Source: Aureimonas sp. SA4125
GTDB lineage: Bacteria > Pseudomonadota > Alphaproteobacteria > Rhizobiales > Rhizobiaceae
Direction: 5' to 3'
Assembly (NCBI RefSeq): GCF_019973775.1
Contig: NZ_AP025032.1
Span: forward strand, 2,666,001 to 2,730,000
Length of the DNA: 64,000 nucleotides
Below the pieces are notes generated by a model, which searched no databases, was not told the origin of the DNA, and saw only the letters and a program-made list of their open reading frames with translations. This document shows positions 1 to 64,000 of this stretch, piece by piece; position 1 is the first letter of the stretch, and the number at the start of each line of letters is the position of its first letter. Position numbers and translations under genes: made by a program.

Positions 1-773
1 TGATCGGCGCCGGGCGCCATGAACGCACCCTGGAACGGGCGACCTATCGCAACGGCTACCGGGACCGCTCGTTCGATACCCGGCTTGGCTCCTTGCAGCT
101 TCGCATCCCCAAGCTTCGACAAGGCAGCTACTTTCCGCCGTTCCTGGAACCGAGAAAGCTCTCGGAGAAGGCGCTTGTCGCGGTCATCCAGGAGGCCTGG
201 ATCAGCGGCGTGTCCACGCGTCGCGTCGACGATCTGGTGCAGGCCATGGGACTGTCGGGGATCGGCAAGAGCACGGTGTCGAAGCTGTGCAAAGATATCG
301 ACGACCGCGTCGGCGGCTTTCTCGATCGCCCGCTCACCGGCGACTGGCCCTATCTCTGGCTCGACGCGACCTACCTGAAGCAGCGCGAAGGCGGCCGTAT
401 CGTCTCGGTGGCGGCAATAATCGCTGTCGCCGTCAACACCGACGGCAAGCGCGAGATCGTCGGCCTTCACATCGGGCCCTCGGAAGCGGAGACCTTCTGG
501 TCGACCTTCCTCAAGAGCCTCGTGCGCCGCGGCCTTTCCGGCGTGAAGCTCGTGATATCGGATGCCCATGAAGGGCTGAAGGCCGCCATCCGCCGGGTGT
601 TCAGCGCCTCCTGGCAGCGCTGCCGCGTCCACTGGATGCGCAACGCCCTGTCCTATGTCCCGAAGGCGCAGCAAAGCATGGCGGCTGCGGCCCTGCGCCA
701 GGCCTTCATCCAACCCGATCGCGCCGGCGCGGCCCAGGCGCTGCGCCACGTCGCCGACCAGCTCCGGGGAAAG

Positions 774-2139
774 GTAATTACCCACCCCCGCATTCCGTAG
801 AATGTCAGGCGCCTACCGTCTCGAGAATTGTGTTGAAGACGTTGCCCCCTTGGCGCAGCCGGGCGGTATCGACGACGGTTCGGATGTCAGCTTCGCCTTC
901 GGCGGCCCACATGGATCGATAGCCGTTGGTGACCTTGCGCTGGATCACGGCCGGTCGCAGGGCGCGCTCGCAGCCGTTGTTGGTGGCCTCGACCATCCCG
1001 GTCCAGAGAGTGAAGGTCAGGAGCTGGTCGCGCGCTCGCCTGAACTTGTGCTGGACCACTCGAGCGAAAGGGCAGGAGGTCGGTGCGGCGAGGATCTCGG
1101 AAAGACTTCGCTCCAGTGCACGGCGCTTGGCGACGATGGTCGATGCGGCGAAGGTCGTGATGCCGCTGGCCAAAGCGAAAGCCTTGGACAGCCAGATCCG
1201 CAGCCGCGACGGCAGCAGATCCTCGCCCGCCTGTTCGGCGTAGGCGACGTCGCGGGCCAGATGAGCCAGACAGGTCTGATGGGCGTCGGCATGTCCCTGC
1301 TGGGCAGAGTAGCGATCGGAACACCAGACCTTTGGCCGGTGCCCGTCCATCAGGGTCCTGACCACGATGGCACCACGGGTCGGAGCGGCACGATGGACGA
1401 CTGCGTCATCGCAGCGAAACACCCATTGGAAGGCGTTGCTGCCTTCGATGCGAACGCCGGTCTCGTCCGAGGCCACCACCTTGGAGCGGCGCAGGGCGGC
1501 AATGGCGAGATCGCGGTCGGCGACGAAGGTGCCCTGCGCCCGGCGCAGCATGTTCATCAGCCCGCCCTGGCTGATCTGCAAGCCGAAGAGATCGGCCAGA
1601 GCTTTCTGAAGCCGTTCATAGGACAGGGCCTGGAAGGTCTTAAGATAGGTCGCCACCGCATGCAGCCGCGGCCCGAACGGCGTCCCCCTTGCCGCATCGG
1701 GCAATCCCGCTGAGACAAGCGTGCCGCAGGAAGGACAACAAACCGAAAGCCGGCGATGACGCGTCACGAACGGCTTGATCTCCGGCAGATCGACCGTCTC
1801 GTACGTGCCGCCGATCTCCGCGGGAAGGCTATCGGCCAGGGCTGCCTGGCAGCAGGAGCATTGCTCGGGACGGTGATCGACGAGCCGATCGAAATCCTCA
1901 CCCATCGCTCGGCTGTGGCCTTCGTGACCGGGCTTGGCGCCGCCAGGTCTTGCCTGCTCACGGCGCTCCTTGCGGTCACTAGACGGAGGCTTCGAGGATG
2001 TGCGTGACGTCTTCTCCGGACGCTGAATCTTCAGCACCAGATCGATCAACTCTTCCTTCGTCAGACGCTGCAAATCACCGCGATCCATCCGTCCATGGAT
2101 TCAGGGAATTCGGCCCGTGACAAGGGGGTGGGTAATTAC
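774..2139 (-). mobile_element. IS66-family element copy 1 (1366 bp)
   Basis: The ends carry a 16-bp perfect inverted repeat, GTAATTACCCACCCCC at 774-789 and its complement at 2124-2139. The element is flanked by an 8-bp target duplication, GGGGAAAG, at 766-773 and 2140-2147, the size expected for IS66. It sits inside an IS256 transposase. The copy at 33908-35273 has the same length in the opposite orientation. Only the transposase gene is present; the tnpA and tnpB accessory genes of classical IS66 elements are absent. Confidence 0.96.
805..2088 (-). CDS. IS66-family transposase (single-ORF type)
   Basis: The 427-residue protein begins with a short charged coiled region, then a serine/proline-rich stretch (SSKPPSSDRKERRE) typical of IS66 TnpC. 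A zinc-binding motif follows (CSCCQ ... CCPSC, about residues 65-105). The catalytic domain shows SDETGV, CSDRYS and a late glutamate in MVEATNNGCERALRP, consistent with a DDE triad. It is identical in sequence to the copy at 33959-35242. Recent transposition is likely because both copies are intact with clean target duplications. Confidence 0.95.
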   Translation of the reverse strand: MDRGDLQRLTKEELIDLVLKIQRPEKTSRTSSKPPSSDRKERREQARPGGAKPGHEGHSRAMGEDFDRLVDHRPEQCSCCQAALADSLPAEIGGTYETVDLPEIKPFVTRHRRLSVCCPSCGTLVSAGLPDAARGTPFGPRLHAVATYLKTFQALSYERLQKALADLFGLQISQGGLMNMLRRAQGTFVADRDLAIAALRRSKVVASDETGVRIEGSNAFQWVFRCDDAVVHRAAPTRGAIVVRTLMDGHRPKVWCSDRYSAQQGHADAHQTCLAHLARDVAYAEQAGEDLLPSRLRIWLSKAFALASGITTFAASTIVAKRRALERSLSEILAAPTSCPFARVVQHKFRRARDQLLTFTLWTGMVEATNNGCERALRPAVIQRKVTNGYRSMWAAEGEADIRTVVDTARLRQGGNVFNTILETVGA

Positions 2140-2518
2140 GGGGAAAGTGTCCCAAGCTCGGCAGCTTCATCGACGACAGCGAGACCGACGTGCTGGCGCA
2201 TCTGGACTTTCCCGGTCAGCATCGGACCCGGATCCATTCGACCAATTCCCTGGAGCGCCTGAACAAGGAGGTGAAGCGGCGCGCCGATGTCGTCGGCATC
2301 TTCCCGAACGAGGGCTCCATCATCCGCCTCATCGGCGCCGTCCTCCTCGAGGCCAACGACGAATGGCAGACGCAAAACCGCTACATGCAGACCGAACCCA
2401 TGGCCGAACTCATGTCCAACAGCACCAAGCCCGAAACCGTACGTATTTCCACCGCAGCCGCCTGAAACCGAGCCGCTTCAGTTACACCCCAATTTCCACC
2501 ACGTTGACGGACACGACC

Positions 2519-2709
2519 AGCGTCAGCGGCCCGAAGATGAAACTCATTGGCACAAGTGGTCGGCGCTGCTCCCGGTGACCTTGCGCGATGGAACGCTCTA
2601 CACGGGCAGCTCATGCAACGGTCAGCTTTGGCGGCGGCGAACGGAGACGGGATATGAGTATTCTGCCGATGAGGGCTCTTTCGACGAATGGGCTGACACG
2701 CAGATTTAG
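2519..2709 (+). pseudogene. 3' remnant of a gene cut by the IS256 insertion
   Basis: Directly after the IS256 right end an open frame continues for about 62 codons to a stop at 2709 (...HKWSALLPVTLRDGTLYTGSSCNG...DEWADTQI). The 5' part must lie left of the window, beyond the IS. The stop overlaps the stop of the converging tail gene by 4 bp, as expected for a real compact phage gene end. I do not recognise the family. It may be a small gene at the distal end of the prophage tail region. Confidence 0.5.
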
Positions 2710-4856
2710 GCCGCCTGCGCTGCCAGCCGTGCAATCAGAGCGTCGCGCTGTACCGTCGTGACGACGCTGCCCGTGATGAGGTTCCACGTCTTGCGTCGCC
2801 CGATGAAGCCGTTGCCAGTCGCCGCCATCCGAAGGCCTGTCGCGGTCCACGAGGGCTTGGAATACGACACGTTGACTGTCGCAATGCCGTCGCGATAGAG
2901 CGTCAGGGTCGTCCCGTTGTAGTAGAGGACATAGGCGTGAGGCACGTTGAGCGCCGCGTCCGTTGGCTCCGTCCCGATGACGCTTGCCCCGACGAGCTGC
3001 ACTCGCGAGGTGCCGGAGGCGAACCGTGCTTGCAGGCCGCCAGTGCCGAGGAACTGCCAGAGGATCTTCAGCGACGCCGAAGTGGACGCCTGGAACGGCG
3101 TGTCGATCCAGGCGATGATAAACGGCGCCGAGGCGGTGTTGAGCGCCCCGTACAGCGCCGCATCTGCCGCCTCCAGATAGGTCACCCCAGAGAAGCGGAG
3201 ACCGCGCTGTCCCTGCGCTTCGCCGAGCACGAACTGCGGCTGTTTGGCGGGAAGTGCCGTGCCCCCCGTGGCGTTGACCATGTGATAAGCGTTGGCGCTT
3301 TTGTCCTTGGCCTTGTGGACGATCTCGAAGTCCTTGGCGGGGATCGTGCCCGCGTCGTCGGAGAACAAGGTGTCCATGTCATCGAAGTCGAAGGCCGCAA
3401 CGATCCCGGTCATTGTCGATGGCGAGGTCTGCCCTGCCTTTTCGACATCGGCCGCGCCAATCGCATCAATGCGAGCCTTGAGTGCCGCACGAGCAGCGAC
3501 GGCCCCGGCGTCCACGGTATCCGGCAGCGACGCGACGCCCAGATAAAGGCGGTTCTTCTGGGCCGCAGACACGAACGGCTCGGCTGCGGCAATCTTCCGC
3601 TGGGCGTAGTGATCCGGCTTCACGCCGGTATGGATCGCGTTATAGGCATCAAGCAGGGCGATACGGTAGAGTTCGCCGCCTAGCGTTGCCGGGTGAACAC
3701 CATCCTGCGGTGTCATTCCGCCGGTAAGCTGCTTCCAGAAATCCCACGACAGGAGAGATGGCCCGTATCCATCGAAGGCCGGTGCATCAAGGACCGTGTT
3801 CCAGCCTCGCCCAGACAGTTTGTTGCTCGGGTTGAATGCGCCCATGTTGAATGGTCGCATCCCGTTGGCCTGATTGGCGATCGAGACCGAAGGCCCGTCG
3901 ACCACGTGCTCCTGCAAAATGCCAGTCGCGCCGCCGGCATCGTAGTTGAGGTTGCTCACAAAGGTCGGGCCGACGTAAATCATCTGCCGCGAATTGGCAG
4001 CGGCCCATGCGTCGACCGCGGCGACATCGGCAATGATGGCGTCCCGCTGCCCCTGCGTCCGCGCCACCCATGTCTGCGTCCCGCCGAGGAAGTAGTTCGG
4101 GCCGTGATCCATGATGACGCGGGCGATGTAGGGGCGCGGCTGAACGAGCTTCACAAGCTGTTCCGTCAGCATGTTTGCCGTCAGCGCACCGGAGCGAGCC
4201 ATGGCGACGAAGATCGGATCGCGCGTCGGATAGCGGGCCTGTGCGTCCGTGCGAAGCTGGCCTGCCTGGGTGTTGCTGATCGTGATAGACATGCCGACCA
4301 CGGCGTGAATGTCGTTTCGCAGCGGGTCGGTCTGAAGCTGGTTGATCTGGAAGCCGAAGAAGTGCGTGGCCGTCGTCGCGTAGCGCAGACGGTACTTCGC
4401 CGCCGCCGAAGCGGGGATGTCGATAAGCTGATCGATGTTGTCGGCCGACTGCGTCTGCATCGGCACGAAGGAGATCGGCGCATACGTGCCGCCTCCGTCC
4501 GTGCTCTTGTCCATGGTGAGCGTGCGGGCCGTCGCGGCGCCCGACGTCGTGGTCAGATAGAGGACCGCGCCAGGGGCGACGATCTCCGGCAGGTCCAAAA
4601 TGAACTCGCCCGTCCCATTCGCGGCGACGCTGAAGGTCGGCAGAACATTCGCCGCGTTCGCGCCCATCAGGGCGGCCAGATTGTTCGCATCGCTCGTCGT
4701 GCCCGTTACGGTCGCGAAAGTGGGTTGAACCCGCCAGTCAGTGACAGGCATCACGTCCGGCACGGCCCCACCCTGTCCAAGAGCGAGTGTGAACGGCCCG
4801 AGGGATAGCCCTGCATTCCCCGGTCCTATCCGCAGGCCGCCCATAACGATCCCCAT
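2706..4856 (-). CDS. Phage tail receptor-binding/appendage protein with probable SGNH-hydrolase and C-terminal LamG-like domain
   Basis: This 716-residue protein is the last structural gene of the tail cluster. Residues 1-180 look like a beta-rich attachment region. Residues 183-400 carry a set of motifs compatible with an SGNH/GDSL hydrolase: GMS (Ser190), a block-II-like glycine near 223, GPN (Asn254), and DGVHP (Asp385, His388). Residues from about 470 to the end read like a concanavalin/LamG sandwich (GLRFSG, YVLYYNGTTLTLYRDG). Position next to the fibre genes suggests binding and possibly deacylation of surface polysaccharide. The esterase role is inferred, and block I is atypical (GMS rather than GDS). 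Confidence 0.62.
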   Translation of the reverse strand: MGIVMGGLRIGPGNAGLSLGPFTLALGQGGAVPDVMPVTDWRVQPTFATVTGTTSDANNLAALMGANAANVLPTFSVAANGTGEFILDLPEIVAPGAVLYLTTTSGAATARTLTMDKSTDGGGTYAPISFVPMQTQSADNIDQLIDIPASAAAKYRLRYATTATHFFGFQINQLQTDPLRNDIHAVVGMSITISNTQAGQLRTDAQARYPTRDPIFVAMARSGALTANMLTEQLVKLVQPRPYIARVIMDHGPNYFLGGTQTWVARTQGQRDAIIADVAAVDAWAAANSRQMIYVGPTFVSNLNYDAGGATGILQEHVVDGPSVSIANQANGMRPFNMGAFNPSNKLSGRGWNTVLDAPAFDGYGPSLLSWDFWKQLTGGMTPQDGVHPATLGGELYRIALLDAYNAIHTGVKPDHYAQRKIAAAEPFVSAAQKNRLYLGVASLPDTVDAGAVAARAALKARIDAIGAADVEKAGQTSPSTMTGIVAAFDFDDMDTLFSDDAGTIPAKDFEIVHKAKDKSANAYHMVNATGGTALPAKQPQFVLGEAQGQRGLRFSGVTYLEAADAALYGALNTASAPFIIAWIDTPFQASTSASLKILWQFLGTGGLQARFASGTSRVQLVGASVIGTEPTDAALNVPHAYVLYYNGTTLTLYRDGIATVNVSYSKPSWTATGLRMAATGNGFIGRRKTWNLITGSVVTTVQRDALIARLAAQAA

Positions 4857-4860
4857 GCCC

Positions 4861-5145
4861 TCAGCCCTTGGTCACGGCGAGGACGGCGTCGCCCGGATTT
4901 GCCAGTACGCGGGCATAGACTTTCTCGGTGGTGATGTCCGTCAGCGCCATGGAGTCGCGCCCGGCCCCGGACTGCAGCACGTGACCGGATTCGAATGAGT
5001 TTGTCGGAACGGTCGCAGCAAGGGCGATCCGCACTCCTGCGACGCTGAGAAGCTGCAACGTGATGTTTGCCGCCCCTTCAGCGACCAGTGTCCAGCCAAC
5101 GGCGGCTCCAGGGATCAGAACGTTTGGTTGCGTGACATAAGCCAT
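4861..5145 (-). CDS. Small hypothetical phage tail-region protein
   Basis: The 94-residue product starts MAYVTQPNVLIPGAAVGW and is rich in small and beta-branched residues with no signal peptide or membrane helix. It sits 4 bp upstream of the large receptor-binding gene and just downstream of the fibre-assembly gene. I chose ATG at 5145 because the frame upstream of it has shadow-like composition. I do not recognise a family. It may be a small structural or trimerisation protein of the tail tip. Confidence 0.7.
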   Translation of the reverse strand: MAYVTQPNVLIPGAAVGWTLVAEGAANITLQLLSVAGVRIALAATVPTNSFESGHVLQSGAGRDSMALTDITTEKVYARVLANPGDAVLAVTKG

Positions 5146-5191
5146 CAGTAATGTCTCCATAAGCGTACTCGTGCTGGCCGACTTGACGACC

Positions 5192-5899
5192 CTATGCCGG
5201 CCAGCCCTCGTCGGTACCGATGGCCGCCACGGCCTCCTCGTTCTCGGCTGCGTCGAGCTGATCCTTGAGGCTCCAAGCATAAGCGATCACCTGGGAGCGC
5301 CAGATGCCCATCGCGACCATTGCCGAGGCGACGACGCTCGCCGATGCGGTGAAGGTCTCGTCTGCAGCGTCGCGGATGCCGATCGGATCGGCGCCTTGGC
5401 CAGAGGTGATCATGGCATCTGCGACGCCCTTCAGACCCAGCCAGTTGATCGCGTCTTCTGCCCCGCGTTGATCCAGCGTGCGTATGCCCGCCGTGGACCC
5501 GAAGTTGTGCCGATAGCCGCCAGCGATGATCGTGTCACGCCGGGCGTTTATCGCTTCCCGCTTGTCAGCTTTCGCGCGATCGAGCGGTGCCAGGCACAAC
5601 CATGTGCCGTTGGCAGCGCGGACCAGCGGGTCGTGCCAGCCGCATTCAACTGGCTGGCGCCCATCTCCTGGCGATGCGTGCCGGAACCCCGACGAGTCGA
5701 CATGAATCGTTTCGAGGGTCTCGACGTCGATTACGGCCCCTTCAACGACTCGGGCACGCGCGAGGATCTCTTCGGCAGACATCCCATGAGCCCAGTCTGG
5801 AGCGGGGACCGAGATATCGACATGGGCATCCGCGTCGAGAAGTGCTGCGACAACTGTCTCGTCCTGAATGACAAGGCGCATCAATCTGATCTCCTTCAA
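5192..5899 (-). CDS. Tail fibre assembly-type protein, DUF4376-like
   Basis: The 235-residue protein has a C-terminal region (RAKADKREAINARRDTIIAGGYRHNFGSTAGIRTLDQRGAEDAIN) resembling the DUF4376 module found in tail-fibre assembly and tail proteins. The last part (VVASAMVAMGIWRSQVIAYAWSLKDQLDAAE) is helical, as in that family. Its start overlaps the stop of the upstream fibre gene by 4 bp (ATGA), indicating translational coupling. A chaperone role for the fibre is inferred from order and domain. Confidence 0.7.
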   Translation of the reverse strand: MKEIRLMRLVIQDETVVAALLDADAHVDISVPAPDWAHGMSAEEILARARVVEGAVIDVETLETIHVDSSGFRHASPGDGRQPVECGWHDPLVRAANGTWLCLAPLDRAKADKREAINARRDTIIAGGYRHNFGSTAGIRTLDQRGAEDAINWLGLKGVADAMITSGQGADPIGIRDAADETFTASASVVASAMVAMGIWRSQVIAYAWSLKDQLDAAENEEAVAAIGTDEGWPA

Positions 5900-7491
5900 A
5901 TGTGGCAGCCGACGCGGAATGTCGGATTGGTTGTCAGTCGCGAGAAATTGCCGACATAGACGTTGATCCCATACCTGTTCACGTCAGTGCTGAAGACGCG
6001 GAGGTCACTGGCACCCGCTGCCCCATAGGTGGACTGCACGCCTTCGGGGATGGCGTAGGCATAAGGTGTCATCGCCAGATTGAGCGGCAACGTCGCTGAA
6101 CCGGAAAAGGAGTCGGGCCCGCCGGTGACAGGAACGGTGAGAACCGTGTTGAAGTTGATGACGCCGCGGTTCACGAGACGGGTCAGAGTGACCGCACCGC
6201 CACCACTCACAACCACCCGAGCGGCGAGCATGTTGTCGTGGTTTCCATCGAGAGCGGCGTTATCTTCCGGAAAAAGGCTCGGGTTGTAGGTGGTGTCCGC
6301 CACGTTGCGCGCCATCCACCGGCCCAAAGGCCAAGTGCCCGCAGGAGCGTTTGCAGAGCCTGGCGGATACCACCGGATATGGTGGGTGAAGCCAGACGCG
6401 ACAGTGAAGGTCAGGGCTCCGGCACCGTGGAGGTTGAGGTATTCCTGAAGGTTGAACTTCAAGAGGCCGCGCCAGGTGAACTCAACTGTTGGAAGTATGG
6501 TGACCGTATTCGCCCCTGTTGCGAAGTCGAAAACACCGTCGATCCGATTGACGTGCGGAAACAGCAACGAAAACGACGCTCGCTGCTGAAATGCAGCCTT
6601 TAGAGATCGATCGTCAATGAGCTCGACCCATGGGCTGTGGGCGCCAGCATTATCGGTCGTCGCAAACAAAAGAGGTTTGCCGGAAGCAACAGCTGCTGGC
6701 AGCGCGAGGCGGAAAAACGCGTTTGGTGAACCTTGATCCTGCGCGTTGTGCACGAAGAACTCGGAGCCGTCGCCGGTAACCTGTGCAGGCGCGTTGCTCC
6801 CCAGACCAGTCAACCGCCGCGGCGCATACCCTGGCCTGACGTTGGCTAAGTCGCCCCAATTGTTGGCGGTGGCTATCCCCTGCGGCCCGCGCAGAGGCTT
6901 GATGACGCGCCCGAGGTGCAGGGGCACGACAGGGCGACTTGCGCTGGTCAGAGCATCGACATCGGACCCCGCCGCCAGGATGACGAAACCGTAGTTGCTT
7001 TCAGACGCGAAGGCCTGCTGCCAGGCGCCAGCAACTTTTCGATAAGGGATAGACTGATCGTTGGCCCATATGATCGAATTGTCCTGCGCACCCTGAAATA
7101 TCCACCCGGCTGCCGTGTATTCAGCGATCTGCCCTGCCTTCCCCGCCCAGGCGCCGGTCGCGCCGTTCGCAACGACGTACATCGCCCCTGCGGACGGGGT
7201 TGCCGGTGGGGTTGCCACCTGAAACGACTCTACGACAGTATTGGGAATGCGCGTCAGGCCGACGATCGTGCGGCCGCGATTGACGAGCATCGAGCGGATC
7301 GCCTGCCACACCTGTGTCAGGTCGGCCGCTGATGGCGTCAACCCGGCTTGCGCAATCAGGTATTCGAGTTCGCGCTGTGGGTCCTCGATAGCCGCTGCCG
7401 GCACTTTCGAGCCAGCTACCGCTCCAGGCGTATTGCGGTCGACATAGGGCGCGTCCGGGTCGGTGGACCCGAACGGGGCTTGATATTCCAT
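5896..7491 (-). CDS. Phage tail fibre protein
   Basis: This 531-residue protein starts MEYQAPFGSTDPDAPYVDRNTPG and has an N-terminal helical module (PAAAIEDPQRELEYLIAQAG...LTQVWQAIRSML), seen in many rhizobial phage tail proteins. A DUF2793-like region follows (GAMYVVANGATGAWAGKAGQIAEYTAAGW...GA). The remainder is beta-rich and low in charge, as expected for a fibre shaft and tip. It follows the baseplate genes and precedes a fibre-assembly gene. Host-recognition function is inferred. Confidence 0.78.
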   Translation of the reverse strand: MEYQAPFGSTDPDAPYVDRNTPGAVAGSKVPAAAIEDPQRELEYLIAQAGLTPSAADLTQVWQAIRSMLVNRGRTIVGLTRIPNTVVESFQVATPPATPSAGAMYVVANGATGAWAGKAGQIAEYTAAGWIFQGAQDNSIIWANDQSIPYRKVAGAWQQAFASESNYGFVILAAGSDVDALTSASRPVVPLHLGRVIKPLRGPQGIATANNWGDLANVRPGYAPRRLTGLGSNAPAQVTGDGSEFFVHNAQDQGSPNAFFRLALPAAVASGKPLLFATTDNAGAHSPWVELIDDRSLKAAFQQRASFSLLFPHVNRIDGVFDFATGANTVTILPTVEFTWRGLLKFNLQEYLNLHGAGALTFTVASGFTHHIRWYPPGSANAPAGTWPLGRWMARNVADTTYNPSLFPEDNAALDGNHDNMLAARVVVSGGGAVTLTRLVNRGVINFNTVLTVPVTGGPDSFSGSATLPLNLAMTPYAYAIPEGVQSTYGAAGASDLRVFSTDVNRYGINVYVGNFSRLTTNPTFRVGCHI

Positions 7492-7850
7492 GATGGCTCC
7501 TTGGATCAGTCGTCGTCAGAATTAGTCGTCGTTGTAGACGAACTCCGGCCTGGTCCATCCGGGCGCGATGTCGGCAAAGAGGCATTCCAGCCCGTCGGCA
7601 TCGAAGATTTCAAAGAGCGGATCGGCGCCGCACTCGCTTTCCCCGCAGATGAAGTAGTCGACGCCCAGGTCGTAGACGTGGACGACCCAGAACACTTCCT
7701 GCAGCTTGTCGCCGGTGGTGTGCTCGCCGCCGCATTCCGAAAAGCCGCACTCGAAGACAACCGGCTCCTCGATTTCGATCCGGTATCCCGCCTGTCGCGC
7801 GAGCCGGACGAAATCCTGCGGCGTGATGGTTGCGACCGACCGCACCTTGG

Positions 7851-9225
7851 GGTCGTGTCCGTCAACGTGGTGGAAATTGAGTGTAGCTGAAGCGGCTCCG
7901 TTTCAGGCGACTTCGGTGGAAATCTGTTCGGGTTTTGCAGTGTTGCCCATGGCCATGAGGTCGGCCATGGGTTCGGTCTGCATGTAGCGGTTCTGGATCT
8001 GCCATTCGTCGTTGGCCTCGAGAAGGACGGCGCCGATGAGCCGGATGATGGATCCCTCGTTCGGGAAGATTCCGACGACGTCGGCACGCCGCTTCACCTC
8101 CTTGTTCAGGCGCTCCAGGGAATTCGTCGAATGGATCCGGGTCCGGTGCTGACTGGGAAAATCCATGTGCGCCAGCACGTCGGTCTCGCTGTTGTCGATG
8201 AAGGCCCCGAGCTTTGGACACTTTCCCCGAAGCTGGTCGGCGACGTGGCGCAGCGCCTGGCTGGCGCTAGCACGATCGGGCTGGGCGAAGGCTTGGCGCA
8301 GCGCGGCCGCCGCCATGCTCTGCTGCGCCTTCGGGACATACGACAGGGCGTTGCGCATCCAATGCACCCGGCAGCGCTGCCAGGAGGCGCTGAACACCCG
8401 GCGAATGGCGGCTTTCAGCCCTTCGTGAGCATCCGAGATCACGAGCTTCACGCCGGACAGGCCGCGGCGCACGAGGCTCTTGAGGAAGCTCGACCAAAAC
8501 GTCTCCGCTTCCGAGGGGCCGATGTGAAGGCCGACGATCTCGCGCTTGCCGTCCGTGTTCACGGCCACGGCGATTATGGCGGCGACCGAAACGATGCGTC
8601 CACCCTCGCGCTGCTTCAGGTAGGTCGCATCCAGCCAGAGGTAGGGCCAGTCGCCAGTGAGAGGACGGTCGAGGAAGCCGCCGACGCGTTCGTCGATGTC
8701 TTTGCACAGCTTCGATACGGTGCTCTTGCCGATCCCCGACAGCCCCATGGCCTGTACCAGATCGTCGACCCGCCGGGTGGAAACGCCGCTGATCCAAGCT
8801 TCCTGAATGACGGCAACCAAGGCCTTCTCCGAGAGCTTTCTCGGCTCCAGGAACGGCGGGAAGTAGCTGCCCTGCCGAAGCTTGGGTATCCGAAGCTGCA
8901 ACGAGCCGAGCCGCGTGTCGAGCGAGCGGTCGCGGTAGCCATTGCGATAAGTCGCCCGTTCCTGCGTCCGTTCGTGGCGCCCGGCGCCGATCATGCCTTC
9001 AACGTCGACCTCCATAAGGAGCTGCATCACGCTCTCGGCTATCGTTCTCAGGAAATCGCCGTCCCCGGCTTTCGCAAAAAGCTCGGCAAGCGGTAGTCTG
9101 TCCTCGGTCATCGGGTTCTCCGGTCAGGTTGAAGTCTCGCAACTCCACCTTAGCCGCCCTATCCGGTGACCGCCTCAGCCACACCTTTCAATGTCGGAAT
9201 TTCCACCACGAGCGCGGACACTACC
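7851..9225 (-). mobile_element. IS256-family element copy 2 (1375 bp)
   Basis: The ends are GGTCGTGTCCG at 7851 and the complement of GGTAGTGTCCG at 9225. The inner termini share GTGGTGGAAATT. It is flanked by GCACCTTGG at 7842-7850 and 9226-9234, a 9-bp duplication within the 8-9 bp range of this family. The length equals that of the copy at 38222-39596, which lies in inverted orientation about 29 kb away. Confidence 0.95.
7903..9111 (-). CDS. IS256-family (mutator-type) transposase
   Basis: The full-length 402-residue protein has the family hallmarks: an N-terminal region MIGAGRHERTQERATYRNGYR, and catalytic motifs WLDATYLK, VISDAHEGLKAAI and STNSLERLNKEVKRR providing the DDE residues. It is identical to the protein at 38336-39544. 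No frameshift or stop is present, so it should be active. It lies inside the gp48-like baseplate gene. Confidence 0.96.
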   Translation of the reverse strand: MTEDRLPLAELFAKAGDGDFLRTIAESVMQLLMEVDVEGMIGAGRHERTQERATYRNGYRDRSLDTRLGSLQLRIPKLRQGSYFPPFLEPRKLSEKALVAVIQEAWISGVSTRRVDDLVQAMGLSGIGKSTVSKLCKDIDERVGGFLDRPLTGDWPYLWLDATYLKQREGGRIVSVAAIIAVAVNTDGKREIVGLHIGPSEAETFWSSFLKSLVRRGLSGVKLVISDAHEGLKAAIRRVFSASWQRCRVHWMRNALSYVPKAQQSMAAAALRQAFAQPDRASASQALRHVADQLRGKCPKLGAFIDNSETDVLAHMDFPSQHRTRIHSTNSLERLNKEVKRRADVVGIFPNEGSIIRLIGAVLLEANDEWQIQNRYMQTEPMADLMAMGNTAKPEQISTEVA

Positions 9226-9630
9226 GCACCTTGGTAATAAGCGCGGCCCGCCGCTCGGAAAGACTGTCCCCGAACGCGGAGCAGGCGTCCGGCAGTCCGA
9301 AGTCGCGCTCCCAGTCTGTCAAGCTGTCTACCAGCGTCGTCGCCCGCGCCTCGTAGGTCAACGCGAAAAGCCGGGTGTACAGGTTAGTGTAGGGCGAGAG
9401 CAGGGTGCGCATGAGCCCGGCCAGCGTCGTGGTCGTGCTGGCAGCAACGCCGTCCGGCGTCCCCCAAGCCGCTCCCCGCGGAAGCATGGCCAGGCCGCCG
9501 GGGAGGAGATCCTCGACGCTTGGGTCGGACAGCGCGTCGCCCGGCGCCGGCGGCGTCAGCTCGTCTGGCTCCAGCTCCGGCGCATAGACCGTTCGCGTGT
9601 TGAGGCCGGGATCACGCATAGAGCCCCTCC

Positions 9631-10713
9631 TCAGACATAGGTGACGGTGCCAAGGACCGGGATCTGCCCGCCCGTGAAGGAAACATCCGCCTCCGGCGCG
9701 ACCAGCGTGTGCCGCTCCTCTCCCGTCGCGGTCGAGATCGCTTCGGAGATCCATGACCGGGAGAGGATGAAGGGGTCGGCCGAGATGCCCGGCCGCGCCC
9801 GCGCGAGAAACGTCGCCCGCAGTCCCGCCTCGATCGCTGCCCGCACCGCCGGCGTATCGACGGCCAGCCCGGAGATCGTCACCGGCACCGCCACGGGTGC
9901 CGGGGCAATCACCGTCACGCCGTCGGCCCGGATCATCCGCCGAGCGTCGATCGCCGCCTGCACCGCCGCCACGTCGCCCGACGTCGGAATGAGGTTCGTG
10001 CGACCGGCAAACAGTACATAGACGGCGATGGTCCCGATGCCGCCGATGAAGGAATAGGCCCACGCCGCCACAACTCCTGGCACTTCCAGCGCAAACCGCT
10101 CGTAGTCCGGCAACGCCCCGCCCTGCGGCGGCCGCGCCTTGCGCTCGAGCGTCCGGGCCCGAAGGCTTTCGATGCCCTCGATATCGGCGCCGCCACCGAG
10201 CCCGCCCGCAGCCACGAGTGCCTCGTCGTTGAGACGCGGATAGAGCGAAGGATCTGCCAGAATGAGGACGGCCCCGGCATCCCGGTTGGTCACTGCCCCT
10301 GTCGCCTCCGCCAGCACGCTCGCCGTGTAGTTCCCGCTGATGTCGACGACAAAGCCCGTGGAGGTCAGGTAGCTGGTCCCGCCGGATAGAAAGCGGATAC
10401 CGGCGGGATAGGTCCCGCCCGCAGCGCCGGTGCCGGTGATTGCCCCCACGGACGCGGCCGCCGCCTTCTGGTAGATCCGATAGTCCGCCGCGTGCATGCG
10501 GATATGACCGATGTCGTCGGCCGTCGCGACAAAGAGCTGCCGGTAGACCCACTCGAACCGCAGTTCGTATTCGCGCGACAGAAGCGCCAGCACCTTGGCA
10601 ATGACATAGAGGACGTTCTGCCGGATCGAGGCGTCGGTGCCGCGCAGGTATTGCCGGAAGGCGCCGCGGATGGACGTGGAAATTTCGGCGAGGGTCCGGG
10701 TCTGATAGGCCAT
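9631..10713 (-). CDS. Baseplate J-like protein (Mu gp47 type)
   Basis: The 360-residue protein belongs to the baseplate wedge family typified by P2 gpJ and Mu gp47. It has an N-terminal helical region (SIRGAFRQYLRGTDASIRQNVLYVIAKVLALLSREYELRFEWVYRQLF). A glycine-rich beta region follows (GTYPAGIRFLSGGTSYLTSTGFVVDISG), and then the conserved C-terminal part (YVLFAGRTNLIPTSGDVAAVQAAIDARRMIRADGVTVIAPAPVAV). It begins immediately after the gp46 gene and precedes the broken gp48 gene, preserving Mu order. Confidence 0.93.
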   Translation of the reverse strand: MAYQTRTLAEISTSIRGAFRQYLRGTDASIRQNVLYVIAKVLALLSREYELRFEWVYRQLFVATADDIGHIRMHAADYRIYQKAAAASVGAITGTGAAGGTYPAGIRFLSGGTSYLTSTGFVVDISGNYTASVLAEATGAVTNRDAGAVLILADPSLYPRLNDEALVAAGGLGGGADIEGIESLRARTLERKARPPQGGALPDYERFALEVPGVVAAWAYSFIGGIGTIAVYVLFAGRTNLIPTSGDVAAVQAAIDARRMIRADGVTVIAPAPVAVPVTISGLAVDTPAVRAAIEAGLRATFLARARPGISADPFILSRSWISEAISTATGEERHTLVAPEADVSFTGGQIPVLGTVTYV

Positions 10714-11235
10714 TTACCGCGCTCCGGATTGGTCCCAGAGCACCGCAAACCGGCCCTGGTAAATGGCTGTGCCCGCGCGCCCATAGAGCGCAATGGCGAG
10801 GTCGAGCCGGTTCGCCGGACGATCAGCCGTGGCAGTGATGTCGATCCGCACCGCGACGCCTTGGTCGATCAGCGTCTGCAGCGCCTCTCGCGCAAAATCC
10901 TCGGCCATGAGCTCGATGCCCTCGCTGAGGGCCGAGCGGCGCAGCTGCCACAGCCTCGATCCTAGCGGCACTTCGCCAGGCTGCAGGTCAAAGCCGTCGC
11001 CGGGCCACCCCTTGTTGGTGTCGCCGTCGCGCAGCTCGGTCGCCTCGACGCGAATGTCGGTTTGCAGGCAGATGATCACGGCGGTGGCGATGGCGGCCCG
11101 AGAGACGAGCCCGCCTGGATTGACCGGATCACTGAGCGGCGAGATCGCGATGTCGCCGGTCTGCGACAGCGTATCCCAGATGAGGTCGGGCGAAAGCAGT
11201 GGCTCGCCGGTTTCGCCAAGAGGGACAATCCTCAT
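10714..11235 (-). CDS. Baseplate protein, Mu gp46 (W-like) family
   Basis: The 173-residue protein starts MRIVPLGETGEPLLSPDLIWDTLSQTGDIAI and contains AAIATAVIICLQTDIRVEATELRDGDTNKGWPGD. This is the GP46-type gpW/lysozyme-like baseplate wedge pattern, in which mid-20s to 60s residues form the conserved core. Its start overlaps the gp45 stop by 4 bp and its stop abuts the gp47 start. It is part of the co-translated baseplate operon. Confidence 0.88.
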   Translation of the reverse strand: MRIVPLGETGEPLLSPDLIWDTLSQTGDIAISPLSDPVNPGGLVSRAAIATAVIICLQTDIRVEATELRDGDTNKGWPGDGFDLQPGEVPLGSRLWQLRRSALSEGIELMAEDFAREALQTLIDQGVAVRIDITATADRPANRLDLAIALYGRAGTAIYQGRFAVLWDQSGAR

Positions 11236-11723
11236 AGCATCAGCACCTTGGTAGCGAGGTTTCCGACCTCGGCATGCCCCGCCGTGTCCAGCGTTCCCTG
11301 TGCCGACGCCGGACGAGACGCGGCGTCGCCGCCAAGCTTGACCAGGCCGTCGAGGACGATCAGCGGCGCCTGCAGACGGATCTCGGTGGCGTGGACGATC
11401 CGAAGCTTTGCCGCTACGACCGAGACGATGTTGCCGAGGTGGTCGTAGATCGCCGTCCCGCCCGCCGTCAGGTAATCACCCTTTGGCCGCAGCCCCGGGT
11501 TCTCGCCGCCGAGCACATAGGCCGCGTCGCGGTTTGCTCTGGACTGCATCAGGACGCCGATGCCACCCTTCACCGGATGCGAGGCAAAGCCGTGCGGCTC
11601 CGGCCGATGGACCTCGGCAAAGCCATCGGCGCCATAGCCCTTCCCGTCTACGAACTGCTGCCCCTTCCTATGCGCGACTGTGCCGTCGAGCTCGAACCGC
11701 GTCAGGCCGCTATCGGATGCCAT
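11232..11723 (-). CDS. Baseplate assembly/spike protein, Mu gp45 (gpV-like)
   Basis: The 163-residue protein carries GFASHPVKGGIGVLMQSRANRDAAYVLGGENPGLRPKGDYLTAGGTAIYDHLGNIVSV, typical of Mu gp45 spike proteins. The C-terminal repeated beta strands (LRIVHATEIRLQAPLIVLDGLVKLGG) would form the triple-stranded spike needle. Residues 1-60 would be the OB-fold. It pierces the outer membrane at the tail tip by analogy with Mu. I see no HxH iron motif at the very end. Confidence 0.85.
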   Translation of the reverse strand: MASDSGLTRFELDGTVAHRKGQQFVDGKGYGADGFAEVHRPEPHGFASHPVKGGIGVLMQSRANRDAAYVLGGENPGLRPKGDYLTAGGTAIYDHLGNIVSVVAAKLRIVHATEIRLQAPLIVLDGLVKLGGDAASRPASAQGTLDTAGHAEVGNLATKVLML

Positions 11724-11735
11724 GCTGTTCTCCGG

Positions 11736-12791
11736 TCAAAGCGTGTCGCGGAAGGTCGGGGTCGGCACCGCCGGGGCGCCCCAGCCTTTGGCGCTTTTGC
11801 CACGGGGATTCTCGCCGCCGAGCGCGCGAGGGTCCTTGCAGGTCAGCACCGCCTCGGTGCCGCCCTCGGAGTCCTGTCGAAGCGTCACGCTCGCGATGAT
11901 CATGTCCTGCTCGATGCCGAGCCAGTCGTCGCGGACCTCAATGAGGAAGTTCGGGGCGAACAGCTTTCCGCCCGCATCTCGCCAGCCCGGCACCGTAACT
12001 GAGCATTCCTTGGCCGCTCCGGCGGAGCGTTTGGCCTCCCATGCCGCCCGCTTCTTCATCCGGTCGGACGTCGCCTCGCCCTCATGGATCCGGATCAGCG
12101 GTCGCTTGCGCGTCGCCGTGCCCTTGGCCTCGGCTTCGGGCCTGAGGACGGCCGACGTCGTGCCATCCGAGGACTGGCCACGGACCTTGACCTCGGAGAA
12201 GTTCCCGCGGCCCGATAGCGTCCCACTCGCCGACTTGATGTTCAGCCCCCGCACCAACGCACCGGCATGTCGGCCCTCGGGCTTGTCTGTGAGCTTCAGC
12301 TTTCCCTTCGGCGTGTCGTAGATGAGCACGCCCTGCGCCCGTGCGTCGGTTTCCAACGTCTCGAAGAGCGTCTCGCCAGGCCGGACCTTGTGGAGCCGCT
12401 TCTTAAGGGTCTTCGCATCGCATTCGATCCCGATGCCCACCGTGTCGAACTCCTCGGCGATCTCCTTGAGGTCGCAGTCCTTCTTGAGACCCGTCGGGTG
12501 GTCGATTGAAGCCTCGGTAGCGTCGATCGTCCTCGACACGACCGTGACGGTGTAGGAACGGGTCTCCTCGTCGTGGCTGCCCTTCACGTCGCGGCTGTAA
12601 CCGGTCAGCGTGACCTCCCCCGAGACCGTGACAATGGCATCCTCGTCTTCCTCGCAAGGCACGCCGGGACCGTTGTAGGCCACGTCGAAGCTTGCCTCTC
12701 GAACGGCATCGGTCGCCTGCATCGTCAGCGTGCAGGAGACGTGCGAGAGCACCCTCCCCCCGACGGTCAGCACCACGGTTTCCAGCGCCAT
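11736..12791 (-). CDS. Baseplate hub protein, Mu gp44 (gpP) family
   Basis: The 351-residue protein starts MALETVVLTVGGRVLSHVSCTLTMQATDAVREASFDVAY. It continues with the hub-type beta domains, including VSGEVTLTGYSRDVKGSHDEETRSYTVTVVSRTIDATEASIDHP, as in Mu gp44. The central KLHKVRPGETLFETLETDARAQGVLIYDTPKGKLKLT matches the LysM-like portion of late-control/hub proteins. It is placed between gpN and gp45 as in Mu. It would form the trimeric hub under the tube. Confidence 0.9.
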   Translation of the reverse strand: MALETVVLTVGGRVLSHVSCTLTMQATDAVREASFDVAYNGPGVPCEEDEDAIVTVSGEVTLTGYSRDVKGSHDEETRSYTVTVVSRTIDATEASIDHPTGLKKDCDLKEIAEEFDTVGIGIECDAKTLKKRLHKVRPGETLFETLETDARAQGVLIYDTPKGKLKLTDKPEGRHAGALVRGLNIKSASGTLSGRGNFSEVKVRGQSSDGTTSAVLRPEAEAKGTATRKRPLIRIHEGEATSDRMKKRAAWEAKRSAGAAKECSVTVPGWRDAGGKLFAPNFLIEVRDDWLGIEQDMIIASVTLRQDSEGGTEAVLTCKDPRALGGENPRGKSAKGWGAPAVPTPTFRDTL

Positions 12792-12792
12792 G

Positions 12793-13374
12793 TCAGCTGG
12801 CCAGCGCTTCGAGCACGATCGGCATCACCATGGACGTGCCCGTGCGATTGCGCTGCACGAGCTCCCGCCCCCGGTCTGGATCGCCGTAGAGATCCCAGGC
12901 CAGGAGCGACGAGGGCAGCGAGACGCCCGTCTCGACCCGCACCAGCGGCGACCGTGTCGCAGCGATGGCCGAGATCTCCGTCGCTGCCTGGCCGACAAGG
13001 CGAACGACGAAGGCCAGAACGTCCGGGCCCGCCTCTGTCCCGGCCGCGCCATACACGGGCTCCGCCGCAGCTGAGAGCGCAGCGCGCCCGGCCTGTGCAT
13101 CCTGACGGGAGGGATAGTCCACCCGCACGGCCGCAAAGCACCGGGCGACCAGGGCGCCAATCGCCTCGGTGGCCGTCAGTCCGGACAGCCCGTCGAGCGC
13201 CAGGATCAATCCTTCCGGATCGTCCGCCGCCTCGCCGAGCACCCGGCACGCCGTCAGGCAGGACATCGCCGCCTCTGCACCCGTCAGACCGACACCCACC
13301 GCCAGGCCACGCGCCGAAGCGAGATCGTCCGCGTCGAGTACGAAGCGGTCGACGAGATTGACCAGCCAGATCAT
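12793..13374 (-). CDS. C-terminal part of Mu gpN-like tail/DNA-circulation protein
   Basis: The 193-residue product resembles the C-terminal half of Mu gpN, ending in AATRSPLVRVETGVSLPSSLLAWDLYGDPDRGRELVQRNRTGTSMVMPIVLEALAS, the usual tail of that family. In Mu this is one polypeptide with the N-terminal DNA_circ_N domain; here that domain is the separate upstream gene. The two overlap by one base in TGATG, so they are translationally coupled. The split could be genuine gene fission or a mutation. Confidence 0.8.
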   Translation of the reverse strand: MIWLVNLVDRFVLDADDLASARGLAVGVGLTGAEAAMSCLTACRVLGEAADDPEGLILALDGLSGLTATEAIGALVARCFAAVRVDYPSRQDAQAGRAALSAAAEPVYGAAGTEAGPDVLAFVVRLVGQAATEISAIAATRSPLVRVETGVSLPSSLLAWDLYGDPDRGRELVQRNRTGTSMVMPIVLEALAS

Positions 13375-13835
13375 CAGAACGCTCCGGCAAGGGCGGCGCC
13401 GACGGCGCCAAGTGCATTAGCCATGGTCCCGCGCATTGCGCCCAGCGCCGACGCGGCTGCGCCACCGGGACCGCCGGCTGTGACGAAGGCGAGGTCGTAG
13501 GTGATCACGCCGTTCTTGTTCTTTCGCCGATTGCGCCGGCACCCCTCGCAGTAGACGAGCTGCGACGGGTCCATCGGTAGCCGCAGCACCGCCGGACCGT
13601 CGGTTGCGCAGGCTCGCTCGAGCGCCAGTCCCTCGATGTCGGCAAGATCGCTAGCGACATAGGCCGAGACCGTGAAGCGCGTGGCGCGCCGGCCCATGTC
13701 CTCGACGACAGGCACGTTGCCGCCTGAGATCTCGTGCACAGCCACCCTGCGGCCGACTTCCGGACCGTCCTCGTCGACCCAGAAGCGCACGCCACGAAAG
13801 GAGGCTCGCCGGAAGGCCGAAGACCAGTCGCGCAT
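13374..13835 (-). CDS. N-terminal part of Mu gpN-like protein (DNA_circ_N domain)
   Basis: The 153-residue protein starts MRDWSSAFRRASFRGVRFWVDEDGPEVGRRVAVHEISGGNVPVVEDMGRRATRFTVSAYVASD, a textbook DNA-circulation N-terminal domain of Mu gpN. It continues through ALERACATDGPAVLRLPMDPSQLVYCEGCRRNRRKNKNG. A hydrophobic glycine/alanine-rich tail (GGPGGAAASALGAMRGTMANALGAVGAALAGAF) ends the ORF. It lies between the tape measure and the C-terminal half of gpN. Confidence 0.85.
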   Translation of the reverse strand: MRDWSSAFRRASFRGVRFWVDEDGPEVGRRVAVHEISGGNVPVVEDMGRRATRFTVSAYVASDLADIEGLALERACATDGPAVLRLPMDPSQLVYCEGCRRNRRKNKNGVITYDLAFVTAGGPGGAAASALGAMRGTMANALGAVGAALAGAF

Positions 13836-13838
13836 CGC

Positions 13839-16559
13839 TTACCCCCCTGCCTTGCCTGCGTCCGGCATAGTCGTCGCCGGCGCGCGGTTGGCCGCCGGTA
13901 GTGCCGCCGGCATGCGCGGTGCCGCCGGGACTTTCACATTGGCGTTGAACGCCTGCGCCATGGCCGCGCCTGCAGCGGCCGCATGGCTCGTCAACCCCGC
14001 GCCGGCTGCCGCTGCGAGGGCTTGGCCCGCCTGTTGTCCCTGTGTCGGCAGCTGCGCCCCGCTCTGGTCGATCGCCGCCTGCGCATCCCGTCCGCCCTGG
14101 GCGACCGTCTCGCCGCTCTGCGCGATCGACTGCGCCCCGGCCTCCATCGCCTGGCGCAATGCGTCCGGGTCGACCTCGTCGGTGACGTCCTGTCCGGTGG
14201 TGCCAGGCTGGAAGGACTGCCCCTCGGAATTGAGCAATCCGCCGTACTGCTGGCGCATTGCCGCCATTGACGCCATGTCCGCCTCGCGGGCGCTAACGAC
14301 CGGAGCGGTCAGTCCCCAATTCGGCGCGATCGGGCTCGGTGCGGGCATCAGTTCAGCGATGTTGTCGACGAGAACCGGCATCGGACTCGGCATTCCCGCA
14401 GTGACAGGCTCGGGGAAAGGCTGCACTGTCGCAACCGGCGTGTCGGAATAGGCGCCGGTGCCGAAGTCGGCGGGGCGATCACTTGATTTGAGGGTCGGAA
14501 GCGGCGCGGGCTCTTGCACCCGCAACACCATTGTGTCCGGCAGTGGCGCGGGCGTGACCACTTGCTGCGGAGGCAGCAAAGCGACTTTCGCTGCGCGGGG
14601 TTTCTCCTGGCTCTGGGAAAACACTTCCGGATCCGACCCGCGCAGCGCCCGAAGCGCATGAAGCGATGCAGCTTCCGCTTCCCGCGCCCCTATTACGGGT
14701 GCCGTCACCGGGGTCCGAGCCAATGGCGTGGCAACAGGCGCGGCGCGCGGCTCGACGAGTGTAGTCGGCATGAGTGCGTCGACGTTGTCGACAATGACCG
14801 GCACCGGGCCGGTCAACTCGGATCGAAGCGCCGAAGCACCGTCCTCGGGTGCCCGCGACGGAGCATCGGGCTCCGGGCGCCAGTGGGGTGTTGGAATTGC
14901 CTCTGTCTTGTGGCCGAGGTCGCCCTCCGGCTGCGCGAACGTTGGCACGACGGGATTGTAGCGGATGGGCGGGTAGACGATCCGGCCCGGCATCTGATCC
15001 GGGCTGTCTGTCGCCCCCGCGAGAAACTTTGTCAGGCCGGGGAAAAGCCCGCCATCCATCGCGCCTTTGTTCAGTCGGCCCGTCTCCGGATTAACGGTGG
15101 CTCCAATGACATCGGCAGCGGCCTGCTTGTTGCCGGACATGACCTTGAACAGATCGCTGTTCTCGACTTTGTTGACGCCGGCGGCAACATCGTTCACCGC
15201 GCCGGCAAGATCGTGAAAGAAGACGAAAATCGCCGAGTCACCGGTGTTCATGCCAAGCAGCTCGGTGATCTTTGACCCGAGGTCGGAGACCGCCTCCTGC
15301 GCCTTATCAATCTCCTCCCAATCGAGGTCGCCTTTGAACGCCTTCAGCCCCTTGTTGATCTCGCCGACGGTGTACTTGACACCCTCCATGGTGGCCTTCA
15401 GAGCCGGCATTCCCATGTCGCCTATGTCAATCGCGGTCGTGGAGATCGTGTTCTTCATCAGCTGCCACTGCGACCAGAAATCATCAAGTTTCAGGCTGTA
15501 GGACTTGTCGAGCGATCCGAACCATTCCGCTTCGTTGCCGGCCAGCTTCAGGTTTCGGTGGTACTCGTCGGCGCCTTTGGCCAGCCGCAGAACCTCGTCC
15601 GAAAATCCAGCCCCCAGCAGCCCATTGAGGTTCTCGACAGCGTTGAATTTGTCCATTTCGCCGACTTTGTCGAGAAACAGCATCAAGGCTTCGTTCGGGT
15701 CATCCTTCAACAGCTTCTGAAATTTCGTCGTGTCCTTGACGATGTTTCTCAGCGACTGCTCCGCCTTATCGGAGCCTGGAGCCAGCAGCTTGCCGCTCAG
15801 GGTGTTCATGGCGCGGGAGGCGACTTCAGCCGGCATTTTCAGATTGAGCAAGGTTGCGCCGAGGGCCGCAACTTGTTGCTGGGATTGCCCGAAGAGCTTC
15901 AAGGAAGCGCCGGACCGATCAATGAAGTCGACGATGTCCTTCTCGTCGCTGATGCCGCTGTCAGCCAGCGAGTTGATCAGGTCGAACAGCTTCGACACCT
16001 CGGCCGTGTCGATCTTGAACGCGGTCTTGAACCCGGCAGCGGCGTTGCCGACGTCTTCCGACGACATCTCGAAAGCGTCGGCCGCCTTGGCGGAAAGGGT
16101 GGCAAAATCCTTCAGCTGGTCGATCGGGAGACCAGCCGCCGCACCCCGCTCATAGGCCCCCATGATGTCCTCGATGGACACAGCTAAACTGCCGGATGTC
16201 GCCAGAGTCTTGATCTCATTGCCGAGACCGGCCATCTGCTCGCTGGTCAGTCCCGCCTTTTTCTGGATGCCTGTCAGTCGGGACTCAAAGTCGGCGGCCT
16301 GCGTCACGATCTCCTTGGCCGCTGCACCCGTGGCCAGTGCGCCAACGACGCGGCCGTAGCCGAGCATTGCCGTCTCGGCCCGATGCGTGCTGGCCGCGAC
16401 CCGATCAAAGCGACTCGCTTGGGCTGCCGCCTCCTGCGCCCGGCTGACCTGCCTCGCCTTCTTGTTGATCTTGTCCAGGCTGCCGCTGACCTGGTTGAAC
16501 GCTTTGAGAGTCTGGTTCTCGGCCTTCAGCCGGAGAAGTGCCTCGATTGTCTTTGCCAT
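13839..16559 (-). CDS. Phage tail tape measure protein (TP901-type core)
   Basis: At 906 residues this is the longest gene of the tail cluster. The N-terminus is coiled-coil (LLRLKAENQTLKAFNQVSGSLDKINKKARQVSRAQEAAAQ). It is followed by the TP901 core (IVTQAADFESRLTGIQKKAGLTSEQMAGLGNEIKTLATSGSLAVSIEDIMGAYERGAAAGLP). Residues 500-800 are proline/alanine-rich and probably disordered, and alanine-rich hydrophobic helices occur near the end. It directly follows the frameshifted tail-assembly chaperone, as in most tailed phages. Its length sets tail length. Confidence 0.95.
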   Translation of the reverse strand: MAKTIEALLRLKAENQTLKAFNQVSGSLDKINKKARQVSRAQEAAAQASRFDRVAASTHRAETAMLGYGRVVGALATGAAAKEIVTQAADFESRLTGIQKKAGLTSEQMAGLGNEIKTLATSGSLAVSIEDIMGAYERGAAAGLPIDQLKDFATLSAKAADAFEMSSEDVGNAAAGFKTAFKIDTAEVSKLFDLINSLADSGISDEKDIVDFIDRSGASLKLFGQSQQQVAALGATLLNLKMPAEVASRAMNTLSGKLLAPGSDKAEQSLRNIVKDTTKFQKLLKDDPNEALMLFLDKVGEMDKFNAVENLNGLLGAGFSDEVLRLAKGADEYHRNLKLAGNEAEWFGSLDKSYSLKLDDFWSQWQLMKNTISTTAIDIGDMGMPALKATMEGVKYTVGEINKGLKAFKGDLDWEEIDKAQEAVSDLGSKITELLGMNTGDSAIFVFFHDLAGAVNDVAAGVNKVENSDLFKVMSGNKQAAADVIGATVNPETGRLNKGAMDGGLFPGLTKFLAGATDSPDQMPGRIVYPPIRYNPVVPTFAQPEGDLGHKTEAIPTPHWRPEPDAPSRAPEDGASALRSELTGPVPVIVDNVDALMPTTLVEPRAAPVATPLARTPVTAPVIGAREAEAASLHALRALRGSDPEVFSQSQEKPRAAKVALLPPQQVVTPAPLPDTMVLRVQEPAPLPTLKSSDRPADFGTGAYSDTPVATVQPFPEPVTAGMPSPMPVLVDNIAELMPAPSPIAPNWGLTAPVVSAREADMASMAAMRQQYGGLLNSEGQSFQPGTTGQDVTDEVDPDALRQAMEAGAQSIAQSGETVAQGGRDAQAAIDQSGAQLPTQGQQAGQALAAAAGAGLTSHAAAAGAAMAQAFNANVKVPAAPRMPAALPAANRAPATTMPDAGKAGG

Positions 16560-16601
16560 GATGGAAATACTCGCCTTCCCGATCGGCGAAGAGGCGCGCC
16601 G

Positions 16602-17023
16602 CTATTGCTTCCTCTTCGGCTGCCGCCTGTGCCACCCGATGGCCCGGTCGTACCACCAGCCGATCCCGTCGAAGGTCAGCTCTTCGACCCGTCCCGCGTC
16701 CCATCCAAGCCGGAAGACGAGCTCGTCGGCCTGGTAAAGAGCGGACTCGCGGCCGTAAAAAAACCCTTCACCGCGATTTCGATTGCGTCGGCGTCAGCGA
16801 GGTCGAGGAGGTCCAGCGCGCCGGGTGCCGTAGGCTTGCTCTGCAACCGCGTCACATAGGCCCAGAGCGCCGTGTCGTCCCAGATGACAAGCCCGCGCTG
16901 GACCTCATAGAGGGGACCGACGTCTCGCCGGTCCTTCAGCTTCGGCTCGCGCAGCACGACCGCGTCGAAGGGTTCGGTGCCGTGGTCGTAGCTGCGCGAG
17001 AGCTTGATGAGGATGTCGGCCAT
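16602..17023 (-). CDS. Tail assembly chaperone, predicted -1 frameshift product (G-T fusion type)
   Basis: The zero frame reads GGT TTT TTT ACG at 16765-16754. A -1 slip on T TTT TTT continues as TAC GGC CGC and stays open to a TAG at 16604-16602, just before the tape-measure start at 16559. The fusion would be about 140 residues with the tail YGRESALYQADELVFRLGWD...FDGIGWWYDRAIGW, tryptophan-rich and protein-like. Frameshifted chaperones immediately upstream of the tape measure are conserved in tailed phages. I see this in the bases; efficiency is unknown. Confidence 0.78.
16676..17023 (-). CDS. Tail assembly chaperone, zero-frame product (Mu gp41-like)
   Basis: The 115-residue protein starts MADILIKLSRSYDHGTEPFDAVVLREPKLKDRRDVGPLYEVQRG, the Mu gp41/tail-assembly family. 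It starts inside the stop of the tube gene (TGATG). By analogy with lambda gpG it would hold the tape measure during tail assembly. A T7 slippery run near codons 87-89 (16757-16763) allows production of a longer product described separately. The last about 26 residues after the slip site are probably just the zero-frame tail. Confidence 0.87.
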   Translation of the reverse strand: MADILIKLSRSYDHGTEPFDAVVLREPKLKDRRDVGPLYEVQRGLVIWDDTALWAYVTRLQSKPTAPGALDLLDLADADAIEIAVKGFFTAASPLFTRPTSSSSGLDGTRDGSKS

Positions 17024-17394
17024 CACGCTGTCCTGACATACTTCTCGGCGTCGACCATCAGGCCGGTGACCTCGCCGTTGGTTCGGTCCTGGGAGACGTC
17101 GCCGGTGATCATCGCGGCGCCGAACATGTGGCTGACGCCGGTGAAGTCTTCGACGATGTAGATGTCCTGCCGCGGCGCCCGCAGAAGCGTGTCGAAGTTC
17201 TCGCCGGTGTCCTCGATCGTAAGTTCCGCCCGGCGTGAACGCAGGGTCGCAACGCGCGAGACGCTGCCGTTCTGGTTGGTCACCACCTCGGTCGAGAGAC
17301 CCGCGGTGTTGAGCTTGACGGCCGCCCGGAGAACCAGCGCCGTGCCATCGGCGAGACGCATCCGCATCTCGCCGCCGAAGTCGTTTCCGGCCAT
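17023..17394 (-). CDS. Phage tail tube protein (Mu gpM type)
   Basis: The 123-residue protein (MAGNDFGGEMRMRLADGTALVLRAAVKLNTAGLSTEVVTNQNGSVSRVATLRSRRAELTIED) matches the short Mu-like contractile-tail tube family in size and beta-rich character. It lies between the sheath and the tail chaperone genes, the canonical position. Hexamers would form the inner tube through which DNA passes. Confidence 0.9.
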   Translation of the reverse strand: MAGNDFGGEMRMRLADGTALVLRAAVKLNTAGLSTEVVTNQNGSVSRVATLRSRRAELTIEDTGENFDTLLRAPRQDIYIVEDFTGVSHMFGAAMITGDVSQDRTNGEVTGLMVDAEKYVRTA

Positions 17395-17406
17395 GTGTCA
17401 GTCTCC

Positions 17407-18921
17407 TTAGGCAGCGGCCGAGAAGGCGCGATACTGGCTGTAGATCGTCGCATTGGCGGCGATCACGTCCAGCGGGTTGATCATGTCGAGCGGCGCGTAG
17501 ATGTCGACGCGGTTCGGATTGTCGGCATTGCGCCGCAGATCGAGCCGCTGCGCGAACTCGCCGATGTTCTCGAGCACACCGGCCATCTCCGCCGCGGTGG
17601 CGATCATCGTCGCCTTGATATCCTGCGCCGTGGTAATCGCCAGGAGATCGCCGGGATTGCTGTCGGCGATCGCCTTTTGCCCGTGCTCCGCCTGCAGCCG
17701 CGCACGGAAGCGCCGCAGCGCATACATCAGCTGGCCGATCTTCTGGAGATCGCGGAAGGTCGTGTCGACATTGCCGGCGCCATCGGTGCGCTGCATCGTC
17801 ACGAGTTTGTCGATCGCGACCTGACCATCGGAGCGCACGGTGAGCGTCGAGAGGCCCGACCCGATGAACGAGTCGCGGCTGGCATAGTCGTTCACCCACT
17901 TCGTGCGATCGCGCGGCGCGACGACGCCTTCGACCACGAGGCCGGTCTGGTTGCGCGAGACGTTGCCGAGCGCGCCGTCGGACAGCCAGGGTGTCACCCG
18001 GGCCGCCACGGCAGCGACATAGGCCCAGGGCGTGGCACCGTCCGTGCCGCCCGTCAGCCGCGGCAGCACCGTGATGTGCCGCGTGTCAAAGGACAGGCCG
18101 AAGGTCGTCAGCACCGCGGTGGTGCCGGAGCGCTGGGTATAGACATGCCCGTAGGACTGCCGGTTCCACGCCCAGCGCCCGCTGACATCCGAGAGAACGC
18201 TCCGATAGCGATCCATGTTCGCGTCGTCGCCGAAGGGCGAGACGATCCAGTCGAACGGGTCATCGCCCATCGCCGCGAGCGCCGCCGATGTATCCGGCTC
18301 GCCCGTGCCGGCGGTCGTAGTCGCCAGGGTCAGGACGCTGGTGAAGGCATTTCCGGTGGTCAGCGTCGGAATGAAGACATCGATGTCGTTGGCGATCGCG
18401 CCGGCATGGCGGGCCGTCAACGTCACCACGTTCGTCGCGGAGGTCGCGGTGAACGGCAGCGCCGACCTGGTCAGGGCGTTCTGGTACCCGTTGATGGCAG
18501 CGGCAAGGGCGGTGGCAACGGCGGCGGCGGTGTCGCCCGCGCCCATGGTCAGCGCGATCGGCTCGCCGGCGACGGTCAACATGCCGGTACCGCCTGCAGC
18601 GGGGAGCGTACCGACCGTGATGGTGCGCACTTCCGCGACGCCGACGGCCGGTGTGGAGAGCAGCCAGATGTCCTGCGCCGGTGCGTTGCGGCGGGCGGCG
18701 ATCATCATCTCGGCGAGCATCGAGCCCTTGCCGGCGATGGCGATGGCCTCGACGTCGCTGTTGCAGCGGGCCGGCACGCTGTCGACGAGGTCCGCGTCGG
18801 TGTTCTTGTGACCGATCAGGAGCAGTCGCGAGACACTCTCGAACTGCCCCCCGGAGTTGACCTCGAAGGCGATGATGGGCGCCCGGATGTTGCCGGGGAT
18901 GGAGTTGAAGCCGATCGGCAT
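17407..18921 (-). CDS. Contractile tail sheath protein (Mu gpL type)
   Basis: The 504-residue protein starts MPIGFNSIPGNIRAPIIAFEVNSGGQFESVSRLLLIGHKN. It contains TRHITVLPRLTGGTDGATPWAYVAAVAARVTPWLSDGALGNVSRNQTGLVVEGVVAPRDRTKWV, and the C-terminal YPLD-like region QRLDLRRNADNPNRVDIYAPLDMINPLDVIAANATIYSQY. This is the subtilisin-like sheath fold of Mu gpL. It shows the phage was a myovirus. It abuts DUF2635 upstream and the tube downstream. Confidence 0.95.
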   Translation of the reverse strand: MPIGFNSIPGNIRAPIIAFEVNSGGQFESVSRLLLIGHKNTDADLVDSVPARCNSDVEAIAIAGKGSMLAEMMIAARRNAPAQDIWLLSTPAVGVAEVRTITVGTLPAAGGTGMLTVAGEPIALTMGAGDTAAAVATALAAAINGYQNALTRSALPFTATSATNVVTLTARHAGAIANDIDVFIPTLTTGNAFTSVLTLATTTAGTGEPDTSAALAAMGDDPFDWIVSPFGDDANMDRYRSVLSDVSGRWAWNRQSYGHVYTQRSGTTAVLTTFGLSFDTRHITVLPRLTGGTDGATPWAYVAAVAARVTPWLSDGALGNVSRNQTGLVVEGVVAPRDRTKWVNDYASRDSFIGSGLSTLTVRSDGQVAIDKLVTMQRTDGAGNVDTTFRDLQKIGQLMYALRRFRARLQAEHGQKAIADSNPGDLLAITTAQDIKATMIATAAEMAGVLENIGEFAQRLDLRRNADNPNRVDIYAPLDMINPLDVIAANATIYSQYRAFSAAA

Positions 18922-19197
18922 TTACCTGCCTCCTTCGCTCTTGGGAGTGGCGGCGGATGCCGCGGACTTCGGCCCCTCGGCCGTGGGAGAAGAGACGGCG
19001 TGCTTGCCAGCCTCGGCCTCGGGGTCGGGGTCCGGCTTGATCAGCTTGACGCTGCCGTCCGCGATCAGCCGGGCGTGGTAGGGGTTCAGCGAATCGAGGG
19101 CCTCGCCCTCCGTCTCGCCCGAGAAGAAGACGCCCGGGCCGCGCTCGGGCATGGGAATGCGGTCGCCCTTGCGGGCGAGCCGGTATCTGTCGGTCAT
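18922..19197 (-). CDS. DUF2635-family tail protein
   Basis: The 91-residue product starts MTDRYRLARKGDRIPMPERGPGVFFSGETEGEALDSLNPYHARLIADGSV. This matches DUF2635 (the Mu gp38 position), which always lies just before the sheath. The last about 35 residues are acidic and alanine-rich and likely disordered. The stop touches the sheath start. I chose ATG at 19197 because the family motif begins directly there. Function is unknown. Confidence 0.82.
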   Translation of the reverse strand: MTDRYRLARKGDRIPMPERGPGVFFSGETEGEALDSLNPYHARLIADGSVKLIKPDPDPEAEAGKHAVSSPTAEGPKSAASAATPKSEGGR

Positions 19198-19223
19198 GTC
19201 GAAATCTCCGGGGTGTCGGGAAG

Positions 19224-19940
19224 TCAGAGAGCCGAGCCTTCCGGCCCGTCGATGGCGGGATTGCCGCGAGTCGAGAAGACGATGGCATCGAGCGCATCGC
19301 GATCGGTCGCGAGGAAGGCCGCGTGCAGCGCCAGAAGCTTGGCCTTGGCGTAGGAGCCCGCCGGCAGCGCCTGCATCAGCCGCTGGATCGGTTGCGGCAG
19401 CCCGGCCGCATCGGTGAATTCGTCGTCGGCGATCGTGCAGGAGAATCGCATCGTGTTGCGCATCCACCGCAGACCCATGTCCGGCAGGGCGAAGGAATCG
19501 ATCCTGACCTCGTCGACACTCTTCACGATGCGACGGAAGGCGGCGGACGTTGGCCCACGAACAAGCGTTTGCTTCACCTGGCTGCACAGCGCGCCGAGAA
19601 CGAGGCGCGCCACCGGATCGGTAGTAGCCATCGCATCGGCATAGGGATCGCCCTCGCCGGTGATGCCCACCGAGAGATCGCAGACCACCGTCAGCGTCGC
19701 CGAGGCGAAACCGATCGTCGATGTCGCGCCATCGCCGCGCCGGACGCTCCGGCTGTCGTCGGTGTAGACTGCGATCGACGGCGTGAAGTCAACGCCGTCG
19801 ATCAGATCCTCGTAGCGGATCGCCTGGCTGTCGAAGACCTTGTCCCGCGCCATGGTCGGGAACGGGCCTCCGGCAAGGATCGCCGCCGTCGGCGACAGCG
19901 CCTCGACGGAAGCCAGTCGCATCGCCTCTGCTGCCAGCAT
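19224..19940 (-). CDS. Phage neck/tail-completion-region protein, function unassigned
   Basis: The 238-residue protein begins MLAAEAMRLASVEALSPTAAILAGGPFPTMARDKVFDSQAIRYEDL and carries FTPSIAVYTDDSRSVRRGDG...ATLTVVCDLSV. It resembles tail-terminator-like proteins that span the head-tail junction, where a conserved strand pair carries xxFPAIxVYTD. Its place between the joining protein and DUF2635/sheath supports a tail terminator role. This is inference. Confidence 0.62.
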   Translation of the reverse strand: MLAAEAMRLASVEALSPTAAILAGGPFPTMARDKVFDSQAIRYEDLIDGVDFTPSIAVYTDDSRSVRRGDGATSTIGFASATLTVVCDLSVGITGEGDPYADAMATTDPVARLVLGALCSQVKQTLVRGPTSAAFRRIVKSVDEVRIDSFALPDMGLRWMRNTMRFSCTIADDEFTDAAGLPQPIQRLMQALPAGSYAKAKLLALHAAFLATDRDALDAIVFSTRGNPAIDGPEGSAL

Positions 19941-19952
19941 GGATCGCCCCGC

Positions 19953-20351
19953 TTATCGGCCCCGATTGACCCAGAACACTTTTCGCCCGGTGCCGTCTTC
20001 GGCGACGAGCGCCACTGTGTAGGCGACGCCGTCCTTTTCTCGCACGAGCCGGTCGCCGGGCCGCGGCATCCACGGCCAGTCCACCGTCGATGCCGAGATG
20101 CAGACCTGCGTCACATGCCGCGGCGCGACGTCGTCGGGCGACCACCGGGACGATTGCCCCATGGCATTGATCGCCTCGCCGAAGTCGATCGACCCCTTGA
20201 ACGGGAAGGCCGCATTCGCGCCCTCGGCCACCGGCGGTGCATTGACCGACCGACCCGACGGACGATGAAAGTCCGTCGCGGTGAAAGCCTCCGTGTCGAA
20301 GAAGGCGGCGGTCGTCCGGTCGACCTGCGCCAGCATGTCGTCCCAGGACAT
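19953..20351 (-). CDS. Head-tail joining-type protein
   Basis: This 132-residue protein starts MSWDDMLAQVDRTTAAFFDTEAFTATDFHRPSGRSVNAPP and ends in a small beta-barrel-like segment (PRPGDRLVREKDGVAYTVALVAEDGTGRKVFWVN). That architecture (a head-closure barrel with GDxxxxxGxxYxV) recalls the lambda gpFII/ATP-binding-sugar-like head-tail joiner family. It lies after the capsid gene and before the neck/tail genes. The call depends on position and the C-terminal motif. Confidence 0.68.
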   Translation of the reverse strand: MSWDDMLAQVDRTTAAFFDTEAFTATDFHRPSGRSVNAPPVAEGANAAFPFKGSIDFGEAINAMGQSSRWSPDDVAPRHVTQVCISASTVDWPWMPRPGDRLVREKDGVAYTVALVAEDGTGRKVFWVNRGR

Positions 20352-20364
20352 GGCCGCCGCCCCC

Positions 20365-20529
20365 TCAGCTCTTCTTGGACACGGGCTCGGCCTTGGCCTT
20401 CTCCGCCTTCGGCTTGTCGCCCTCGTTGACGGTGACGCCCGTCTGAACCGCCTCGACCTCGGGCTTGGCGAACTGCCCGGCCTTCAGGAACTTGCCGTTG
20501 TAGAATCCGGCTTCGGTCACGATGCCCAT
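20365..20529 (-). CDS. Small lysine-rich hypothetical phage head protein
   Basis: The 54-residue ORF starts MGIVTEAGFYNGKFLKAGQFAKPEVEA and has a charged low-complexity tail (EGDKPKAEKAKAEPVSKKS). Its start lies one base beyond the capsid stop, and the next gene follows 13 bp later, so it fits the operon. Composition is protein-like rather than shadow-like. Family unknown. Confidence 0.65.
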   Translation of the reverse strand: MGIVTEAGFYNGKFLKAGQFAKPEVEAVQTGVTVNEGDKPKAEKAKAEPVSKKS

Positions 20530-20530
20530 G

Positions 20531-21556
20531 TTACACTGCCTTTCCACGGAGGAGCATCTCCGGGCGCGTCGCGATGAACAGCGGGTAGCTGTAGATCTCG
20601 ACCCGGTCCCAGGCTTCACGGCCGGACGTATCGGCGAGGATGAGGCCGTAATATTCGCGCGCCCGCTGGTTGAGATACGGCTTGAACTCGTTCGCCGGCG
20701 AGAAGCCGACCTTGAACGCACCGCGCATGCCCACGGGGAAGAACCGGGCCTTGTCCGTGGCGATCGCGATGGTCGAGCCGTCGTCGGTGCCGCGGTAGTT
20801 GATGAAGGTGATGCCTTCGAAGTCGATCGCCGAGAACCCTTCGATCCCTTCCAGGGTCGATGCCCTCTCGGTGCCGAGACGGGTCTCCTTGTAAACCGGA
20901 TGATTCACCAGCATGTCGAAAAAGGTGTCGCCGACCAGCGCCGCGATACGGGCGCCAGGGTTCCACGCGCCCTTGGCCGCAAGCTGCATGGCGCGCTTCA
21001 CGTCGCGACATTTCTTGCGAATGTCCGTGGTGGGGACGTCGAGTTCGAAGTCGATCTCGGCGGGTTCGGAGATCCCCCATTCCGCATACCAGTCGATCAG
21101 GGTCGACCCGTTGGCGTCGAGAACCTTGCCCTGCACGGCACCGAAGCGCATGTGCTCCCAGGTCAGCTCGAGGTCGCCCATGATCTGAGCGGTCCGGTCG
21201 GTGACCTCCTGCGTCACGTCACGCGTCTGGACATCGAACGGAAGCGCGGCGACGCCAGCGAGTTCCGCCGAGTAGATCGTGCTGCCCTTGGCCAGACGAG
21301 AGGTGTTGAAGGGCCGCACTTTCGCGCCCTCGGGAATCAGTTCCTCCGGCGGGGCGCCCAGTTCCGATGTCGGGATCAGCGTCAGTGTCCGGTCGCGATC
21401 GGCGATGACGATGGTGCGCGAGCGGGAATAGATCGGCTCGAAGATCCCCATCGCGCCGAGCATCTGCGGCTGGAAATCGACCCGCTCGACGACATCCTCC
21501 TGGAAGTCGACGAGACCCCAGGCATTGCCGGTGAAAACGTCTGTGACAAGTGCCAT
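20531..21556 (-). CDS. Major capsid protein (lambda gpE family)
   Basis: The 341-residue length and pattern fit the lambda gpE (Phage_cap_E) family. The N-terminal helix (LVDFQEDVVERVDFQPQMLGAMGIFEPIYSRSRTIVIADRDRTLTLIPTSELGAPPEELIPEGAKVRPFNTSRLAKGSTIYSAELAGV) and the central IMGDLELTWEHMRFGAVQGKVLDANGS are characteristic. The spine DTFFDMLVNHPVYKETRLGT and the C-terminal YYGLILADTSGREAWDRVEIYSYPLFIATRPEMLLRG also fit. It follows the decoration gene as in lambda D-E. Confidence 0.95.
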   Translation of the reverse strand: MALVTDVFTGNAWGLVDFQEDVVERVDFQPQMLGAMGIFEPIYSRSRTIVIADRDRTLTLIPTSELGAPPEELIPEGAKVRPFNTSRLAKGSTIYSAELAGVAALPFDVQTRDVTQEVTDRTAQIMGDLELTWEHMRFGAVQGKVLDANGSTLIDWYAEWGISEPAEIDFELDVPTTDIRKKCRDVKRAMQLAAKGAWNPGARIAALVGDTFFDMLVNHPVYKETRLGTERASTLEGIEGFSAIDFEGITFINYRGTDDGSTIAIATDKARFFPVGMRGAFKVGFSPANEFKPYLNQRAREYYGLILADTSGREAWDRVEIYSYPLFIATRPEMLLRGKAV

Positions 21557-21570
21557 GAACTCAGCCCTCC

Positions 21571-22197
21571 TTAGCGGCCGATGATGCCGGCGGCGGCCAG
21601 GGAGGCGAGTGCGGCGGTCTTCTGGGGGTCGGTCGCGTCATCCGCGAAGCCGAGAACGTCGGCATGGACTTCGGCATCGCGCACGGTGGCGGTGCGGCGG
21701 ACATCGGCGCTCGTCGCGTCGCAGCCCTCAAAGAGGATGGCCGATGCTGGCCTCGTGGCGTCATAGGGCACGTATTCGCCCGAACCCGCCGCCACGGTAA
21801 CCGAAAAGGAATCGCCCGCGACCATCGGCGTGCCGCCGGCGGTGATCGTAAAGCCGAGGTCGTCGGCATAGGCGACTCCGGTCGTGCCCGATTTCAGCTT
21901 GAACCCGTCCGGGTCGACGACGTCGAACTTCGTCGCAGCAGTAAACTCGACACGGTACGTGCCGGTCTTGACGCCCGTCCCGGTGGTCACCGCCGACATC
22001 GTGGCGTTGCCGGTATTGCCGCCGGTAGCCGTCGCAGTGGCTGCCCCGGAGGAAAGCTTGGAGAGCACGCGGCCCGCCTTCAGCACGCCGGAGCCGCTGG
22101 CGATGACGATCTGCTCGCGCGAGCGATACATGCCGTGCGCTTCGGAAACGAGGTAGTGCCCCGCCCCGGAGAACCGGTCTTCGGTCAGAATGGCCAT
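21571..22197 (-). CDS. Head decoration protein (gpD-like) with inserted extra domain
   Basis: The 208-residue product begins MAILTEDRFSGAGHYLVSEAHGMYRSREQIVIASGSGVLKAGRVL, as in the gpD family. It ends DATRPASAILFEGCDATSADVRRTATVRDAEVHADVL, also gpD-like. Between them is an about 80-residue glycine/threonine-rich beta segment (GGNTGNATMSAVTTGTGVKTGTYRVEFTAATKFDVVDPDG...FTITAGGTPMVAGDSFSVTVAAGSGEY). This pattern recurs in phage decoration proteins with surface extensions. Lambda gpD is only about 110 residues. It would stabilise the capsid. Confidence 0.88.
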   Translation of the reverse strand: MAILTEDRFSGAGHYLVSEAHGMYRSREQIVIASGSGVLKAGRVLSKLSSGAATATATGGNTGNATMSAVTTGTGVKTGTYRVEFTAATKFDVVDPDGFKLKSGTTGVAYADDLGFTITAGGTPMVAGDSFSVTVAAGSGEYVPYDATRPASAILFEGCDATSADVRRTATVRDAEVHADVLGFADDATDPQKTAALASLAAAGIIGR

Positions 22198-22210
22198 GGG
22201 AAATCCCTCC

Positions 22211-23257
22211 TCAGCGGCGCTTGTTGGTGCGGGCGACCGCGGCGGTGAGGATCGACTTGTCGCCCTTCGCCGTGGCCTTGCCGCCGTTGACGTTCAGCCC
22301 TTCGCCGTTGAGGCGTCGGTTCTGATGATCGAGAGCCGGGTCCGGCTCGGCCGACGCGGCCGCCTTGGGCGATGCCGCCAGCGTGGCCTTGGCGTCATCG
22401 ACGCTTTCGCCCTTGGCGTAGAGGTGCTCCGCGAGTGCCGTGCGGCCATCGGCCTCCGGCAGCGCCATGATGGCGGCGCGCCGCTCGCGGTCAGCCTTGA
22501 CGGCATCGAGCGAGGCAGTCGACAGATTGGCCTTCAAGGTGGCGTTCTCGGCGGCCAACTGGTCCGCCCGATCTTTATCCGTCATGGATGGCTCCTGTGT
22601 TTGACGGGGTTGCACGGCGGACTTTGCCGCTGCCATGGCATCGGTCAGACGCCAATTCTTCTTCGCCGCAAGGGCGGTGAGCCGCTTGGGCGCGTGCGCG
22701 TAGACGCGATAGTCGAACGCCGCCACGGCCTGCGATCTGCCGACGGCGACCTTATCGGCGAATCCAGCCGCCAACGCCTCCTCGGGCGAATACCAGCTCT
22801 CCGCTTTCATGATCTCCCGGCACTCGTCGGCGTCCTTGCCGGACTTGGTCGCATAGACGCGCGAGTACGAGACGGCCATCGCCTCGAGGCCTTCGATCGT
22901 CTTCGCATGATCCGACGAAGTGCCCATCGTGAAAGCCGACGGATCATGGATCATGAGAATCGATCCGCCGGACATCTCGACGGTGTCGCCGGCCATCGTG
23001 ATCAGCGACGCGGCCGATGCGGCGATGCCGTCCACGACGATATCGGTCTTCCCAGCCCGCCTGGACAGCAGGGCATGGATGGCCGCGCCCTCGGTGGCGA
23101 ACCCGCCGCCGCTGTTTAGATAGACCGTCAGGTCGGCATCTTCTTCGACCTGCGCGAGAGCGAGAAGCACGTCGCCTGCAGTGAATCCGTCGCCAAAATA
23201 GTCGTCGCCGACGAAGCCGGTCAGCGTCAGCTTCCCGCCGTCAAGAATTGCAGCCAT
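22211..23257 (-). CDS. ClpP/S49-type head maturation protease fused to scaffold
   Basis: Residues 1-190 have a ClpP/S49-type fold. LTVYLNSGGGFATEGAAIHALL and IVVDGIAASAASLITMAGDTVEMSGGSILMIHDPSAFTMG contain the nucleophile serine in GIAASAAS and a histidine in MIHDP. Residues 215-348 are charged and helical (DKDRADQLAAENATLKANL...), typical of the scaffold part cleaved on maturation (lambda C/Nu3 arrangement). It sits between gpW and the decoration protein. It would process the procapsid. Confidence 0.92.
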   Translation of the reverse strand: MAAILDGGKLTLTGFVGDDYFGDGFTAGDVLLALAQVEEDADLTVYLNSGGGFATEGAAIHALLSRRAGKTDIVVDGIAASAASLITMAGDTVEMSGGSILMIHDPSAFTMGTSSDHAKTIEGLEAMAVSYSRVYATKSGKDADECREIMKAESWYSPEEALAAGFADKVAVGRSQAVAAFDYRVYAHAPKRLTALAAKKNWRLTDAMAAAKSAVQPRQTQEPSMTDKDRADQLAAENATLKANLSTASLDAVKADRERRAAIMALPEADGRTALAEHLYAKGESVDDAKATLAASPKAAASAEPDPALDHQNRRLNGEGLNVNGGKATAKGDKSILTAAVARTNKRR

Positions 23258-23267
23258 GTCCTGAACC

Positions 23268-23567
23268 TCAGTAGGGGCGCGAGCGCGCCGCGATGGCGAA
23301 CCGGGTCCGCCGTTTGACCCCGCCGTTCGTCAGCGCCTCGCATTCGGCCTTGGCCTCGTCGAGCAGATCGTCGAGATCAGCGGGCTTTGACCCGGCGGAG
23401 AACTTGGTCCGGCGCGTCGTCAACGGGGACCGTATCTCGATCTCCTCGACCGCGCCGCCGGTGGCGAGACGCATCCGGTAGGCATAGAGCGCCAGGTACC
23501 GGGCACAGGGATCGCTGACGTCGACCGGCTGCCCGCCGATGACGACGATGTTCGGCGTTTCGCTCAT
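23268..23567 (-). CDS. Head-tail joining protein gpW family
   Basis: The 99-residue protein starts MSETPNIVVIGGQPVDVSDPCARYLALYAYRMRLATGGAVEEIEIRSPLTTRRTKFSAGSKPADLDDLLDEAKAECEAL. Its length and alpha-beta-hairpin-alpha layout fit lambda gpW, a small protein added at the portal vertex to retain DNA. ATG at 23567 overlaps the portal stop by 4 bp. In lambda, W lies between TerL and portal; here it follows the portal gene. Confidence 0.75.
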   Translation of the reverse strand: MSETPNIVVIGGQPVDVSDPCARYLALYAYRMRLATGGAVEEIEIRSPLTTRRTKFSAGSKPADLDDLLDEAKAECEALTNGGVKRRTRFAIAARSRPY

Positions 23568-25213
23568 GCTGCCACCGGCGTCCGGTTGCCTTCGGCCGCG
23601 GCGCCTTGCGGCCCTGCCCCGCCTCCGGTCTTTCGGCCGAACGGGATCGGCATGTCCGCGACCTTGAACGCCGCAATCTCCGCGGCGATCTGCGTCTGGA
23701 CTTCCTGCGGATTCTTGCCGAGCGCCATGCACTCGTCGGCAACGGAAGAGAGCATCAGCTCCAGCCGCTTTTCCGCCGCGAGCATGTCCTTGTACGGATC
23801 GGCGCTGGGCTTCTCCGGCCCCTGGAACTCTGCCTGGAACACACTCTCCTTGTCGCGAAGGAACGCCTGCGGCCCGCCCTTGAACGGAATGCGCCGCTCG
23901 ACGATCTCCTCCTCCAGCCAGCGCTCGTAGATCGGCTGGGCGAAGGGCGCGACGATCCGCGACCGCCGCCGCATCACCACCGGCCAGATGCAGGCCATCG
24001 ACATCCGGACGCTCGAATAGTTCGCGTTCGAATGGTCGCCGGTGAAGCTCTCGAAGGTGATGCCGAGGCAACGCGCCATCTCGCGCTGAAGGTTCTGGGA
24101 GAATGGCAGGTAGTTCCCGCCCGGCGTCTCTGCCGTATGGAACTTGAGCTCCTCGCCAGGTCCCGTGTGCGCAATCCGCGCTGTCTCGGAGAGATTGATT
24201 CCGCCGGTCTTTAGTGCGTCGATCCGCTGGCCCCAGACGTCGATCAGGTCCTGGGCAAGCTCGCTGACACCTTCGAGCCCGGCAAAATCGCCAGTGGTGT
24301 CCGCCAGCGTCTGGATGGCTTCGAAGGCTTGGGCGCTGGGTTCCGGGCTGTTGATCGTCGCCGCGAAGATCGTTTGCAGCAGCGCCGTCGCCAGCGTCGC
24401 GTCGGCCAGCTGGTCGGACTGCGCGGCAACCTTCAGCGCCGGCGTCATCGGCGAGATGCCGCGCGGGGCGTTCAGGTTCTCGCCGCGATCCATGACATGG
24501 ATGACATCGACCGCAGGCACGTCCTTGTCGCGCTCGATTCCGTCGGAAGCCTCACGGAAGCGGAAGTACCGCGGACGCCCGTAGCCGTCCTTGATGACGC
24601 CCTGATCGATGCCGTCGAAGGTGCTCGTCGTCCGACGGCATCGATGCGGCGCGACCAGCGAGACCTTGATTCCCGTCGTGACGCCGAGCTGCCGGCGCTG
24701 CCCCGCCGTGAAAAAGTCGAGAACCCCGAAAGCCTCGCCATAGGCGAGATAGGACCGCAGGACCCCGTCGAGGATCTCGGAGACCGTCGACACTCCGGCG
24801 AGATCGCACTCCTTCGGGTTCCAAGCCCAGCGCCGCCAGGCCGCCTCGACGTTCCGGCACCAGGCGCTCGCCTCGTCTTCAGAGTACCCGAACTTCGACA
24901 GTTGCGCTCGGCAGTTCAGCTTGAGCTCCTCGCCGATCGTGTCGCACAGAATCTGCACCGCGGCGCCTGCCAGCCAGCCAGAATTGTGCATGAAGTCGAT
25001 CGCCAGAGCGGAAGCACGCTCCGCCGCCTCGTACACGTCGTATTTGGCATCCCGCGTCACTGCCCGGCGCATCGCCAGTATGCCGGTGCGGTCCCCGCGC
25101 AGATACCGGGCCGTCGCCTTCACGGGCGTCAGCGCCGCCGACGAACGCGCATCCGCCGACGGAAACGCAACGCCCCCCGCCTTCACGCGGACACGCGGCT
25201 TCGTCTCGATCAT
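23564..25213 (-). CDS. Portal protein (lambda gpB family)
   Basis: The 549-residue protein shows the lambda-family portal pattern: YEAAERASALAIDFMHNSGWLAGAAVQILCDTIGEELKLNCRA, then IDQGVIKDGYGRPRYFRFRE...VDVIHVMDRGENLNAPRGISPMTPALKVAAQSDQLADATLATALLQTIFAATINSPEP. It also has CLGITFESFTGDHSNANYSSVRMSM, the strongly conserved gpB signature. The last 60 residues hold the crown/wing helices. It forms the dodecameric channel for packaging and lies directly downstream of TerL. Confidence 0.95.
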   Translation of the reverse strand: MIETKPRVRVKAGGVAFPSADARSSAALTPVKATARYLRGDRTGILAMRRAVTRDAKYDVYEAAERASALAIDFMHNSGWLAGAAVQILCDTIGEELKLNCRAQLSKFGYSEDEASAWCRNVEAAWRRWAWNPKECDLAGVSTVSEILDGVLRSYLAYGEAFGVLDFFTAGQRRQLGVTTGIKVSLVAPHRCRRTTSTFDGIDQGVIKDGYGRPRYFRFREASDGIERDKDVPAVDVIHVMDRGENLNAPRGISPMTPALKVAAQSDQLADATLATALLQTIFAATINSPEPSAQAFEAIQTLADTTGDFAGLEGVSELAQDLIDVWGQRIDALKTGGINLSETARIAHTGPGEELKFHTAETPGGNYLPFSQNLQREMARCLGITFESFTGDHSNANYSSVRMSMACIWPVVMRRRSRIVAPFAQPIYERWLEEEIVERRIPFKGGPQAFLRDKESVFQAEFQGPEKPSADPYKDMLAAEKRLELMLSSVADECMALGKNPQEVQTQIAAEIAAFKVADMPIPFGRKTGGGAGPQGAAAEGNRTPVAA

Positions 25214-25222
25214 GTCGATTTC

Positions 25223-27241
25223 CTATCGCTTGTAAGCCGCCCAGCTGGACCGCCGTTTTCCGGGCGGCGTCGGCCTCTGACCGGTTTCGACCGGCATTCC
25301 CGCGAGATCTTCGGGAGGTGGCACAGCCACCGTGTCGACCAGCTTGGCGCTTTCCGTCGACAAAAGATCGAGCGCCGCCGCCGGCTGGATTCGCGCCCGG
25401 AGGCGGGCCCATCCATCGGCCGTCAGCTTAGAGAGTCCCAGCTGCTCGGCCATCGCCATCGCGTAGATGCGGCAGTCGAGATAGTGATTGTCCTTGCGTA
25501 GCCGCTTCCATTCCTCGACCAGGCGCCCCTTGACGAGCTTCTGGTCGAAATACTCGGCCGTGATCTGCTTGAAGAAATCCTCTTCCAGCCAGGTGCCGAA
25601 ATGGCAGTAGCCGGGCGGGTCCTTGGCTTCGCCGGCGACCAGTCCCTTGCGGTGCAGGTTGCCGTAGAATTCCGACTTCAGTCCCCATGTGCCGACCGGC
25701 CAGACCGTTCCGCTGCCGTATTTCTTCAGCTTGCCGCGGCGATCGAACGTCACCCGCTGCGCGCCGCCGATCGCGGGAATGCCGCGTCCGTGCCGGCCTT
25801 TGATCGCGTAGGCCCGCACGCGCTGCCGGCACCACTCGTAGACCTGCGTCGTGCGTCCGCCATCGCCGGAGTCGACGGCCATGGCCTCGATCTCACGGTC
25901 GCCGCCGAAGGCATCCTTGAACGTCCGTGCCCGGAATTCCTCGAGCAGCGCCCACGCGCCTTCGTTCGGATTGTCCGTCGTCCCCGGCAGGAACTCCGCT
26001 TCGACGGTCCATGTCTGACGGTCCCAGCCAAAGGCAACCGCCTCGACGAAGATGCCGCCATGCTGGATGTCGGCGCCGGCGACGAAGATCAGTCCGTCCG
26101 CCGGAACGACGCCCCGCGGATAATTCTCTCGACGCTCCATCAGGCGCTGATGGTCCGGTGCGTTGCCGCGCATGGCATAGGGCAGCGCCAACACCAGGTT
26201 GGCGAAGTTCTTCGCCCCCGCCTCTCCCTTCGCATCGGCCGCCAGGGCGTCCTCGGCGATCGCCTCGTAGGACATCATCAGCGAAATGAAGGCGTCGACG
26301 TGAAAGCCGGGATGCCTGTCCGGCTCGACCAGGGTCGGGATGAACCGCCCCTGCCGTACCAGGGCGACCCGCTCCGCCTCGTCGATCCAGTGCCCGCAGC
26401 TGGGACAGACGTAGACGCTCCTGTGCGGATGCTGACGGTCGATCTGGAAGCCGTCCATGGACTGGACGATTTCCGTCTCGCAGGCCGAGCAGCGGATATG
26501 AAAGAACCGCTGGTCCGACCGCCGGAACGAACGATCGACCCGGCAATGCCCGGGCCCCTCGCCGAGCTCGTCGCCGCTGTCGAGCTCTGGCGTCGATATC
26601 TCGAGGATCTTGTAGCTCTTCTGCCGCCTGAACGCCGTGAACCGGCCGAAGAACAGCGCCTCCGGATCGTCGCCACTGGTCGTTTCCGACCACTTCGACA
26701 CCTCGTCCTTCACCCCGTAGCGGCTCGTCTTCATGGAAAGGTCCATGACCGAGTTCGCATTGGCGAGGTTGATCGAGCCGCCGGCAAAGCGCTTCTCGTA
26801 GGTGGTCGACCCGGTGCCCGACCGGCTGGTCACCGGCACGATGATCCGTTTCTTCGTCCGCTCCTGCCAGGCGTCGATCAGCGGCTGCAACTTCTGCCCA
26901 TTGATGTCCTGCAGGGCGTCGATGCCGGGCACGGCGTAGAGGATGTTGTCCGGGCAGACCTCGGCGATGTAGAGCGTCCAGGCCAGCGCCAGGATCGAGG
27001 CGCCGGACTGCTGGCACTTGCGCACCGTGACGAGATTGGCCGGATGCTCCTGGCTAAGACAGTCCGCGATTTCCCGGAGATAGGGGGCATCGGCGGCCGA
27101 CCAGAGATCTCCCTTTTTCGGCCCGTCGACGAGGACGACGTTGTCGCCGAGCCATCGGCTAAAAGGGACCGGCGGCTGCGGACGGATCGCATCGGCAAGC
27201 GTCGCGGCGACCCCGCGCAGCGCACCGGCATAAGCGTTCAT
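25223..27241 (-). CDS. Terminase large subunit (lambda GpA family)
   Basis: The 672-residue protein has the GpA layout. The ATPase domain has a Walker-A-like VRKCQQSGASILALAW and the adenine/B-strand region DLSMKTSRYGVKDEVSKWSETTSGDDPEALFFGRFTAFRRQKSYKILEISTP. A zinc-finger pair (RCSACETEI ... VCPSCGHW) follows. The nuclease domain has FVAGADIQHGGIFVEAVAFG and AVDSGDGGRTTQVYEWCR. It cuts and translocates phage DNA, suggesting cos-type packaging as in lambda. Start overlaps the TerS stop by 4 bp. Confidence 0.96.
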   Translation of the reverse strand: MNAYAGALRGVAATLADAIRPQPPVPFSRWLGDNVVLVDGPKKGDLWSAADAPYLREIADCLSQEHPANLVTVRKCQQSGASILALAWTLYIAEVCPDNILYAVPGIDALQDINGQKLQPLIDAWQERTKKRIIVPVTSRSGTGSTTYEKRFAGGSINLANANSVMDLSMKTSRYGVKDEVSKWSETTSGDDPEALFFGRFTAFRRQKSYKILEISTPELDSGDELGEGPGHCRVDRSFRRSDQRFFHIRCSACETEIVQSMDGFQIDRQHPHRSVYVCPSCGHWIDEAERVALVRQGRFIPTLVEPDRHPGFHVDAFISLMMSYEAIAEDALAADAKGEAGAKNFANLVLALPYAMRGNAPDHQRLMERRENYPRGVVPADGLIFVAGADIQHGGIFVEAVAFGWDRQTWTVEAEFLPGTTDNPNEGAWALLEEFRARTFKDAFGGDREIEAMAVDSGDGGRTTQVYEWCRQRVRAYAIKGRHGRGIPAIGGAQRVTFDRRGKLKKYGSGTVWPVGTWGLKSEFYGNLHRKGLVAGEAKDPPGYCHFGTWLEEDFFKQITAEYFDQKLVKGRLVEEWKRLRKDNHYLDCRIYAMAMAEQLGLSKLTADGWARLRARIQPAAALDLLSTESAKLVDTVAVPPPEDLAGMPVETGQRPTPPGKRRSSWAAYKR

Positions 27242-27846
27242 GCCTCATCCTCGGTCAGGGCCTCGTCCTGCGCGGGGGCCCCGCTGGCGATTAACGCGAG
27301 CCGCGCCGCGATGTCAGTGCTGAGGTCGAAGGCGATCTGCCGCAGCAGCACCCGGAGCCCATGCGCGCCCTCGCGCGACACCGCGACGGCCAGATCGTCG
27401 GCCCGGTTCGGGAGCTTGCCGATCAGGCTCTGGATCTCGCGGCCAGCCATTGTCAGCGCCTCGACCGTTCGATCGGCCCGGAACAGCCTGCCCCTCTCCT
27501 CGGCCTGTCGGATCCGCTCGCGCTCGACCTTCAGCCACTCGCCGAGCCGCCGCGCCTCTTCGAAGCTGTCCTTCTGGTCCGGGATCACCGCCTTGCCGGC
27601 GGCGTCCGGCCTCGGCACAGGCGCCTTGGCCGGATTGGAATAGCGGGACCGGTGATGATCCCAGTGCGCCAGCGAGACTTTCGATATCCGGCCTCGCCCG
27701 TCTCTCTCGACCGGGATTGCGTGGTCATCGACCAGGCCGATCACCACCTTCGAAACCGCCTGTCGCGAAATCCCGTCCCGCTCGGCGATTTGCGAGATCG
27801 CCCACATCACCCGCGGCGCATCATCCTCCATCGCGTCGCCTCGCAT
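27238..27846 (-). CDS. Terminase small subunit (Nu1-like)
   Basis: The 202-residue protein has an N-terminal winged HTH (MWAISQIAERDGISRQAVSKVVIGLVDDHAIPVERDGRGRISKVSLAHWDHHRS) and a helical oligomerisation region. The latter includes RRLGEWLKVERERIRQAEERGRLFRADRTVEALTMAGREIQSLIG. That resembles Nu1/TerS proteins that bind cos. It precedes and overlaps TerL. The start may be ATG at 27831, which has GAGG seven bases upstream, rather than 27846. Confidence 0.85.
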   Translation of the reverse strand: MRGDAMEDDAPRVMWAISQIAERDGISRQAVSKVVIGLVDDHAIPVERDGRGRISKVSLAHWDHHRSRYSNPAKAPVPRPDAAGKAVIPDQKDSFEEARRLGEWLKVERERIRQAEERGRLFRADRTVEALTMAGREIQSLIGKLPNRADDLAVAVSREGAHGLRVLLRQIAFDLSTDIAARLALIASGAPAQDEALTEDEA

Positions 27847-28060
27847 TCTCCTGACAACCCGCTGTCACCCCTGACAACCCTGTCAACCCAACCCAAACCA
27901 CTGAATTACTGACAAGAACCCGCGCTCCGCCGGGACCGCAGGGCATGGGTTTGGGGGGTACGGTCCCTGAACCGGGGGGTGGGGTGTAGCGTCGGCGACA
28001 CGGTTTCGAGGGTCGAAGGGACGCCCGGGTGCAGGAATGTCACGGTTTGAACGGCGGCGG
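27847..28060. repeat. Intergenic region with short TGACAACCC-type repeats before terminase
   Basis: Just upstream of the terminase small subunit gene, the plus strand has CTGACAACCC twice (about 27850 and 27869). TGTCACCCC, TGTCAACCC and TGACAAGAACCC also occur, all within about 70 bp. The rest of the 214-bp gap is G/C-rich and holds no convincing gene. The repeats could be regulator binding sites or the cos/terminase-binding site, which in lambda lies next to the small terminase gene. Confidence 0.4.
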
Positions 28061-28594
28061 TCAGCCGAGGCGGGCGAGCATGAAGGCGACGCCACGGGCG
28101 ATCTCGGTGAGGAAGACGCCCTCGGCTATCTCGCCCAGCATGTCCTCGTAGACGGGTGGGTTGCGCTCCACCTCACCGGCGGGGTTCGGGCCGAAAAGCT
28201 GCTTGATGGGCAGGCGGGGTGCCTGCGGGTTCTTGTCGGCGCCTCGACGGCGCATGACCTTTCCCTTGGCTATGAACGCTGCGCGGTATGAGCCGCGCAG
28301 GGTGACGGCAACGCCACGCGTCGTCGTCCTTGCGCCCAACTCTTTCAGCGGGATCTGCGCCGAGCGGACGATCATCTCCATCGTATCGTCGGTAATCCGC
28401 GTGCGCATCCGCGCCTTGATGTGCTTCTGCGCCACGTCGATGCGGGCGGAAGCCAGCTGGGCATAGGTGCGCTCGACCACCGAACGGGACCGGCCCATCG
28501 CGCGGCCGACAACCTGCTCGCGCATCTTTGCTGGCAGTTGGGCGAAGGCGTCGGACAGGCGGGCGAAGTCCGTGCTGTCGACCGTGACGGTCAT
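28061..28594 (-). CDS. Prophage minor tail protein Z-like (GPZ family)
   Basis: The 177-residue protein begins MTVTVDSTDFARLSDAFAQLPAKMREQVVGRAMGRSRSVVERTYAQLASARIDVAQKHIKARMR, matching the GPZ family. Members occur at the tail end joined to the head. Its downstream part (VAVTLRGSYRAAFIAKGKVMRRRG) is basic. The unusual feature is location: it lies upstream of the terminase genes instead of between capsid and tail genes. It overlaps the small upstream ORF by 4 bp. Confidence 0.72.
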   Translation of the reverse strand: MTVTVDSTDFARLSDAFAQLPAKMREQVVGRAMGRSRSVVERTYAQLASARIDVAQKHIKARMRTRITDDTMEMIVRSAQIPLKELGARTTTRGVAVTLRGSYRAAFIAKGKVMRRRGADKNPQAPRLPIKQLFGPNPAGEVERNPPVYEDMLGEIAEGVFLTEIARGVAFMLARLG

Positions 28595-28731
28595 TTCCGC
28601 CTATCCGGTGAGACCTGAAGGGCGACCGAGCGGATTACGGATGGCAAGACCTTCACCATCCCCACGATCCCGGCGCTCGCCTTCGCCTTGGCGATCATGC
28701 GGCGCCGCGCCTCGCAGTGACCACAGGCCAT
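28591..28731 (-). CDS. Small hypothetical phage protein (46 aa)
   Basis: The 46-residue ORF runs from ATG at 28731 (MACGHCEARRRMIAKAKASAG...) to a TGA that overlaps the gpZ-like start (ATGA). It has a CxxC-like CGHC near the start and is otherwise basic. The stop-start overlap is the main support. It is the first gene after the terminators and so could begin the late operon. Family unknown. Confidence 0.55.
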   Translation of the reverse strand: MACGHCEARRRMIAKAKASAGIVGMVKVLPSVIRSVALQVSPDRRK

Positions 28732-28750
28732 GGCGCACACTCCTGAAACG

Positions 28751-28776
28751 AAAACGCCCGCGACAAGACGCGGGCG
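28751..28776 (-). terminator. Intrinsic terminator, minus strand
   Basis: On the minus strand an 8-bp GC stem, CGCCCGCG / CGCGGGCG with a 6-nt loop, is followed by TTTTC. It ends transcription of the upstream replication operon before the small late-operon ORF. Confidence 0.65.
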
Positions 28777-28848
28777 ACAAGCGATGCAGCCATTACAGCC
28801 GCGCGGTCATGGCAGCCTCCATTGGTTGGAAGCGCGAGCGAAGGCGCG

Positions 28849-28879
28849 AAAAAACCCGGTGGCGTTTCCGCCCCGGGTT
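28849..28879 (-). terminator. Strong intrinsic terminator, minus strand
   Basis: On the minus strand AACCCGG pairs with CCGGGTT across a loop that itself contains GGCG-GAAA-CGCC, and the stem runs into a run of six T. It lies 51 bp after the stop of the gene at 28930 and about 70 bp before the second terminator. It therefore marks the end of the replication operon. Confidence 0.75.
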
Positions 28880-28929
28880 CGTCTCGCCTTTTTCAGCCTC
28901 CAAGCTGTATGTCAAGTTTCTGCCGCACG

Positions 28930-29838
28930 TCAAGCCACCGCGTGGCCCTTGGGCGCGAATGATGGCGATTTTCTCGCGAGAAGCACCCGCCGCTCCCGTG
29001 GAGCCTCCTGCCCTTCCCAGGGCCAGAGCGGCAACCGGGTCTCGGTGACGTCGATCGTCGAGAGCTGGCCCGTCAGGTCCTCGACGAGAAGACCGAGCAT
29101 CAGGACGAAGGCCTGGTATTCGATGCGGTCCGCGACCAGCAGGGCGGGATCGGGTGTCAGCACGGCACGGCGCCACGCGCCGGGATAGGGCCGATGGGAG
29201 GTGTGATCGTAACCGTCGATCTCGATGGCAATTTCCGGACGGTTTTCACCGGCGCTGCGCATCACAGTCCGGCGCCACACAGCCCTGCCGCGTGCCCCCA
29301 CTTCGAAGCCGCGCACCACCGGGCCATGGTCCGCCCACGTCGGCGCGCCGCCGAGGATGGCGCGGCGCATCATCAGCATGGCGCAGTCGCCGATCCTGTC
29401 GGCGGCGAGGACGAAGCCACGGGCGTTGCACTCTTCCCGCTCCAGGTCGGTGAGGCCGGCGACATCCTCGATGACGTCGTCGCCGGGCTCGTCAGTCTCG
29501 ACGTCCTTCAGGCCGAGAACGGCCTCGCCGATCAGCACGGCGTCGAGATGCGGCGCGATCGATGCCGAGAGATCGGGCACGCAGCCGTAGCGGTTGCGGT
29601 CGATTACCGTCAGCAGCTCGTAATAGCTCGCATCCGAGGACGAGGTCGCCATCGACGGCCCCGCCGCCATCACCTGCCGCAGCTTCGGCAGCTCGAACAC
29701 GTAGGCCCAGCGTAGCGCCTCCTCCACCGTCATCAGGCGCTTGCGGCCCGCTTTGCCGGCCACCGCCATGCCATCCACCGGCTTGCGAGGGTTTGCGATA
29801 GTCGAGAGAGGGTTGTGCGAGGGTTTAGGGTTGTTCAT
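28930..29838 (-). CDS. Hypothetical phage protein (302 aa) after the iteron cluster
   Basis: I do not recognise the family. The first 22 residues (NPKPSHNPLSTIANPRKP) are encoded over two of the repeat units of the adjacent iteron cluster. The rest is globular, with KAGRKRLMTVEEALRWAYVFELPKLRQV near the N-terminus and WADHGPVVRGFEVGARGRAVWRRTVMRSAGENRPEIAIEIDGYDHTSHRPYPGAWRRAV in the middle. It is the last gene before the double terminator. Being in the replication operon, it may take part in replication or regulation. Confidence 0.7.
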   Translation of the reverse strand: MNNPKPSHNPLSTIANPRKPVDGMAVAGKAGRKRLMTVEEALRWAYVFELPKLRQVMAAGPSMATSSSDASYYELLTVIDRNRYGCVPDLSASIAPHLDAVLIGEAVLGLKDVETDEPGDDVIEDVAGLTDLEREECNARGFVLAADRIGDCAMLMMRRAILGGAPTWADHGPVVRGFEVGARGRAVWRRTVMRSAGENRPEIAIEIDGYDHTSHRPYPGAWRRAVLTPDPALLVADRIEYQAFVLMLGLLVEDLTGQLSTIDVTETRLPLWPWEGQEAPRERRVLLARKSPSFAPKGHAVA

Positions 29839-30050
29839 TTGATGTTACTTCTCAATAACTTATGATGATTTTGCGAGGGTTGCGATAGTTTGGCCTCGTA
29901 TAGACATCTGAACTTTCCTCCCGAAGCCCCTTTCGATATTCCCTACGCGTGCGCGAACCCTCGCAAACCCTCGCAAAGCCTTGCGGCGCAGGCCCCCGAA
30001 CCCCCTTTGTGAACCCTCGCAAAGGCTCGCCAACCCTCGCAACCCTCGCA
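29783..30050. repeat. Iteron-like cluster of TGCGAGGGTT, eight copies in two opposed arrays
   Basis: Left array, plus-strand TGCGAGGGTT, at about 29784, 29816 and 29872; two of these copies continue as TTGCGAGGGTT(T)GCGATAGT. Right array, AACCCTCGCA, at 29956, 29966, 30012, 30032 and 30041. Right-array spacing is 9-10 bp or multiples near that. The arrays face each other across an AT-richer stretch (about 29838-29870 and 29900-29945). The cluster lies beside the primase-helicase gene. That pattern fits a replication origin or an operator. Confidence 0.72.
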
Positions 30051-30135
30051 TGTCGCCAGCGCGCGAGCGTTTGCGCTCCCCGAAAGGAAAACCAAGCGGG
30101 TTCACGGGTTTGCGGGCAATGGATAGGACGGTGCA

Positions 30136-31929
30136 TCATCCGCCATATCCTTCGGGATAGTCGCGCGACGTGGAGGAGGAAGGAAGATCGACAAGGCGGA
30201 TATCGAGATAGCGGCGGACGCGACCGTCCTCGCGATGAAACTTCTTGGCCATGATCTTGCCGAATCGTGTTTCCGATATCGCCTTGGCTGCGGACTCTAG
30301 GCACCAATCGAGATAGGCTTTGTACAGATCGCGGGCGTTCACATCGAAGCCGCCCTCGACGACGATGCAGCGGGCCACGAACCCTGCCGTCGGGTCCATC
30401 TCGTCGCGATACTTCTGTGTCTCGACCTCGACGTCTTCCGGGATCACCAAGCCCTCGCGCAGGAAGATCAGCGCGCCCTCGATCAGCCAGTTGAGTATGC
30501 CCGTCCGCTCGGCATAGAGCTCGGAGACCACCTCCTCGAACTCGCGCCGCTCATGCAGCGGGATCGACACCGGCCATTTGACCACCGCCATGCGGCGCCA
30601 GATGCCCTCGTCGGTACCCGTGATGCGGGGATAGCCGTTGCCGCTCATGTGGCCGGTGAAGATCGGGCGGAAGTCGAAATAGCCTTGGAAGAGATCCCGC
30701 ACCGGGATGGCCTCGCCGCCGGTCAGGCGCTTCACCAGGTCCTCGCGCAAATCCTCGCCCTCCGGCAGCTCCTGCACGCGCAGGAAGCGGCGCCCGTACA
30801 GCCGGGCGACATCCGGGGTCGCTCCGCCGCTCTGCCCCGAGCCGCCGGTAAAACTCTCCGCCGGCAGCGTCACAGCGATGTCGCCAAAAATTCGGCACAG
30901 CACCTCCATGAAGACGCTCTTGCCGTTGGCGCCCGATCCATAGTGGAAGAACAGGCGCTGCACGGTGATCCCCAGCAGACCGAGCCCCGCCGCCACCTGC
31001 ACCAGCCGCCGCACCTCGGGCTTCGGCTGAAACCGATCCATGAACTGGACGAAGCGCGGGCATGCCGCCGCCGGGTCGTAGTCGACGGGAATGATCTCGG
31101 TGATGAGGTCGGAACGCCGGTGTCCCTTGCGCGCGGTGACGCGGGGTTCCGCCACGTCGATGAACTCGGGAATGTCCTCGCGCGAGTCGTCCGGGTCGTC
31201 GAAAGCGGGGTTGCGGGTTTTTCGGATGTCGCGCCGGAAGGTCAGGGTATGGCCGCGCACGGCGACGCGCAGCGGATCGGCGTTGAAGTCGTCGGGATCG
31301 CGCATGATGTGCGGCGCGACGCAGTCGAGCATGGCTGAGAGCCGGGCCCGGTTCTTCGACGTGATGGCGAAGTCGCGCCGCGCCTTCTTGCGCTTGGACA
31401 GCGCTCCTTTCACCGCCTCGGCCGCGGCCAGCGAGGCGACATCGGCCTCGGTCCGCTCGTTCTCCGGCTTCTTGGCGACATTCTTGGCCTTGTCGACCGC
31501 CGCCTTCTCCCAGTCCTTCAGCGCCAGCACCGGGATCTCGTCGATGATACGATCACCGAGCCGCTGCGCCGTCGCCAGCGCGCGTGGGTTGCCGGTGGCG
31601 GTGTCCCAGTGCGTGCCGGCCCAGACGACGAAGAGGTTGCCCCGCGCCTTCTCCTGCGCCAGCACGAGGATGTCGGCGCCGAAATGCGCGATCAGCCGGT
31701 GGGCGTTGTCGGTGTCGGACTGGTCAAGATTGGCGCACCAGGCGAGAACGTCGGGATCGACGGTCTCGGGATCGCTTGCCCGCGGTGGTTTCGCACCGGA
31801 GTCCGACGCGGCCTCGATCTGGGGTTCCGGGCTTTCTTCGCCGACGCCCATCCCGGCCGCCTGCGCGTTGGCGGCGGCAAGAATGGCGCGGACGGCTTCG
31901 AGGCCTGTATTGCCCTGCTGTTTTGCCAT
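30136..31929 (-). CDS. D5/P4-type primase-helicase
   Basis: The 597-residue protein has an N-terminal D5-type region and a superfamily 3 helicase-like ATPase. The Walker A GSGANGKSVF lies near residue 330, followed by AESFTGGSGQSGGATPDVARLYGRRFLRVQELPEGEDLREDLVKRLTGGEAIPVRDLFQGYFDFRPIFTGHMSGNGYPRI. The last part (DEGIWRRMAVVKWPVSIPLHERREFEEVVSELYAERTGILNWLIEGAL) is diagnostic. It would unwind or initiate phage replication, coupled to the Toprim primase three bases upstream and near the iteron cluster. Confidence 0.93.
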   Translation of the reverse strand: MAKQQGNTGLEAVRAILAAANAQAAGMGVGEESPEPQIEAASDSGAKPPRASDPETVDPDVLAWCANLDQSDTDNAHRLIAHFGADILVLAQEKARGNLFVVWAGTHWDTATGNPRALATAQRLGDRIIDEIPVLALKDWEKAAVDKAKNVAKKPENERTEADVASLAAAEAVKGALSKRKKARRDFAITSKNRARLSAMLDCVAPHIMRDPDDFNADPLRVAVRGHTLTFRRDIRKTRNPAFDDPDDSREDIPEFIDVAEPRVTARKGHRRSDLITEIIPVDYDPAAACPRFVQFMDRFQPKPEVRRLVQVAAGLGLLGITVQRLFFHYGSGANGKSVFMEVLCRIFGDIAVTLPAESFTGGSGQSGGATPDVARLYGRRFLRVQELPEGEDLREDLVKRLTGGEAIPVRDLFQGYFDFRPIFTGHMSGNGYPRITGTDEGIWRRMAVVKWPVSIPLHERREFEEVVSELYAERTGILNWLIEGALIFLREGLVIPEDVEVETQKYRDEMDPTAGFVARCIVVEGGFDVNARDLYKAYLDWCLESAAKAISETRFGKIMAKKFHREDGRVRRYLDIRLVDLPSSSTSRDYPEGYGG

Positions 31930-31932
31930 GCG

Positions 31933-33192
31933 CTATGCCGCTTTCCGTTCGATACCACCGGCGACCATGTCGGCGAAGTCGGCGCCTTCGGGAGGCCAGG
32001 CGATGGCGATACGGCGGTCGGACGCTGCGAGGCGCGACAGGGCCCGCGCCATGGCAGCGGCCGTGGCGAAACGTTCGCTGTCGCCGTCGGCGACGAGCAT
32101 GATCTCCCGCACCCAGCCCGGAACCTGCATGGCCTCGTCAGCGCCCTGCCCCTCGCGTGGCACGGGCCCGGAAACGCGCAACGGGGCCTTGCCGCCTTTG
32201 TTCTTGAGCACTGGATGCGAGAAGGCGGACGATGGATCCGCGGGGCCTGCGAGGTTGCCGAGGTCGCCGGCAGGTGCATAGAGCGTGTCGGCGCGAAATC
32301 CTTCGGCGAGGGCGACGGCGATCGTGTTCTCGATCCCCTCGCCCGCCACCAGTCTGTGGCGGCGGGCGTCGGGGAGGATCAGGCCGCCGTTGTCGATGAA
32401 GCCGACGAGCGGAATCAGCCCGCCCTTCTTCGAGCCTCGCATCTTCTTCGTCGGCAGCGGCTCGCCTTCCTCGTCGATGAGGCTTGGCCGGCGTTTCCGC
32501 CCCGCCATGTCGATCCAGGTGATGTGGCAGCCGATCACCGCGCCGGCGGGATCGATGAAGGGCAAGATCATTGCCGGCCCGGCAAAGATCTCGATCGGGT
32601 TCTGCCGCTCGTCCTGTCCATGCCAATATGGCTCGCTGCCAAGCGATCGCAGGAAGGGTAGCTGCGGCAGGTCGGCCAGGCTGCAGCCGAGTCGCGCGGC
32701 GAGATAATCGAGCCCGATGCCCCCGGGGCGTGCGCGCTGCCATTTGCCGCGCGCCTTCGCCCGCTCGCCTTCACGAAAGCCCGCCTGTGCCGCGGCGTCA
32801 GCCTCTGCGCGTTCGGCGTTCTGCCGTCGCCTTTCCTCCAGCCGCCGGGCGCGCTCGTCGGCAGCCTCGGCGCTTTCGGGCGTTCCCTCCGGTACGGGCC
32901 GGCCTAGCACCTCGGCGCAAGCGAGGAGGAACTCCTCGCGCCGATCGAGATCGAGGCCGCGCACATGGCGGGCTAGCCCGATGCCATCCTTGCCGCCGCG
33001 GTCGCCGCGGCAATTCCATGCGCCCTTGCCGGGATTGACAGAAAACCGATCCGTCCCGCCACAGGCCGGACACGGCCCCACCCATTCCGCCGTGCTTCGT
33101 TTCAGCCCGGCGAGCACGCCCAGCCGCTCGGCCGCCTCTCCAACGGAAACGGCGCGAGCTTCTTCGACGAAGAGATCGGTGGCGGCGGTCAT
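31933..33192 (-). CDS. Toprim-domain DNA primase with CHC2-type zinc finger
   Basis: The about 419-residue protein starts MTAATDLFVEEARAVSVGEAAERLGV. A zinc-finger region (CPACGGTDRFSVNPGKGAWNC) resembles the DnaG/CHC2 finger of phage primases. The middle holds LDYLAARLGCSLADLPQLPFL. The Toprim part shows RLVAGEGIENTIAVALAEGF and LVADGDSERFATAAAMARAL, giving the conserved Glu and DxD. It would lay down RNA primers. An alternative TTG start at 33207 exists; ATG at 33192 is preferred. Confidence 0.9.
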   Translation of the reverse strand: MTAATDLFVEEARAVSVGEAAERLGVLAGLKRSTAEWVGPCPACGGTDRFSVNPGKGAWNCRGDRGGKDGIGLARHVRGLDLDRREEFLLACAEVLGRPVPEGTPESAEAADERARRLEERRRQNAERAEADAAAQAGFREGERAKARGKWQRARPGGIGLDYLAARLGCSLADLPQLPFLRSLGSEPYWHGQDERQNPIEIFAGPAMILPFIDPAGAVIGCHITWIDMAGRKRRPSLIDEEGEPLPTKKMRGSKKGGLIPLVGFIDNGGLILPDARRHRLVAGEGIENTIAVALAEGFRADTLYAPAGDLGNLAGPADPSSAFSHPVLKNKGGKAPLRVSGPVPREGQGADEAMQVPGWVREIMLVADGDSERFATAAAMARALSRLAASDRRIAIAWPPEGADFADMVAGGIERKAA

Positions 33193-33239
33193 AGCGCCGC
33201 AGACCAAGCGAACGTACGATACGCCATCGCTTGTCCCGC

Positions 33240-33911
33240 ATGAGGTATTTTATGGCGTTCTTTCGAACAACCGTAGCCGGATTTCTTGGTGGGTCGCTGG
33301 CGTTGGCAGTATTTGCTGCCATCGCCACGGGAAGCGTATGTGCGCCGACCGATGGTTTCATTTCGTGCAGCCGGGAGTGGATTGGTGCACTCAGCGGATA
33401 TTTCGCAGCTGCCGGCGCAGGTCTCGCTGCTTGGTACACTATCGGCCCACTGCGCAATCAGGTCCGCGAGGCGAAACGACAAAGTGATTTCATCGTTGGT
33501 GATCACCCCCCAACACTGGATGCGGTCCGACACTTCGAAGAGCCCGACTCTATAGTACTTACGGTTATAAACTGGAACAGACGCGGTCTTATTATATATG
33601 CAGCCGAAATCGCCGGATACGAAAATGAAACATACATCTGGACTTCCAAAATCAACGGGATCGATCAAAATCATTTCCGCATAACAGCAAAGTCGCCAGC
33701 GTACCTTAAGGGCTGGATCTGCCGCAACGAGTCTCCACCATTGATGAAGCTGCGGCTGTCCGCACGAGATAAAAAAGGTCGCAATATTGAGCGTTGGGAC
33801 GCCGATCAGCAGGTTCGAATTACGCTTCGCCTCATCGGAGAAGATCATATGGGGAAGATGTACCAGCCAACTAAATTCACCAAAGCTGTAGTATTCTCCA
33901 AGGGAGCGTAA
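33240..33911 (+). CDS. Membrane-anchored moron protein; end replaced by IS66 insertion
   Basis: The 223-residue protein has two membrane helices (TTVAGFLGGSLALAVFAAIATGSV and REWIGALSGYFAAAGAGLAAWYTI), followed by an about 150-residue soluble domain (IVGDHPPTLDAVRHFEEPDSIVLTVINWNRRGLIIYAAEI). It is transcribed against the replication genes and is more A/T-rich than they are, so it looks like a transferred moron. The IS66 insertion 33908 supplies the stop: KGA now ends in TAA, while the original frame would read KGAAD then TAG. I recognise no family. Start ATG at 33240, not TTG at 33231. Confidence 0.78.
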   Translation: MRYFMAFFRTTVAGFLGGSLALAVFAAIATGSVCAPTDGFISCSREWIGALSGYFAAAGAGLAAWYTIGPLRNQVREAKRQSDFIVGDHPPTLDAVRHFEEPDSIVLTVINWNRRGLIIYAAEIAGYENETYIWTSKINGIDQNHFRITAKSPAYLKGWICRNESPPLMKLRLSARDKKGRNIERWDADQQVRITLRLIGEDHMGKMYQPTKFTKAVVFSKGA

Positions 33912-35273
33912 TTACCCACCCCCTTGTCACGGGCCGAATTCCCTGAATCCATGGACGGATGGATCGCGGTGATTTGCAGCGTCTGACGAAGGAAGAGTTG
34001 ATCGATCTGGTGCTGAAGATTCAGCGTCCGGAGAAGACGTCACGCACATCCTCGAAGCCTCCGTCTAGTGACCGCAAGGAGCGCCGTGAGCAGGCAAGAC
34101 CTGGCGGCGCCAAGCCCGGTCACGAAGGCCACAGCCGAGCGATGGGTGAGGATTTCGATCGGCTCGTCGATCACCGTCCCGAGCAATGCTCCTGCTGCCA
34201 GGCAGCCCTGGCCGATAGCCTTCCCGCGGAGATCGGCGGCACGTACGAGACGGTCGATCTGCCGGAGATCAAGCCGTTCGTGACGCGTCATCGCCGGCTT
34301 TCGGTTTGTTGTCCTTCCTGCGGCACGCTTGTCTCAGCGGGATTGCCCGATGCGGCAAGGGGGACGCCGTTCGGGCCGCGGCTGCATGCGGTGGCGACCT
34401 ATCTTAAGACCTTCCAGGCCCTGTCCTATGAACGGCTTCAGAAAGCTCTGGCCGATCTCTTCGGCTTGCAGATCAGCCAGGGCGGGCTGATGAACATGCT
34501 GCGCCGGGCGCAGGGCACCTTCGTCGCCGACCGCGATCTCGCCATTGCCGCCCTGCGCCGCTCCAAGGTGGTGGCCTCGGACGAGACCGGCGTTCGCATC
34601 GAAGGCAGCAACGCCTTCCAATGGGTGTTTCGCTGCGATGACGCAGTCGTCCATCGTGCCGCTCCGACCCGTGGTGCCATCGTGGTCAGGACCCTGATGG
34701 ACGGGCACCGGCCAAAGGTCTGGTGTTCCGATCGCTACTCTGCCCAGCAGGGACATGCCGACGCCCATCAGACCTGTCTGGCTCATCTGGCCCGCGACGT
34801 CGCCTACGCCGAACAGGCGGGCGAGGATCTGCTGCCGTCGCGGCTGCGGATCTGGCTGTCCAAGGCTTTCGCTTTGGCCAGCGGCATCACGACCTTCGCC
34901 GCATCGACCATCGTCGCCAAGCGCCGTGCACTGGAGCGAAGTCTTTCCGAGATCCTCGCCGCACCGACCTCCTGCCCTTTCGCTCGAGTGGTCCAGCACA
35001 AGTTCAGGCGAGCGCGCGACCAGCTCCTGACCTTCACTCTCTGGACCGGGATGGTCGAGGCCACCAACAACGGCTGCGAGCGCGCCCTGCGACCGGCCGT
35101 GATCCAGCGCAAGGTCACCAACGGCTATCGATCCATGTGGGCCGCCGAAGGCGAAGCTGACATCCGAACCGTCGTCGATACCGCCCGGCTGCGCCAAGGG
35201 GGCAACGTCTTCAACACAATTCTCGAGACGGTAGGCGCCTGACATTCTACGGAATGCGGGGGTGGGTAATTAC
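33908..35273 (+). mobile_element. IS66-family element copy 2 (1366 bp)
   Basis: Identical in length to copy 1, with the same 16-bp terminal inverted repeat GTAATTACCCACCCCC. It is flanked by AAGGGAGC at 33900-33907 and 35274-35281, an 8-bp duplication. It lies opposite in orientation to the copy at 774-2139. Confidence 0.96.
33959..35242 (+). CDS. IS66-family transposase (single-ORF type)
   Basis: This 427-residue protein is identical to the product at 805-2088, with zinc finger CSCCQ/CCPSC and DDE-type stretches SDETGV, CSDRYS and VEATNNGCERALR. The start ATG lies 52 bp inside the element's left end. It is intact and presumably active. Confidence 0.95.
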   Translation: MDRGDLQRLTKEELIDLVLKIQRPEKTSRTSSKPPSSDRKERREQARPGGAKPGHEGHSRAMGEDFDRLVDHRPEQCSCCQAALADSLPAEIGGTYETVDLPEIKPFVTRHRRLSVCCPSCGTLVSAGLPDAARGTPFGPRLHAVATYLKTFQALSYERLQKALADLFGLQISQGGLMNMLRRAQGTFVADRDLAIAALRRSKVVASDETGVRIEGSNAFQWVFRCDDAVVHRAAPTRGAIVVRTLMDGHRPKVWCSDRYSAQQGHADAHQTCLAHLARDVAYAEQAGEDLLPSRLRIWLSKAFALASGITTFAASTIVAKRRALERSLSEILAAPTSCPFARVVQHKFRRARDQLLTFTLWTGMVEATNNGCERALRPAVIQRKVTNGYRSMWAAEGEADIRTVVDTARLRQGGNVFNTILETVGA

Positions 35274-35374
35274 AAGGGAGCTGCGGATTAGAACGCATGA
35301 TCCTAGAAATTGAGCACTACGAAAGTGAGAGTCTTCTTCCCTGCTACCAGCAGAATTGCCGTTAATCGACGACT

Positions 35375-36430
35375 TCACCGCCCCGCCCCCGCCCGCAATG
35401 CGATTCCCGGCTGGACGTCGCCCTGCCATTTCGTCCCGCCCGCAAGGCGCTTCAGCTCGAAGCCGAAGTTGCTGCGCTCGAGCGCGTCGAGGCGATGCTC
35501 GCGGCAGAAGGCGAGGTAGGCGGAGAAAGCGGCCCGTTTGTCGAGCCTGGCCGCCGCGTCAAGGACGAGGCAGCTTTCCGCGAAGCGGCGAAAGCCGGGC
35601 TCCGAGCTTGGCAGTGGCGCGTCGCTCCCGACGGCGCGGGGCGCCTCGCCCTCTGCGGCATAGCGCCGGCAGATTGCGTCCTCGCGCGGCAGGTCGTGAG
35701 GCAGAGGGCTGAGGCGCAGGAGCGCATCGGTGCGCGCCGCCGAGAGGCCGAGGCGGCGCCCAACTTCCGCCCGCGAGCGCGAATCCTCAGCACCTGCTTT
35801 CTCGATCGCAAGCGCCAGCCCCTCCGCCTGCATGGCAGGAGGCAGCGCCTCGAAGTCGGCGAGCGTCATCTGGAAATCGCCGAAGTCAGATCCCGTCCAG
35901 ATTGGTTCGGGCACGAAGCGTTGAAGATCGAGCATGGGTGTCTCCGTCGGCAGGGAGGAAGGCAGCGGCATGGTGGGCGGCGCGAGGTCGCCGGGCGAAG
36001 GCGTTGCTGGCGCCCGGGCAGTCACTGCCGGCGAGGCAGTCCCATCGATGTCGCGGCAGCACCCGGTGGACTGCGGTGGCATCCCGAGATGACGGGCGAT
36101 CTCGGCCGCGCGCCCGGCTGGATCGGCGGTGGCGGCATCGAGCCCGAGCTGATCGCACCAGGCGCGATAGCGCCGGACAGCGTTGAGCACCGTCGTGTGG
36201 TCGCGGCCGCCGAACTGTCGGCCGATCTCCGGCAGCGACCACGGCGATCCGCCACGCCGAGGCCCCGAACAGGAGAGAATGCCCATCGCCACAAACCGCG
36301 CCGGCACCACGGATCGCCACCGACGCGGGCCGCGCACCTGCCCGGGCTCGACGCCAAAGACCGCGGCGACGCGGCTGACAACGAAAGGAACCTGTGTGGC
36401 GAAAGGCGTGTTGTCGGGTGCGGTGGTCAT
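35375..36430 (-). CDS. DnaA domain IV protein fused to a novel C-terminal region
   Basis: The 351-residue protein begins with a DnaA-like double-strand DNA-binding domain (about residues 13-90). It contains SLPEIGRQFGGRDHTTVLNAVRR, which includes the DnaA signature GRDHTTV. There is no AAA+ ATPase domain. Residues 160-340 form a separate region with LPREDAICRRYAAEGEAP and FAESCLVLDAAARLDKRAAFSAYLAFCREHRLDALERSNFGFELKRLAGGTKWQGDVQ, the last part resembling primase-wing helices. It may recognise phage or host origin sites. The ORF start overlaps the MT-A70 stop by 4 bp. Confidence 0.85.
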   Translation of the reverse strand: MTTAPDNTPFATQVPFVVSRVAAVFGVEPGQVRGPRRWRSVVPARFVAMGILSCSGPRRGGSPWSLPEIGRQFGGRDHTTVLNAVRRYRAWCDQLGLDAATADPAGRAAEIARHLGMPPQSTGCCRDIDGTASPAVTARAPATPSPGDLAPPTMPLPSSLPTETPMLDLQRFVPEPIWTGSDFGDFQMTLADFEALPPAMQAEGLALAIEKAGAEDSRSRAEVGRRLGLSAARTDALLRLSPLPHDLPREDAICRRYAAEGEAPRAVGSDAPLPSSEPGFRRFAESCLVLDAAARLDKRAAFSAYLAFCREHRLDALERSNFGFELKRLAGGTKWQGDVQPGIALRAGAGR

Positions 36431-37020
36431 TGCGCGGCCTCAATGGCGGCGAATTTGTCGGCTTCGTTGCCGAAACTGTCCCAGCCCACACGACGCTGAC
36501 GCGCGAAAATGTCCGCCCGGCGCCCATCTGGCACCAGCGTTTCAATCAGCTGGTAGAATTCTTCGGGCTTGCGCGAATGCTCTCGCGCCAGCCCGTCGAC
36601 AGCGGCGTCGACCAGCGTCTCTAAGAGGTTCGGCACCTTGCCTCTGGCGATGGCGGCGCCTTCGAGGCGACCGACGAGGAATGGCTCGCAGACGGACCGC
36701 AGCACGTAGCCCGTGCCCCAGCGCAATTTGCCGTTGACGGTGCGCTTCGCCCAGACGCCGCCGGTGACCGGCGCGACGCCCCAGCCGCGCATGATGGCGC
36801 ACTGTCGTTCGATCAGCGGCCAGGTCGCCCACATCACCAGCACGCCCGAGGGCGCCAGCAGGTCGCCGACGCGCAGGGCCGCGATATCGTCGAGGCTCAT
36901 CGTCGCGTACTGCGCCTCAGGGCTCTTCTCCAGCCCCTTGTCGGAATAGGTGGCCCACGGCCAGGGCGGATCGACCATCACAACATCAAATGCGAAGAGC
37001 GGGAGCCCGAAGTCGATCAA
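36427..37020 (-). CDS. MT-A70-family adenine methyltransferase
   Basis: The likely start is TTG at 37020, seven bases past a GGGAGGGG ribosome site and overlapping the upstream stop (TTGA). This gives 197 residues. Motif IV DPPW is clear (FDVVMVDPPWPWATYSDKGLEKSPEAQYATMSLDDIAAL). The SAM-binding part lies around VLVMWATWPLIERQCAIMRGWGVAPVTGGVWAKRTVNG, followed by SVCEPFLVGRLEGAAIARG. Adenine methylation could protect phage DNA or regulate its genes. No partner nuclease is seen. Confidence 0.9.
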   Translation of the reverse strand: MIDFGLPLFAFDVVMVDPPWPWATYSDKGLEKSPEAQYATMSLDDIAALRVGDLLAPSGVLVMWATWPLIERQCAIMRGWGVAPVTGGVWAKRTVNGKLRWGTGYVLRSVCEPFLVGRLEGAAIARGKVPNLLETLVDAAVDGLAREHSRKPEEFYQLIETLVPDGRRADIFARQRRVGWDSFGNEADKFAAIEAAQ

Positions 37021-37226
37021 CGGCCCCTCCCATGCATGTCGTAGAGCGACCTCACCGAAAACACGTTCCAGAGCCGCTGCGCCCGGGCACCCGCGCGTTC
37101 CACCCGCGCCTGCGCGACGTCGCAGGCGACGGCCGCCCGCTTGAATTCCCGGCCTGCGAAATGGAACTGGATGAAAAGCGCGATGGCGGTCGTCGACCGC
37201 CACCAGCGCCGAAGCGCACGTGTCAT
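37017..37226 (-). CDS. Small hypothetical phage protein (69 aa)
   Basis: The 69-residue product (MTRALRRWWRSTTAIALFIQFHFAGREFKRAAVACDVAQARVERAGARAQRLW...) is basic at both ends and ends RSLYDMHGRGR. Its stop overlaps the TTG start of the methyltransferase gene in TTGA, which supports coupling. Family unknown. Confidence 0.6.
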   Translation of the reverse strand: MTRALRRWWRSTTAIALFIQFHFAGREFKRAAVACDVAQARVERAGARAQRLWNVFSVRSLYDMHGRGR

Positions 37227-37263
37227 GAAGCCTCCGGGCGAGGTTGCGGCGGGCGTGTGCCCG

Positions 37264-37725
37264 TCAGGTTTGGCCGCGCACGGCGTCGAGCCGTGCCTGG
37301 ATCTTGTCGAGTTCGGCGGCGAGCGCGCTGGCCTCCGTCATCCGCTGTGAGGCATCAAGCCAAGCCGGGGCGCGCTTCATCACGGCGCCTAGAAAATCCG
37401 GCCCGTAGATGGCGATGAGGACGAGCATGGCGACGCCGTTCGGCGCGCTCTCGCGCTCCAGCCATTTGGCGATCGTGCCACTGTTCAGCCCGGTGTCGGC
37501 GGCGACGTTATCGGCCGTGCGCGCGGGGTAGAGCCTGCGCAGATAAGCAGCGACGCGGGCGCCCGCGTCCGACAATTGTCGGGATTGTTCGGAAACCTGT
37601 CGATTTCTTCCGGTCGTTTGGGGCACGGCTCTCTCCGATGATCTGGTCATCGGAGCGGGGATGGTCCCCGCCGCAGTCATCGGAGCCATCGGAGATCGAA
37701 AAGAAGCGTGGTCGACGAGCGTCAT
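37264..37725 (-). CDS. Phage HTH-containing regulatory-type protein
   Basis: The 153-residue ORF carries a helix-turn-helix-like stretch (RTADNVAADTGLNSGTIAKWLERESAPNG) and a helical C-terminus (DFLGAVMKRAPAWLDASQRMTEASALAAELDKIQARLDAV). It could start as late as MTRSSERA, since the first about 25 residues are low in character. It is first in the run that includes the methylase and DnaA-like protein. A role as regulator is inferred. Confidence 0.65.
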   Translation of the reverse strand: MTLVDHASFRSPMAPMTAAGTIPAPMTRSSERAVPQTTGRNRQVSEQSRQLSDAGARVAAYLRRLYPARTADNVAADTGLNSGTIAKWLERESAPNGVAMLVLIAIYGPDFLGAVMKRAPAWLDASQRMTEASALAAELDKIQARLDAVRGQT

Positions 37726-37823
37726 GTGCGGATGACCTCGTCAGTGCAGACGTCAGGAAAGACAGGCCGGCAGCCCGTGCGGGGCGCTCCGGCGAGATCG
37801 GAAAACAGCCATGAACGACAACC

Positions 37824-37867
37824 AAAAAAAGCCCGGCGGAGCGCGAAGGTCGGTGACACTCCGCCGG
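37824..37867 (-). terminator. Intrinsic terminator, minus strand, between cro-side transcription and early operon
   Basis: On the minus strand CCGGCGGAG (37867-37859) and CTCCGCCGG (37841-37833) can pair across a 17-nt loop, followed by GC and seven T (37830-37824). Any transcript from the cro promoter must pass it before the HTH gene. This is comparable to an early-operon terminator in lambdoid phages. Confidence 0.55.
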
Positions 37868-38221
37868 CAATTTCAGGGAGGAAAAGCCCATGACGGGCAG
37901 GTGACGCGGTGCCCGGTCGACTTTCGGCCAGTTCTGCGAAAGAGTTCCCGCTATCCGAGCAACGGGGATGCGGCAGATGGTTTGGGCAGTGTTGGCGCTG
38001 GTCGGCATTCCGTCGTTCATACTGTGGGTTGTGATGCCCATGATGAGACGGGCCACAGCCACAGAGCTTGAAAACTCGGCCATGGTTCAGGCGCAGAGAG
38101 ACCTGGACGAAGCGAAAGAGCGTCGACGGGCACTCCGTGCTGTGATCAACGCCGGGACGATCGTGCCCGAGACCGAGGCCCGGAAAACTGCCACATGGAT
38201 TCCTCCGAAGACGCAGACATC

Positions 38222-39596
38222 GGTAGTGTCCGCGCTCGTGGTGGAAATTCCGACATTGAAAGGTGTGGCTGAGGCGGTCACCGGATAGGGCGGCTAAGGT
38301 GGAGTTGCGAGACTTCAACCTGACCGGAGAACCCGATGACCGAGGACAGACTACCGCTTGCCGAGCTTTTTGCGAAAGCCGGGGACGGCGATTTCCTGAG
38401 AACGATAGCCGAGAGCGTGATGCAGCTCCTTATGGAGGTCGACGTTGAAGGCATGATCGGCGCCGGGCGCCACGAACGGACGCAGGAACGGGCGACTTAT
38501 CGCAATGGCTACCGCGACCGCTCGCTCGACACGCGGCTCGGCTCGTTGCAGCTTCGGATACCCAAGCTTCGGCAGGGCAGCTACTTCCCGCCGTTCCTGG
38601 AGCCGAGAAAGCTCTCGGAGAAGGCCTTGGTTGCCGTCATTCAGGAAGCTTGGATCAGCGGCGTTTCCACCCGGCGGGTCGACGATCTGGTACAGGCCAT
38701 GGGGCTGTCGGGGATCGGCAAGAGCACCGTATCGAAGCTGTGCAAAGACATCGACGAACGCGTCGGCGGCTTCCTCGACCGTCCTCTCACTGGCGACTGG
38801 CCCTACCTCTGGCTGGATGCGACCTACCTGAAGCAGCGCGAGGGTGGACGCATCGTTTCGGTCGCCGCCATAATCGCCGTGGCCGTGAACACGGACGGCA
38901 AGCGCGAGATCGTCGGCCTTCACATCGGCCCCTCGGAAGCGGAGACGTTTTGGTCGAGCTTCCTCAAGAGCCTCGTGCGCCGCGGCCTGTCCGGCGTGAA
39001 GCTCGTGATCTCGGATGCTCACGAAGGGCTGAAAGCCGCCATTCGCCGGGTGTTCAGCGCCTCCTGGCAGCGCTGCCGGGTGCATTGGATGCGCAACGCC
39101 CTGTCGTATGTCCCGAAGGCGCAGCAGAGCATGGCGGCGGCCGCGCTGCGCCAAGCCTTCGCCCAGCCCGATCGTGCTAGCGCCAGCCAGGCGCTGCGCC
39201 ACGTCGCCGACCAGCTTCGGGGAAAGTGTCCAAAGCTCGGGGCCTTCATCGACAACAGCGAGACCGACGTGCTGGCGCACATGGATTTTCCCAGTCAGCA
39301 CCGGACCCGGATCCATTCGACGAATTCCCTGGAGCGCCTGAACAAGGAGGTGAAGCGGCGTGCCGACGTCGTCGGAATCTTCCCGAACGAGGGATCCATC
39401 ATCCGGCTCATCGGCGCCGTCCTTCTCGAGGCCAACGACGAATGGCAGATCCAGAACCGCTACATGCAGACCGAACCCATGGCCGACCTCATGGCCATGG
39501 GCAACACTGCAAAACCCGAACAGATTTCCACCGAAGTCGCCTGAAACGGAGCCGCTTCAGCTACACTCAATTTCCACCACGTTGACGGACACGACC
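38222..39596 (+). mobile_element. IS256-family element copy 3 (1375 bp)
   Basis: The ends match copy 2 (GGTAGTGTCCG at the left, CGGACACGACC at the right), with GTGGTGGAAATT just inside each. An 8-bp duplication CAGACATC is at 38214-38221 and 39597-39604. The orientation is opposite to copy 2, giving an inverted pair about 29 kb apart. Confidence 0.96.
38336..39544 (+). CDS. IS256-family (mutator-type) transposase
   Basis: The intact 402-residue transposase is identical to the product at 7903-9111, with catalytic motifs WLDATYLK, VISDAHEGLK and STNSLERLNKEV. It lies within the WYL-domain gene and is read in the same direction as it. Confidence 0.96.
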   Translation: MTEDRLPLAELFAKAGDGDFLRTIAESVMQLLMEVDVEGMIGAGRHERTQERATYRNGYRDRSLDTRLGSLQLRIPKLRQGSYFPPFLEPRKLSEKALVAVIQEAWISGVSTRRVDDLVQAMGLSGIGKSTVSKLCKDIDERVGGFLDRPLTGDWPYLWLDATYLKQREGGRIVSVAAIIAVAVNTDGKREIVGLHIGPSEAETFWSSFLKSLVRRGLSGVKLVISDAHEGLKAAIRRVFSASWQRCRVHWMRNALSYVPKAQQSMAAAALRQAFAQPDRASASQALRHVADQLRGKCPKLGAFIDNSETDVLAHMDFPSQHRTRIHSTNSLERLNKEVKRRADVVGIFPNEGSIIRLIGAVLLEANDEWQIQNRYMQTEPMADLMAMGNTAKPEQISTEVA

Positions 39597-40294
39597 CAGA
39601 CATCCATGGCGCAAGTGGCGCCTCAGGCGCTTCGCATCACGCCGTCGGGCGCACGTAACGCGCTGCTGATGGAATATGCCGACGCCTACGGCGAGATTAG
39701 CGAACGCGAGATCCACGCGCCGAAAATCAGCCGGTATGGCGACACGGTCTATATCGACGCGTGGTGCACCCTGCGAGGCGCCGAGAGGCAGTTTCGGGCC
39801 GATCGCATACTGCGCTTGTGGGACGCGGGCGGAACGCCGATCGCCGACGTGAATGCCTATTTTGAAGGGCGCGGCGACATGTGGGGTCGCCTGTTTCCGA
39901 TACCGGACGAGCACCGCCGGGCCATGGCGCGGGTGCGGCCTGGAACGCTTGCCCTCGTCTGGATCGCCAGAACAGACAGCGATGTCGACGCGGCCGAAAT
40001 GGCCGTCATCCTCGATTTCATGGACGCCCGGCTTCGCATCGGCGGACGTGAAGCGCCCGAGTTCGACCGGCATCTCGCCCGCATCACGATCGACGAGGCT
40101 GCGCCCATCAAGGCGCATGCCGTCAAAGCCGTGACGGAGATGAAGAAGGGGAGCGCCCAGGCGCTGCTTCTCGCCGACTATTCCGCCCGCCTTGTCGCCA
40201 GCGCGGGAGAGAGCGACCCGAAGAAGGCGGGACGGCGCCGCCAGTTGATGGCGCTGCTGGAGTAGAGAACTCGGCGAGATCAAAGCACGATAGC

Positions 40295-40510
40295 TCATGC
40301 TGCAGCCTCGGAGGGATAGATATCCGGGCGAAGCTCGTGGCGTGACACTCCGGAAAATGCCTCAACCTCAAGAACACGAATTGTTGGGCAGACTGTCCAC
40401 TGGCTGACGGCCTGCGGCTTGATCGCGATCGATCGCGCGACTGCGCTGGGCCCGCCAGCTTTCTGAATTGCCCGATAAAGGGCGTCCGCCATGGCTTCTC
40501 GTGTGCTCAT
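40295..40510 (-). CDS. Cro/YdaS-like HTH protein
   Basis: The 71-residue protein has the YdaS/Cro signature: ALYRAIQKAGGPSAVARSIAIKPQAVSQWTVCPTIRVLEVEAFSGVSRHELRPDIYP. It diverges from the cI gene with 58 bp between them. The ATG follows the likely -10 by only a few bases, so its mRNA could be nearly leaderless. As Cro it would repress the repressor promoter and permit lytic growth. Confidence 0.88.
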   Translation of the reverse strand: MSTREAMADALYRAIQKAGGPSAVARSIAIKPQAVSQWTVCPTIRVLEVEAFSGVSRHELRPDIYPSEAAA

Positions 40511-40568
40511 GGACAGATAAAAGCACAGCTTTCATTTTCATACAAGCTACTCTTTCATAGACGCTTGC
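40511..40568. promoter_or_regulatory. cI/cro intergenic operator-promoter region
   Basis: On the minus strand the cro gene has a -35 candidate TTGTAT (40545-40540) and a -10 candidate TTTTAT (40522-40517), with 17-bp spacing. This places the -10 only six bases before ATG. TTTCAT occurs three times on the plus strand, at 40530, 40536 and 40553, and may be the operator unit for CI or Cro. Confidence 0.6.
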
Positions 40569-41273
40569 ATGCTGTCCCGGCGAAAAGTCGATATGGTTGA
40601 AACAGTCGGCTCCGTCATCCGTACTGCCCGCAAAAGTAGAGGCTTCGTGCAGCGCCAGCTAGCCGACGTTGCCGATGTAAGCATTGCCGCTGTCGGTCAG
40701 TGGGAACGCGGCGCCAATGACATCACCATGGAAAACCTTCGGAAGGTTGCTGTGCTGCTGGGCATCGACGCCGAAGCCGCCAACCGCGGCGAGTTGCGAT
40801 ACGTGGACGCGCCTGTGCTCCTCAATGAAGTCGAGAGGGTGACAGACAGCGGGTTTCCCACATTGGGTCCGATGGACATTCCCGTCAGCGGGGTAAGCGT
40901 TGGCGGGGATGACGCTGATTTTACATTCAACGGTCAGATCGTTGACCACGTCCGTCGACCTCCCGGCCTTATAAATCTGAAGAATGTCTTCGCTTTGCAC
41001 GTCCTCGGTGACAGCATGGCTCCGAGGTTTGAGCCCGCAGACCTTGTCTACTGTGGCGGTCGCCCCGCCGTGCCCGGCGACGACGTCGTTATCGAGATGT
41101 TTCCGTCGGCGGATTCGCCGGCAGGCAAGGGCTACATCAAACGCCTAATCAGCCGATCGGCCAGCGTAATCGTTGTCAGGCAATTCAACCCGCCTCGCGA
41201 GATTGAATTCGACCCATACGAGATGAAGGCGATGCATCGCGTAATTCCTTGGCGCGAAGTTCTCGGCTTTTGA
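40569..41273 (+). CDS. CI-type phage repressor (XRE HTH + S24 peptidase)
   Basis: The 234-residue protein combines an XRE HTH (VIRTARKSRGFVQRQLADVADVSIAAVGQWERGANDITMENLRKVAVLLG) with a LexA/CI S24 domain. VLGDSMAPRFEPADLVYCGG holds the nucleophile Ser149, and KGYIKRLI holds the general base near Lys191. A later start at ATG 40593 (MVETVGSV) is plausible. It would maintain lysogeny and be self-cleaved after DNA damage. It diverges from cro and opens the plus-strand early region. Confidence 0.92.
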   Translation: MLSRRKVDMVETVGSVIRTARKSRGFVQRQLADVADVSIAAVGQWERGANDITMENLRKVAVLLGIDAEAANRGELRYVDAPVLLNEVERVTDSGFPTLGPMDIPVSGVSVGGDDADFTFNGQIVDHVRRPPGLINLKNVFALHVLGDSMAPRFEPADLVYCGGRPAVPGDDVVIEMFPSADSPAGKGYIKRLISRSASVIVVRQFNPPREIEFDPYEMKAMHRVIPWREVLGF

Positions 41274-41529
41274 TTGCTTCCGCCTCAACAGCCAGGCGGC
41301 TTCTCTCATGCACGAAATGCCCCTGGACTGACACTGCAGTGCCCGGCAGGCCGTCTGCCTGACAGGCAGAGCACCGGAGAGCGGCTGCGAAGGCGGAGAT
41401 GGCGGTCTCATCAGTACAGCCGAGCCGTAGCAGCTGCGAACGCCTGAGCCACCGGGTCTTCCCGCAATGCCCGCACTCGACGTGCAAGGAGATCAGCTCG
41501 CCAATTTTTGCCTCTACGCGCCCTAGCAT
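41185..41529 (-). CDS. Hypothetical protein with CxxC zinc-ribbon
   Basis: The 114-residue protein (start MLGRVEAKIGELISLHVECGHCGKTRWLRRSQLLRLGCTDETAISAFAAALRCSACQADG) carries CGHC and CSAC, which together could bind zinc. The gene overlaps the 3' end of cI tail to tail by 89 bp, unusual for this compact phage. A start further upstream is possible. No family recognised. Confidence 0.55.
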   Translation of the reverse strand: MLGRVEAKIGELISLHVECGHCGKTRWLRRSQLLRLGCTDETAISAFAAALRCSACQADGLPGTAVSVQGHFVHERSRLAVEAEAIKSRELRAKELRDASPSSRMGRIQSREAG

Positions 41530-41697
41530 CGCTGATCCTGTTCCTCTTCCGTTCTTATAAAGCCGACATGCGAGGACTGAGTCGAGTCCTTTTCGAGCGC
41601 CCCCACCGCCGCTATATGAAAGTATCGCTTGCATCCGAATGAAAGCAATGCTTTTATTGTCTCCATCGAACTCGGCCGCACCCGATGGAGAACCCCG

Positions 41698-42054
41698 ATG
41701 CACCTTCCGGCAACGCTGCCTCTGGCGGCCACAGGTCAGCACGCGCTGACGCTTCCCACCAACAATTCGCCATTCAGATCGGCCGCACTCCCTCCCAGGC
41801 GCGCTGCGCCGGAGCGCGCCGGCAAGGCCGGACGCGTCCTCCTCCCCGCGTCCGGCCAGCGCTTTCTGGCGAGCGCCCACCGCGAGACACGCGCCCTCGG
41901 CCGCGATCTCGTCGAGGCCGGGCGGATCGTCGCCTGGATTGCCCCGAAGATCCTCGTCGGCGTGGTCGGGGCTGCCGGCCTTGCCGGCTCCCTGACCTTC
42001 GGCGTCGGCCTTTCCACCGCCTTCTGCGCCCTCATCCATGTTGTGCTCCAGTGA
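41698..42054 (+). CDS. Small membrane protein, early region
   Basis: The 118-residue product starts MHLPATLPLAATGQHALTLPTNNS and ends in two closely spaced hydrophobic segments (EAGRIVAWIAPKILVGVVGAAGLAGSLTFGVGLSTAFCALIHVVL). An upstream ATG at 41629 would add 23 residues. Its stop overlaps the GTG start of the next gene in GTGA. It might be holin-like in topology, but size, place and overlap with early genes do not support a lysis role. Family unknown. Confidence 0.6.
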   Translation: MHLPATLPLAATGQHALTLPTNNSPFRSAALPPRRAAPERAGKAGRVLLPASGQRFLASAHRETRALGRDLVEAGRIVAWIAPKILVGVVGAAGLAGSLTFGVGLSTAFCALIHVVLQ

Positions 42055-42707
42055 GCGTCCCCTTCGGCGGTATCGCCCGTCGCGAAGGCGTGGCGCCATA
42101 TCTGGCGCGCATCGAAACCATCCGGCGGCGGCGCGATACCTCAGGAGTCGTCGCCATGGATGCGGCGCTGACCGAGCTTCTCTTCGATCGCCCGGTTCCG
42201 GCGCTGGGCGGACTGAGCCCTTCCCTCTTCGCCTCCGAAGTCCGTTTCTGGCGCCCGACCACCGCGCGCTGGAGCAATGGCGAGTGGATGGGCGGAGAGA
42301 GGGAGCCTGACCTTCCCTATGTCGGCGGCATGATCCGCATCGACGACGAGGCAGTTTCCGCTTTTCGGGATCGCTGGGAAGCCACCAGCCGGGTGCCGCC
42401 CTACCCGATCCTAGTCAGCGATGATGCCTCCGTATGGCGCCGGTTCTTGGCCGTGCCCCTCACCCCCGACGACAGCTTGCGCCTTCCCGATGATTTCGAC
42501 GACGAGATCACCGCCGCCGCGGCGCAGGCCGGCGAGGAACGCCGCCGGGCGATCGACTGGGGCGACATTCCCAACTGGCGCGACGCGCCCGACGAAGGTG
42601 ACGGCCCCGGCAGGAAGATCGCGCTCGGGATCGTCGCAGGCCTCGGCGCCGTCGGCCTGCTTTGGCTGGCCATACAGCTTCTCGGCCGCGCCTGGGTCGC
42701 CGCGTGA
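42051..42707 (+). CDS. Hypothetical phage protein with C-terminal membrane helix
   Basis: The 218-residue protein starts at GTG 42051, overlapping the upstream stop. The body is soluble and acidic (DDEITAAAAQAGEERRRAIDWGDIPNWRDAPDEGDG), and residues 190-218 (KIALGIVAGLGAVGLLWLAIQLLGRAWVAA) form a single membrane helix. The layout suggests an inner-membrane tail-anchored protein. No family recognised. Confidence 0.65.
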   Translation: MSVPFGGIARREGVAPYLARIETIRRRRDTSGVVAMDAALTELLFDRPVPALGGLSPSLFASEVRFWRPTTARWSNGEWMGGEREPDLPYVGGMIRIDDEAVSAFRDRWEATSRVPPYPILVSDDASVWRRFLAVPLTPDDSLRLPDDFDDEITAAAAQAGEERRRAIDWGDIPNWRDAPDEGDGPGRKIALGIVAGLGAVGLLWLAIQLLGRAWVAA

Positions 42708-42922
42708 TGCCCGCCTTCCATGTCCACGTCGAGGATCCTGCCGGGCGTCACACCATCCGCATCGACGCCGGCAGCCCGACGGATGCGCGCCTTCGCGCCA
42801 GGGCCCCGGACCGGATTGTCCTCAAGGTCAAGATCGCTCGCGCCGATGAGACACCGCGCGGCGCCCGCCTCACCCGCAAGGCGCTGCTGCGCCAGACATC
42901 CCCCCAGGAGATTTCACGATGA
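42707..42922 (+). CDS. Small hypothetical early phage protein (71 aa)
   Basis: The 71-residue product starts MPAFHVHVEDPAGRHTIRIDAGSPTDARLRARAPDRIVLKVKIARADE and looks like a compact beta-strand protein with a basic tail. The start shares one base with the upstream stop (TGATG), and its own stop overlaps the next start (ATGA). Family unknown. Confidence 0.6.
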   Translation: MPAFHVHVEDPAGRHTIRIDAGSPTDARLRARAPDRIVLKVKIARADETPRGARLTRKALLRQTSPQEISR

Positions 42923-43170
42923 TCGAGACCCGCTCCCTCACAGCTTCCGAGCGCGCCGCCCGCGACAACGCTAGCCCCGCCATCTCGGCCGAGCCGCCAA
43001 GCACCGCCGAACGGATGGCCGCGCACATGCTCGACATCGCTGCCGGCAACGGCGAGGCCTGTCTCGACAGCGACCTGCTGTTGCGGGGCTTCACCCCCGG
43101 CGAGCTTCGCCATCACGGCGTCGAGGCAAACCGCATCGCGCGTCTCCGGAGCGGCGGAGGGTTGTGCTGA
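42919..43170 (+). CDS. Small hypothetical early phage protein (83 aa)
   Basis: The 83-residue product (MIETRSLTASERAARDNASPAISAEPPSTAERMAAHMLDIAAGNGEACLDSDLLLRGFTPGELRHHGVEANRIARLRSGGG) is helical and includes a region (DSDLLLRGFTPGELRHHG) that appears as a small helical fold. Both ends overlap neighbouring genes. Function unknown. Confidence 0.62.
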   Translation: MIETRSLTASERAARDNASPAISAEPPSTAERMAAHMLDIAAGNGEACLDSDLLLRGFTPGELRHHGVEANRIARLRSGGGLC

Positions 43171-43727
43171 TGGCCGACCTTCTCGACGCCACACCCGCCG
43201 CGCCGCCGGCGCTGTTCGAGGGGCCTGTTATGTGGGTTCCCGAGTTTCTCGTCGATGAGGTGTCACCACCACCGCGCGAAAGCCCGGATGCATGGACCGT
43301 CCGCAACATTCAACACGAGACGACCATCATCGTCGGTGAGAGCGCCGACGAGACCCACAGTGATGAGCCCTCGACCCGGTCCTTCGAGCCCGGCGACATC
43401 GTCTCGTTCTGCAGCTTCCAGGACTTTGGCCCGATCACGGTCAGGATCCACGACGACGGCTCTGTCGACACCCTGACCCCCGTGCATCCGCGCGCGTCCC
43501 TGTTCTGGGCGGAAGGCGATCCGGACACGCTTTCCTTCTCGCTGGAGGAGTTCGCCCGCAACTGGGCCGCCAACACGCCGCAGCGCCAGCCCGACGAGCC
43601 CGAGACGGGCGTCGTCGAGCACTACACCTGGAGCCAACCGCAGCCGTTCGTCCTGACGACGACAAGCGATGGCCCGAACTTCCTCCGGGCGGACGCGGAC
43701 GCCGTGCCCGCGACGGGAGCGGCGTGA
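43170..43727 (+). CDS. Hypothetical early phage protein (185 aa)
   Basis: The 185-residue product (ATG 43170, overlapping the upstream stop) is rich in acidic and aromatic residues, with EPGDIVSFCSFQDFGPITVRIHDDGSVDTLTPVHPRASLFWAEGDPDTLSFSLEEFARNWAA. No membrane helix or known motif was seen. It is co-translated with neighbours. Family unknown. Confidence 0.62.
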   Translation: MADLLDATPAAPPALFEGPVMWVPEFLVDEVSPPPRESPDAWTVRNIQHETTIIVGESADETHSDEPSTRSFEPGDIVSFCSFQDFGPITVRIHDDGSVDTLTPVHPRASLFWAEGDPDTLSFSLEEFARNWAANTPQRQPDEPETGVVEHYTWSQPQPFVLTTTSDGPNFLRADADAVPATGAA

Positions 43728-44006
43728 TGGAGACGACCGTCACCCGCGAGCGCCTGATCGCGACCACCACCTATCAGGAGGCGATGGCCTTCATCGAGGA
43801 CGGCATCAAGCGCCGCGCCAAACACGCTGCTGGCGAAGACGATCGCAATGCATCCGACTGGTGCGGAGATCGACGCCGGGGCCAGGCCATATTTCACGAT
43901 CGAGTTCGCGCGCAGGGACAAGGCCGGCGGTTTCCATGGCGAGCCGGCACCCGACCCTACCGCCGACCCGGCGCCCGACGCCTTCAGCGCGGGGACCGAG
44001 CTATGA
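43727..44006 (+). pseudogene. Small early gene, apparently frameshifted
   Basis: The start frame (METTVTRERLIATTTYQEAMAFIEDGIKRR) has good composition for 33 codons and then turns arginine/glycine-rich. A +1 frame continues protein-like from about 43825 (NTLLAKTIAMHPTGAEIDAGARPYFTIEFARRDKAGGFHGE...AFSAGTEL) to a TGA at 44004-44006. That stop overlaps the next ATG in the usual ATGA arrangement. A one-base insertion near 43815-43825 in the C/G run would explain this. Function unknown. Confidence 0.5.
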
Positions 44007-44347
44007 TCCGCGTGACCTTCGATCTCCTGCCCGGCGGCGACGCATCGCGCGCGCGCACCATCGGCCTGATGGAGATCGCCAACATCGCCACGCGCCCGGA
44101 CAACACCGCCGACTACTCGGTGATCCTGAAGAAGTGCCCGCCCTTCGCCGGCGCCTTGCGGGCTGCCTGGAAGAAGGGCCGCCTGACGATCGCCACCGAT
44201 GGCCGGATCGACGGGGTGATGACCGGCGAGGACGAGGAGCTGATTGCCGCCCTCGTCACCGGTCACCACCGGCAGCGACGCGGTGTCTACGACCTTTTCT
44301 TCCGCGCGCTTGCGGCCTGCGGCATCGACGGAAGGAACCCGGCATGA
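44003..44347 (+). CDS. Hypothetical early phage protein (114 aa)
   Basis: The 114-residue product (MIRVTFDLLPGGDASRARTIGLMEIANIATRPDNTADYSVILKKCPPFAGALRAAWKKGRL) has an alpha/beta pattern, with later DGRIDGVMTGEDEELIAALVTGHHRQRRGVYDLFFRALAACG. It starts in overlap with the preceding stop and ends overlapping the HD-domain gene start (ATGA). I do not recognise the family. Confidence 0.65.
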   Translation: MIRVTFDLLPGGDASRARTIGLMEIANIATRPDNTADYSVILKKCPPFAGALRAAWKKGRLTIATDGRIDGVMTGEDEELIAALVTGHHRQRRGVYDLFFRALAACGIDGRNPA

Positions 44348-45012
44348 ACGCCTGGTCGCAGACCGCCACGGGGCGGATCTTCTCTTTTGCCGATCCAGTG
44401 ATCGAGCCGGCGCACCTCTTCAGCGAAGTTGCGCACGGCCTGGCCCTCGTCAACCGGTTCGCCGGACAGACAGAGGTGCCGATCTCGGTTGCGCAACACA
44501 GCGTGCTGATGGCCGAGGAGGTGCTGGCCGAGACGGGTGATGCCGAGCTCGCCGCCTTCTGCCTGCTGCACGACGGACATGAATTCGCGCTCGGCGACTG
44601 GACGAGCCCGGGCGCCTTCGCCGTGCAGGAGCAGATGGTTGCCACCGCCCGCGCCGCCGGCGTGCCGGACCTTGTCGCCGAGGCGCAGGCCCTTCGGTTC
44701 AAGACGGCACTGCGCACCGTCAAGCGGCGGATCGACAAGGCGATCGTCAACGCCGCAGGGCTCGACTTCCAGCGGTTCCTCGACCGCGCCGACGAGATCC
44801 ACGCCTACGACATGCAGGCGCTTCTGACCGAGCGGCGCGACACCATGGCGAGGCCCCCGAAGCTCTGGGACGGCGACCGCGATGCCGCCGTGCGGCAGCC
44901 GCGACGCCGCAGGCTCACCTGCTGGGCATGGCCAAAGGCCGAGCAGCGCTTCGCCGAGTCCCTCATCCAACTCTGCCCCACCGCCGCCCGCGCCGCAGGC
45001 CGCGCCGCCTGA
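44344..45012 (+). CDS. HD-domain phosphohydrolase (5'-nucleotidase/dNTPase-like)
   Basis: The 222-residue protein contains the HD-type metal motifs: VAQHSVLMAEEVLAETGDAELAAFCLLHDGHEFALGDWTSP. That gives histidine, the HD pair and a further aspartate as in YfbR-like phage nucleotidases. The remainder (KTALRTVKRRIDKAIVNAAGLDFQRFLDRADEIHAYDMQALLTERRDTMARPPKLW) matches the helical lobe. It may adjust the nucleotide pool during replication. Confidence 0.85.
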   Translation: MNAWSQTATGRIFSFADPVIEPAHLFSEVAHGLALVNRFAGQTEVPISVAQHSVLMAEEVLAETGDAELAAFCLLHDGHEFALGDWTSPGAFAVQEQMVATARAAGVPDLVAEAQALRFKTALRTVKRRIDKAIVNAAGLDFQRFLDRADEIHAYDMQALLTERRDTMARPPKLWDGDRDAAVRQPRRRRLTCWAWPKAEQRFAESLIQLCPTAARAAGRAA

Positions 45013-45038
45013 GGGCACGTCCCACGAAAGGACCTCGC

Positions 45039-45920
45039 ATGCGCAAGATCGACGTCTCTCCGGAGGACCGGCCGAAACACATCGACCCCGGCGCAGCACC
45101 AATGCTGCAGTGGGTACCGATCGAGCAGCTGGTGATCGACGAGGCCTACCAGCGCGACCTTAAGCGGGAGAACTGGGCGGCCATTCGCAGAATCGCAGCG
45201 CGGTTCAAGTGGTCGCGATTTTCGCCCGTCTTCGTCGCGCCAATCGAGGGCGGCCGTTATGCCGTTATCGACGGCCAGCACCGCACCCACTCCGCCGCCA
45301 TGTGCGGCTTCACGGAGGTGCCGTGCCAGATCGTCCAGATGTCGCGTGAGGAACAGGCGGCGAGCTTCGCCGTCGTCAATGGCGCGGTGACGAAGGTCAC
45401 CATCTTGCAGATCTACAAGGCAGCCCAGGCGGCGGGCGAGGAATGGGCGGGGCAGATCGCAACCGTCTGCAGTGATGCGGGCATGCGGATGCTGACCTAT
45501 GCGCCCTCGGTCAAGTCCGCCAAGGCCGGCGACCTCGTCTGCGTCGCCTTCATCCGCGATTTCATCGCGCGGCGGGGGCCGGAGGCCGCGACGGCGGCCC
45601 TGACGATCTTTCGAAGGGCCGAGGGGGTGGGCGACACGCCCGAATTCTACGCCCTGAAGATCTTCAAAGCGATCCTCGAGGCGCTCGCCTCGCGCCCGCA
45701 TTGTCTCGCCCGCCACGACGAGGCCGCTCAGTTTCTGACCAGAACAGACCTCTGGAAGCTCGTCGAGGAGGCTGAAGCCTTTGTTGCGCAGCGCCGCCGC
45801 GCCGGCCTCCCGAGCGTCGCCGCCCGCGACCTCCTGGAAAGCCTCGTCGGGGATGCTTTGGACAAGGCCCTACCCCAGCGAATGGCCTTGCCCGCGCCGA
45901 CAAGCTCAGAGGCCGCGTGA
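45039..45920 (+). CDS. ParB/Srx-like domain protein
   Basis: The 293-residue protein has a ParB/sulfiredoxin-type N-terminus: [78 protein letters not shown], with the GQHR motif. The rest is helical (SLEILTY-like; [44 protein letters not shown]). A ribosome site, GAAAGGA, lies before ATG 45039. Phage members may act in DNA modification, partition or regulation. The present role is unknown. Confidence 0.83.
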
Positions 45921-46492
45921 TGAGCGACGATCAGACTAACGTCGCCGCCGACGAGCTGCGCTCTTTCATCGAGCGCATCGAGCGCCTGGAGGAGGACAAG
46001 AAGGAGATCGGCGCCGACATCAAGGACGTCTACGGTGAAGCGAAAAGCCGTGGATACGATACCAAGGTAATGCGCAAGCTGGTCGCTATCCGCAAACAGG
46101 ATCAGAACGAGCGCCAGGAGCAGGACGCCATCCTCGAGCTCTACATGATGGCCCTCGGCATGGGCATCCAGGAGCGGCTGCCGCTCGCCGATGAGGACCT
46201 GCGCACCCGCCGCCCGGCGCGTAAGTCGATGGAGGACCGCGCAGCCGCAAGGCTGACAGAGGCCATGGCCGACACCAAGGACCTTTCGGCCGAAATGCTC
46301 GCCGACGGCTTGATCACACCGGAAGCGCACGCGGAAAATGTCGCGCTCTCCGATGCTGTTGCCGCGCGTGCCCACGGCCGGAAGTCCGCGAGAAAGGCCC
46401 GCAGCGCTGGCAAAGATAGGCCCTTGCACGCGGATGACGCGGAGGACGAGCGGCTGCGAAACGAACGGGCGAAGGGCCCGGTGTTCGCATGA
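45920..46492 (+). CDS. GapR/DUF2312-like nucleoid protein with long C-terminal extension
   Basis: Residues 1-85 fit GapR/DUF2312: [73 protein letters not shown]. This coiled-coil protein binds overtwisted AT-rich DNA and is typical of alphaproteobacteria. Host GapR is about 90 residues; this one is 190, with an additional basic and acidic helical tail ([19 protein letters not shown]). It might bind phage DNA during replication. Confidence 0.88.
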
Positions 46493-46800
46493 GCCGCGGG
46501 TTGGCCACCACCGTCTCGAAGACGTTCGACGTCCTCGTCGACGTCGACCTTTCTCTCGAAGACTTCGACGAAGATGATCTAGTCGAAGAGGTCAATCGGC
46601 GCGGTTTGGCAGCGACTATGGAATCCTTCGTGATTCATTTCGGCGAGCAGCGAGACATCGACTTCCTTGCCGACATGATCGCCGAATGTCGGACGCGCGA
46701 CGCACTCGACCAGCTGCGCCGGCTCTGCCCGTCCGCGCCGCACGCGAATGCCGTCCTCACCTTCGCCGCCGTCCGCAAAGCTTCGGGAGCAACCTCTTGA
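46489..46800 (+). CDS. Hypothetical early phage protein (103 aa)
   Basis: The 103-residue acidic protein starts [79 protein letters not shown]. It overlaps the GapR-like gene upstream by 4 bp and the sliding-clamp gene downstream by 4 bp (TTGA). Position between DNA-binding and clamp genes suggests a replication accessory, but no family is recognised. Confidence 0.65.
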
Positions 46801-47936
46801 CCCTCGCCTTCTCCTGCCCGCTCGCCCCCCTTCGCCGCGCCGTCGAGCGTGCCGGCACGACGAAGGTGGTCGAGCGCCGCAACACGGTCCCGATCCTCGG
46901 CAATGTCGCCCTCGCAGTCGAGGCCGATGGCAGCCTGACGGTGACCGGTACGGATCTCGACATCTGGGCGACCGCGAGCGAGCCGGCGGGGACGGCCGAG
47001 GTGAAGAGCCCCGGCGCGACCACCATGCCCGCAGGCCTCCTCCTCGACATCCTGAAGAAGGCTAGCGGCGACATCGCCATCGAGGACAAGGGCGTCGGCC
47101 GCGCCATCCTGAAGACCGGCCGCTCGCGCTTCACGCTGAACACTCTGCCCGTCGAGGACCTGCCGGCAGCTCCGGTGGACGAGGCGGGCGCCGCCCGCTT
47201 CGACGTCTCGCCGGCAATCCTGAAGCGCATCGACGACGCCGTCGCCTTCGCGATCTCGACGGAGGAGACGCGCTACTACCTGAACGGCATCTACCTGCAC
47301 ATCGCCAGCGCCGGCCCTACGCCCGTCCTGACGGCAGTCGCCACCGACGGCCACCGCCTGTCCCGCCTCGCCCTTCCCAGTATCGCCGTCGAGGGCGACA
47401 TGCCCGGCATCATCATCCCAAGAAAGACCGTCGGCCTCTTCACCCTCATCGGCGCCGCCGCCGAGGCGGCGATCGCCGTCACCGTCACCGCGCGCCGCAT
47501 CACCTTCGAAGCCTCAGGCCTGCGCATCGTCTCGAAACTCATCGACGGCACCTTCCCGGATTATCTCAGGGTCATCCCGCAGAACAATTCTGATATCGCA
47601 GAGACCGCGCGCGAGGCGCTGGCGAAGGCGATCGACCGCGTCTCGGCGATCTCATCGGAGCGCGGCCGGGCCATCCGCTGCGTCTTCGGCGAGAACGACG
47701 AGCTGACGCTCGCCGTCACTTCGCCCGACGCCGGCTCCGCGGAGGACGCGGTCGCGGCCACCGGCAGCTTCGACCCGATCGCCATCGGCTTCAACGCTCG
47801 CTACCTCGCCGACATCCTCGCCACCTTCCCCGGCGACTCCATCCGCTTCGCCCTCGCCGACCCCGGATCCCCCACGGTCATCACCGACCCCGCCGACGAG
47901 GACCGGCTCGTCGTGCTCATGCCGATGAGGGTTTGA
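46797..47936 (+). CDS. dnaN: Phage DNA polymerase III beta subunit (sliding clamp)
   Basis: The 379-residue protein is a full-length DnaN: LAPLRRAVERAGTTKVVERRNTVPILGNVALAVEADGSLTVTGTDLDIW, GVGRAILKTGRSRFTLNTLPVEDLPA, TRYYLNGIYLHI, AVATDGHRLSRLALP, VSKLIDGTFPDYLRVIP and the C-terminal DEDRLVVLMPMRV. It starts at TTG 46797, overlapping the previous stop. It forms the ring that tethers polymerase to DNA. A clamp in a prophage is rare and would bind host or phage polymerases. Confidence 0.95.
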   Translation: MTLAFSCPLAPLRRAVERAGTTKVVERRNTVPILGNVALAVEADGSLTVTGTDLDIWATASEPAGTAEVKSPGATTMPAGLLLDILKKASGDIAIEDKGVGRAILKTGRSRFTLNTLPVEDLPAAPVDEAGAARFDVSPAILKRIDDAVAFAISTEETRYYLNGIYLHIASAGPTPVLTAVATDGHRLSRLALPSIAVEGDMPGIIIPRKTVGLFTLIGAAAEAAIAVTVTARRITFEASGLRIVSKLIDGTFPDYLRVIPQNNSDIAETAREALAKAIDRVSAISSERGRAIRCVFGENDELTLAVTSPDAGSAEDAVAATGSFDPIAIGFNARYLADILATFPGDSIRFALADPGSPTVITDPADEDRLVVLMPMRV

Positions 47937-47938
47937 CG

Positions 47939-48118
47939 ATGAGCGACGAGCAAAAGACCAACACACCCGTCTTCACCTTCCACGCCACGCGCGACCCGGA
48001 CGCCTGCAAGCATCAGTGGGGCGGATGGCGTGACTTCGAGGACGGCAATGGTGGCGAACAGTTCTGCAAGCTCTGCGGCATGGGTGCGATGACCTACTCG
48101 CTGAGGACAGGACCATGA
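47939..48118 (+). CDS. Small zinc-ribbon-like protein (59 aa)
   Basis: The 59-residue ORF (MSDEQKTNTPVFTFHATRDPDACKHQWGGWRDFEDGNGGEQFCKLCGMGAMTYSLRTGP) has CxH and CxxC pairs (CKH ... CKLC) that may bind zinc. It follows the clamp gene by two bases and overlaps the next gene by 4 bp. Function unknown. Confidence 0.65.
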   Translation: MSDEQKTNTPVFTFHATRDPDACKHQWGGWRDFEDGNGGEQFCKLCGMGAMTYSLRTGP

Positions 48119-48417
48119 TCCCAAACATCACCGACCCACTGGGGCGGTACTGGAACCAGCCGAAAGACATCCGCGAGGCGCCGATGGACGAGACTCACGT
48201 CCTTCTCACGCCGCACCAGTTTCGCGAGCTCGCCGAATACAGCACGACCATGCCCAGCGGCGTCTATCCCGGAAAATGTTGGAAGCGCGAGCAGTTGGAG
48301 GTCACGCCGAAAGGCTGGCGGCCAACCGGCATTTGGGCTCTCGGCTGGTATGGCGAAAGCGAAAAAGGGCCGGGTTGGTGTTCCAATAACTGGCGCCGGA
48401 TTGAGGTCGTCGAATGA
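48115..48417 (+). CDS. Hypothetical early phage protein (100 aa)
   Basis: The 100-residue protein starts MIPNITDPLGRYWNQPKDIREAPMDETHVLLTPHQFRELAEYSTTMPSGVYPGKCWKREQLEV and ends with a tryptophan-rich stretch (IWALGWYGESEKGPGWCSNNWRRIEVVE). It may be a binding module. Both ends overlap neighbouring genes. Family unknown. Confidence 0.62.
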   Translation: MIPNITDPLGRYWNQPKDIREAPMDETHVLLTPHQFRELAEYSTTMPSGVYPGKCWKREQLEVTPKGWRPTGIWALGWYGESEKGPGWCSNNWRRIEVVE

Positions 48418-48785
48418 CCCGTCCCGTCCGCATCCGTCTCTCCCGCGCCAGGGGCTTCGACCTGCAGGCGCACTCGCGCGAGAGCAATGGCCTGTCCGCT
48501 ATCTCGGTCGCCCGCCCCGGCCCGTTCGGCAATCCCTTCGTCATCGGCCGCGATGGCGATCGCGAGCACTGCGTCTCGCTGCACCGCGCCGCGATGGACG
48601 GCTTGCTCACCATCACCACGTCGGTGCCGGCGGCGGAAGTGCGCGCCGTGCGCAGCGTCTTCATCGGTCGCTGGCGCGACCTCGCCGGCCACAACCTCGC
48701 CTGCTGGTGCCGCCTGGACGGCAAGCCCTGCCACGCTGACACGCTGCTCGAGGCGGTCGCGATAATGGAGAAGAACCATGGCTGA
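48414..48785 (+). CDS. DUF4326-like protein
   Basis: The 123-residue protein fits DUF4326: RIRLSRARGFDLQAHSRESNGLSAISVARPGPFGNPFVIGRDG, FIGRWRDLAGHNLACWCRLDGKPCHADTLLEA. The CWCRLDGKPCHAD segment carries two cysteines and a histidine. It overlaps the downstream Gp37/Gp68 gene by 8 bp, and such proteins are often phage-borne near modification or replication genes. Function unknown. Confidence 0.82.
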   Translation: MTRPVRIRLSRARGFDLQAHSRESNGLSAISVARPGPFGNPFVIGRDGDREHCVSLHRAAMDGLLTITTSVPAAEVRAVRSVFIGRWRDLAGHNLACWCRLDGKPCHADTLLEAVAIMEKNHG

Positions 48786-49740
48786 CCAGACCAACATCGA
48801 ATGGGCAGACTCGACCTTCAACCCGTGGATCGGCTGCACGAAGGTCTCGCCGGCCTGCGACCACTGCTATGCCGAGACGTTGATGGACAAGCGCCATGGC
48901 CGCGTTCAGTGGGGCCCACACGGTGAGCGCGTCCGCACCGCCGAGAGCAACTGGCAGAACCCGCGCCGCTGGCAGCGCCAGGCCGCCGCGTTCTTCGCCG
49001 AGCACGGCCGCCGGCGCCGCGTCTTCTGCGCCAGCCTCGCCGACGTGTTCGACAACAAGGCTCCCGCCGGCGCTCGGGACGATCTCTGGACGTTGATCCG
49101 CGAGACGCCGGATCTCGATTGGCTGCTGCTGACGAAGCGGCCGCAGAACATCTCGAAGATGCTGCCGGCGTTCTGGGGCGAGATCGCCGGGCATGTCTGG
49201 CTCGGGACGTCGACGGAGAACCAGGAGGAGGCCGAGCGCCGACTGCCTCACCTGCTCGCGGTGACGCCGCGCCCAGCCGTGTTCTTCGCCAGCGCCGAGC
49301 CGCTGCTGGGGAGGGTCGATTTCACGACCATCAAGCGCGCGTCTCCGCTCGGCAGCATGTCTGCTCTGCCGGCAGAACCCGGTGGCGTCTACCTCGACTG
49401 GATTATTGCAGGCGGCGAGAGCGGCCCAGGCGCCCGGCCGACGCACCCGGACTGGATTCGCTCTATCCGCGACCAGTGCACCGAGGCCAGCGTCGCATTC
49501 CTGTTCAAACAGTGGGGCGAGTGGAAAGCGGCGATCGACCGCGAGCGCGACGATCCTGATTGGCGCGCACCCTATGGCAGAGAGCTTCGCGACGAAGGCA
49601 AGACGCGCTGGCTCAACCTCGCTGGTGGGTGCGGGTTTCATGGCGATCGCTTTCATGTCATGCGACGAGTCGGCAAGAAGATCGCCGGGCGCCTCCTCGA
49701 TGACGTGTCGCACGACGGATTCCCGGAGCCCAGCCCATGA
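48778..49740 (+). CDS. Phage Gp37/Gp68-family protein (DUF5131)
   Basis: The 320-residue protein starts MADQTNIEWADSTFNPWIGCTKVSPACDHCYAETLMDKRHGRVQWGPHGERVRTAESNWQNPRRW, the diagnostic opening of Gp37/Gp68 phage proteins. The motif GCTKVSPACDHCYAE has three cysteines in a radical-SAM-like spacing. Later stretches (VFCASLADVFDNKAPAGARDDLWTLIRETPDLDWLLLTKRPQNI and DWIIAGGESGPGARPTHPDWIRSIRDQC) are also conserved. The reaction is not established. The mix with DUF4326 and HD hydrolase hints at a nucleic-acid modification role, which I infer only. Confidence 0.92.
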   Translation: MADQTNIEWADSTFNPWIGCTKVSPACDHCYAETLMDKRHGRVQWGPHGERVRTAESNWQNPRRWQRQAAAFFAEHGRRRRVFCASLADVFDNKAPAGARDDLWTLIRETPDLDWLLLTKRPQNISKMLPAFWGEIAGHVWLGTSTENQEEAERRLPHLLAVTPRPAVFFASAEPLLGRVDFTTIKRASPLGSMSALPAEPGGVYLDWIIAGGESGPGARPTHPDWIRSIRDQCTEASVAFLFKQWGEWKAAIDRERDDPDWRAPYGRELRDEGKTRWLNLAGGCGFHGDRFHVMRRVGKKIAGRLLDDVSHDGFPEPSP

Positions 49741-50219
49741 TCACCGGGCGCCAGCGCACCGAGCAGCTGCTCATCATCGAAATGCTCGTCTCCGTCACCA
49801 TCGACGGCGCCGACCCCTTGCGCGCCGAGACCAAGGCAGCGGCCGCATGCCTCTCCGCCGCCGTCACCGAGACGATCGCCGGTCTTCCTTTCGATGCAGC
49901 GACGAAACTCTACGGCCGCCGTGATCGCCTGTTCGCGCGTTTCGTGCGTCCGCACCAGCGCCCAGGCATGCGGGTCGCCACATTCGGCCTTGCCGTCTTT
50001 CATCTGCTCAAAGGGCTGACCGAGAGCGGCACCCTCTCCGTCGTCGACGGCAGCGCCGTCTCGGCCGCGCTCGACCTTATCCTGCCTGGATTAGAGCCGG
50101 CGGCCTCCGATCCCGTCACCTTTGCCCGCGCACGAAAGATCGCCTTCGAGATCCTCGATGCCCTGCAGGGCGAAGGTCTGTTCCCCGGCGCCACGATTAG
50201 GAGCCCCGACGATGCCTAA
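49737..50219 (+). CDS. Hypothetical early phage protein (160 aa)
   Basis: The 160-residue helical protein (MITGRQRTEQLLIIEMLVSVTIDGADPLRAETKAAAACLSAAVTETIAGLPFDAATKLYGRRDRLFARFVRPHQRPGMRVATFGLAVFHLLKGLTES) has an N-terminal start in overlap with the previous gene. No motif was recognised. The overlap with the next gene is 8 bp. Confidence 0.63.
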   Translation: MITGRQRTEQLLIIEMLVSVTIDGADPLRAETKAAAACLSAAVTETIAGLPFDAATKLYGRRDRLFARFVRPHQRPGMRVATFGLAVFHLLKGLTESGTLSVVDGSAVSAALDLILPGLEPAASDPVTFARARKIAFEILDALQGEGLFPGATIRSPDDA

Positions 50220-50499
50220 TGCCATCCCGAGGTTCGCTACCGCCACTGAGACCAAGCCGCAGCTGACGATGACGCCAAAGCTCCGCGCCGATCTGCGCGT
50301 TCTGAACGAGATGCGCCCCATCGGCATGACGCGGATCAGGGGCGAATGGTCCGCCCAGGGCCGCTTCCTCGCCAAGGGCCGCTGCGTCCAGCTGATCGCA
50401 CTCGGCTACGCCCGCATCGACTATTCCGGCCGCCATCCCCGCATCAAGATCACTCGCGCAGGGCGCCATGCCATCGGCGCGATCGGCAAGGAGGACTGA
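50212..50499 (+). CDS. Small winged-helix-like early protein (95 aa)
   Basis: The 95-residue protein (TPKLRADLRVLNEMRPIGMTRIRGEWSAQGRFLAKGRCVQLIALGYARIDYSGRHPRIKITRAGRHAIG) looks like a winged helix: helix, recognition helix (GRCVQLIALGYARI) and wing (PRIKITRAGR). It might bind DNA near the integrase genes. Function is inferred only. Confidence 0.6.
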   Translation: MPNAIPRFATATETKPQLTMTPKLRADLRVLNEMRPIGMTRIRGEWSAQGRFLAKGRCVQLIALGYARIDYSGRHPRIKITRAGRHAIGAIGKED

Positions 50500-50501
50500 C
50501 G

Positions 50502-51263
50502 ATGTCGCAGAGTCTGCGCTACAGCGTCGAGCCGCGCGACGTCTCCCCGGAGAAGGCTGCCCGGCGGCTGGGCATCAGTCTCGACCAGTTCCGCGAACTC
50601 CTGCCACGACTTCTGTCGCGGGGGTTCCCTGCCCCCGATCTCGATACCGGCAACTTCGACCTGGACGAGATCGACCTCTGGCGCGCCTCACGCCACCGCC
50701 GCCGGGGCTTGCCTTCCGGCGACGCACCCGATCACTCTCTGGCTGAGGCGAGGCGAAGACTGGCGGCGATGCGACATGGCACGGGTGAAGATCCCCTATT
50801 ACGTGATCAAGAGGGGCCAGGGCTATTGGCAGCCGACGAAGGCGATGCGGGCTGCCGGCTTTGCCTCGATCCCCTGCGGACCGCACGGCCCGAAGGCTTG
50901 GGAGATCGCGGCGGAGTGGAACCTGCGCTGGCAGCGTCACAAGAGCGGCGTCGAGGAACCGGCGCGGCAAAAATGGCCACCCCGCTCCATCGGCGACGCC
51001 TTCGAGCGCTACCAGGCGACGACCATCTGGGCCAACAAGAAGCCAAGGACGCGGGAGGAGTGGGAGCGCGGGTTCGCTCGCATCTCGCCCGTGTTCGGGG
51101 ACATGCGCCCTGTCGATGCCGGCATTTCGCTGGAGACGCTCTCGGTTTTCCGCGACAGGATCCTCGCCAGCGTCTCACCTCGCGAGGCCTGGCGCACGAT
51201 CAAGATCTGGCGTGCCATTTGGACTGTCTGTCAGGCGATGGGTTACACGGAGGGCAGGTCTGA
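50502..51263 (+). CDS. Excisionase-like HTH protein whose frame runs on into the integrase gene
   Basis: The first 90 residues (MSQSLRYSVEPRDVSPEKAARRLGISLDQFRELLPRLLSRGFPAPDLDTGNFDLDEIDLWRASRHRR) look like a small excisionase/AlpA-type HTH. Beyond codon 92 the frame lies over the integrase gene in another phase for 488 bp and has shadow composition, without a stop until 51263. A normal gene should stop near 50780. Either the stop was lost or the protein carries an overlapping tail. The real C-terminus is uncertain. Confidence 0.55.
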   Translation: MSQSLRYSVEPRDVSPEKAARRLGISLDQFRELLPRLLSRGFPAPDLDTGNFDLDEIDLWRASRHRRRGLPSGDAPDHSLAEARRRLAAMRHGTGEDPLLRDQEGPGLLAADEGDAGCRLCLDPLRTARPEGLGDRGGVEPALAASQERRRGTGAAKMATPLHRRRLRALPGDDHLGQQEAKDAGGVGARVRSHLARVRGHAPCRCRHFAGDALGFPRQDPRQRLTSRGLAHDQDLACHLDCLSGDGLHGGQV

Positions 51264-51930
51264 TCCTTCGAAGGGAATTCAAAACTCTCAGCCCGCCGGC
51301 AAAAGCACAAGCTGGGCCTATGCCGAGGTTGTTGCGCTAGTGAAGGCCGCATGGCGGATGAAGCACTACGGCCTAGCCGCCGTCATTGCCGTCTCGTGGG
51401 ACACTATGCTGTCCCCCGCCGACATCCGGGCGCTCACTGTCGACAAGCTGGTCCAGGACAACGCGGGGGCCTACTTCACGACGGGCCGGGCCAAGACCGG
51501 CCGCGCCGCGATCGGCACCCTTTCGCGGCGGACGGAGAAGGTTCTGCGCGCCTATCTGGCGATTCGCCCTCTCAGCGTCGGTGTCATCTTCCGCAACCGA
51601 TCCGGCTCGCCCTATTCCCGTTTTACGCTGCCGGACGATTTCAAGGAGGTCCGCGAAGCGGCCTTCCCGACCGACACCCGCACGCTCTCGGATATGCGCC
51701 GCTCCGGCGCCATGGAAGCCCGCGCCGGCGGCGCCGATCCGGCGACCCTCTCAGCGAAGATGGCGAACAACATTTCGGTCTCGAACGCTCTGCACAAGGC
51801 CTACCAGCCGGTCGACCTGACATCGGTACGTCAGGCGGATCTGGCGCGGGGCGCAGGACGTAAAAAAATGATTGCTGAGGCTGAGGCCAAGCGTGAGACG
51901 CGCAACAAAGAAGGAATTTCCTCGAGCTAG
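50776..51930 (+). CDS. Phage tyrosine integrase with degenerate catalytic residues
   Basis: The 384-residue protein has an N-terminal arm (MARVKIPYYVIKRGQGYWQPTKAMRAAGFASIPCGPHGPKAWEIAAEWNLRWQRHKSG), a core-binding helix bundle, and a catalytic domain. The latter is AVIAVSWDTMLSPADIRALTVDKLVQ, then GRAKTGRAAIGTLS, then TRTLSDMRRSGAMEARAGGADPATLSAKMANNISVSNALHKAYQPVD. The Tyr in HKAYQP (about 342), the second Arg and the Lys are present. The first Arg appears as Ser (about 213) and the HxxR histidine as Ser. It may still act in its own clade. Confidence 0.88.
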   Translation: MARVKIPYYVIKRGQGYWQPTKAMRAAGFASIPCGPHGPKAWEIAAEWNLRWQRHKSGVEEPARQKWPPRSIGDAFERYQATTIWANKKPRTREEWERGFARISPVFGDMRPVDAGISLETLSVFRDRILASVSPREAWRTIKIWRAIWTVCQAMGYTEGRSDPSKGIQNSQPAGKSTSWAYAEVVALVKAAWRMKHYGLAAVIAVSWDTMLSPADIRALTVDKLVQDNAGAYFTTGRAKTGRAAIGTLSRRTEKVLRAYLAIRPLSVGVIFRNRSGSPYSRFTLPDDFKEVREAAFPTDTRTLSDMRRSGAMEARAGGADPATLSAKMANNISVSNALHKAYQPVDLTSVRQADLARGAGRKKMIAEAEAKRETRNKEGISSS

Positions 51931-52203
51931 ACGTCGATCCTAGTGAGATGTATCTCCACTGGCTCGAAACCTTGTGACGTCAGCTCGGATATGACCGTGA
52001 TATCCGCACGCACTACATCCCGGTTCCAAATATCCGATGCAGAGACAGGCTCCATAAGCCTCATCTTGAGGCGTTTCTCCGAGACGCCGCGAGGAATAGC
52101 TGCCCAGCCAATCGCATTCCGATCACGGTCCTGAGCGTGGATTTCCAGTTCAACTCCGCCATAGCTGTTGAAGCGCTCGAACGGCTGGTCATCCTTGATC
52201 TCA
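51927..52203 (-). pseudogene. Hypothetical gene truncated at 5' end by the IS5-family insertion
   Basis: The stop at 51927 overlaps the integrase stop by 4 bp tail to tail. Reading back, the frame (RSHEIKDDQPFERFNSYGGVELEIHAQDRDRNAIGWAAIPRGVSEKRLKMRLMEPVSASDIWNRDVVRADITVISELTSQGFEPVEIHLTRIDV) reaches the IS boundary at 52204 and then continues into IS sequence. The true N-terminus is missing. It is A/T-richer than the phage genes. No family recognised. Confidence 0.6.
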
Positions 52204-53367
52204 TGAGACCTGTGCGCGGGGACTTGGATTTCAGGTTTCAGCGTCGGGGAGTTCGCCATTCCGCCGCGGCTGGAATTTCCGTTTGCGACGAGCAGTTTCG
52301 AGGCACTTTTGGCCTCTATTGGCCGATGGCGGACGCACGTGTCCCGTCCTCATGCCACTCGCTCGCGCAGGATGTTTCGCGTTCGCGTGAGATTGAAGGC
52401 GATTGCCGTCAGCCGTACCTGAAGTCCGGCCTTGGCGAGGCCGATCCAGCGCATGCGCCGCAGACCGTAGCTGCGCTTCCAGGTACCGAAGACCTTCTCG
52501 ATCCGGCGGCGGACATGCCCGACCTCGCGGTTCCAGCCTTCGAGTTTTGCGAGAGCCTCGGGTCCGCCCCAAACCGATCGACCGGGTAAACGAGAGGAGC
52601 CGCCAGCATCCCTGATCAAGGTCTCGTTGCGCACGCTTGCATAGGCCAGATCGGCGTGGACGTTGCCGGGCTCGGGCGGCAGTACGGCACCGAGCATGCG
52701 CCCGTCGTTGACGTTGGCCGGCGTCATCTCGATACACCGGACAATTCCACCATCGGCGTCGGTCGCCACATGCGCCTTGTAGCCGTGCACGGCCGCCTTG
52801 CGGCGATGGCCGACCCAGCGGGCTTCCCCGTCCTTGGTGATGCTGGCGGAGGCGATGATGGTCGCATCCACCAGCGTGCCGGTCTTCACCATGACGTTCT
52901 TCTCGTCGAGCTGGCGCGTCACCGCTTCGAAGAGGATTGTGTCGAGGCTATGCCTCACGAGCTCCCTGCGGAACCGGACAAAGGCGGTGCGCTCCGGGGT
53001 CGGCTCGCTCGCGGCAAAGCCGCAGAACCGGCGGAACGAGGCCCGGTCGTCGAGGGCCTCGGCCAGCTTCACATCCGACAGGTCGTACCAGACCGATAAC
53101 AGGAGTGCCTTCAGCATCACCAGTGGCGGCCAGGCCTTCTCACCCGTCGCGGAACGGTAAATCGGTGACAGATCCTGGTCGATCTTGGACCAGTTGATCA
53201 ACCCGGCGATGTCGTCCAGGGCACCAAGGCTCCGCTTTGCCCCCGCGTCTCGAAGTCGAAGAGCTTCCTGACCAATGGGATGCCGCGCCATGACCCAATC
53301 CTCCGTCCGAAGAACCTCAGTGAATCAACGATACAGGCTGCCGGCAAGCCCCCGCGCACAGGTCTCA
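52204..53367 (-). mobile_element. IS5-family element copy 1 (1164 bp)
   Basis: The terminal inverted repeat is TGAGACCTGTGCGCGGGG at the left, with its complement at the right. The flanks are TCA (52201-52203) on the left and TTA (53368-53370) on the right, which do not match. Left and right neighbours are also unrelated sequences, so one side was lost or rearranged after insertion. It is the same length as copy 2, inverted. Confidence 0.9.
52350..53291 (-). CDS. IS5-family transposase
   Basis: The 313-residue protein is a DDE transposase of the IS5 family: LVDATIIASASITKDGEARWVGHRRKAAVHGYKAHV, VHADLAYAS, and VRRRIEKVFGTWKRSYGLRRMRW carry the catalytic D, D, E. It differs from copy 2 by one residue (MARH versus MARR at the start). 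It is intact. Confidence 0.93.
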   Translation of the reverse strand: MARHPIGQEALRLRDAGAKRSLGALDDIAGLINWSKIDQDLSPIYRSATGEKAWPPLVMLKALLLSVWYDLSDVKLAEALDDRASFRRFCGFAASEPTPERTAFVRFRRELVRHSLDTILFEAVTRQLDEKNVMVKTGTLVDATIIASASITKDGEARWVGHRRKAAVHGYKAHVATDADGGIVRCIEMTPANVNDGRMLGAVLPPEPGNVHADLAYASVRNETLIRDAGGSSRLPGRSVWGGPEALAKLEGWNREVGHVRRRIEKVFGTWKRSYGLRRMRWIGLAKAGLQVRLTAIAFNLTRTRNILRERVA

Positions 53368-53483
53368 TTAAGGACTGGCGACGCGTCGCCACACGTTATG
53401 ACCGATGCCCAACCGTCTTCTTCTCCGCCATTGCGCTCGCGGCCACCGTCATCTTCTGGCTATGACCAATGAGTCCTGACCCT
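53368..53483 (+). pseudogene. Remnant of another IS5-type transposase
   Basis: Right after the IS copy, the plus strand encodes LIKDWRRVATRYDRCPTVFFSAIALAATVIFWL then stop (53465). This is the conserved C-terminus of IS5/IS427-type transposases, and the terminal-repeat-like GAGTCCTGACCCTAA follows. The rest of that element is missing, apparently removed with the left flank of the IS copy. Confidence 0.75.
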
Positions 53484-53504
53484 AAATTCGGAACCCTTCG
53501 GCAT

Positions 53505-54617
53505 TTACACGAACAAAAAGTCATTGGCGGCAAAGTCTGTAGCCGTAAGACTGTCCATAAAGTCCATAATTTCGACGCTGAATTTTACTCCTGCTGATGT
53601 GGTTACATTCAGCATTACGTCGCCGTCTGAATCATTCACGGCGAAAACAGTACCATTGCCTCCGCCTGCCTGATATTTTGTGACGCCTAAATTCTCGAGA
53701 ACGATCCGATCGACTCCGTCTTCAAAGTCAAAGACCTGGTCTCCACCGTCAAGTGCTCCGTAACCTTTGAAGACAAACCGGTCAGCGCCCGCACCACCCC
53801 AAAGATCATCCCAACCGAGTTCACCAATGAGGGTGTCAGCGTCAAGCCCACCCTTAATCGTGTCGGACCCGTTTCCGCCGTAAAACAAATCCATGCCGGC
53901 GCCGCCCTCCAGCAGGTCGTTCCCGTCTTCACCGCTGATGCTATCGTTGCCGCCGTCACCGTAAACAGTATCCGCGCCACCGCCGACTTCGATACGGTCG
54001 TTGCCTGACCCTCCATAGGCTAGGTCGCTGCCGGTCTCGCTGTCGATGATGTCGTTGCCGTCCCCTCCAACCAGGTGGTTGTTTCCGTCGCCCCCGTCAA
54101 CGCGGTCATCTCCAATGCCGCCATCAACGTAGTCATCTCCGGATTGCCCCTTTAGCTTGTCGTTGCCGCCTTCGCCGTAAATCCTGTCATTCCCGGCGCC
54201 GCCGCCAACGGCCTGTGACGTACGTTTACCGGAAGCCGGATCGATCTCATTCAAGAAACCATCATCACCGTCGCCGGCATAGATGAGATCGTTGCCAAAT
54301 CCGCCGTCAATGTACTCTCGACCCGCGCCACCATAGATCGTGTCGTCTCCCGAATCGCCCAAGATATGGTCATGCCCATCACCTCCGTCGATCAGGTCGT
54401 TTCCGTCTTCACCTTCGAATACGTCGTTACCAAGCCCGCCGTACATGCGGTCATGACCAGGGCCTCCATCAAACGAGTCGTTACCGTTCCCTCCGTATAG
54501 GAGATCGTTTCCCGCTCCGGGTTTGAGGAAGTCGTTACCCTCTTCGCCGTACATGATGTCGTCGAAAATAGTGCCCGTGAGGTAGTCAGACCTCATTGTT
54601 CCTTTAAACGTAGCCAT
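53505..54617 (-). CDS. RTX (calcium-binding nonapeptide repeat) protein
   Basis: The 370-residue protein starts MATFKGTMRSDYLTGTIFDDIMYGEEGNDF and carries about 20 GGxGxDxxx-type repeats (for example GGNGNDSFDGGPGHDRMYGGLGNDVF and GGDGNDIIDSETGSDLAYGGSGNDRI). It closes with a type I secretion-like end (GADRFVFKGYGALDGGDQVFDFEDGVDRIVLENLG...FVEI, FAANDFLFV). The fold is a calcium-stabilised beta roll. An AAGGG ribosome site precedes ATG 54617. No enzyme domain is seen. It lies between two inverted IS5 copies and may have come by transfer. Confidence 0.9.
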   Translation of the reverse strand: MATFKGTMRSDYLTGTIFDDIMYGEEGNDFLKPGAGNDLLYGGNGNDSFDGGPGHDRMYGGLGNDVFEGEDGNDLIDGGDGHDHILGDSGDDTIYGGAGREYIDGGFGNDLIYAGDGDDGFLNEIDPASGKRTSQAVGGGAGNDRIYGEGGNDKLKGQSGDDYVDGGIGDDRVDGGDGNNHLVGGDGNDIIDSETGSDLAYGGSGNDRIEVGGGADTVYGDGGNDSISGEDGNDLLEGGAGMDLFYGGNGSDTIKGGLDADTLIGELGWDDLWGGAGADRFVFKGYGALDGGDQVFDFEDGVDRIVLENLGVTKYQAGGGNGTVFAVNDSDGDVMLNVTTSAGVKFSVEIMDFMDSLTATDFAANDFLFV

Positions 54618-54935
54618 ACTCACCCTTTCCCAGGATTCTGTGTTGCAGGACGTGACGACGCAGCGAGCGGTACGCGTATGATGCAACGAAGCAGTCTACG
54701 CCAAGAGGATAACGTATATCTTTCAATGGGCTCGCGCTGTGCTCCTGGCGATAGGCCTAACGCCTAAAATGAAAATGTCCAGCCCTCTTCCGCATTCAGG
54801 AGGCATGGAAGGACGGCCCAAGTTAAACGTATCGTTGCAAGATCGTGCTCTAGCGCCCAGGCGCCTCGTGCACGATCACCTGGATCGCTGGCAGCGGATT
54901 AACCAGCCGAACCCAAATCTCGCGCAATCCAATTA
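54618..54935. other. Intergenic region, no gene supported
   Basis: This 318-bp stretch between the RTX start and IS copy 2 holds only a short open frame of unconvincing composition (from 54739). The stretch just upstream of the RTX gene is A/T-rich and could hold its promoter, but I see no clear -35/-10 pair. Confidence 0.4.
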
Positions 54936-56099
54936 TGAGACCTGTGCGCGGGGGCTTGCCGGCAGCCTGTATCGTTGATTCACTGAGGTTCTTCGGACGG
55001 AGGATTGGGTCATGGCGCGGCGTCCCATTGGTCAGGAAGCTCTTCGACTTCGAGACGCGGGGGCAAAGCGGAGCCTTGGTGCCCTGGACGACATCGCCGG
55101 GTTGATCAACTGGTCCAAGATCGACCAGGATCTGTCACCGATTTACCGTTCCGCGACGGGTGAGAAGGCCTGGCCGCCACTGGTGATGCTGAAGGCACTC
55201 CTGTTATCGGTCTGGTACGACCTGTCGGATGTGAAGCTGGCCGAGGCCCTCGACGACCGGGCCTCGTTCCGCCGGTTCTGCGGCTTTGCCGCGAGCGAGC
55301 CGACCCCGGAGCGCACCGCCTTTGTCCGGTTCCGCAGGGAGCTCGTGAGGCATAGCCTCGACACAATCCTCTTCGAAGCGGTGACGCGCCAGCTCGACGA
55401 GAAGAACGTCATGGTGAAGACCGGCACGCTGGTGGATGCGACCATCATCGCCTCCGCCAGCATCACCAAGGACGGGGAAGCCCGCTGGGTCGGCCATCGC
55501 CGCAAGGCGGCCGTGCACGGCTACAAGGCGCATGTGGCGACCGACGCCGATGGTGGAATTGTCCGGTGTATCGAGATGACGCCGGCCAACGTCAACGACG
55601 GGCGCATGCTCGGTGCCGTACTGCCGCCCGAGCCCGGCAACGTCCACGCCGATCTGGCCTATGCAAGCGTGCGCAACGAGACCTTGATCAGGGATGCTGG
55701 CGGCTCCTCTCGTTTACCCGGTCGATCGGTTTGGGGCGGACCCGAGGCTCTCGCAAAACTCGAAGGCTGGAACCGCGAGGTCGGGCATGTCCGCCGCCGG
55801 ATCGAGAAGGTCTTCGGTACCTGGAAGCGCAGCTACGGTCTGCGGCGCATGCGCTGGATCGGCCTCGCCAAGGCCGGACTTCAGGTACGGCTGACGGCAA
55901 TCGCCTTCAATCTCACGCGAACGCGAAACATCCTGCGCGAGCGAGTGGCATGAGGACGGGACACGTGCGTCCGCCATCGGCCAATAGAGGCCAAAAGTGC
56001 CTCGAAACTGCTCGTCGCAAACGGAAATTCCAGCCGCGGCGGAATGGCGAACTCCCCGACGCTGAAACCTGAAATCCAAGTCCCCGCGCACAGGTCTCA
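54936..56099 (+). mobile_element. IS5-family element copy 2 (1164 bp)
   Basis: The ends match copy 1, and the flanks are TTA at 54933-54935 and 56100-56102. A 3-bp TNA-type target duplication fits IS1031-like members of IS5. It is inverted relative to copy 1. Confidence 0.9.
55012..55953 (+). CDS. IS5-family transposase
   Basis: The 313-residue protein is nearly identical to copy 1 (start MARRPIGQEAL), with the same DDE positions: VDATIIAS, HADLAYAS and RRRIEKVFGTW. It is intact. Confidence 0.93.
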   Translation: MARRPIGQEALRLRDAGAKRSLGALDDIAGLINWSKIDQDLSPIYRSATGEKAWPPLVMLKALLLSVWYDLSDVKLAEALDDRASFRRFCGFAASEPTPERTAFVRFRRELVRHSLDTILFEAVTRQLDEKNVMVKTGTLVDATIIASASITKDGEARWVGHRRKAAVHGYKAHVATDADGGIVRCIEMTPANVNDGRMLGAVLPPEPGNVHADLAYASVRNETLIRDAGGSSRLPGRSVWGGPEALAKLEGWNREVGHVRRRIEKVFGTWKRSYGLRRMRWIGLAKAGLQVRLTAIAFNLTRTRNILRERVA

Positions 56100-56133
56100 T
56101 TATACTAACGAGCGCTGATCAGAACCGATGCGC

Positions 56134-57177
56134 CTAATCTCGCATGCCGATGGAGATGATTTTCCAGGGCTGGTCGACGAGCTTGTTCCAGGCGGCGCAA
56201 CAGTGGGCGACGATGTCGTTGTAGTCGATGAAGATGCGGTTTGAGAGCCAGTTGACGCGCATGAACTGCCAGACGTTCTCGACCGGGTTCAACTCAGGCG
56301 CGCGAGGCGGCAGGAAGAGCAGCGTGATGTTTTCGGCACGACGAGCTTGGGCGTCATGTGCCAGCCGGCGCGATCGAGGATCAGCACGGCATGGGCGCCA
56401 GGATCGACGGCGCGTGAGATCTCCGCCAGATGCTGGTTCATCGCGCCGGTGTCGCAGTAGGGCAGGACGAGGCCGGCACCCTTGCCCTTCTGCGGGCAGA
56501 CGGCGCCGAAGATATAGGCCCACATGGTGCGTTGGTCGTGCGGCGCGGACGGTCTTGTGCCGCGCCGGGCCCAACGGCGGGTGATCTTGTTCTTTTGCCC
56601 TATGCGGGCTTCGTCAGCCCACCAGAGCTCGATTTCGGTGCCCCTCGGGAGCTTGGCATGGATGGCCGCCAACTCGGTTGGGAAGCTTTTTTGAAACGTC
56701 CACCTCGAACTCGTTCTGGGCATAGTGGCGCGGACGCGCCGAGAGCTTGGCAAAGCCGAGCGCCTTCAGTTCGCGCCCGACCGTGGTCTCGTCCAACGAG
56801 ATGGCGAATTCCTCATAGATCCACTGCGCCAGATCCTTGCGCCGCCAGCGCACGACGCCGTGGACGGCCGGGATCGGGCCGCTCTCCACAATCTTCGCCA
56901 AGGCATGGCGCTGCTTGTCATTCAGCTTGGAGGAACTGCCCGGCGCCTTGACGTTGATGAGCCCTGCCGGACCATGCGCGTTAAACCGCAGCACCCAGTC
57001 GCGCGCGATCTGGAGCGTCACGCTGCCGATCCGGGCCGCGCCGGTGCGCGAGCCGCTCTCGTAGATCGCAGCCAGCGCCAGAAGACGCCGCGCCTGGTTG
57101 GCGTCCTTGGTCTCCCGCGCCAGACGACGCAGGCCAGGACCATCGAAATCGGTGCGAAGTGGAATGGGCGTTGCCAT
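56134..57177 (-). pseudogene. IS630-family transposase with two frameshifts
   Basis: The N-terminal HTH part is in the first frame (MATPIPLRTDFDGPGLRRLARETKDANQARRLLALAAIYESGSRTGAARIGSV...VRWRRKDLAQWIYEEF). After a six-base poly-T/A run at 56687-56692, the frame changes (TFQKSFPTELAAIHAKLPRGTEIELWWADEARIGQKNKI...LILDRAGWHMT). Near 56340 it changes again (ENITLLFLPPRAPELNPVENVWQFMRVNW). DDE residues are in WADEAR, LILDRAGWH and NPVENVWQ. It cannot make a complete transposase. Confidence 0.88.
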
Positions 57178-57208
57178 GGCAAACCTCCGTTTGCCACCAT
57201 GATTCAGA

Positions 57209-57760
57209 TCAGAACCAGTTTGGGAATCCCCTACGAGTCAGACCCGATGCTCGCTGGTATGCGGAGAGCTGTGCGACAATCGCCTCGAACTGCTGCTTTA
57301 TTGGCCCGTCCAGGATGGCATGGGTCGCAGCATCCTTCGCGAAGGCCAGACAATAAAACACAACGGCGACCACGACGACCGTAAGGACCGTATCGTAAGA
57401 CTCCGGGATGTTTACGTTGACAAGCCCTTCGAGCATCGGGGGGATCTCTGTCTCCAAATCCTTCTGAAAGGCCACGATCAGAGCTACCAAGAAGAGCTCT
57501 CGAAGCGGACTTTCTTGTGTCAGCGATCGAACATTGATCCTGGCCTCCTCAATGTGAAGGCCCACCAGAAAGCTTGGAAGAAGAGCTATAGCCTCACGGA
57601 TTACGACATCAGCCGACTGCAGGGCCGTGATGACGTCCGCAATCGGTGTCACACCCTCAGTTTGATATGATATCGACAGGGGAAGACTAAGACGCGCCAT
57701 GTGAGCAGTAAGCACGATAACCCAGAGCTGTGGAGTCTGGACGTCGGCGATTACGACCAA
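57209..57760 (-). pseudogene. Membrane protein gene probably truncated at the IS630 boundary
   Basis: The frame encodes up to 183 residues (MARLSLPLSISYQTEGVTPIADVITALQSADVVIREAIALLPSFLVGLHIEEARINVRSL...). It has one membrane helix (YDTVLTVVVVAVVFYCLAFAKDA) near residue 135. The last residues (RRGFPNWF) run into the IS630 flank, so the native C-terminus is probably lost. Upstream sequence is A/T-richer than the phage. Family unknown. Confidence 0.5.
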
Positions 57761-57895
57761 ATTTCAGCCACCCGACGTTCGGCGTCGGCACGTCACAGGT
57801 GTCACATGAGAACAGTTCTGCAACAAAAGTTGGAACACGTTCCAACTTTCCCGCTCCGACGCCCCTCGAAGGGTGGTGCTAAGTGACTGAAATTG

Positions 57896-57971
57896 TGGTG
57901 ACCCCGGCTGGATTCGAACCAGCGACCATCGGCTTAGAAGGCCGGTGCTCTATCCTCTGAGCTACGGGGCC
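57896..57971 (-). tRNA. tRNA-Arg (anticodon TCT)
   Basis: On the minus strand, acceptor GGCCCCG pairs with CGGGGTC. The D arm TAGCTCAGAGGATAGAGCA, the anticodon arm CCGGC-CTTCTAA-GCCGA and the T arm GGTTCGAATCC all fit, and CCA is encoded. The loop CTTCTAA gives anticodon TCT. Confidence 0.95.
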
Positions 57972-58087
57972 GAAATTGGCCGATATGGCCGTCTGATGCC
58001 ATCGGGACGGGAAGAGCGGCCGTGCTGTCCATTCTCCATCGACCCGGCGATGCCATCAAGACCGACGAAGGACCGACAGCGCTGGCC

Positions 58088-58393
58088 TCAATGGGTCCAG
58101 GGCTGGCGACGATCGTAGCGGAAGTTTTCGGAATAGGACATCTTGCGGCGCGTCGGGTCCTGCGGCTCCTCGACCCGGTACGGGATCTGGTTGCGCTCGG
58201 CGTAGTCGACCGCCAGTTCCCGGGTCTCGAAACTCAGCCGGATCTGGGAGTTCATGTCGCTGGAAGAGGTATAGCCCATCAGCGGCTCGACACGCTTGGC
58301 GCTTTCCGGCTCGTAGGACAGGAGCCACTCGCGGGTCTGCGCCTTGCCCGACTGCATGGCGGTCCGGGCGGGACGATAAATGCGCGCTACCAT
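58088..58393 (-). CDS. ETC complex I accessory subunit (NDUFS4-like)
   Basis: The 101-residue protein (MVARIYRPARTAMQSGKAQTREWLLSYEPESAKRVEPLMGYTSSSDMNSQIRLSFETRELAVDYAERNQIPYRVEEPQ) matches the alphaproteobacterial NDUFS4-type complex I subunit. It would associate with respiratory NADH dehydrogenase. I start at ATG 58393; an upstream ATG adds three residues. It is flanked by tRNA genes. Confidence 0.93.
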   Translation of the reverse strand: MVARIYRPARTAMQSGKAQTREWLLSYEPESAKRVEPLMGYTSSSDMNSQIRLSFETRELAVDYAERNQIPYRVEEPQDPTRRKMSYSENFRYDRRQPWTH

Positions 58394-58440
58394 CGGCCTC
58401 ACTCCATCGCGTCGCCGCGCGGCGGCGTCTCTGCAAGGTC

Positions 58441-58517
<77 letters not shown>

Positions 58518-58774
58518 ACTGACCGCAGCCCTAGAGACTAAGCCCCGCGGAAGCAAGCCTCCCGCACCGAACTTTGCCGAAATCGGCGTATTTCGCGTCA
58601 AAGGGGCGGACGGGCGCCCGACTGGCGAGAAGACGGGCCCGGCTGGCGCGCGGGGATCCCCCGTCCTGCGAAGCCGTGGTGCCGGCAAACCCGGCCACCG
58701 CACGCGGCAACGCTGGAACGGCGACGGAGACTCACTATCTAGTCCTCGATCCACTCACCCGAAGGGAGACTCTA

Positions 58775-59284
58775 ATGACCACCGAGCGCGCCGTTCTGGC
58801 AGGAGGCTGTTTCTGGGGCATGCAGGATCTCATCCGCAAGATGCCGGGCGTCGTCTCGACGCGCGTCGGCTACAGCGGCGGCGAGGTTCCGAATGCCACC
58901 TATCGCAATCATGGTCGCCACGCCGAAGCGATCGAGATCATGTTCGATCCCGACGTGATGTCCTATCGCCGGCTGCTCGAATTCTTCTTCCAGATCCATG
59001 ATCCGTCGACGGAGGACCGGCAGGGCAACGATCGCGGCCCCGGCTACCGCTCCGCCATCTTCTACGCCGACGATGCGCAGAGGGCGGTCGCGGTGGATAC
59101 CATCGCCGATGTCGACGCGTCGGGGATCTGGCCCGGCAAGGTGGTCACCGAAGTCTCCCCTCTCGGCGACTTCTGGGAGGCCGAGCCCGAGCATCAGGAT
59201 TATCTGGAGCGGATCCCCAATGGCTACACCTGCCATTTCGTCCGTCCAGGCTGGGTCCTGCCGCGCCGGGCCGACGCAGCTTAA
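58775..59284 (+). CDS. msrA: Peptide methionine sulfoxide reductase MsrA
   Basis: The 169-residue protein starts after a GAAGGGAG ribosome site. It has the catalytic GCFWGMQD (Cys near 13) and the family-specific stretch [41 protein letters not shown] and [13 protein letters not shown] follow. It reduces Met-S-sulfoxide in proteins. Confidence 0.96.
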
Positions 59285-59407
59285 AAAAACGCCGGTTCGC
59301 GCCGGACACCCTCGGCGCGTCCCGCAACGCGGCGAGCTGAGCTGAGCTGAGAAGCCCTCGTGCGACTGACTGTACCTGCAATGGGCGAAAGCTCTGACCG
59401 GAGAGAG

Positions 59408-59590
59408 ATGATGGACGACAAGCAGAAGCCCCCCGCGGATCCGACGCCAAGGCCGTCCGGAAAGGGCGACAAGCCCATGCCGGCGGCAGGCCCGCACGCC
59501 CGTCCGGAACTGACCAATCCCGACGCGACGCCCGGAGCCGGATCGCTTCCCGATCCCGACGACGGCGACATGGACGGCGCTTCAAGCTGA
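59408..59590 (+). CDS. Small disordered hypothetical protein
   Basis: The 60-residue ORF (MMDDKQKPPADPTPRPSGKGDKPMPAAGPHARPELTNPDATPGAGSLPDPDDGDMDGASS) is proline- and acid-rich and likely disordered. It follows an AG-rich ribosome site. Function unknown; it may be an alphaproteobacterial small protein. Confidence 0.55.
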   Translation: MMDDKQKPPADPTPRPSGKGDKPMPAAGPHARPELTNPDATPGAGSLPDPDDGDMDGASS

Positions 59591-60006
59591 CAATCGGGCC
59601 GAGACCGGTCGCGGGACGGCGCTGGCTCGAGCGCTGTCCCGCACATTCCTGCCCCCCACGGCGCGCTACCGGAACCGCCGGCTTGCCCAGGCCCCGCAGC
59701 AACGGCCCGAAGATCGGGATCGATGATCGGAAAGTCAGATGGGCGACATCAAAGAGTCCGAGCGCATCTGTCCGAACAGACGCACGCGCCCGGCCTGGCG
59801 TTTCGGGCAATTTTCGGGGATCGCGCGAAACGCTGGCTTTCAGGTTGTCGTCCCGGATACAGCGAAAAACCGGTTCCCACTTTTTTGCCCGACGCTTTAG
59901 CGTAGAGAGCCGAAATAGCCCGCCATAATTTATATGTTTTTTCACCGCTTGGCCTGGCCCCGCGCTGAGCCTAACTGCATCTCGCAATTGAATGCGGAGC
60001 AGAAGA

Positions 60007-60270
60007 ATGGGCAGGATGGACAAGGTTGATGACGAGCTTCGCGCCCTGATCGAGGATGTGATCGCGGCTGGCCTCCTCGCTGACAACCCACGCGGCCTCG
60101 CCGTGGCACAGCGCGTTGCCGCCCACGGCTTCAGCGCTCTGCAAAGCGATGAACGGGGGTTCTGGGAGCAGGACGTCCTGCCGGTGCTCAGCAAGCCTCT
60201 GCAGGAGCAGATCGCCATCGCTTCCATCCTGCGCAGTGGCGGCTACGTCCCGCGCAAGATCAACTACTGA
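60007..60270 (+). CDS. Hypothetical protein (87 aa)
   Basis: The 87-residue helical protein starts MGRMDKVDDELRALIEDVIAAGLLADNPRGLAVAQRVAAHGFSALQSDERGFWEQDVLPVLSKPLQEQIAIASILRSGGY, preceded by GGAG at a fair distance. No membrane helix or known motif is seen. The about 400 bp before it (59591-60000) hold nothing I can support. Confidence 0.6.
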   Translation: MGRMDKVDDELRALIEDVIAAGLLADNPRGLAVAQRVAAHGFSALQSDERGFWEQDVLPVLSKPLQEQIAIASILRSGGYVPRKINY

Positions 60271-60345
60271 CGGCGGGCAAGGAGCGCTCGTCGCGCTGCA
60301 TTCGAAGGACGGGTGCGCCTGGAGAAAGGTCGAACAGCGATGGCG

Positions 60346-60825
60346 CTATGGCGCCGACGGAATCGACGGATGCTCCAGATGGTCGCCGACCTTGACGCCG
60401 TATTGTGCGGCCGCTCCGCCATTCAGTTCGACGACATAGCGCACGGGGCCCTGGGAAGAGATCAGCGCCAGCGACAGCGGTTGCGCGTGGGCAGCGACAT
60501 GGGTCACCTTCCCCGCTTCGTCCAGAAACAGCATGTCGAGCGACAGATAGGTGTTCTTCATCCACATGGTGACCGGACGGGTCTCCTTGAAATCGAACAG
60601 CATACCGGTGTCCGCAGCCATCGACGGCCGGTCCATGAGCCCGATCTCGCGCGTTTCCGGCGTATTGGCGACCTCCAGCGTCAATCTGTGCTGACCGGTC
60701 GCGGTGACGAGGGTCCCCGATGAGGACGCGCCGACGGACAACATCGTCATTGCGACGAGCGCCAGGGCACTGGCCAAGAGCACCGCTGGCCAGAAGCGTG
60801 ACAGGCGCTGAAGCTTCGCGGTCAT
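60346..60825 (-). CDS. DUF192-family exported protein
   Basis: The 159-residue protein has an N-terminal signal/membrane segment (FWPAVLLASALALVAMTMLSVG) followed by the DUF192 fold: LTLEVANTPETREIGLMDRPSMAADTGMLFDFKETRPVTMWMKNTYLSLDMLFLDEAGKVTHVAAHAQPL. Start shares a base with the upstream cold-shock gene stop (TGATG), so they are co-translated. Confidence 0.92.
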   Translation of the reverse strand: MTAKLQRLSRFWPAVLLASALALVAMTMLSVGASSSGTLVTATGQHRLTLEVANTPETREIGLMDRPSMAADTGMLFDFKETRPVTMWMKNTYLSLDMLFLDEAGKVTHVAAHAQPLSLALISSQGPVRYVVELNGGAAAQYGVKVGDHLEHPSIPSAP

Positions 60826-61394
60826 CAATGGGCGCCCACATGCAGGATGTCGCCGGCGTGCACCTCGGCGGCCATCAGACCCTTGGAGCCGACGCCGAAG
60901 CGCACCAGCACCGTCTGCCCAGGCTTCAACTCGCTGAGGCCGAAGCGCCGAAGGGTTTCCATGTGCACGAAGATGTCCTCGGTGCCCTCGCCCCGCGACA
61001 GGAAGCCGTAGCCCTTGGTGCGGTTGAACCATTTGACCACGACCGTCTCCAGCCCGCTCGTGGCGACGATGTCGACGTTGGTCCGCGACGGCATTTGTGA
61101 CGGGCGGACGGCCTTCGAGGCGTCCAGCGACAAGACGCGCGACGCCTGGACCCCACGGTCGCCGCGCGTGACCTCACAGACGATACGCGAGCCCTCGAGC
61201 ACCGTCGTGAAGCCACTGCGCCGAACGCAGGTCACATGCAGAAGAATGTCGTCGCCCGGCTCGTCCGGGATGATGAAGCCGAAACCCTTCGAGACATCGA
61301 ACCACTTGACGGTCCCGGCGACCACGTCCGGGATGATGCCGTCGGCGGCGTCGCCATCGATCGGCTGCGTGCCAAATGAGAACATGTCCGGCAT
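60825..61394 (-). CDS. Double cold-shock-domain protein
   Basis: The 189-residue protein has two CSDs. The first ([39 protein letters not shown]) carries the RNP-1 motif KGFGFI, and the second ([36 protein letters not shown]) carries KGYGFL. Such fused pairs are common in rhizobial relatives. Likely an RNA or ssDNA chaperone. Confidence 0.95.
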
Positions 61395-61787
61395 ACGGGG
61401 GTCCCGCTCTTGACGCCCGATCGAATCGTCAGATGTTGAGGATAGCAGCTAATGACGGTTTGTCAGCCTTCCCGAACGATTCTGCCGCGCCTTTCCGCCC
61501 GGCGTAGGCCTGGTCGAGGTTGTGGCGCCCGGCGCGGCAACCGTCTCACGCCGAAACTGGCAGCGCGTCGTATCGCAAGGCGCAGGTCACCTTTGCGCGA
61601 AACGCAGCGGACGTCGGGGAGGAGCACCGCGAACGCGGCTCGGGCAGGACCCCCGCCGTGGCGCACCTTGGCAACGCTCGGGCCGCTCTGGATTCGAGCG
61701 ACGAGGCGGCCTGCGTCAAAGCGCTCGGAAAGGCGAAGGACACGATGTCGTCCAGCACCACGTCAGGACGCCATGTTATCGACAGCA

Positions 61788-61821
61788 AACAAGAGAGGGC
61801 CCGATCGGGCCCTCTCTTGTT
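61788..61821 (+). terminator. 34-bp perfect palindrome, probable intrinsic terminator or attenuator
   Basis: AACAAGAGAGGGCCCGA at 61788-61804 is followed directly by its exact complement, a fully paired 17-bp stem. It has no T run of the classical length, only CTTGTTGTC. It lies 66 bp before the gloA ATG. The surrounding 61395-61787 holds no supported gene. Confidence 0.5.
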
Positions 61822-61887
61822 GTCGGGGGTGTTGGCGAACCAGTGTCGCGCGCTAGCTCCGTCGTCACACAGGAAAAAGGAGACACC

Positions 61888-62328
61888 ATGCGCTATCTGC
61901 ACACCATGGCCCGCGTAACCGACATCGATGCATCGCTGGACTTCTACTGCAACAAGCTCGGCATGGTCGAAGTCCGCCGCATCGAGAACGAGGGCGGCCG
62001 TTTCACCCTGATCTTCCTTGCCGCCTCCGAGGATGTGGCCGCCGGCCACGAGCACAAGGCACCGCTGCTGGAACTGACCTATAACTGGGATCCGGAATCC
62101 TACGGCGAGGGACGCAATTTCGGCCATCTCGCTTACGAGGTCGACGACATCTACGCCACCTGCCAGTCGCTGATGGATGCCGGCGTCACCATCAATCGTC
62201 CGCCACGCGATGGAAACATGGCCTTCATCCGCTCTCCCGACAACATTTCGATCGAGCTTTTGCAGAAAGGTCCGGCGAAGGCCGCAGCGGAACCCTGGGC
62301 TACCATGCAGAATACCGGCAAGTGGTAA
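61888..62328 (+). CDS. gloA: Lactoylglutathione lyase (glyoxalase I)
   Basis: The 146-residue protein has an AGGAAAAAGGAGA ribosome site. The GloA motifs are present: HTMARVTDIDASLDFYCNKLGMVEVRR, LELTYNWDPESYGEGRNFGHLAYEVDDI, and RDGNMAFIRSPDNISIELLQK. The metal ligands fit: His5, Glu at LLELTYN, His in FGHLAYEV and Glu in SIELL. It detoxifies methylglyoxal via glutathione. Confidence 0.95.
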   Translation: MRYLHTMARVTDIDASLDFYCNKLGMVEVRRIENEGGRFTLIFLAASEDVAAGHEHKAPLLELTYNWDPESYGEGRNFGHLAYEVDDIYATCQSLMDAGVTINRPPRDGNMAFIRSPDNISIELLQKGPAKAAAEPWATMQNTGKW

Positions 62329-62484
62329 ACGCGACATTCTAAGGCCGCAATCTAGCCATAGTGCGAAAACGGCGTTAACGAACTGGCGTCACCGGGAGAA
62401 ATACCGGAGCGTTCGGGGTGGGGATCCCGACGTGCTTTGACGTCGACGTCAGGGGGACCTTCCGGTCCGAAATGATATGACGGT

Positions 62485-63651
62485 ATGACCGTCACAGCAG
62501 ACGGTGCACGCCGTCGAGAGGGTGGACTGAGCTTGGCGATTTCTTCGATCAGCTTGTGGGCACAGCACGCCCGTCGCAACACGGTGCTTGCTGCCGTCGT
62601 GTCCCTCGCGCCGCTGCTCGGAGGCTGTGTCTCCGCTGTCGATGAATCCACCGCCTTCGGCTTCAACGGCACTCCCCCCGCGGGTACGGAAATAGCGGAC
62701 GCCTCTTCTGACGCTGCGGCCGATGCGGTCGTGAGCGAAACCCCCGAAACCGCAAAGTCTGCGGATGCCGAAGCCAGTGTGGCCGGCACCGAGGAGGGGA
62801 CGAAAGAGGTGGCGACCGCGGCCCCGGCGACACCTCCGGCTGAAGAAGCGGCTCCCGCCGATGCTTCTCAGAAGCTTGCCGAAGGCGAGACCTCGCCGCT
62901 GATCGCCTCTGGCCGAACACCCATTGCGGCCTATGCCGGCGCCAGCGTCGGGGCGGCCTCCGCCATCGATGCCAGCGCCCCAACTGCCGCGCCGAAAGCC
63001 AGTTCGACCCTTTTCGCCTCGCTCTTTGCGCAGTCCGAGACCAAGACCCCCGTGCGCAACGCCGACAGCGGCAAGAGCCGACGCGTCATCCTCAAGCCCG
63101 AGGGGCCGCCGACCTCGGCACCCGGTGACAGCTTGACCACCCTCGCCTCTCTCCCCGGCGTCAAGACGCGTGCGTCGCTGTTCGAGATCGGCCAACGCGC
63201 CTCGGCCGACTACGATGCCGACATTCTGGATGAGGTCAACGGTGAAGAAGGCTCTTATCAGGTCGCCTCTCTGGGCGGCATGGCGCGGTTGGCGCCAAAC
63301 GGGCTGATGGTCCAGCGGCCCGACGTGCAGACCAACTGTTTCGAACCGAAGCTCGTTGCCGTGCTGCGCGCCGTCGAGGCCCGCTTCGGCACCAAGGTCG
63401 TCGTGACCTCCGGCTATCGCAGCCCATCGCACAACCGCAAGGTCCGCGGCGCCAAGCAGTCGATGCACATGTCCTGCAAGGCAGCCGACATCCTCGTTCC
63501 CGGAGCCGACAAGATTCAGGTCGCCAACTTCGTCCGCTCGCTCCCGGGACGTGGCGGCGTCGGCACCTATTGCCATACCCTCGCCGTCCACATCGACGTC
63601 GGCCGCGAGCGCGACTGGAACTGGTCCTGCACGCGCCGCCGCAGGGCGTAG
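62485..63651 (+). CDS. Lipoprotein with C-terminal M15-like peptidase (DUF882/YcbK-like)
   Basis: The 388-residue protein carries a signal segment with lipobox-like GGC (RRNTVLAAVVSLAPLLGGCVSAV) around residue 50. A disordered alanine/proline-rich region follows to about residue 240. The C-terminal peptidase fold contains VVTSGYRSPSHNRKVRGAKQSMHMSCKAADILV and TYCHTLAVHIDVGRERDW, which hold the zinc ligands. It would act on peptidoglycan in the envelope. The true start is uncertain. Confidence 0.85.
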   Translation: MTVTADGARRREGGLSLAISSISLWAQHARRNTVLAAVVSLAPLLGGCVSAVDESTAFGFNGTPPAGTEIADASSDAAADAVVSETPETAKSADAEASVAGTEEGTKEVATAAPATPPAEEAAPADASQKLAEGETSPLIASGRTPIAAYAGASVGAASAIDASAPTAAPKASSTLFASLFAQSETKTPVRNADSGKSRRVILKPEGPPTSAPGDSLTTLASLPGVKTRASLFEIGQRASADYDADILDEVNGEEGSYQVASLGGMARLAPNGLMVQRPDVQTNCFEPKLVAVLRAVEARFGTKVVVTSGYRSPSHNRKVRGAKQSMHMSCKAADILVPGADKIQVANFVRSLPGRGGVGTYCHTLAVHIDVGRERDWNWSCTRRRRA

Positions 63652-63985
63652 GATCCGGCCCCCTTTTCGCCGTCAAACGCGGACGCACCGAATCGAGCCG
63701 CCGGCCCTGTACTCGGCTTCGGCACGGTGGCGTGAGTCGCCAGACTCCCAAGCCCCCTGACAATGCCCGCGTCGCGAGTACAGGCCGGTAGATGGTCGAA
63801 TCGCCCGACAGCTATTCGGTCACGGTTGCGCCAAACAGCCTGGCCTCGGAGCCGCTACCGGAATCCTGCCGATCTCACCAACCATCTGATGGACAAAGGC
63901 TTTATGCCATTGGCCGAGTTTTATCCCCATCGCGGCCCACTTGGCCTTGCGATCCCCGCAGAAGCCCCCTATACAGCGCTTCGCT
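63652..63985. other. Intergenic region, nothing supported
   Basis: About 330 bp follow the M15 gene. Short frames here are not convincing. A CCTATACAG sequence just before the right edge could be a -10-like element for the possible tRNA. Confidence 0.35.
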
Positions 63986-64000
63986 GCGCCCATCGTCTAT
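63986..64000 (+). tRNA. Possible start of a tRNA-Glu, cut by the window edge
   Basis: The last bases GCGCCCATCGTCTAT match the beginning of many tRNA-Glu genes (xCCCATCGTCTA). Nothing after base 64000 is visible, so acceptor pairing and anticodon cannot be checked. Confidence 0.35.

Follow-up and report, generated by a model that had tools for sequence, protein, structure and literature searches.

A phage-lineage sliding clamp beside a long GapR-domain protein and a ParB-like protein in the probable early operon of an Aureimonas prophage

Introduction

Do a DNA sliding clamp, a GapR-like protein and a ParB-like protein, encoded side by side in a prophage, make up a replication system of their own, or have familiar phage genes come together in an unusual order? 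The question arises from a window of 64,000 nt (the whole stretch of DNA analysed here) from Aureimonas sp. SA4125 (GCF_019973775.1, contig NZ_AP025032.1, positions 2,666,001–2,730,000, forward strand), for which an earlier note had proposed a self-sufficient or host-diverting replisome, as a candidate for an undescribed system.

Results

Four overlapping genes in a prophage early region

A ParB-like gene, a gapR and a gene for a 379-residue DnaN indeed lie in one overlapping block at 45039–47936, and the coordinates given for them hold, as do the families, with ParB_N matched only below its cut-off. The three genes are co-located but not simply joined to one another: between GapR and DnaN comes a previously overlooked 103-aa ORF (46489–46800), so that the run comprises four genes, end to start, on the plus strand. 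Their overlaps, given earlier as 1–8 bp, are in gene order 1 nt (TGATG), 4 nt (ATGA) and 4 nt (TTGA).

45039..45920, plus strand: ParB-like protein, 293 aa, ATG start at 45039; predicted ParB/Srx-fold N-terminal domain, DGQHR motif, helical C-terminal part
45920..46492, plus strand: GapR-like protein, 190 aa, ATG start at 45920; PF10073 domain and C-terminal tail
46489..46800, plus strand: ORF103, 103-aa orphan between GapR and DnaN
46797..47936, plus strand: DnaN, phage beta sliding clamp, 379 aa, TTG start at 46797

None of the four proteins matched a defence system in PADLOC, and a defence reading of the block was dropped on that ground. The surrounding prophage genes are as follows.

25226–27846: terminase genes, ~17 kb from the ParB-like gene
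30136..31929, minus strand: D5-type helicase/primase (PF08706; phrog_1156, E=2e-126)
31933..33207, minus strand: Toprim-type primase (phrog_510, E=4e-79)
35375..36430, minus strand: protein with DnaA domain IV, the DNA-binding part, in the leftward operon (PF08299, E=1.1e-13, residues 17–87)
36430–37203, leftward operon: methyltransferase (phrog_359), the one seen in the window, ~8 kb from the ParB-like gene
40569..41273, plus strand: CI-like repressor heading the rightward early region (HTH_3; S24 slightly under its cut-off; phrog_4)
44344..45012, plus strand: deoxyribonucleoside 5'-monophosphate phosphatase-like upstream early gene (phrog_318, E=2.9e-35; no Pfam match)
48414..48785, plus strand: DUF4326 protein downstream of dnaN (PF14216, E=5.3e-17)
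48778..49740, plus strand: DUF5131 (Gp37/Gp68-type) protein (PF07505, E=2.1e-80)
50776..51930, plus strand: integrase (phrog_1, E=6.7e-15; PF00589 under its cut-off)

The DnaA-like protein, Toprim primase and D5 helicase cited in support of the replisome are thus present, by PF08299, phrog_510 and PF08706, respectively. For the first of these, domain IV was the only match above cut-off (TIGR00362 fell far below its own), and four strict DnaA-box patterns had no exact match in the 64 kb, so that this protein is at most a putative initiator. The claim of self-sufficiency fared less well. Among the window ORFs scanned, a set that some small ORFs fall outside, no clamp loader was matched, and a polymerase-labelled family was matched only once, phrog_2478 ('DNA polymerase/primase'), by residues 269–580 of the D5 protein. 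Two identical IS copies are present in the prophage, and the prophage may be inactive.

A bacterial-type clamp of viral lineage

All three clamp domains (PF00712, PF02767 and PF02768) scored above cut-off (E≤1.5e-22) and cover the full length of DnaN, which also matched phrog_947, a phage DNA polymerase processivity factor family (E=5e-82), and TIGR00663 (237 bits, cut-off 138); two narrower NCBIfam models missed their cut-offs. The best solved clamp structures align up to its end, and on sequence criteria the protein is a full-length bacterial-type beta clamp. ATDGHRL and the C-terminal MPMR, which we take to be the partner-binding pocket motifs of DnaN, are identical in the window clamp, in its own host's dnaN, in Aurantimonas phage AmM-1 and in the closest sibling locus (L114, IMG/VR contig 3300048856_000132); at STEETRYYLNG, IIPRK and FPDY-RVIP the window clamp agrees with own-host dnaN.

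The earlier note had left room for a recent copy of the host gene, and that is now ruled out by an identity of 48% to host dnaN and by a separate position in the clamp tree. There the protein sits in a phage-only clade of eight rows, L114 and AmM-1 among them (SH-aLRT 100); all 41 genome-contig clamps in the tree, with that of the host, fall together on one side of a branch (SH-aLRT 89). Phage clamps occupy several branches and the sampled genome-contig clamps one group of what is a quick, unrooted LG+G4 tree built without bootstraps. The genome rows were every second genome-contig clamp (40 of 80) plus that of the host, the only one whose genome position is fixed, so that the others may not all be chromosomal; 18 near-duplicate phage rows were removed, and L134 and L228 were left out as short matches.

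HdaA is the alphaproteobacterial Hda, which depends on the clamp to inactivate DnaA. A phage clamp that keeps the pocket motifs of the host clamp could bind host partners, and its gene is coupled to other early genes, as might be expected if clamp and GapR acted against the host, with the clamp competing for the clamp loader, Pol III or HdaA and disturbing host replication. The same motifs are also expected of a plain working clamp, however, and we noticed no inhibitory feature; we consider an anti-host role unlikely.

A host-like GapR domain with a long tail

The GapR-like protein matched PF10073 with E=1.8e-34 (117.6 bits, cut-off 22.6). Because it reached the NCBIfam subfamily NF010247 (123 versus 94 bits) and missed the GapR equivalog NF052541 (96 bits, cut-off 140), we class it as a predicted GapR-domain protein rather than as an orthologue of Caulobacter GapR. 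It had been called double-length, and in length this is right (190 aa versus the 89 aa of Caulobacter GapR1-89, according to an excerpt of PMC7373187), but only ~81 residues, roughly 1–81, correspond to GapR. What the protein has in common with Caulobacter GapR (UPF0335, PF10073) is the DNA-binding domain and most contact residues: of those named in the relevant passage of PMC7498317 (K34, K42, K49, K56, K59, K60, R63 and K66), six of eight read as identical in our alignment (K34, K42, K49, K56, K60 and K66), with K59 replaced by R and R63 by A. Its ~110-residue C-terminal tail is the feature that sets it apart.

Over the DNA-binding domain the protein is 87% identical to the product of a second gapR in the same genome (G000:C1:1151215), which may not be the main chromosomal gapR, as against 60–75% for family GapR relatives (the best-scoring 29 among Pfam-profile matches). 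At the DNA level the two genes are 80% identical over 225 nt and differ at 14 of 24 four-fold sites, so that recent copying of the host gene is unsupported; an older capture of host gapR, or strong constraint, may account for the similarity. The GapR tree, of 77 columns, was poorly resolved. The tail recurs in other long GapRs, its motif being present in 23 other proteins from a protein search. Two helices were predicted within it in a structural model that is weak as a whole (pTM 0.33), and a fold search with that model gave a best E of 1.6.

A ParB/Srx-fold protein that is probably no partition ParB

The ParB-like protein stayed below cut-off for ParB_N (PF02195; 18.4 versus 26.3 bits), TIGR00180 (21.9 versus 58.45 bits) and DUF6551 (PF20188; 19.7 versus 26.8 bits). 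As some relatives among the 120 matches listed do carry PF20188, we place it only near DUF6551. The AlphaFold2 model (mean pLDDT 89) matched Noc (E=2.8e-6), ParB, KorB and sulfiredoxin (Srx) in Foldseek, and the model indicates a ParB/Srx N-terminal fold.

With Noc and ParB as top structural matches, and with a match to phrog_1033, labelled ParB-like partition protein (E=3.2e-20), one might suppose a true partition ParB, a phage kept as a plasmid and GapR as its nucleoid organiser. The fold match is nevertheless partial (TM by query 0.21–0.36 for the listed Noc, ParB and KorB matches), the two ParB family models named above were not reached, and DGQHR occupies the place of the GERR-type motif of ParB. 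An integrase is present, and no ParA was matched among the window ORFs scanned (some small ORFs fell outside the scan). The protein is probably no partition ParB, and we regard this plasmid-like reading as very improbable.

A part in steering DNA modification, with the neighbours as passengers, deserves somewhat more credence and is still unlikely. ParB-Tls loci and ParB-methyltransferase fusions occur in Paracoccus phages, and a DNA-modification role has been proposed for ParB-like proteins beside phage terminase genes (both from an excerpt of PMC6536676); in two viral loci (L228 and L276), moreover, the gene between GapR and the clamp has an MT-A70 domain (E ~1e-20), with ParB_N below cut-off. 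Against this, the terminase genes of the window are far from the block, and its one methyltransferase gene belongs to the other operon.

ORF103 and the T4 comparison

ORF103 had no family match in Pfam, PHROGs or NCBIfam, and a protein search returned only itself. Its syntenic relative in L114 has 93 aa (54.5% identity over 99 columns), and L238 gave a weak profile match (2e-6). By eye, no convincing clamp-binding peptide was seen in it.

To our knowledge, the sequence of the T4 clamp, gp45, is not DnaN-like. T4 DsbA has been described as a GapR homologue (PMC7824862, in excerpt); its gene overlaps gene 33, the product of which, gp33, works together with the clamp during late transcription (PMC2988020, in excerpt). 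The same excerpt gives DsbA as non-essential and without effect in an in vitro system, and cites a 1991 paper whose title indicates enhancement by DsbA. By analogy, the GapR tail, ORF103 and clamp might form one coupled device, in which a topology ring and ORF103, as clamp partner, would be linked to the phage's own clamp and speed phage forks or clamp-activated late transcription, in an independent counterpart of DsbA-gp33-gp45 that recruited a host-derived GapR domain. In contrast to T4, none of the window ORFs scanned matched a family of T4 late-transcription proteins, and we see this device as a long shot.

Related phages share parts of the region

L114 has the layout of the window: Toprim and D5 genes leftward, and CI, ParB-like gene, small ORF, DnaN, DUF4326 and DUF5131 rightward, followed by two more ORFs in common and then an integrase; DnaA domain IV is present in the record. 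It differs in having no GapR, as its ParB-like gene abuts the small ORF and PF10073 has no match in the record. Across the region, identity ranges between 31% and 88% (D5 31%, Toprim 39%, CI 68%, clamp 76%, DUF4326 88%), and the low values for D5 and Toprim beside that for the clamp imply that the primase set can move independently of the clamp. The window genes at 43164, 43724, 44344, 47933 and 48115 have no match in L114, and neither integrase matches the other.

AmM-1 (AB967974) shares the clamp clade (55% identity over the full length) and, like the window, has a CI repressor beside a leftward operon; unlike the window, it showed no ParB-like or GapR match in the 15-kb stretch examined, and it carries a gene annotated ParA some 6 kb downstream of the clamp gene. 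Members of phrog_947, among them p081 of Rhizobium phage 16-3, likewise provide a bacterial-type DnaN from among clustered early genes, the difference in 16-3 being sigma-factor and exonuclease genes downstream of the clamp.

How often the genes occur together

The earlier note had called host-type proteins of this kind rarely combined in one phage. As single parts they are not rare: 84 phage records matched the clamp and 155 matched GapR. Their co-occurrence was counted, with profiles built for this analysis, in viral loci of ≤10 kb per side, many of them ended by contig ends. An alignment-based scan of viral contigs yielded confirmed ParB-like matches; a single-sequence scan yielded none.

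The expectation that the genes would keep company was borne out in part. ParB-like and GapR genes lay ≤400 bp apart in 15 of 80 ParB-like-seeded loci, a recurrent pair, and where both were present they stood side by side, in either order, in 15 of 20, against a mean of 0.5 and a maximum of 5 in 20,000 random placements. All three genes occurred together in 8/80 ParB-like-seeded and 1/80 GapR-seeded loci but in 0/80 clamp-seeded ones, and among the ParB-like-seeded loci the presence of GapR was not significantly associated with that of the clamp (Fisher p=0.13, relatedness ignored). These counts, with the GapR-free L114, rule out a fixed ParB-GapR-DnaN unit and speak against one block as an undescribed system. 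The seeded sets overlap (L114 = L218 = L376; L115/L220, L169/L277 and L276/L328 were those noticed), and some three-gene loci are related (L228 versus L247: ParB-like 83%, GapR 88%, clamp 77%). In a control of 40 DUF5131-seeded loci, which spans more than alphaproteobacterial phages, there were 3 clamps, 2 ParB-like genes, 4 GapRs and no case of all three.

A ParB-like relative was present in 18 of 297 order-level genomes, own genome counted. Around 16 of the 19 genome matches (own genome, G094 and G176 left out) the clamp occurred in 0/16 and GapR in 2/16, one of them adjacent. Nor was DnaA domain IV significantly associated with the clamp: in 50 of the 80 loci per set the domain was found in 14 clamp-bearing and 9 GapR-bearing records (p=0.34), or 13 and 7 above cut-off (p=0.21), by Fisher tests that ignore relatedness.

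Have the genes, then, simply piled up in a mosaic early operon, without sharing any role? The GapR-free sibling, the differing histories of GapR and clamp, the wide identity spread against L114 and the window genes unmatched there all lean that way. The side-by-side placement of ParB-like and GapR genes, far above random in loci that come partly from related phages, leans the other way, and we hold a mere pile-up to be a real possibility at somewhat below even odds.

Discussion

With a clamp of viral lineage and neighbours that vary between related viruses, the block appears to be a familiar type of gene neighbourhood, unusually arranged, and not a new machine. We favour, with a probability of roughly 0.6, a clamp that is loaded by the host and holds host Pol III on phage forks, within a mosaic early operon. 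Gene content, order and overlaps, the families, the separate histories and the mosaicism come directly from the analysis, whereas the biochemical roles in this reading are all ones that we infer. The block would belong to the rightward early operon of a temperate phage with a contractile tail, and the DnaA-domain-IV protein, primase and D5 helicase of this phage would open the phage forks. The host clamp loader would most likely load the phage-lineage clamp, which would keep host Pol III there, along with other partners that bind its pocket; the clamp could instead serve in repair or recombination. The long GapR would be an optional module, a host-lineage DNA-binding domain joined to the tail of other long GapRs, and would probably ring overtwisted phage DNA and relieve supercoiling at forks or at highly active genes. 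The ParB-like protein would be a ParB/Srx-fold early phage protein, often found beside GapR and probably DNA-binding or regulatory.

Taken together, these results suggest that, among alphaproteobacterial viruses, clamps of bacterial type have persisted as phage lineages for a long time, and that in these phages ParB-like and GapR genes repeatedly sit next to each other. If the clamp were used only at phage forks, it would offer a handle on how a phage labels a replisome as its own while the polymerase is borrowed from the host.

Gene order and phage setting

A temperate phage contributes its rightward early region here, in which a block of four plus-strand genes follows without gaps between a CI-like repressor and an integrase:

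40569, CI-like repressor
45039-45920, plus strand, ParB-like protein
45920-46492, plus strand, long GapR
46489-46800, plus strand, ORF103, a 103-aa orphan
46797-47936, plus strand, DnaN, TTG start
50776, integrase

The gene junctions in the block read, in order, TGATG, ATGA and TTGA. An earlier note had proposed a co-translated DnaN/GapR/ParB-like block here; its coordinates were right, while the orphan at 46489-46800 had been overlooked, and since this lies between GapR and DnaN, the two are not neighbours. Leftward lie tail sheath, baseplate, tape measure, portal, head protease, major head protein and terminase genes, and the leftward operon contains a Toprim primase, a D5-type helicase/primase (D5) and a protein with DnaA domain IV. 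Among the ORFs scanned (the small ones in part), none matched a clamp loader, and the only polymerase-labelled family matched was phrog_2478 ('DNA polymerase/primase'), by residues 269-580 of the D5 protein.

Comparison with the closest sibling, IMG/VR contig 3300048856_000132 (L114), ruled out an indivisible block. There, the ParB-like gene (end 9726) runs straight into the small ORF (start 9723), and it is exactly at this junction that GapR sits in the window; thus, GapR is a cassette, gained in the window or lost in L114. Rightward identities to L114 are 68% for CI, 55% for the ParB-like protein, 55% for ORF103, 76% for the DnaN clamp, 88% for DUF4326 and 67% for DUF5131, and those of the leftward replication proteins are 31% (D5) and 39% (Toprim). 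L114 held no match to the window's genes at 43164, 43724, 44344, 47933 and 48115 or to its integrase.

Several further features were observed in this region. DnaA domain IV lies close to the N-terminus of a 351-aa protein (35375-36430), which has a Pox_D5 match below cut-off towards its end and whose L114 counterpart seems shorter (a 215-aa ORF). Within the leftward replication operon, a plus-strand ORF (33959-35242) matches transposase family phrog_688 (1.2e-7). Two 1377-bp stretches (7850-9226 and 38221-39597), 100% identical and in opposite orientation, each carry a Mutator-type transposase ORF; a crossover between the two could invert some 29 kb, and tail genes may have been disrupted by the left copy. 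The DUF5131 protein (48778-49740) matches the PADLOC candidate-defence models PDC-M41B and PDC-M30B, and a minus-strand gene adjoining the prophage (53505-54686) encodes a protein rich in GGxGND-type repeats, RTX-like by eye.

The clamp

DnaN scored above cut-off for all three clamp domains and matched phrog_947 at 5e-82; its alignments to the three top-scoring clamps of solved structure start at residue 21 or 22 and run to the end. The clamp shares its pocket motifs, ATDGHRL and MPMR, with dnaN of its own host, Aureimonas sp. SA4125, whose genome has one other clamp match (C1:1791-2855; 48% identical). A quick maximum-likelihood tree was built from 132 clamps, 91 of phages and 41 of genome contigs. 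One branch (SH-aLRT 89) separated the genome-contig clamps from all the rest; the window clamp belonged to a clade of 8 rows, all of them phage (SH-aLRT 100), that also contained L114, Aurantimonas phage AmM-1 (AB967974) and the viral locus L115. The clamp was matched by 84 phage records, of which 67 cover 80% or more of the query; some are annotated as clamp or processivity factor, and phage clamps of this kind are already familiar to annotators. A few of the 84, two Salmonella records among them, seem to be bacterial sequence entered under a phage name. The family phrog_3007, labelled a RusA-like resolvase but perhaps mislabelled, also matches the central part of the clamp (5.7e-15).

The long GapR and the ParB-like protein

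About the first 81 residues of the long GapR form the GapR domain (PF10073). Judging from the alignment, of the eight DNA-contact residues named in the available part of PMC7498317, six are identical, one is changed from K to R and one from R to A. Of the sequences compared, the domain is closest to another gapR of its own genome (three GapR matches altogether), at 86.7% identity over 75 residues; the 29 GapR loci retrieved for this family reached 60-75%. A fresh copy of this gene is not supported: nucleotide identity is 80%, with differences at 14 of 24 four-fold sites, and the likeliest origin is an earlier capture from the lineage of the host. The tail of about 110 residues carries a motif with the consensus SEAM-D-K--SAEM---GLIS-EAHAEN-AL-DAVA. 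Of the 120 GapR proteins listed, 23 others share this motif, as do two viral loci, and wherever it turned up in the sequences scanned a GapR domain accompanied it. Tail helices are predicted at 104-128 and 134-162 (pLDDT 86-95 across residues 111-150). GapR relatives occur in 155 phage records and are thus common in phages, in contrast to the first-time claim in the available part of PMC12185513.

The ParB-like protein has a ParB/Srx-type N-terminal domain, and Foldseek matched it to Noc, ParB, KorB, PadC and sulfiredoxin with low TM by query. It was not filed as a partition ParB, since it fell below cut-off for ParB_N, DUF6551, TIGR00180 and DGQHR and its family has the conserved core DGQHRTHAA (consensus). 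The search returned 356 relatives; the named organisms noticed among the 120 listed were alphaproteobacterial.

Co-occurrence in viral loci

The three genes were counted in four sets of loci, each gathered around a different seed.

Viral loci holding each gene, by seed
Clamp (best 80 of 566 relatives): ParB-like 5, GapR 1, both 0
ParB-like (best 80 of 117): clamp 20, GapR 20, all three 8
GapR (best 80 of at least 532): clamp 9, ParB-like 5, all three 1, a contig already among the 8
DUF5131 control (40 loci, chosen by DUF5131 protein): clamp 3, ParB-like 2, GapR 4, all three 0

Compared with the control, the ParB-like set was enriched in the clamp (p=0.026) and almost so in GapR (p=0.057); within that set, GapR and clamp showed no significant association (p=0.13). 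ParB-like and GapR genes lay within 400 bp on the same strand, in either order, in 15 of the 20 ParB-like-seeded loci holding both, against a mean of 0.5 and a maximum of 5 when GapR was placed randomly in the same loci (20,000 trials; related phages counted repeatedly). Four of the eight three-gene loci (L228, L246, L247, L276) share the order ParB-like, GapR, about 2.2 kb, clamp on one strand; in L228 (7275-9731) and L276 (4914-7052), GapR and clamp are separated by a large gene whose product has an MT-A70 methyltransferase domain together with a sub-threshold ParB_N match. Whole records agree with the seeded counts: 50 clamp-bearing records held GapR above cut-off once (one more below) and the ParB-like gene four times, and 5 of 50 GapR-bearing records held a clamp.

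Proposed roles

Clamp and GapR are fresh members of kinds already known; new are their gene order with ORF103 and the joining of a host-like GapR domain to the tail. No joint ParB-like, GapR and clamp operon was found in the titles and abstract starts searched. T4 DsbA is called a GapR homologue in the available part of PMC7824862; that of PMC2988020 reports that dsbA overlaps gene 33 and that DsbA is non-essential and without effect in a T4 system in vitro. The most daring reading, very improbable, is that GapR, ORF103 and the clamp form a coupled device resembling T4 DsbA-gp33-gp45. A serious rival is that GapR and the ParB-like protein are mere cargo sharing one operon. The favoured reading, drawn from their families, takes the phage clamp as the functional component, which the host loader would place on DNA and which would hold host Pol III at phage forks; GapR would relieve or mark overtwisted phage DNA.
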